Shown here: positions 1 to 14,046 of the stretch, one piece after another
Position numbering within the stretch: position 1 is the stretch's first letter
Layout: every line of letters begins with the position of its first letter
NCBI GenBank assembly: GCA_015063445.1
Contig: SVUD01000042.1
Span: forward strand, 1-14,046
Direction of reading: 5' to 3'
Length of the DNA: 14,046 bases
Origin: Oscillospiraceae bacterium
GTDB lineage: Bacteria; Bacillota_A; Clostridia; Oscillospirales; CAG-272
Made by a program: the position numbers and the translations under genes
Notes under the pieces: generated by a model
The model's input: only the letters and a program-made list of their open reading frames with translations
Told to the model about the DNA's origin: nothing
The model's database searches: none

Positions 1-1756
1 TACCAAGCTTACGCATCTTCTTTTTACCCTCTTTTTGCTTTTCAAGAAGCTTCTTCTTACGGGTAATATCACCGCCGTAGCACTTAGCGAGAACGTCCTT
101 ACGCATAGCCTTTACGGTTTCACGCGCTATAATTTTCGAGCCGATTGCAGCCTGAATCGGAATTTCAAAGAGCTGACGCGGTATATTTTCCTTTAATTTT
201 TCGGCAATCTTTCTTGCTCTGCCGTACGCTCTATCCTCAAACACTATAAACGAAAGCGCATCGACGACCTCACCGTTAAGCATAAAATCAAGCTTAACAA
301 GCTTTGAGGACTGATAATCCTTAAGCTCATAATCGAGCGACGCATATCCCTTGGAACGACTCTTAAGAGCATCGAAGAAGTCGTATATAATTTCGTTAAG
401 CGGAAGCTCGTAATGAATTTCTACTCTCTCGGTATCAATATACTTCATATCGATAAACGTTCCGCGTCTATCCTGGCAAAGCTCCATAATACCGCCGATA
501 TATTCGGAGGGCGAAATTATAGACGCCTTCATTATCGGCTCGTATGCTGTATCTATTTCATCGGGACTCGGGAACTTCGAAGGATTATCTATAAGTAATT
601 CCTCACCGTTTTTGAGCGTAACCTTGTATATAACCGATGGAGCGGTAGTAATGAGATCAAGGTTAAATTCTCTCTCAAGGCGCTCCTCGATAATTTCCAT
701 ATGCAAAAGTCCTAAGAATCCGCAACGGAATCCAAATCCGAGCGCAACCGAGGTCTCAGGCTCGAAAATCAAAGCCGCATCGTTAAGCTGAAGCTTTTCA
801 AGAGCGTCTCTAAGATCACCGTACCTTGCGCCGTCCGCCGGATATATGCCCGAATAAACCATTGGATGAACCTCTCGGAAGCCGTCAAGAGCCGAATCGG
901 CAGGCTTGTCAACACCGGTAACCGTATCTCCCACCTTGGTATCGCTTATAGTTTTTATCGCAGCCGTAAAGTATCCTACGTCACCGACGGAAAGCGAATC
1001 GCACTTTTTGAGTCCGAAGGGCTGCATTGTTCCAACCTCCGTAACATCAAAAATGCCGCCCGCTGACATAAGCTTAACCTTATCTCCCGCCTTGATCTCG
1101 CCGTCAAATATTCTGATATAAACAACGACGCCAAGGTATGGATCGTAATGTGAATCAAAAACGAGAGCCTTAAGAGGCGCATCGGGATCTCCCTCCGGCG
1201 CGGGAATTTCAGTGATTATCTTTTCAAGGACGTCCTCGATATTTATTCCGTTTTTAGCCGAAATCGCGGGACAGTCCTCTGCCGGTATTCCTATTATATC
1301 CTCAATCTCACGTCTTGAGCCTTCTATATCCGCGCTTGCAAGATCTATTTTATTGATAACCGGAAGAATTTCGAGATTGTTGTCTATCGCAAGATATGCG
1401 TTTGCAAGAGTCTGCGCCTCGACGCCCTGCGTTGCGTCAACAACGAGCAAAGCGCCCTCGCACGCCTTGAGAGAACGCGATACCTCGTATCCGAAGTCAA
1501 CGTGACCGGGGGTATCTATGAGGTTGAACTCGTAGTCATCTCCGCTCTTCGAGGTATAATTAAGCTTAACGGCGCGGGCTTTTATGGTTATTCCTCTTTC
1601 CCTCTCGAGATCCATATTATCAAGTATCTGCTCTTCCATATCACGAACGGCAACGGTTCTTGTTTTCTCAAGAATTCTGTCCGCAAGTGTTGATTTACCG
1701 TGATCTATATGAGCAATAATTGAAAAATTTCTTATATGATTTTGTTTTTCTGTCAC
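1..1756 (-). CDS. lepA: Elongation factor 4 (LepA), C-terminus cut by window edge
   Basis: Ribosome-associated translational GTPase (EF4/LepA), which acts on the 70S ribosome in the cytoplasm. I translated the reverse strand by hand because the frame runs off the window. Visible G-domain motifs are the P-loop AHIDHGKST at about residues 15-23, DTPGH at 81-85 and NKID at 135-138. The LepA-specific C-terminal lysine-rich stretch ([18 protein letters not shown]) is reached at the edge, so of about 600 residues only the last 15 or so are missing. The start is GTG at 1754-1756: an in-frame TGA lies five codons upstream, so no longer start is possible. The ATG at 1773-1775 is in another frame and stops after four codons. 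Upstream pairing to 16S RNA is weak (GGAA). It is the last visible gene of the leftward run, 78 bases after pgcA. The usual DFSYEVSRSL motif reads [10 protein letters not shown] here. Identification is very secure. Confidence 0.97.
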
Positions 1757-1834
1757 TTTTTTATTTCCGTTTCATCAGAATTAGCCTCTCGGCTTGAATG
1801 AAAATATTTTTGGAACAAGACCTTCGTCTTAATT

Positions 1835-3568
1835 TTAAACCTCTGCTATGCTCTTTGCATCGGAAGCGTAAGCCTCGATTTTCTCATCAAGAGCATTTTT
1901 GTCGTCTGCGTGCGCAAGGAGATAAATCTTTATCTTAGGCTCTGTTCCCGAAGGACGAACGACTATCTTGTCTCCGTTTTCAAGAACGTAATAAAGCACG
2001 TCCGAAGGCTGAAGTCCCGTGGGCTCAACCGTTCCGTCATAGACATTCTTTATTTCACCCGCCTTGTAATCACGAGCCTCGATAACCTTTATTCCGCCAA
2101 ACTGCTCGGGTATACTGTCACGCAAAGACTGCATAACCCTTTTACGTCTTTCTATACCGTCAAGACCTTCCATATATATATCGATAGTGCGCTCTCCGTA
2201 GAAGCCGTACGTTTCGTATAGCTTGTTGAGAGCATCTATAAGAGTCATATTATTCTTCTTGTAATAAGCCGTCATTTCAAGAATAAGCATAGATGCCTCG
2301 ACAGCATCCTTATCTCTTGCGTAAGAACCGAGAAGATATCCGTAGCTTTCCTCAAAACCGAGAAGAAAGGCGTCATCCTCTGCCTTAGCCTCATATTCCT
2401 TGATAACCTCGCCTATAAACTTGAAGCCCGTATAGACGTCGTACAGCTTAACACCCTGAACCTCCGCAATCTTATACGCCATATCGGTTGAAACTATGCT
2501 CTTGACCGCAAAAGCGTTTTCTTTTAGAGTACCGAGCGCTCTCTTCTGTCCTATAACGTAATCAAGCAAAAGCGCGCCCATCTGATTGCCCGTAATGGTT
2601 TTAAACTCCCCGTCCTCGGCTCTTGCCATAACACCTACTCTATCCGAATCGGGATCGGTTGCGATTACGATATCCGAGCCAACCTCATTGGCAATTTTGA
2701 TACCGTCGGTAAATACGTTCGCGTATTCGGGATTTGGCTTTTCTACAGTCGGGAAATCTCCGTCGGGAGTCATCTGAGATTCAACTGTATAAAGATTCTT
2801 AAGTCCCATCCTTAAAAACACCTCGGGAACGAGCTTATATCCCGCTCCGTGAAGAGGAGTATATACTACCTTAAGATCCTCTGCTTCCTTAACGAGATCG
2901 GCATTTATAGCCGTATTCATAACCGCCTTGATATAATGCTCGTCAAAGCTCTCGTCAAGAACCGTGATAATGCCGCTCGCTACTCCCTCGTCATAAAAGT
3001 CTGCGCCCTTCATATCAAGAACGTCAAACTTCTCACGCTCCGCTGAAACTATTTTAGCCTGATCGGGATTAATCTGGGCTCCGTCCTCCCAATAAGCCTT
3101 ATATCCGTTATATTCCTTGGGATTATGCGACGCCGTGATGTTGATGCCCGCAAGCGCCCCGAAATGTCTTACGGCATACGAAAGCTCGGGAGTGGGTCTG
3201 AGGCTATCGAAGATATATACCTTTATTCCCTCAGAAGCGAGAATAGACGCGCTTACTCTTGCGAATTCCTCAGAATGATTTCTCGAATCAAAAGCTATCG
3301 CTACGCCTCTTTTTTCACCGCCCGCTTTCTTAACGAGCGCCGCTATTCCTCTCGTCGTCTGAGCGACGGTAAAACGGTTCATACAAGCCGTTCCCATATA
3401 CATCGTAGAGCGTAAGCCCGCAGTTCCAAAATCCATAGAAGCAGAAAAACGAAGCTTTTTAGTATTATCGTCCGCGACTATCGCGAAAAGCTCATCCTTT
3501 TCTTCATCCGTCATGTCTTTGCAAAGCAACCATTTCTGATATTCGTAATTGTAAGTGCTATAGTTCAT
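1835..3568 (-). CDS. pgcA: Alpha-phosphoglucomutase / phosphomannomutase (PgcA type)
   Basis: Cytoplasmic enzyme that interconverts glucose-1-phosphate and glucose-6-phosphate, feeding UDP-glucose, cell-envelope and glycogen metabolism. All four landmarks of the alpha-D-phosphohexomutase family are present in the 577 residues: the phosphoserine loop TASHNP at 145-150 (active Ser147), the magnesium loop DPDSDR at 305-310, the sugar-recognition loop GFEESYG at 404-410, and the phosphate-binding loop RPSGTEPK at 538-545. Length matches the roughly 580-residue B. subtilis PgcA-like branch rather than the 450-residue GlmM branch. The start ATG at 3566-3568 has GGAGG at 3573-3577, four bases away, which fixes it. 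It lies 54 bases after the TSCPD gene and 78 bases before lepA on the same strand, with no strong promoter seen between, so co-transcription is likely. Sugar specificity (glucose versus mannose) cannot be settled by eye. Confidence 0.95.
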   Translation of the reverse strand: MNYSTYNYEYQKWLLCKDMTDEEKDELFAIVADDNTKKLRFSASMDFGTAGLRSTMYMGTACMNRFTVAQTTRGIAALVKKAGGEKRGVAIAFDSRNHSEEFARVSASILASEGIKVYIFDSLRPTPELSYAVRHFGALAGINITASHNPKEYNGYKAYWEDGAQINPDQAKIVSAEREKFDVLDMKGADFYDEGVASGIITVLDESFDEHYIKAVMNTAINADLVKEAEDLKVVYTPLHGAGYKLVPEVFLRMGLKNLYTVESQMTPDGDFPTVEKPNPEYANVFTDGIKIANEVGSDIVIATDPDSDRVGVMARAEDGEFKTITGNQMGALLLDYVIGQKRALGTLKENAFAVKSIVSTDMAYKIAEVQGVKLYDVYTGFKFIGEVIKEYEAKAEDDAFLLGFEESYGYLLGSYARDKDAVEASMLILEMTAYYKKNNMTLIDALNKLYETYGFYGERTIDIYMEGLDGIERRKRVMQSLRDSIPEQFGGIKVIEARDYKAGEIKNVYDGTVEPTGLQPSDVLYYVLENGDKIVVRPSGTEPKIKIYLLAHADDKNALDEKIEAYASDAKSIAEV

Positions 3569-3622
3569 AAAACCTCCAAATATTTACCTTACCGGTTCTC
3601 GTTTTTATTACAAAAAATCACT

Positions 3623-3883
3623 TTAAGACGCGCCTTCCAGCGCTTCCTCGATCGCTTTTGCAAGCTGATCGGGGCACGAGGTGGATTTAAAACCGCATTT
3701 TATGCCCTTTAGCTTAGAGACAACCTCATCGGTCTTCATTCCCTTTACCAATGATGCTATTCCCGCCGTATTTCCCGCGCAACCGCCAACAAATGCGCAA
3801 TCCGTAATAATTCCGTCCTCTATATCAAGAATAATCATTCTTGAGCAGGTTCCTCTCGTTTTGTATTCTATGTGTTTTTTCAT
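3623..3883 (-). CDS. TSCPD-domain small protein (TIGR03905-like)
   Basis: An 86-residue protein with a C-terminal STSCPDQLA motif (around residues 68-76) and conserved cysteines upstream (RGTCSR, GGCAGN, IKCGF). This cysteine pattern resembles the TSCPD domain found at the C-terminus of vitamin-B12-dependent ribonucleotide reductases and in a family of stand-alone Clostridia proteins. Metal binding through the cysteines is a reasonable inference, but the role of the stand-alone form is unknown to me. The start ATG at 3881-3883 is preceded by AGAGGT, which contains the TAG stop of the upstream gene (nine bases between the two genes), suggesting translational coupling. It has no signal peptide or membrane segment, so it is expected in the cytoplasm. 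Confidence 0.85.
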   Translation of the reverse strand: MKKHIEYKTRGTCSRMIILDIEDGIITDCAFVGGCAGNTAGIASLVKGMKTDEVVSKLKGIKCGFKSTSCPDQLAKAIEEALEGAS

Positions 3884-3892
3884 ACCGTACCT

Positions 3893-4843
3893 CTATTCTA
3901 TATTTTTGTATATTCCAAAAGGAACGTATTCGTCGACAAAAAGAGAAAGATATATGAAAAGATCGGTAAATGATTCTCCACCGTCCTTGAATACAATAGA
4001 ATAAAGAGTTCTACCATTATCTTCTCCCAGGAATGACGTTCCTATCCTATAGACGTCTACACCGAAAATCTCGGCAGCCGATAAAAGCTCAGTAAGACGC
4101 ATAGAGCTTTTTGGAATAACCATTTCAAAATATCTATCCGTTGCCTCATCTCTGTCCGGAATCCTGAAATCTCTGCTTATCAGAGCATATTTCATATCCG
4201 CGTTTCCCTCAAAGCCAAACACGGGCGTTATAGCAAGTATTTTGAGGTCAAGGTCGGATACCAGCTTTTCGATTGATGGGATTCTGACAGACTGTTTTTC
4301 TTCAAACGGCAGTATGCAATATCCGTATCTTTTATCAGCCACGCTGACGCACGCTTCCTTAAAGCTTTCCGCATATGCTACTCTCGGATCGAGAAACTCC
4401 TGCGAAAAAACATCAAACGCCTCGTCAGCAAGAGCGCTTTTCACGTATACGAATGTTTCATTCTGGAAGGACTCGGGCAAAAACGCGCCCTCGTTTATTT
4501 CAACACCGTTTAACCAAAGCTTTTCACGGAGCAACGATGAAAAATTAGCCTTATCCGAGGCTGTAAGCGTTCTTAAAAACGATTTGACTCCGTTTACGGT
4601 CTCATTTATCACGTCAACGCTCGGCTCGTATTCATCAAAGCATACCTCTTCTTTTAAGAGAGCCAACGCCTCGAAAACGGTCATCTCCTCTTCGATAAGC
4701 GATCTTATCTGACGGGAAATGCTTTCCGCCATAAAGCTTATTTCACAAAGGCGAAGCTCAAAACTTCTGCCCTCCTCTTTTGCGATAGAGCCGAGATTTG
4801 AAATCGAAACGTTATTTATATCAAAAACACCGTATTTTTCCAT
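3893..4843 (-). CDS. Divergent prephenate-dehydratase-like protein with ACT-like C-terminus
   Basis: A 316-residue soluble protein. Residues about 154-205 follow the pattern of a prephenate dehydratase substrate-binding lobe: YAESFKEAC, then YGYCILPFEE, then a helix and DLDLKILAI. Residues about 235-316 look like an ACT regulatory domain (MVIPKSSMRLTELLSAAEIF, then a strand with Y-R-I-G and YSIVFKD). The catalytic Thr-Arg-Phe expected between them appears as Met-Lys-Tyr at about 217-219 (ADMKYALIS), so dehydratase activity is doubtful. The N-terminal 110 residues are mostly helical and could be a chorismate-mutase-like or novel module; I cannot tell which. The start ATG at 4841-4843 has GGAGGG at 4850-4855. 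It is the first gene of the leftward run, directly behind its promoter. A ligand sensor or regulator is as plausible as an enzyme. The family call is by eye only. Confidence 0.5.
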   Translation of the reverse strand: MEKYGVFDINNVSISNLGSIAKEEGRSFELRLCEISFMAESISRQIRSLIEEEMTVFEALALLKEEVCFDEYEPSVDVINETVNGVKSFLRTLTASDKANFSSLLREKLWLNGVEINEGAFLPESFQNETFVYVKSALADEAFDVFSQEFLDPRVAYAESFKEACVSVADKRYGYCILPFEEKQSVRIPSIEKLVSDLDLKILAITPVFGFEGNADMKYALISRDFRIPDRDEATDRYFEMVIPKSSMRLTELLSAAEIFGVDVYRIGTSFLGEDNGRTLYSIVFKDGGESFTDLFIYLSLFVDEYVPFGIYKNIE

Positions 4844-4875
4844 ATCTTGCCCTCCGTTCGCAAATTTACTTATAA

Positions 4876-4904
4876 AGTATACAATATATTTTTAAAAATT
4901 ACAA
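4876..4904 (-). promoter_or_regulatory. Sigma-A promoter for the leftward run
   Basis: Read leftward, the -35 is TTGTAA (plus-strand 4899-4904) and the -10 is TATACT (4876-4881), with exactly 17 bases between. The predicted start falls near 4869, about 25 bases before the start codon at 4843, with GGAGGG in between. It drives the prephenate-dehydratase-like gene and probably the three genes after it. Confidence 0.75.
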
Positions 4905-4943
4905 TATGGTTTTCACATTTTTTTGTTTTTTTTGAAAAAGATA

Positions 4944-4972
4944 TTGATTTTTCGTTTTCGGTATGGTATAAT
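4944..4972 (+). promoter_or_regulatory. Sigma-A promoter for tRNA-Leu
   Basis: The -35 TTGATT (4944-4949) and -10 TATAAT (4967-4972) are separated by 17 bases. The predicted start is near 4979, about 11 bases before the mature tRNA 5' end at 4990. It stands back to back with the leftward promoter at 4876-4904. Confidence 0.85.
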
Positions 4973-4989
4973 CTACTCTGTGCTAAGAA

Positions 4990-5076
4990 GCCGGTGTGGT
5001 GGAATTGGCAGACGCCCGGGACTCAAAATCCCGTGTTCGCAAGGACGTGCGGGTTCGACCCCCGCCACCGGCACCA
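4990..5076 (+). tRNA. tRNA-Leu (anticodon CAA)
   Basis: An 87-base class II tRNA with CCA encoded. The acceptor arm GCCGGTG (4990-4996) pairs with CACCGGC (5066-5072), followed by discriminator A and CCA. The anticodon stem CGGGA/TCCCG encloses the loop CTCAAAA, giving anticodon CAA, which reads UUG. The long variable arm (TGTTCGCAAGGACGT region) is diagnostic of leucine or serine tRNAs, and with this anticodon means leucine. The T arm is GCGGG, TTCGACC, CCCGC. It is flanked by its own promoter and terminator and is therefore a monocistronic unit. Confidence 0.97.
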
Positions 5077-5079
5077 GAT

Positions 5080-5112
5080 AAAGCCATTCGCATTGAGCGG
5101 GTGGCTTTTTTT
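5080..5112 (+). terminator. Intrinsic terminator after tRNA-Leu
   Basis: The arms 5080-5091 (AAAGCCATTCGC) and 5097-5108 (GCGGGTGGCTTT) pair over 12 positions with two G-T wobbles around a five-base loop ATTGA, and run into T's to 5112. It begins four bases after the tRNA CCA end, so it ends the tRNA transcript. The transporter gene begins 54 bases later. Confidence 0.85.
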
Positions 5113-5166
5113 ACGAAATACGGACTTAAAATAAAGCATCAACTTATATTTCACGGAGTTTTTGCA

Positions 5167-6348
5167 ATGACTAAAGCTAAAAAAACAGCAGTTATAGGTT
5201 TCCTCTGTGTACTCACGTACGTCGTGACTTACTACTTAAGAAACATGCTGAGCGTTTTTGCGCCTGAGCTTCTTTTCGGTGGCGTATTCAACGAAAGCGG
5301 AATAGCCCTGCTTTCCTCAACCTATATGGTGTTTTATGCCATAGGACAGCTGCTGAACGGATTCTTAGGTGACGTCTTAGCTCCAAAAAAATTGATTTTT
5401 ACGGGAATTTTCACTGCCGGCGTATCGATTATATTATTCCCTCTTATTCAAATCAGTGCGGTTGAGGTTATTCTTTTTGCCCTTCTCGGCTTCGGTCTTT
5501 CCATGGTTCGAGGTCCACTGATGAAAATAATAACCGAAAACACAGATACAGACGGAGCAAGAAAAATATGCGTATTCTTCTCGTCCGCCTCATTTGCCGG
5601 TCCTATGATAGCGGGAATATTCGCATCATTGTTTGATTTTGTGCCCGCATTCATTGCCGCAGGTTCTTTCGCCATCATCGCCGTTTCGTTTTCTTTTGGC
5701 TTTATCTTTCATCTTGAAAAAAAGAAGGAAATAACGTACAGGCATAGCGAAAAATTTAATCTTTCCTCTTTGCTCGAGGTTTTCAAAATTGAAAAATTCT
5801 TTTTCTACCTCGTTATAGCGTGTCTTGTTGAAATAGGAACCGCATCTATCTCGTTCTGGATTCCCACCTATCTCAGTATACATCTCGGCTTTGGAACCGA
5901 TGCCTCAAATACAATATTCACACTCATTTCCGTATTCCGAGCGTGTATGCCATTCGTCGCTCTCGCAATCTTTAACGCTACGGGCCAAAAGGATATTGGA
6001 ATGATGCGAATCGCATTCTCAGTATCCGCAATTTTATTTATATCAGACATTTTCATCACAAACAAAATTCTCAACATCGCAGTACTGATTTTAGCACTTA
6101 TGTCGATAAGCTGCTGCTCGTCTCTTCTATGGAGCATTTACATTCCGAGTCTCGGAAAAACGGGCAGAGTTTCAAGCGTAAATGGGGTTATAGACTGCAC
6201 GGGATATATAGCCGCTGCAGCCGCAAATCTCGTGTTTGGAAATCTCGTTACATATATCGGCTGGAGCGGTCTTCTCGCACTTTGGTCATTGATAGGCATT
6301 ATAGGCGTATTTACAACTCTATTCGCAACAAAAAGCAAAAAACAATAA
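5167..6348 (+). CDS. MFS transporter, organophosphate/phosphate-antiporter-like
   Basis: A 393-residue integral membrane protein with about twelve hydrophobic segments and a basic cytoplasmic loop near residues 183-200 between the two halves. The MFS motif A appears as GFLGDVLAPKK at 65-75, between the second and third segments. The N-terminal pattern (YYLRNMLSVFAPELL, then GQLLNGFLGD) recalls the GlpT/UhpT/UhpC group, so a phosphorylated or small polar solute is a guess; the substrate is not readable from sequence. The open frame extends back through the tRNA to 4996, but the true start is ATG 5167, with GGAG at 5155-5158 eight bases upstream and the expected short N-terminus before the first membrane segment. 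I see no convincing dedicated promoter between the tRNA terminator and this gene. It is followed 22 bases later by a second MFS gene, probably on the same transcript. Confidence 0.85.
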   Translation: MTKAKKTAVIGFLCVLTYVVTYYLRNMLSVFAPELLFGGVFNESGIALLSSTYMVFYAIGQLLNGFLGDVLAPKKLIFTGIFTAGVSIILFPLIQISAVEVILFALLGFGLSMVRGPLMKIITENTDTDGARKICVFFSSASFAGPMIAGIFASLFDFVPAFIAAGSFAIIAVSFSFGFIFHLEKKKEITYRHSEKFNLSSLLEVFKIEKFFFYLVIACLVEIGTASISFWIPTYLSIHLGFGTDASNTIFTLISVFRACMPFVALAIFNATGQKDIGMMRIAFSVSAILFISDIFITNKILNIAVLILALMSISCCSSLLWSIYIPSLGKTGRVSSVNGVIDCTGYIAAAAANLVFGNLVTYIGWSGLLALWSLIGIIGVFTTLFATKSKKQ

Positions 6349-6370
6349 TTATTTTAAAGCAGAAATCGTA

Positions 6371-7624
6371 ATGAAAACTCAATTTACCTACAAGCACACC
6401 GTATTTGCCGCATATATTTCGTATATAGTTCAGGCAATAGTAAACACTATTTCTCCGCTGCTTTTCGTCGTGTACTCGGAAAGGCTCGGACTCTCTCTTT
6501 TACAGATAAGCATACTTATAACCTTCAATTTCGTTATACAGCTCTCAGTAGACCTCGGAAGCGCATTTTTCGTCGCGAGGCTCGGTTACAGACGCTGTGT
6601 GGTTCTTGCCGAAGTTATGGCGACGCTCGGACTCTGTCTCATGCCTCTTCTAACGTCAGTTATGCTGTCGAAATTCGCAGCCCTCCTCATTTCAAGCATC
6701 GTTATGTGCTCGGGCGGTGGACTTATAGAGGTTATCGTCAGCCCCATTGTTGAAGCCATTCCCGGTGACAAAAAAGCATCGGATATGAGCATTCTTCACT
6801 CCTTCTACTGCTGGGGACAGGTTATAGTCGTTCTGATTACTACGCTCTATCTCACCATTTTCGGCTTGGAAAGCTGGCTCTTCCTTCCCCTCATATTCGC
6901 CGTATTCCCCATAATTGCCGGCGTTATGTTTTTACTTGTTCCCATAAACGAGCTTGATGCCGACACGGAGCACCGGGGATTCAAGCACCTTATACGCCAA
7001 AACGGATTTTTCACGATGGTGGTGATAATGGTTGCCGCGGGGGCGTCTGAGGTTGCGATAGCCCAATGGGCTTCTCTCTTCGCCGAGAAGGGACTCGGTA
7101 TTTCAAAATCTCTCGGCGATCTGCTCGGCCCTTGCGCCTTTGCAGTGGCTATGGGGCTTTCAAGAGTAATATTTGGAAAATACGCTGCAAGGATAAGGCT
7201 CGAAAAATGGATTACGGCATCATTTGCGCTCTGTGTTCTTGCGTATCTTATTACTGTCTTTTCGACAATTCCCGTCCTCTCCTTCATCGGATTCGCGCTT
7301 TGCGGAATCTCGGTTGCTATTCTATGGCCCGGAACGTACAGTCTCGGCGCTGAATTTATTCCGACAGGAGGAACGCTTATGTTTGCCATTTTCGCCTTTT
7401 TCGGCGACCTTGGCTGCACGCTCGGTCCCGATCTTATAGGTATCGTTTCAAACGGCGTTATCGAAAACGGAAGCTTCCTTACCTCGCTTATTCAAGGCGA
7501 CGCCACTGCGGTCGCATTAAAGTGCGGTATACTCTTAGCTATCATTTTCCCTATCTCAGGTCTTATCGCCGCGCTTATCCTTTTGAACAAAATGAAAAAA
7601 AGCCGTAAGCGCGCAGAAATTTGA
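6371..7624 (+). CDS. MFS transporter, sugar-type (FucP-like resemblance)
   Basis: A 417-residue membrane protein with about twelve hydrophobic segments. A degenerate motif A is seen as DLGSAFFVARLGYRR at 61-75, and the second half opens with GASEVAIAQWASLFAEKGLG at about residues 223-242, a pattern I associate with FucP-like sugar porters. It is a different MFS branch from its neighbour, so the pair is not a recent duplication. It starts 22 bases after the upstream gene; the ribosome site is poor (no clean GGAGG before ATG 6371), which suggests dependence on translation from upstream. The next membrane segment begins about ten residues in, so this ATG is the natural start. A terminator follows at 7631. 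The substrate is unknown; the proximity to a glycan operon allows, but does not show, sugar uptake. Confidence 0.85.
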   Translation: MKTQFTYKHTVFAAYISYIVQAIVNTISPLLFVVYSERLGLSLLQISILITFNFVIQLSVDLGSAFFVARLGYRRCVVLAEVMATLGLCLMPLLTSVMLSKFAALLISSIVMCSGGGLIEVIVSPIVEAIPGDKKASDMSILHSFYCWGQVIVVLITTLYLTIFGLESWLFLPLIFAVFPIIAGVMFLLVPINELDADTEHRGFKHLIRQNGFFTMVVIMVAAGASEVAIAQWASLFAEKGLGISKSLGDLLGPCAFAVAMGLSRVIFGKYAARIRLEKWITASFALCVLAYLITVFSTIPVLSFIGFALCGISVAILWPGTYSLGAEFIPTGGTLMFAIFAFFGDLGCTLGPDLIGIVSNGVIENGSFLTSLIQGDATAVALKCGILLAIIFPISGLIAALILLNKMKKSRKRAEI

Positions 7625-7630
7625 ATATAC

Positions 7631-7670
7631 AACGGACTTAAGCCTTATCGCTGAGTCCGTTTTGTTTTTT
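7631..7670 (+). terminator. Intrinsic terminator after the MFS pair
   Basis: AACGGACT (7631-7638) pairs perfectly with AGTCCGTT (7654-7661); an inner AGC/GCT pairing can extend it. It is followed by TTG and a run of six T's. It sits seven bases after the second MFS stop codon and separates the transporters from the glycan operon. Confidence 0.85.
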
Positions 7671-7758
7671 GCACACTGTTATTATTTTATTGCTTTGTTT
7701 TTTGTTTTTTTACTAAATCGAGGCTTTAGTTGCCAAAATCGTATCAACGAGTAAATTA

Positions 7759-7788
7759 TTGACGCATACACAAAAAGTGTGATATAAT
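7759..7788 (+). promoter_or_regulatory. Upstream promoter P1 of the glycan operon
   Basis: The -35 TTGACG (7759-7764) and -10 TATAAT (7783-7788) are 18 bases apart. The spacer carries a small dyad, ACAC-AAAAA-GTGT (7768-7780), which could bind a regulator but is short enough to be chance. The resulting leader to the GH20 start would be about 140 bases. The stretch 7671-7758 before it holds only A/T-rich sequence with no gene or structure I can support. Confidence 0.65.
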
Positions 7789-7850
7789 TCGTTTAGCAAT
7801 TATTTTTATGGTTCTATAGCTTTATTTTAAACTTTTATTTCATAAATTAA

Positions 7851-7879
7851 TTGACAAATTCAAAAAAGACTTGTATAAT
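7851..7879 (+). promoter_or_regulatory. Main promoter P2 of the glycan operon (consensus)
   Basis: TTGACA (7851-7856), a 17-base spacer and TATAAT (7874-7879) form a perfect sigma-A consensus. The transcription start would be near 7886, about 48 bases before the GH20 start codon. A promoter this strong normally needs a repressor to be regulated, which gives meaning to the dyad that follows it. Confidence 0.85.
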
Positions 7880-7880
7880 G

Positions 7881-7914
7881 TACGTAAGCGCGTTATTTTG
7901 CGCAGGTACACGTA
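7881..7914 (+). promoter_or_regulatory. Dyad over the P2 start site, possible operator
   Basis: TACGT (7881-7885) and GCGC (7888-7891) are mirrored by GCGC (7900-7903) and ACGTA (7910-7914), with unequal gaps between the paired parts (two versus six bases). It overlaps the predicted start of P2, where a repressor could block transcription; as RNA only the GCGC stem would form. No regulator gene is present in the window. This is a suggestion from symmetry only. Confidence 0.3.
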
Positions 7915-7933
7915 TACTTTTAGGAGGAAGAAA

Positions 7934-9526
7934 ATGGCAAAGCATAAATTCAACAAATTCGGCGTTATGATCGACATGTCACGCAATTCGGTTATGAATT
8001 TAGATTCTCTTAAGGAATTTATACGCCTTATCAAAAAAATAGGGTATAACTGCGTTCTTCTTTACACAGAGGATACCTACGAAATTGACGATCCTTATTT
8101 CGGCTACTTACGAGGCCGTTACTCTAAAGAGGAGATGAAGGAAATTGACGCCTTTGCGGAATCAATAGGCGTTGAAATGATTCCCTGCATACAGACTCTC
8201 GCTCATCTTAATGCGTTTAAAAGGTGGCAAAGAACCCCATACGATTGCGAAGATATCATTCTCACAGATGACGACAGGACCTATGAGTTTATCGACAAAA
8301 TGCTCGCTTCAACCTCCGAATGCTTCAAATCAAGACGCATACATATAGGTATGGACGAGGCGCATATGCTCGGTCGCGGAAAGCACCTTGACGTTCAAGG
8401 CTACGAGAACGCTATCTCAATTATGCAAAGACATCTTTCACGCGTAATCGAGCTTGCTAAAAAATATGACTACTCACCTATGATGTGGTCGGATATGTTC
8501 TTCCGTTCATGGAATAACGGAGCGTATACAATACCGAAGCAAAAGCTTCCCGAAAATGTTATAAACGCATTTAATAAAGACGTTACTCCTGTTTATTGGG
8601 ACTACTACAGAACCAATAAAGAGGTTTACAGCGATATGCTTTACAACCACAAGCAGCTTTCGGATGAAACGTGGTTTGCGGGCGGTGTTTGGGGCTGGGG
8701 CGGTCTCGTTCCCTTCAATGAGCTTTCAATGAAAAATATGTTTCCCGCTATTGATGCCTGCCGCGAACATAAGGTCAAGAACGTATTTATGACGCTTTGG
8801 GGCGATAACGGCGGCGAATGCTCTCATTTTGCAGAAATTCCCGGTCTTTTCAAGATAATAGAATACGCAAAAGGCAATACCGACGATGAGGAAAGCAACA
8901 AAAAATTCAAGAGAATATTCGGGCTTGATTTTGATGACTTCCTTGCTATCGATTTGCCCAACCAAATTGCGGATGAAAAGAAAATAGTCAACCCCTCAAA
9001 ATATATGCTTTTCTCTGATCCATTTGCGGGATTCCTTGACTGCACTGTAAAAAAAGGTGTCGGCAAGAAATTCGAGGAGTATGAAAAAACGCTCACCGAT
9101 ATCGCAAACAAGAGCAGACGCTTTGGCTATATATTCAAGGCAGAGGCAAAGCTTTGCTCTGTTCTCAGCGTTAAATACGAGCTTGGAGTAAAAACGAGAG
9201 AGGCTTACAAGGCTCATGATACCGAAGCTCTTCGTTCTCTTCTTAACGATTATTCCGAGGCTATAAAACGCACTAAGGAATTTTACAAAGCATTCTCTTA
9301 TATGTGGCATAAGGATTTCAAGCCTCATGGCTTTGCGGTTCAGGATATGCGCATAGGAGGTCTTATACAGAGACTTGAAGGATGCAAAAAAAGACTTTCC
9401 GATTATATTGACGGAAGACTCTCTAAAATTGATGAGCTTGAAGAGGTTATTCTTCCCTTCAAGAGTGAGGGCGAGCCTATATATTTCAACAATGCGCTGA
9501 ATTCGGCATCTGTAAACGTAAATTGA
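7934..9526 (+). CDS. GH20-type exo-beta-N-acetylhexosaminidase, cytoplasmic
   Basis: A 530-residue enzyme expected to remove terminal beta-linked GlcNAc or GalNAc by substrate-assisted catalysis. The GH20 catalytic Asp-Glu pair is seen in HIGMDEAHMLG (137-147; D141, E142). Further barrel landmarks are WSDMF (185-189), the aromatic GVWGWGG (251-257) and TLWGDNGGE (287-295). It starts directly in the catalytic barrel, lacking the usual N-terminal GH20b domain, like the shorter GH20C-type enzymes of streptococci, and carries a helical C-terminal region of about 150 residues. There is no signal peptide, so it acts inside the cell. The start is ATG 7934 with AGGAGG at 7922-7927; the longer reading frame from a TTG at 7871 overlaps the promoter and is rejected. 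It is first in a three-gene operon with two lyases. GlcNAc versus GalNAc preference is not readable. Confidence 0.85.
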   Translation: MAKHKFNKFGVMIDMSRNSVMNLDSLKEFIRLIKKIGYNCVLLYTEDTYEIDDPYFGYLRGRYSKEEMKEIDAFAESIGVEMIPCIQTLAHLNAFKRWQRTPYDCEDIILTDDDRTYEFIDKMLASTSECFKSRRIHIGMDEAHMLGRGKHLDVQGYENAISIMQRHLSRVIELAKKYDYSPMMWSDMFFRSWNNGAYTIPKQKLPENVINAFNKDVTPVYWDYYRTNKEVYSDMLYNHKQLSDETWFAGGVWGWGGLVPFNELSMKNMFPAIDACREHKVKNVFMTLWGDNGGECSHFAEIPGLFKIIEYAKGNTDDEESNKKFKRIFGLDFDDFLAIDLPNQIADEKKIVNPSKYMLFSDPFAGFLDCTVKKGVGKKFEEYEKTLTDIANKSRRFGYIFKAEAKLCSVLSVKYELGVKTREAYKAHDTEALRSLLNDYSEAIKRTKEFYKAFSYMWHKDFKPHGFAVQDMRIGGLIQRLEGCKKRLSDYIDGRLSKIDELEEVILPFKSEGEPIYFNNALNSASVNVN

Positions 9527-9577
9527 TATCATTTAAAAGCAAAAACAATTTGCAAATTCACAAAGAGGTACATTACT

Positions 9578-11263
9578 ATGAATTTACTTGGTAAGGGTAA
9601 CGACCCTAAATTCTGGTCGGAAACCGTAAGAAACAGGGAAAGCTTCAATGCTTACAGAGAATTTCTTCTCGAAAAATGGAACGATATTTGCGTAAACGAT
9701 AATTTTGATGCGCTCAAATATACGGAATTCCGTCTTTACGGACTCACGGGTAATCGAACAGTATTCCAGGCACCCTATTATAAGCACAGAGTGCAGATGG
9801 AGGTTGCTGCGGTTCTTGCGCTCATCTATCCCGAGGAGGAAAAATATCTTGAATACGCTATGGATAAGGTGTTTGCCGTATGTAACGAATACTCCTGGTC
9901 CATTCCCGCGCATATTCCGAGATCTATAGAGGTGGTTAACAGAACTCACCTTGATCTCTTTGCGTGCGAGACGGCTTACACGCTTTCTGAGATTTATACG
10001 CTTCTTGAGGACAGACTTGATACTCTTATCAAAGAGCGCATCAAGGCTGAGATAAAATGGAGAGTTATAGACTCCTTCAGAAAAACTACTACGTGGGGCT
10101 GGGCGACCACGAATACAGCTAACTGGGCAGCCGTTTGCGCAGGCTCGGTAGGTTGTACTCTTATGCTTCTTTTCCCCGAGCTCTTTGACGAATTCAAGCC
10201 CCGTCTTGATCTTCCTATGGAAAACTTCCTTTCGGGATACGAGGAGGACGGCTTCTGCGCCGAGGGAACACACTATTGGCACTACGGCTTCGGCTTCTTC
10301 TGCGCTTACGCAGAGATGCTCCGCACCTTCACGGGAGGCAAGGAGGACTATTTCAAGCGTCCTAAGGTACACGCAATAGCAACATTCATTCAGAAAATGT
10401 TCCTTTCTGGAAAGAAGAGCGTAAGCTTCTCTGACGGTGCTGAAACGCTTGAATACCATATCGGACTTCTTCACTTTTTAAAGAATGAATACTCCGACGT
10501 GGTCGTTTATTCTCCCAAATACTCTTACATACTTGATGCATGCGGAAGATTTAACTGGCTTGTTCGCGGCGCTACGTGGTTTGACGAGGAAATATACAAT
10601 AATCCTGCCGAGGATAACGCTTCAAGCGAATACTATGGACAGGATACTCAATGGCTCATTAAGAGAACCTCGGCTTACGGCTTTGCCGCTAAGGCGGGAC
10701 ACAATAACGAGCCGCACAACCAAAATGACGTCGGCGCTTTCATAATAGCAAAGAATGAAAAGCAGATAGTTACCGACCTCGGCCCCGGGGTATATTCTCA
10801 GCAATACTTCCACAAGGACACAAGATATAGCTTTATTGAATGCTCGTCTCTCGGACACTCGGTTCCCTTCTTCGGCGAAACCATACAGAAGTTCGGCGGT
10901 GAATTTGCTTCTACCGACACTAAGTTTGAGAATGGTGTATTTTCAACCGATATTGCCGGCGCATACGGCAGCGAGGAAGTTAAGAGCATCAAGAGAAGCT
11001 TCTCGTTTACCGAGACCTCTATAACGCTTAACGATAAATTCGTATACACCGGAAGCGAAAAGATTACCGACAGAATTTCTCTTCACGAAAAACCCGCCTT
11101 TAACGGCGATAATATCGTAGCCGGAGAGCTTACGATAAAATATAACAAGGCGGCTTGTGAGGTGGTATTCAACGAGCAGCAGACCTCAAAGAATACGACT
11201 GTTTACTTTATAGACTTTGTTCTTCGTGACGGAGTTGACGAAATTACAATAATCTTTGAATAA
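9578..11263 (+). CDS. Heparinase II/III-like polysaccharide lyase, copy A (altered metal motif)
   Basis: A 561-residue protein of the heparinase II/III superfamily: an N-terminal alpha/alpha toroid (about 1-340) followed by a beta-sandwich domain. The toroid shows NWAAV (182-186) and EGTHYWHYGFGF (229-240), the tyrosine region expected to supply the catalytic base or acid. The sandwich shows HNQND (380-384), TDLGPG (399-404) and SSLGHSVP (423-430). Family members usually have HNHND; here the second His is Gln382, which would remove one of the three structural zinc ligands (the other two would be D400 and H427). An Asn before NW is also lost (Ala181; Asn in copy B). No signal peptide, hence cytoplasmic. 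Its start has AAGAGG at 9563-9568, nine bases upstream. It lies 51 bases after the GH20 gene and 33 before copy B, with which it aligns without major gaps and shares roughly half its residues by eye. Substrate is inferred to be uronic-acid-containing. Confidence 0.85.
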   Translation: MNLLGKGNDPKFWSETVRNRESFNAYREFLLEKWNDICVNDNFDALKYTEFRLYGLTGNRTVFQAPYYKHRVQMEVAAVLALIYPEEEKYLEYAMDKVFAVCNEYSWSIPAHIPRSIEVVNRTHLDLFACETAYTLSEIYTLLEDRLDTLIKERIKAEIKWRVIDSFRKTTTWGWATTNTANWAAVCAGSVGCTLMLLFPELFDEFKPRLDLPMENFLSGYEEDGFCAEGTHYWHYGFGFFCAYAEMLRTFTGGKEDYFKRPKVHAIATFIQKMFLSGKKSVSFSDGAETLEYHIGLLHFLKNEYSDVVVYSPKYSYILDACGRFNWLVRGATWFDEEIYNNPAEDNASSEYYGQDTQWLIKRTSAYGFAAKAGHNNEPHNQNDVGAFIIAKNEKQIVTDLGPGVYSQQYFHKDTRYSFIECSSLGHSVPFFGETIQKFGGEFASTDTKFENGVFSTDIAGAYGSEEVKSIKRSFSFTETSITLNDKFVYTGSEKITDRISLHEKPAFNGDNIVAGELTIKYNKAACEVVFNEQQTSKNTTVYFIDFVLRDGVDEITIIFE

Positions 11264-11296
11264 AATTCCTGCTTTTGTAGGTAATAAGGAGTGCTT

Positions 11297-12979
11297 ATGA
11301 ATTTAATAGGAAAAGCTCACGACCCGAAATTCTGGAGTGAGGTCGTAAGAAACGATATACACTATAAAAACTATCTCGACGAGAGACTCGCCGATTGGGA
11401 CAAATACTGTGAGGGCAAGGTTATAACCGAGCTTAAATACAGCGATTTCAAGAAATTCTTCACCACAGGAAACAGAAGCGTTTACGAAAGCCAATACTTT
11501 AAGCGCAGAGGTATGCTCGTTACGTCCGCAATACTCTCTCTCATTTATCCTGAGGAAGAAAAATACATCGATTACCTCAACGACGTGATATTTGCTATAT
11601 GCGATGAATACACCTGGAGTGTTCCGGCTCATCACCCCAAGCTTGAGGTATACGACAAGACCTTTATCGACCTTTTTGCCTCCGAAACCGGCTTCTCCCT
11701 TGCGGAGATATACACTCTTCTCGGTGACAGACTCGATAAAATAGTACGTGACCGAATTAAGATTGAAATTCAATCGAGAATTATCGACTCATTTATGAGC
11801 GACAGATACTTCTGGTGGGCGGAAAGATGCACGAATAACTGGGCTGCCGTTTGCTCGGGCTCTGTTGGATGCACGTTTATGCTTATGCGCCCCGATCTAT
11901 TCCCCGAGGTTAAGGGAAGAATAGGTGAAATTATGGAAAGATTTCTTTCCGGCTTCGAGAGTGACGGATACTGCCTCGAGGGTACAGGATATTGGCACTA
12001 CGGCTTTGGCTTCTTTGTTACTTATGCGGATATGCTCAAAGCCTTCACCGAGGGTGCGGACGATTACTTCAAGCGTGATAAGGTAAGAGTTATCGCAACT
12101 TTCTTGCAAAAGATGTTCCTTTCGGGTACGTCCGCTGTCTCATTCGCTGACGGTGGAGACCAGCTCAAGTATCATATCGGACTTCTTCACTATCTTAAAA
12201 ACTTGTATCCCGATGACGTTAAGGTTTACTCTCCGGAATATTCTTATATGAGAGATAACTGCCACCGTACGTGTCTTTCGATCCGCGCGGCATCATGGCT
12301 CTCACCTGAAATTTACGATAATCCCGAAAGTGTTGCGTCCGAGGCAGAATACTACGCAGAGGAATCTAAGTGGTACGTAAGAAGAACAAAAAATTACGGC
12401 TTTGCGGCTAAAGGCGGAAACAACGGGGAGCATCATAACCATAACGACGTTGGAACGTTTATCTTTGCAAAGGACGGAAAGCAGCTTATAACCGATATGG
12501 GACGAGGCGCTTATACGAAGCAGTACTTCAGAAATGAGACGAGATACGAATTTATCGAATGCTCCTCTCTCGGTCACTGCGTTCCCTATTTTGATGGTGA
12601 CAAAATTCAGAAAATGGGCTCGGACTTCCGCGCTGATGATTACACATACCGTGAAGGATATCTCGCATTCGATATGGCAAAGGCATACGGTGACGAGGCG
12701 GTAAGAAGTGTAAAGCGTGAATTCAGAACCTATAGCGACTACGTAACCGTTACTGATACGTTTGACTGCGACTGTGCGATAACCGATAGAATTGTTTCGG
12801 TCATAAAGCCCGAAATTTTCGACGGCACTGTAAAAATTGAGTCCGCAGAGATAACCTTTGATAAGGACGCTTGTGCAGTTTCCGTAAGCGAAGAGGTAAC
12901 AAGCAAGAAGTTCACGGTTTATCTTATCGACTTCAAGCTTAACGACGGTGTTAAGAGCTTTGAGATGAAGCTTAAATAA
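11297..12979 (+). CDS. Heparinase II/III-like polysaccharide lyase, copy B (canonical motifs)
   Basis: A 560-residue paralogue of copy A with the intact family motifs: CTNNWAAV (178-185), EGTGYWHYGFGFF (228-240), HNHNDVGTF (380-388), TDMGRG (399-404) and SSLGHCVP (423-430). By analogy with heparinase II and related alginate lyases, H382, D400 and H427 would hold the structural zinc and H380 with a tyrosine near 232-235 would take part in beta-elimination; those assignments come from family knowledge and alignment by eye. It is expected to cleave uronic-acid-containing oligosaccharides in the cytoplasm (no signal peptide). The open frame begins two codons earlier with a GTG at 11291 that is part of the AAGGAG ribosome site (11286-11291); the true start is ATG 11297, which also matches the copy A N-terminus (MNLLGK/MNLIGK). 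It is the last gene of the operon, followed by a terminator. Confidence 0.87.
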   Translation: MNLIGKAHDPKFWSEVVRNDIHYKNYLDERLADWDKYCEGKVITELKYSDFKKFFTTGNRSVYESQYFKRRGMLVTSAILSLIYPEEEKYIDYLNDVIFAICDEYTWSVPAHHPKLEVYDKTFIDLFASETGFSLAEIYTLLGDRLDKIVRDRIKIEIQSRIIDSFMSDRYFWWAERCTNNWAAVCSGSVGCTFMLMRPDLFPEVKGRIGEIMERFLSGFESDGYCLEGTGYWHYGFGFFVTYADMLKAFTEGADDYFKRDKVRVIATFLQKMFLSGTSAVSFADGGDQLKYHIGLLHYLKNLYPDDVKVYSPEYSYMRDNCHRTCLSIRAASWLSPEIYDNPESVASEAEYYAEESKWYVRRTKNYGFAAKGGNNGEHHNHNDVGTFIFAKDGKQLITDMGRGAYTKQYFRNETRYEFIECSSLGHCVPYFDGDKIQKMGSDFRADDYTYREGYLAFDMAKAYGDEAVRSVKREFRTYSDYVTVTDTFDCDCAITDRIVSVIKPEIFDGTVKIESAEITFDKDACAVSVSEEVTSKKFTVYLIDFKLNDGVKSFEMKLK

Positions 12980-12991
12980 TTTCCGTAATCA

Positions 12992-13005
12992 CTACTAAAT
13001 AGTAG
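12992..13005. repeat. Short perfect palindrome after the lyase operon
   Basis: CTACTA (12992-12997), two A's, then TAGTAG (13000-13005), 12 bases past the copy B stop codon. It could be an RNA hairpin with a tight loop or a protein site; no function can be assigned. Confidence 0.4.
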
Positions 13006-13015
13006 AAATTAAATA

Positions 13016-13064
13016 AACAGGGCAAGAGTAAAATGATTTTTGTGCGCTTGCTCTGTTCTTTTTT
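13016..13064 (+). terminator. Intrinsic terminator of the glycan operon
   Basis: AACAGGGCAAG (13016-13026) pairs with CTTGCTCTGTT (13047-13057) over 11 positions with one G-T wobble, around a 20-base loop, followed by a C and a run of six T's. It is correctly placed 36 bases after the last lyase. Confidence 0.8.
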
Positions 13065-13072
13065 GCATCAAC

Positions 13073-13127
13073 AAACAAAGGCTATGAAGAAGCGTTTTCG
13101 CTTGATCTTCATAGCCTTTGTTTTTTT
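13073..13127. terminator. Long hairpin, probable two-way terminator
   Basis: A perfect 17-base-pair stem, AAACAAAGGCTATGAAG (13073-13089) with its complement at 13107-13123, contains an inner AAGCG-TTTT-CGCTT hairpin (13090-13103) and three unpaired bases. T's follow to 13127 on the plus strand, and the minus-strand exit is also T-rich. It lies between the rightward lyase operon and the leftward peptide and surface-protein genes, where a converging-transcript terminator is expected. The stem is much longer than termination needs, so it may also be a repeated palindromic unit. Confidence 0.65.
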
Positions 13128-13132
13128 ATTAC

Positions 13133-13225
13133 CCTACGAGGTCGGATTGACCTCGTAGGATTTCATCCGCCCTTGTCGGATTTCATCTCTTTTAAGAGAT
13201 TTATCCCACCGTAGGTGGATTTCAT
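13133..13225. repeat. Array of four different hairpins joined by a constant 7-base spacer
   Basis: Four inverted repeats of unrelated sequence follow each other: 13133-13159 (CCTACGAGGTC / GACCTCGTAGG, 11 bp stem, 5-base loop), 13167-13179 (CCG / CGG with imperfect interior), 13187-13198 (CTCTT / AAGAG) and 13206-13218 (CCACC / GGTGG). Each is followed by a seven-base spacer: ATTTCAT at 13160-13166, 13180-13186 and 13219-13225, and the variant ATTTATC at 13199-13205. Only the spacer is conserved; each stem has different sequence but preserved pairing. It is not a CRISPR, since the repeats are too short and the variable parts are self-complementary. I have an unverified impression that ATTTCAT-spaced hairpin arrays occur elsewhere in Clostridia; function unknown. 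Confidence 0.75.
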
Positions 13226-13237
13226 TGCATAAATTTG

Positions 13238-13309
13238 TCAATTTACGCCCGTGCCCATTTCCCAGATTCCGTCAGATTCCTCGTACCAAGGAGTTTCGGT
13301 GCCGGGTGA
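13238..13309 (-). pseudogene. 3' remnant of a second copy of the small-peptide gene
   Basis: Read leftward, 13259-13309 encodes SPGTETPWYEESDGIWE, identical in 17 of 17 residues to the same stretch of the intact peptide at 13427-13561, then ends EMGTGVN and TGA at 13238-13240 rather than EFSINP. The DNA differs at seven positions in six codons, all synonymous. The 5' part is missing: upstream in frame the sequence is unrelated and no ribosome site precedes any start. A GTG at 13313-13315 or TTG at 13388-13390 would keep a short frame open, so a chimeric small protein cannot be excluded. It is most simply the broken tail of a duplicated gene. Confidence 0.6.
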
Positions 13310-13409
13310 GCGCACAAAAAACGGTTGATAAGCGTTTTTTGAAGCGAAGTCCCACGTACGCGAGTTGGCGAAGGGCTTTACGCCCGACAATCAACGACAC
13401 GGGAGTGGT
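13307..13409. other. 103-base segment between direct CCGGG repeats
   Basis: The segment is bounded by CCGGG at 13302-13306 and again at 13410-13414. Beyond the right repeat, 13410-13426 resembles the bases that follow CCGGG in the intact peptide gene (GGAGGTTGTTATA against GGGAGGTAGTTATAA), so the segment looks inserted within a former second peptide gene. Inside are two small hairpins: AAAAAACG / CGTTTTTT (13316-13340) and GGGC / GCCC (13373-13385). No terminal inverted repeats and no coding capacity are apparent, so its origin is unknown. Confidence 0.35.
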
Positions 13410-13426
13410 CCGGGGAGGTTGTTATA

Positions 13427-13561
13427 TTATGGATTGATGCTGAATTCCCAGATTCCGTCACTTTCTTCATACCAAGGAGTTTCAGTTCCGGGGGAGGTAG
13501 TTATAACGTCATTAGCTTCAAGTTCTACAACCTCAACTTCGGGGTTTATATATTTTTTCAT
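13427..13561 (-). CDS. Small peptide of 44 residues behind a surface-type protein
   Basis: A complete short gene. The ATG at 13559-13561 is preceded by a full AAGGAGGT (plus-strand 13570-13577), and the frame ends with TAA at 13427-13429. The product begins MKKYINPEVEVVELEANDV and ends in a Pro/Trp/acidic tail containing PGTETPWYEESDGIW. It has no cysteine, no signal peptide and no membrane segment, and is strongly acidic. The KKY-x-x-P-E-x-E-V-x-E-L opening recalls short unannotated peptides I have seen in gut Clostridia, but this is from memory and no function is known to me. The ribosome site overlaps the TAA stop of the upstream gene (14 bases between the genes), so translation is probably coupled. 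A second copy of its 3' part lies downstream with only synonymous changes, which argues that the peptide has been under selection. Confidence 0.7.
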   Translation of the reverse strand: MKKYINPEVEVVELEANDVITTSPGTETPWYEESDGIWEFSINP

Positions 13562-13575
13562 TAATATTTACCTCC

Positions 13576-14046
13576 TTATTGGCTTACTACGGAATTTCTG
13601 TAATCGGCTGCAGACTCGGTATATTTAACGAACGCCTTAACAATTGCTTCGTATTCTGTTCCGACAGCGCCCTTGATGAAGTCTGAGATGTGGTAGCTTC
13701 CGCCGTCACCGTAAGTAATGGTTTCACACAGCGCGTATGCGTATACGTCAAGCTCAACGTACGTTCCGTTTGCGTCCGTACCCGTTACCGTATCGAGCTT
13801 TTTGCCGTTTGCATAGAACTCAATATTAGTATCGGTTACATAGAAGCGGATAGATGGCTTTGCATCGAGGTTAAGAGTTACTGCAGTTATGGGAGCAACC
13901 GTATTGGTTACACCGCTTGACACGGGTGCCGCGTTATAATCGCCGATGATGGAGTCAATAAGAGTATTTACTCTTGCTATTTCTTCTGCGGTATTGAACT
14001 CGGTGAAATAGTTGTAAGCGGCTTTAACGTACGCGAGAACGTCCTT
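13576..14046 (-). CDS. C-terminal part of a probable extracellular protein (runs off the window)
   Basis: The reverse-strand frame stays open from the right edge (KDVLAYVKAAYNYF...) to TAA at 13576-13578, giving 156 residues. The GTG at 13921-13923 is internal, not a start. The first 60 residues are helical (AEEIARVNTLIDSIIGDYN); the middle reads as beta strands with many Thr, Asn, Asp and Gly (DAKPSIRFYVTDTNIEFYAN, DTVTGTDANGTYVELDVYAY); the end is helical (YEAIVKAFVKYTESAADYRN). This mix is typical of repeat-rich secreted or cell-wall proteins of Clostridia. No sorting motif is seen at the C-terminus; it ends SVVSQ. There is no catalytic motif to name. It is transcribed toward the peptide gene and the hairpin array. 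Localisation is inferred from composition only, since the N-terminus is outside. Confidence 0.65.
   Translation of the reverse strand, partial: KDVLAYVKAAYNYFTEFNTAEEIARVNTLIDSIIGDYNAAPVSSGVTNTVAPITAVTLNLDAKPSIRFYVTDTNIEFYANGKKLDTVTGTDANGTYVELDVYAYALCETITYGDGGSYHISDFIKGAVGTEYEAIVKAFVKYTESAADYRNSVVSQ

Follow-up and report, generated by a model that had tools for sequence, protein, structure and literature searches.

A Gut-1-type minihairpin half-comb beside a terminator in an Oscillospiraceae genome, probably a truncated copy from a family of mobile elements

Introduction

What kind of sequence keeps the pairing of its hairpins and the short word between them, and lets the stems themselves vary? 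The question is raised by positions 13133-13225 of a 14,046-nucleotide contig of an Oscillospiraceae bacterium (the whole of which is called the window below), where a first-pass annotation had described four consecutive inverted repeats, each followed by a 7-base spacer. Four explanations had been offered there, namely a templated hairpin-generating mechanism, a recombination site array, a protein-binding ladder, and an RNA structure at the end of the leftward transcript.

Here, we follow the array into related loci and genomes. We consider it likely that it is a half-comb of the RTGAAAT class, which corresponds to Gut-1 of Rfam, and that it represents a truncated or non-autonomous copy from a mobile-element family of gut Clostridia, with a four-helix-bundle protein (FHB) as the inferred helper. 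The recombination-type or mobile array and the protein-binding ladder are the earlier explanations that fit best, while related copies do not suggest an RNA structure of the leftward transcript. What had been missed at that stage are the Gut-1 match, the insertion of related combs into terminators, the existence of a second, mirror-image half and the gene that accompanies combs.

The array and its surroundings

The features of the window that are needed in the following are listed here.

11291-12979, plus strand: heparinase II/III-like gene, syntenic with contig C11 of the genome G016 (66% identity)
13016-13065, plus strand: first terminator-like hairpin, behind the heparinase-like gene (from sequence)
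13067-13129, plus strand: intrinsic-terminator-like hairpin with T-run, behind the rightward operon; arms 13067-13090 and 13106-13129, 92% complementary
13133-13159, no strand: hairpin closing the half-comb, 27 nt, 11 bp, loop GGATT
13160-13166, minus strand: linker 4, ATGAAAT on minus, ATTTCAT on plus
13167-13179, no strand: comb hairpin unit 2, imperfect, CCGCCCTTGTCGG; minus strand CCGACAAGGGCGG
13180-13186, minus strand: linker 3, ATGAAAT on minus, ATTTCAT on plus
13187-13198, no strand: comb hairpin CTCTTTTAAGAG (from sequence and single-stranded DNA fold)
13199-13205, minus strand: linker 2, a variant, GATAAAT on minus, ATTTATC on plus
13206-13218, no strand: comb hairpin CCACCGTAGGTGG, CCACC-GTA-GGTGG, with a C(GNA)G triloop on the ATTTCAT strand
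13219-13225, minus strand: linker 1, ATGAAAT on minus; the class-A linker RTGAAAT of FHB-linked combs
13155-13227, minus strand: match to Rfam Gut-1 (RF01706), model positions 1-77 of 77, 38.0 bits
13238-13310, minus strand: partial duplicate of the end of the small-peptide gene (83%), stop codon at 13240-13238
13427-13561, minus strand: small-peptide gene, leftward, MKKYINPEVEVVELEANDVITTSPGTETPWYEESDGIWEFSINP (from sequence)

The coordinates and letters given earlier for the four inverted repeats and their spacers are exact, and the description needs amending only for unit 2, whose stem is imperfect with an internal mismatch. Hairpin units are joined by a constant, class-specific 7-nt linker word, and the unit at 13206-13218 has the loop C(GTA)G when read on the ATTTCAT strand of the window. 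All linkers at 13133-13225 have one orientation, i.e. the mirror-image second half-comb described below is absent there. Neither a recognised terminal inverted repeat nor a target-site duplication was seen for the array.

Folded as single-stranded DNA, either strand of the array gives exactly the four hairpins listed, with energies of -22.2 and -23.7 kcal/mol. None of 200 dinucleotide shuffles folds equally well, the z values being -6.83 and -6.91 for the whole array, with the share of the long first hairpin included. A generic comb score, which is determined de novo from any 7-mer, in either orientation, that flanks hairpins, is only 2 for the region 13081-13300; 19 of 300 shuffles of that region also reach it, as do 4 of 60 slices of 220 nt from window positions 1-13200, the last of which overlaps the array. 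The array is therefore significant as a structure and as a Gut-1 match, but not by the generic word search. A mere run of palindromes could account for the 19 shuffles in 300, but not for the absence of equally good folds, the Gut-1 E value (1.7e-4) or the recurrence of linker and plan in the genome G016, and we consider it extremely unlikely.

It is also important to consider the position of the array between two genes. On one side, the comb begins 3 nt past the right arm of the terminator-like hairpin 13067-13129 and is thus located at a terminator hairpin. On the other side, it starts 12 nt past the leftward stop codon at 13240-13238. The latter position, together with the strong fold, is what would be expected if the array were simply the 3'-end structure of a leftward transcript, a terminator or mRNA stabiliser with no history as an element. 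However, no T-run follows the last hairpin on the minus strand, and the linker, the number of units and one of the units are common to dispersed half-combs of G016, so that this explanation appears very unlikely.

The leftward small peptide (MKKYINPEVEV...TPWYEESDGIWEFSINP) has related stretches that are multi-copy in the genomes G016, G420 and G436, and one of those in G016 (contig C32) sits near a Gut-1 half-comb. Between the two small-peptide gene ends, window positions 13302-13398 match short dispersed repeats (80-97% over 35-65 nt), of which 13302-13366 has counterparts in 11 of 69 congeneric genomes and 13361-13398 has them in 3, as counted among the matches listed; another repeat family seems to be inserted there. 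A DNA search with positions 12900-14046 in 69 genomes of the genus of G016 gave matches in 22, all of them short dispersed pieces.

Gut-1 and its distribution

The Gut-1 match has an E value of 1.7e-4 for the whole window against 4227 families, and of 3.8e-6 for 321 bases. It extends over the full model, and its 38 bits fall below the gathering score of 50. Three hairpins and RUGAAAU linkers, the hallmarks of the family, are present in the window, with one linker changed to GATAAAT and one stem imperfect. According to the accessible part of its description (PMC2864571), Gut-1 is known from environmental sequences only and consists of three hairpins with aUGAAAU or gUGAAAU linkers. This corresponds to the left half of a class-A comb as defined below, and the window matches it as a whole. 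The difference is that the combs found here are repeated many times per genome, can have a second half in mirror image and a partner gene, include sister classes with other linkers, and are in some cases inserted into terminators.

A genome search for further arrays of this design, as proposed in the first-pass annotation, returned many in gut Clostridia. Scanning of genome contigs for three ATGAAAT words 10-20 nt apart gave at least 117 stretches; among those listed, palindromic units are by inspection present in most from gut Clostridia MAGs and not in most from other phyla. When hairpins were required between the words, 62 chains in 49 loci remained, a count that takes in loci from the other genome searches described here and may contain the same place more than once. 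In 26 comb-bearing genomes, chosen from the loci of the ATGAAAT scan, Gut-1 matches are found in every case, at least 3 to 46 per genome (lower bounds, with up to 119 candidates scored per genome), and 25 of the 26 exceed the cut-off. When 196 genomes were sampled evenly across the class, 36 had a match, which exceeds the cut-off in 23, and of 14 control genomes only E. coli gave a signal, below the cut-off. Gut-1 is a dispersed multi-copy repeat. In three of the genomes (G008, G013 and G002), many matches are only a few hundred bases away from the end of a contig, as though assembly tended to stop at these repeats.

Half-combs in the closest relative found

The closest of the 196 class genomes searched is G016 (Oscillospiraceae MAG SIG656, the genome of locus L037), with a LepA that is 92% identical to that of the window. 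It contains at least 27 Gut-1 matches. A half-comb core of 72 nt is present in 8 copies with 0-2 mismatches, and their flanks diverge within about 60 nt; the copies derive from nine hits, L037 and L136 being the same place, and two of them stand in tandem in L134. These half-combs share the plan of the window, i.e. three short hairpins plus a longer closing one, with four linkers, and those inspected have a single linker orientation, as in the window. One unit is even the same but for one base, perfect in G016 (CCGACAAGGTCGG) and CCGACAAGGGCGG on the minus strand of the window. The half-combs of L133-L139 lie in or beside another repeat, TACCTCATCCACC...CCCCTTCCCCAAGGGGAAGGC.

At the site syntenic to the window, on contig C11 of G016, the heparinase genes are followed by a terminator of similar form, and no comb is present. 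Since a different gene comes next, this site does not serve as a clean empty counterpart of the window. The half-combs and this comb-free site together indicate that the window copy is most likely a class-A half-comb beside the terminator 13067-13129, either non-autonomous or decayed.

Anatomy of the combs

L031, L109, L033, L017 and L047 each contain a second array that mirrors the first, and L016 has one array only. The full order consists of RTGAAAT-joined hairpins, a centre, and then ATTTCAY-joined hairpins, with a terminator-like hairpin adjoining. The central hairpins of L065 (26 nt) and L164 (25 nt) are comparable to the 27-nt closing hairpin of the window, and the GATAAAT variant of its linker occurs also in the FHB-linked combs L158 and L010.

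The earlier observation that linker and pairing are kept and stems vary holds for the related loci. Over all collected loci, 213 of the 407 distinct intervals between neighbouring ATTTCAY words form hairpins, compared to a mean of 53.6 and a maximum of 71 upon shuffling. In 257 units, preselected for pairing, a unit's own halves pair at 0.80 and swapped halves at 0.37.

The loops are strongly biased with respect to the strand. On the ATTTCAY strand, the triloops of class-A intervals are GNA in 63 of 117 cases and the reverse complement, TNC, in 3 (binomial p 1e-15 for the loop bias), and a C-G pair closes 163 of 213 loops. In the all-class FHB set, read on the gene strand, TTC, TAC and TGC are the commonest loops of the left half and GAA, GTA and AAA those of the right half. 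The strand with GNA loops is thus the bottom one in the left half and the top one in the right half. Minihairpins of DNA with GNA or GNNA loops and at least two G-C pairs are described as extraordinarily stable in the available text of PMC4686876.

At this point an RNA reading has to be weighed, namely that Gut-1 is a small noncoding RNA with hairpins and single-stranded AUGAAAU linkers, perhaps acting as a sponge for an RNA-binding protein. Rfam lists RF01706 as type sRNA, and Weinberg et al. 2010, in the part of the paper accessible to us, place it among probable noncoding RNAs (PMC2864571). Mispairs on the ATTTCAY strand of class A are G-T in 17 cases and A-C in 4, as if one strand folds, and the window array folds strongly also as RNA (z -6.74 and -6.83). 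The best RNA structure, however, retains the long hairpin and fuses the other three units, which does not give the four-hairpin comb. In addition, the switch of the GNA-loop strand between the halves means that no single transcript holds both in that form, FHB-linked combs precede the -35 box of the gene, mostly behind a hairpin, and some comb copies sit inside terminators. We judge the small RNA to be quite unlikely.

It should be noted that neither mispairs nor folding energies decide this issue. In the all-class set there are 10 GT/TG and 10 AC/CA mispairs, and all hairpins are recovered by DNA parameters in 93 and by RNA parameters in 86 of 113 cases (99 and 95 for the other strand). Since the base-pair bias differs between the sets and the folding parameters do not discriminate, what supports the DNA reading is the mirror-image arrangement, the prevalence of GNA triloops and the insertion events. 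That combs act as DNA structure rather than RNA is likely, although not proven.

Similar hairpins of 26-28 nt, with tips of the TTAAGGA, CTAAGGA or GTAAGGA type, adjoin combs of different classes and genomes in L287, L140, L294, L175 and L176.

The partner gene

Among ORF families of at least 70 aa located within 1 kb of combs, only one is found in three or more loci. This is FHB, present in 7 loci and corresponding to Pfam PF05635 (23S_rRNA_IVP, the 23S intervening-sequence protein). PF05635 occurs in 25 of the 26 comb genomes, with 81 hits, of which 70 were retrieved (30 loci and 40 stretches), and in none of the 14 controls. In the class-wide draw it is found in 30 of 36 genomes with Gut-1 versus 34 of 160 without (Fisher p 4e-12). 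Among the matches listed, at least 10 Gut-1 matches precede a PF05635 hit of the same strand by 139-273 nt; these are on contigs C36 of G002, C87 of G007, C44 of G012, C6 and C16 of G013, C49 of G015, C41 of G018, C122 of G021, C108 of G024 and C8 of G025. G016 has two PF05635 hits among the matches listed, and at one of these loci, L164, ATGAAAT/TTGAAAT combs are present on both sides. In the window, PF05635 is absent among the ten proteins scanned, and a search with an FHB profile over the collected loci and the window gave no window row among the matches listed.

The association was quantified with the generic comb score, in an FHB set that also takes in loci from the ATGAAAT scan and the class-wide PF05635 search. 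A score of at least 3 is reached by 71 of 105 FHB upstreams (L010 and L210 entering as two pieces each), 10 of 100 FHB downstreams and 18 of 110 upstreams of other ORFs, the latter drawn from 135 in comb-chosen loci plus L129. The difference between FHB and control upstreams has a Fisher p of 1.5e-14, with six of the 71 positive rows resting on AT-rich or unsuited words (L240, L159, L195, L174, L247 and L196) and the controls not cleaned likewise. None of 16 low-scoring FHBs (L220-L235) and L242 reaches a score of 3, and an Rfam scan of the same 17 comb-less loci gave no rRNA. These results establish the linkage of combs to FHB genes.

The six AT-rich or unsuited rows were omitted from the position and promoter tests, as were combs with little sequence or other spacing, leaving 59 rows for the former (L010 twice) and 25 for the latter. 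The 46 nt that precede the first linker in these 59 rows have a mean folding energy of -14.6 kcal/mol, compared to -7.3 farther up. A tRNA gene is located within 300 nt of the comb in 26 of them, versus 2 of 110 control upstreams of 420 nt. Only 13 have a T-run within 14 nt, which means that not every such hairpin is a canonical terminator. Between the last linker and the FHB gene, a promoter score of at least 10 is found for 17 of the 25 testable combs, and for 2.6% upon shuffling. Taken together, the fold, tRNA and promoter results show that most FHB-linked combs have a hairpin on one side, in many cases belonging to a tRNA gene, and the promoter of FHB on the other. These combs adjoin intact hairpins and are not inside them.

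In 18 further genomes, PF05635 was found in seven, all Bacteroidota by name. Of 22 further PF05635 genes scored, six reach a comb score of 3 (L254, L255, L264, L271, L273 and L277, on the score only). We claim the comb-FHB link within Clostridia only. At L210, a stop codon interrupts the FHB gene, RCGATAT-type combs stand on both sides, and the copy is decayed. A further setting of the family, according to the accessible part of PMC3936711, is provided by 18 PF05635 genes in cas loci, with the motif GxxRxxxSxxxNxxE. We found no paper linking Gut-1 or such combs to PF05635 in a literature search that excluded most subscription journals and bioRxiv preprints.

Linker classes and FHB clades

Combs with other linkers are present before other FHB genes among the 30 upstream loci listed, and the consensus linkers sort into nine hand-made classes, which were assigned before tree building (L183 and L186 are borderline, and L196 was kept as class D). 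On an FHB tree of 85 rows, 62 of them classed and 23 with no assigned comb class, the ten labels, including none, need 15 changes. The mean for shuffled labels is 56.1, and 0 of 200 shuffles are as low, a contrast that is inflated by near-copies and comes from a tree with few columns. The classed rows alone need 11 changes. Linker class and FHB clade change together, a pattern that physical linkage alone could give.

Two further observations were made on the tree. L158 groups with class C and has a class-A linker, and by eye the N-terminal half of its protein resembles class A and the C-terminal half class C; if this reflects more than linkage, the N-terminal half would be the part that reads the linker. 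A deep clade (L173, L218, L060, L211, L214, L216, L217 and L213) has longer linkers, of the TGTATATCATCA and TGTATGGAATCA types, with a tRNA gene upstream in six of its eight members.

Insertion into terminators

We turn next to the evidence that combs move. A comb element of G008 with RTGATAT linkers (L282) recurs over at least 300 nt, with 78-91% identity, at six other places (L302, L286, L304, L281, L305 and L306), and shorter matches within G008 reach 97%. The alignments stop where the flanks start. The copy in L302 is bracketed by the terminator arms AAAAAATGCGACC and GGTCGCATTTTTT; such arms also bracket L281, L305 and L307, and shorter ones are present in L286.

An inverted repeat of at least 11 that spans the comb, together with an A- or T-run, is found for 10 of 168 combs versus 2 of 783 random placements (p 1e-6). 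Two of these are doubtful, namely L097, which probably duplicates a contig end, and the AT-rich L203; in L294 the 5' arm is duplicated, and L117 is included on its listed match. The ten include L287, which is of class A like the window, and L140, of class D in G016. The comb-only copies inside terminator hairpins measure about 350 nt.

An earlier comparison among the collected loci gave no filled/empty pair. One is provided by the intergene between aconitase and HPF. In G434 (L334, empty), this contains an intact terminator palindrome, AAAAAAGAGATGTGCCGATCGGCACATCTCTTTTTT, and in G008 (L281, filled) the same terminator is interrupted, no more than a few bases from its dyad, by an insert of 352 nt with a double comb. 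The distance from the stop codon to HPF is 499 in G008, 82 in G434 and 98 in G419, where a different intact terminator and no comb are found. The flanking genes are 90% and 89% (G434) and 96% and 86% (G419) identical to those of G008. Out of 29 congeneric aconitase loci (L333-L361), HPF is next in L333 and L334 only, and the others, with other neighbours or none in reach, are uninformative. The L281 element carries ATAAAGCAGGT at one end and its inverted counterpart at the other, and its target is itself a palindrome, which hides any target-site duplication. The comparison demonstrates insertion of a comb.

The PPIase locus, with a comb in G008 (L282) and none in G419 and G434, was considered as another such pair and rejected, the left neighbour being different. 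For the class-A site L287, identity to the relative in G016 is only 58%, and the terminator there is a different one, with a short palindrome in its loop that resembles the end of the element. Downstream of a DUF1648-like gene in G016 (L363), a terminator loop contains ACCTGCTTTACAGTAGGT, similar to the end of the comb element, CCTGCTTTATGGTAGG; it is possible that this loop is the footprint of a lost element. At the left junctions of L164, L065 and L188, the pre-comb hairpin takes the last codons of the host gene as its 5' arm, and its 3' arm matches this locus-specific sequence in each of the three genomes, as if copied at insertion.

A regulatory scenario can be evaluated at this stage, in which combs are binding sites of an FHB regulator or nucleoid-type protein and the comb-only copies are its regulon and do not move. 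The co-variation of FHB and linker and the position of combs against the FHB promoter agree with it, as does the homology of FHB to its nearest solved structure, 2RLD (E 5e-23, five chains), and to Xanthomonas S23p, a relative that forms a toroidal homopentamer as described in the available text of PMC4990558. However, near-identical copies with unrelated flanks, similar inverted ends and an orthologous empty site require movement. Regulation instead of mobility is accordingly unlikely, and both may hold.

Possible mechanism and relation to known systems

On the basis of these results, we propose that FHB, an S23/IVP homologue with pentameric relatives, binds the single-stranded linkers or the minihairpins of its own class, and a pentamer would engage many linkers or hairpins of one comb at once. 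FHB may thereby help comb DNA to move into hairpin tips that are exposed as single strands or cruciforms. We know of no nuclease among four-helix-bundle FHB proteins. As no other gene family recurred beside the combs examined, host enzymes are probably involved, with nucleases and repair that probably cut and join the comb DNA. The window copy, which has neither the gene nor the second half, would then be a relic or passenger beside the terminator 13067-13129.

Several known systems resemble this proposal in part. REP/BIME sequences are dispersed palindromes with a short motif by the hairpin, a chromosomal RAYT (Y1) transposase as partner and repeat-only intergenic copies. Combs share the dispersed palindromes with a short conserved motif, the chromosomal protein partner and the repeat-only copies, but have FHB as partner, and it is the linker that is constant and the stems that vary. 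Hairpins are also the targets of group IIC introns and IS1397-like elements, which go to terminators or to the loops of palindromes; the 352-nt element of L281 differs in having no open stretch longer than 101 aa. As in CRISPR arrays, constant and variable parts alternate in tandem, but in combs the constant part is a 7-nt linker and the variable part is self-complementary.

The closest parallel in protein content is the intervening sequence (IVS) of 23S rRNA, described in the accessible parts of PMC4990558 and PMC11270868 as a suspected mobile element that is inserted in rRNA helix 45, with inverted ends and the S23p/IVP protein (PF05635). The IVS of Coxiella is 428 nt long and has two or three tandem heptamers plus a degenerate one before the ORF (PMC4990558, PMC11270868). 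Combs and IVSs thus share PF05635, insertion into a hairpin (a terminator versus rRNA helix 45), inverted ends and a similar length (352 nt in L281 versus 428 nt). The combs differ in being outside rRNA, multi-copy and mostly without the gene, and the available portions of the IVS accounts mention no hairpins or comb. In the window itself, no rRNA was found by Rfam scan; its copy is not inside 23S rRNA and has no PF05635, which the FHB-linked relatives do encode. According to the available text of PMC4990558, the function and origin of IVSs are unclear more than 25 years on, and mobility via the ORF product is one hypothesis. The accessible part of PMC11270868 describes rRNA insertion sequences that contain PF05635 and occupy several scattered sites, in keeping with a mobile role.

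A broader proposal is put forward tentatively, as a quite possible one. FHB would be the recognition and mobility protein of a type of mobile DNA built of minihairpin arrays, the 23S IVSs would be of the same kind, with the tips of rRNA helices as insertion sites in place of those of terminators, and Gut-1 would be the cis part of one class.

Implications

With nine linker classes that go with particular FHB clades, many copies consisting of a comb only, and one pair of filled and empty sites, binding, specificity and mobility can be tested directly. The repeats may also account for the frequent occurrence of such arrays close to the ends of contigs assembled from gut Clostridia. A catalogued noncoding RNA, Gut-1, would be re-read as part of a dispersed element, and the S23/IVP family would gain a cis-linked nucleic-acid partner with matched classes.
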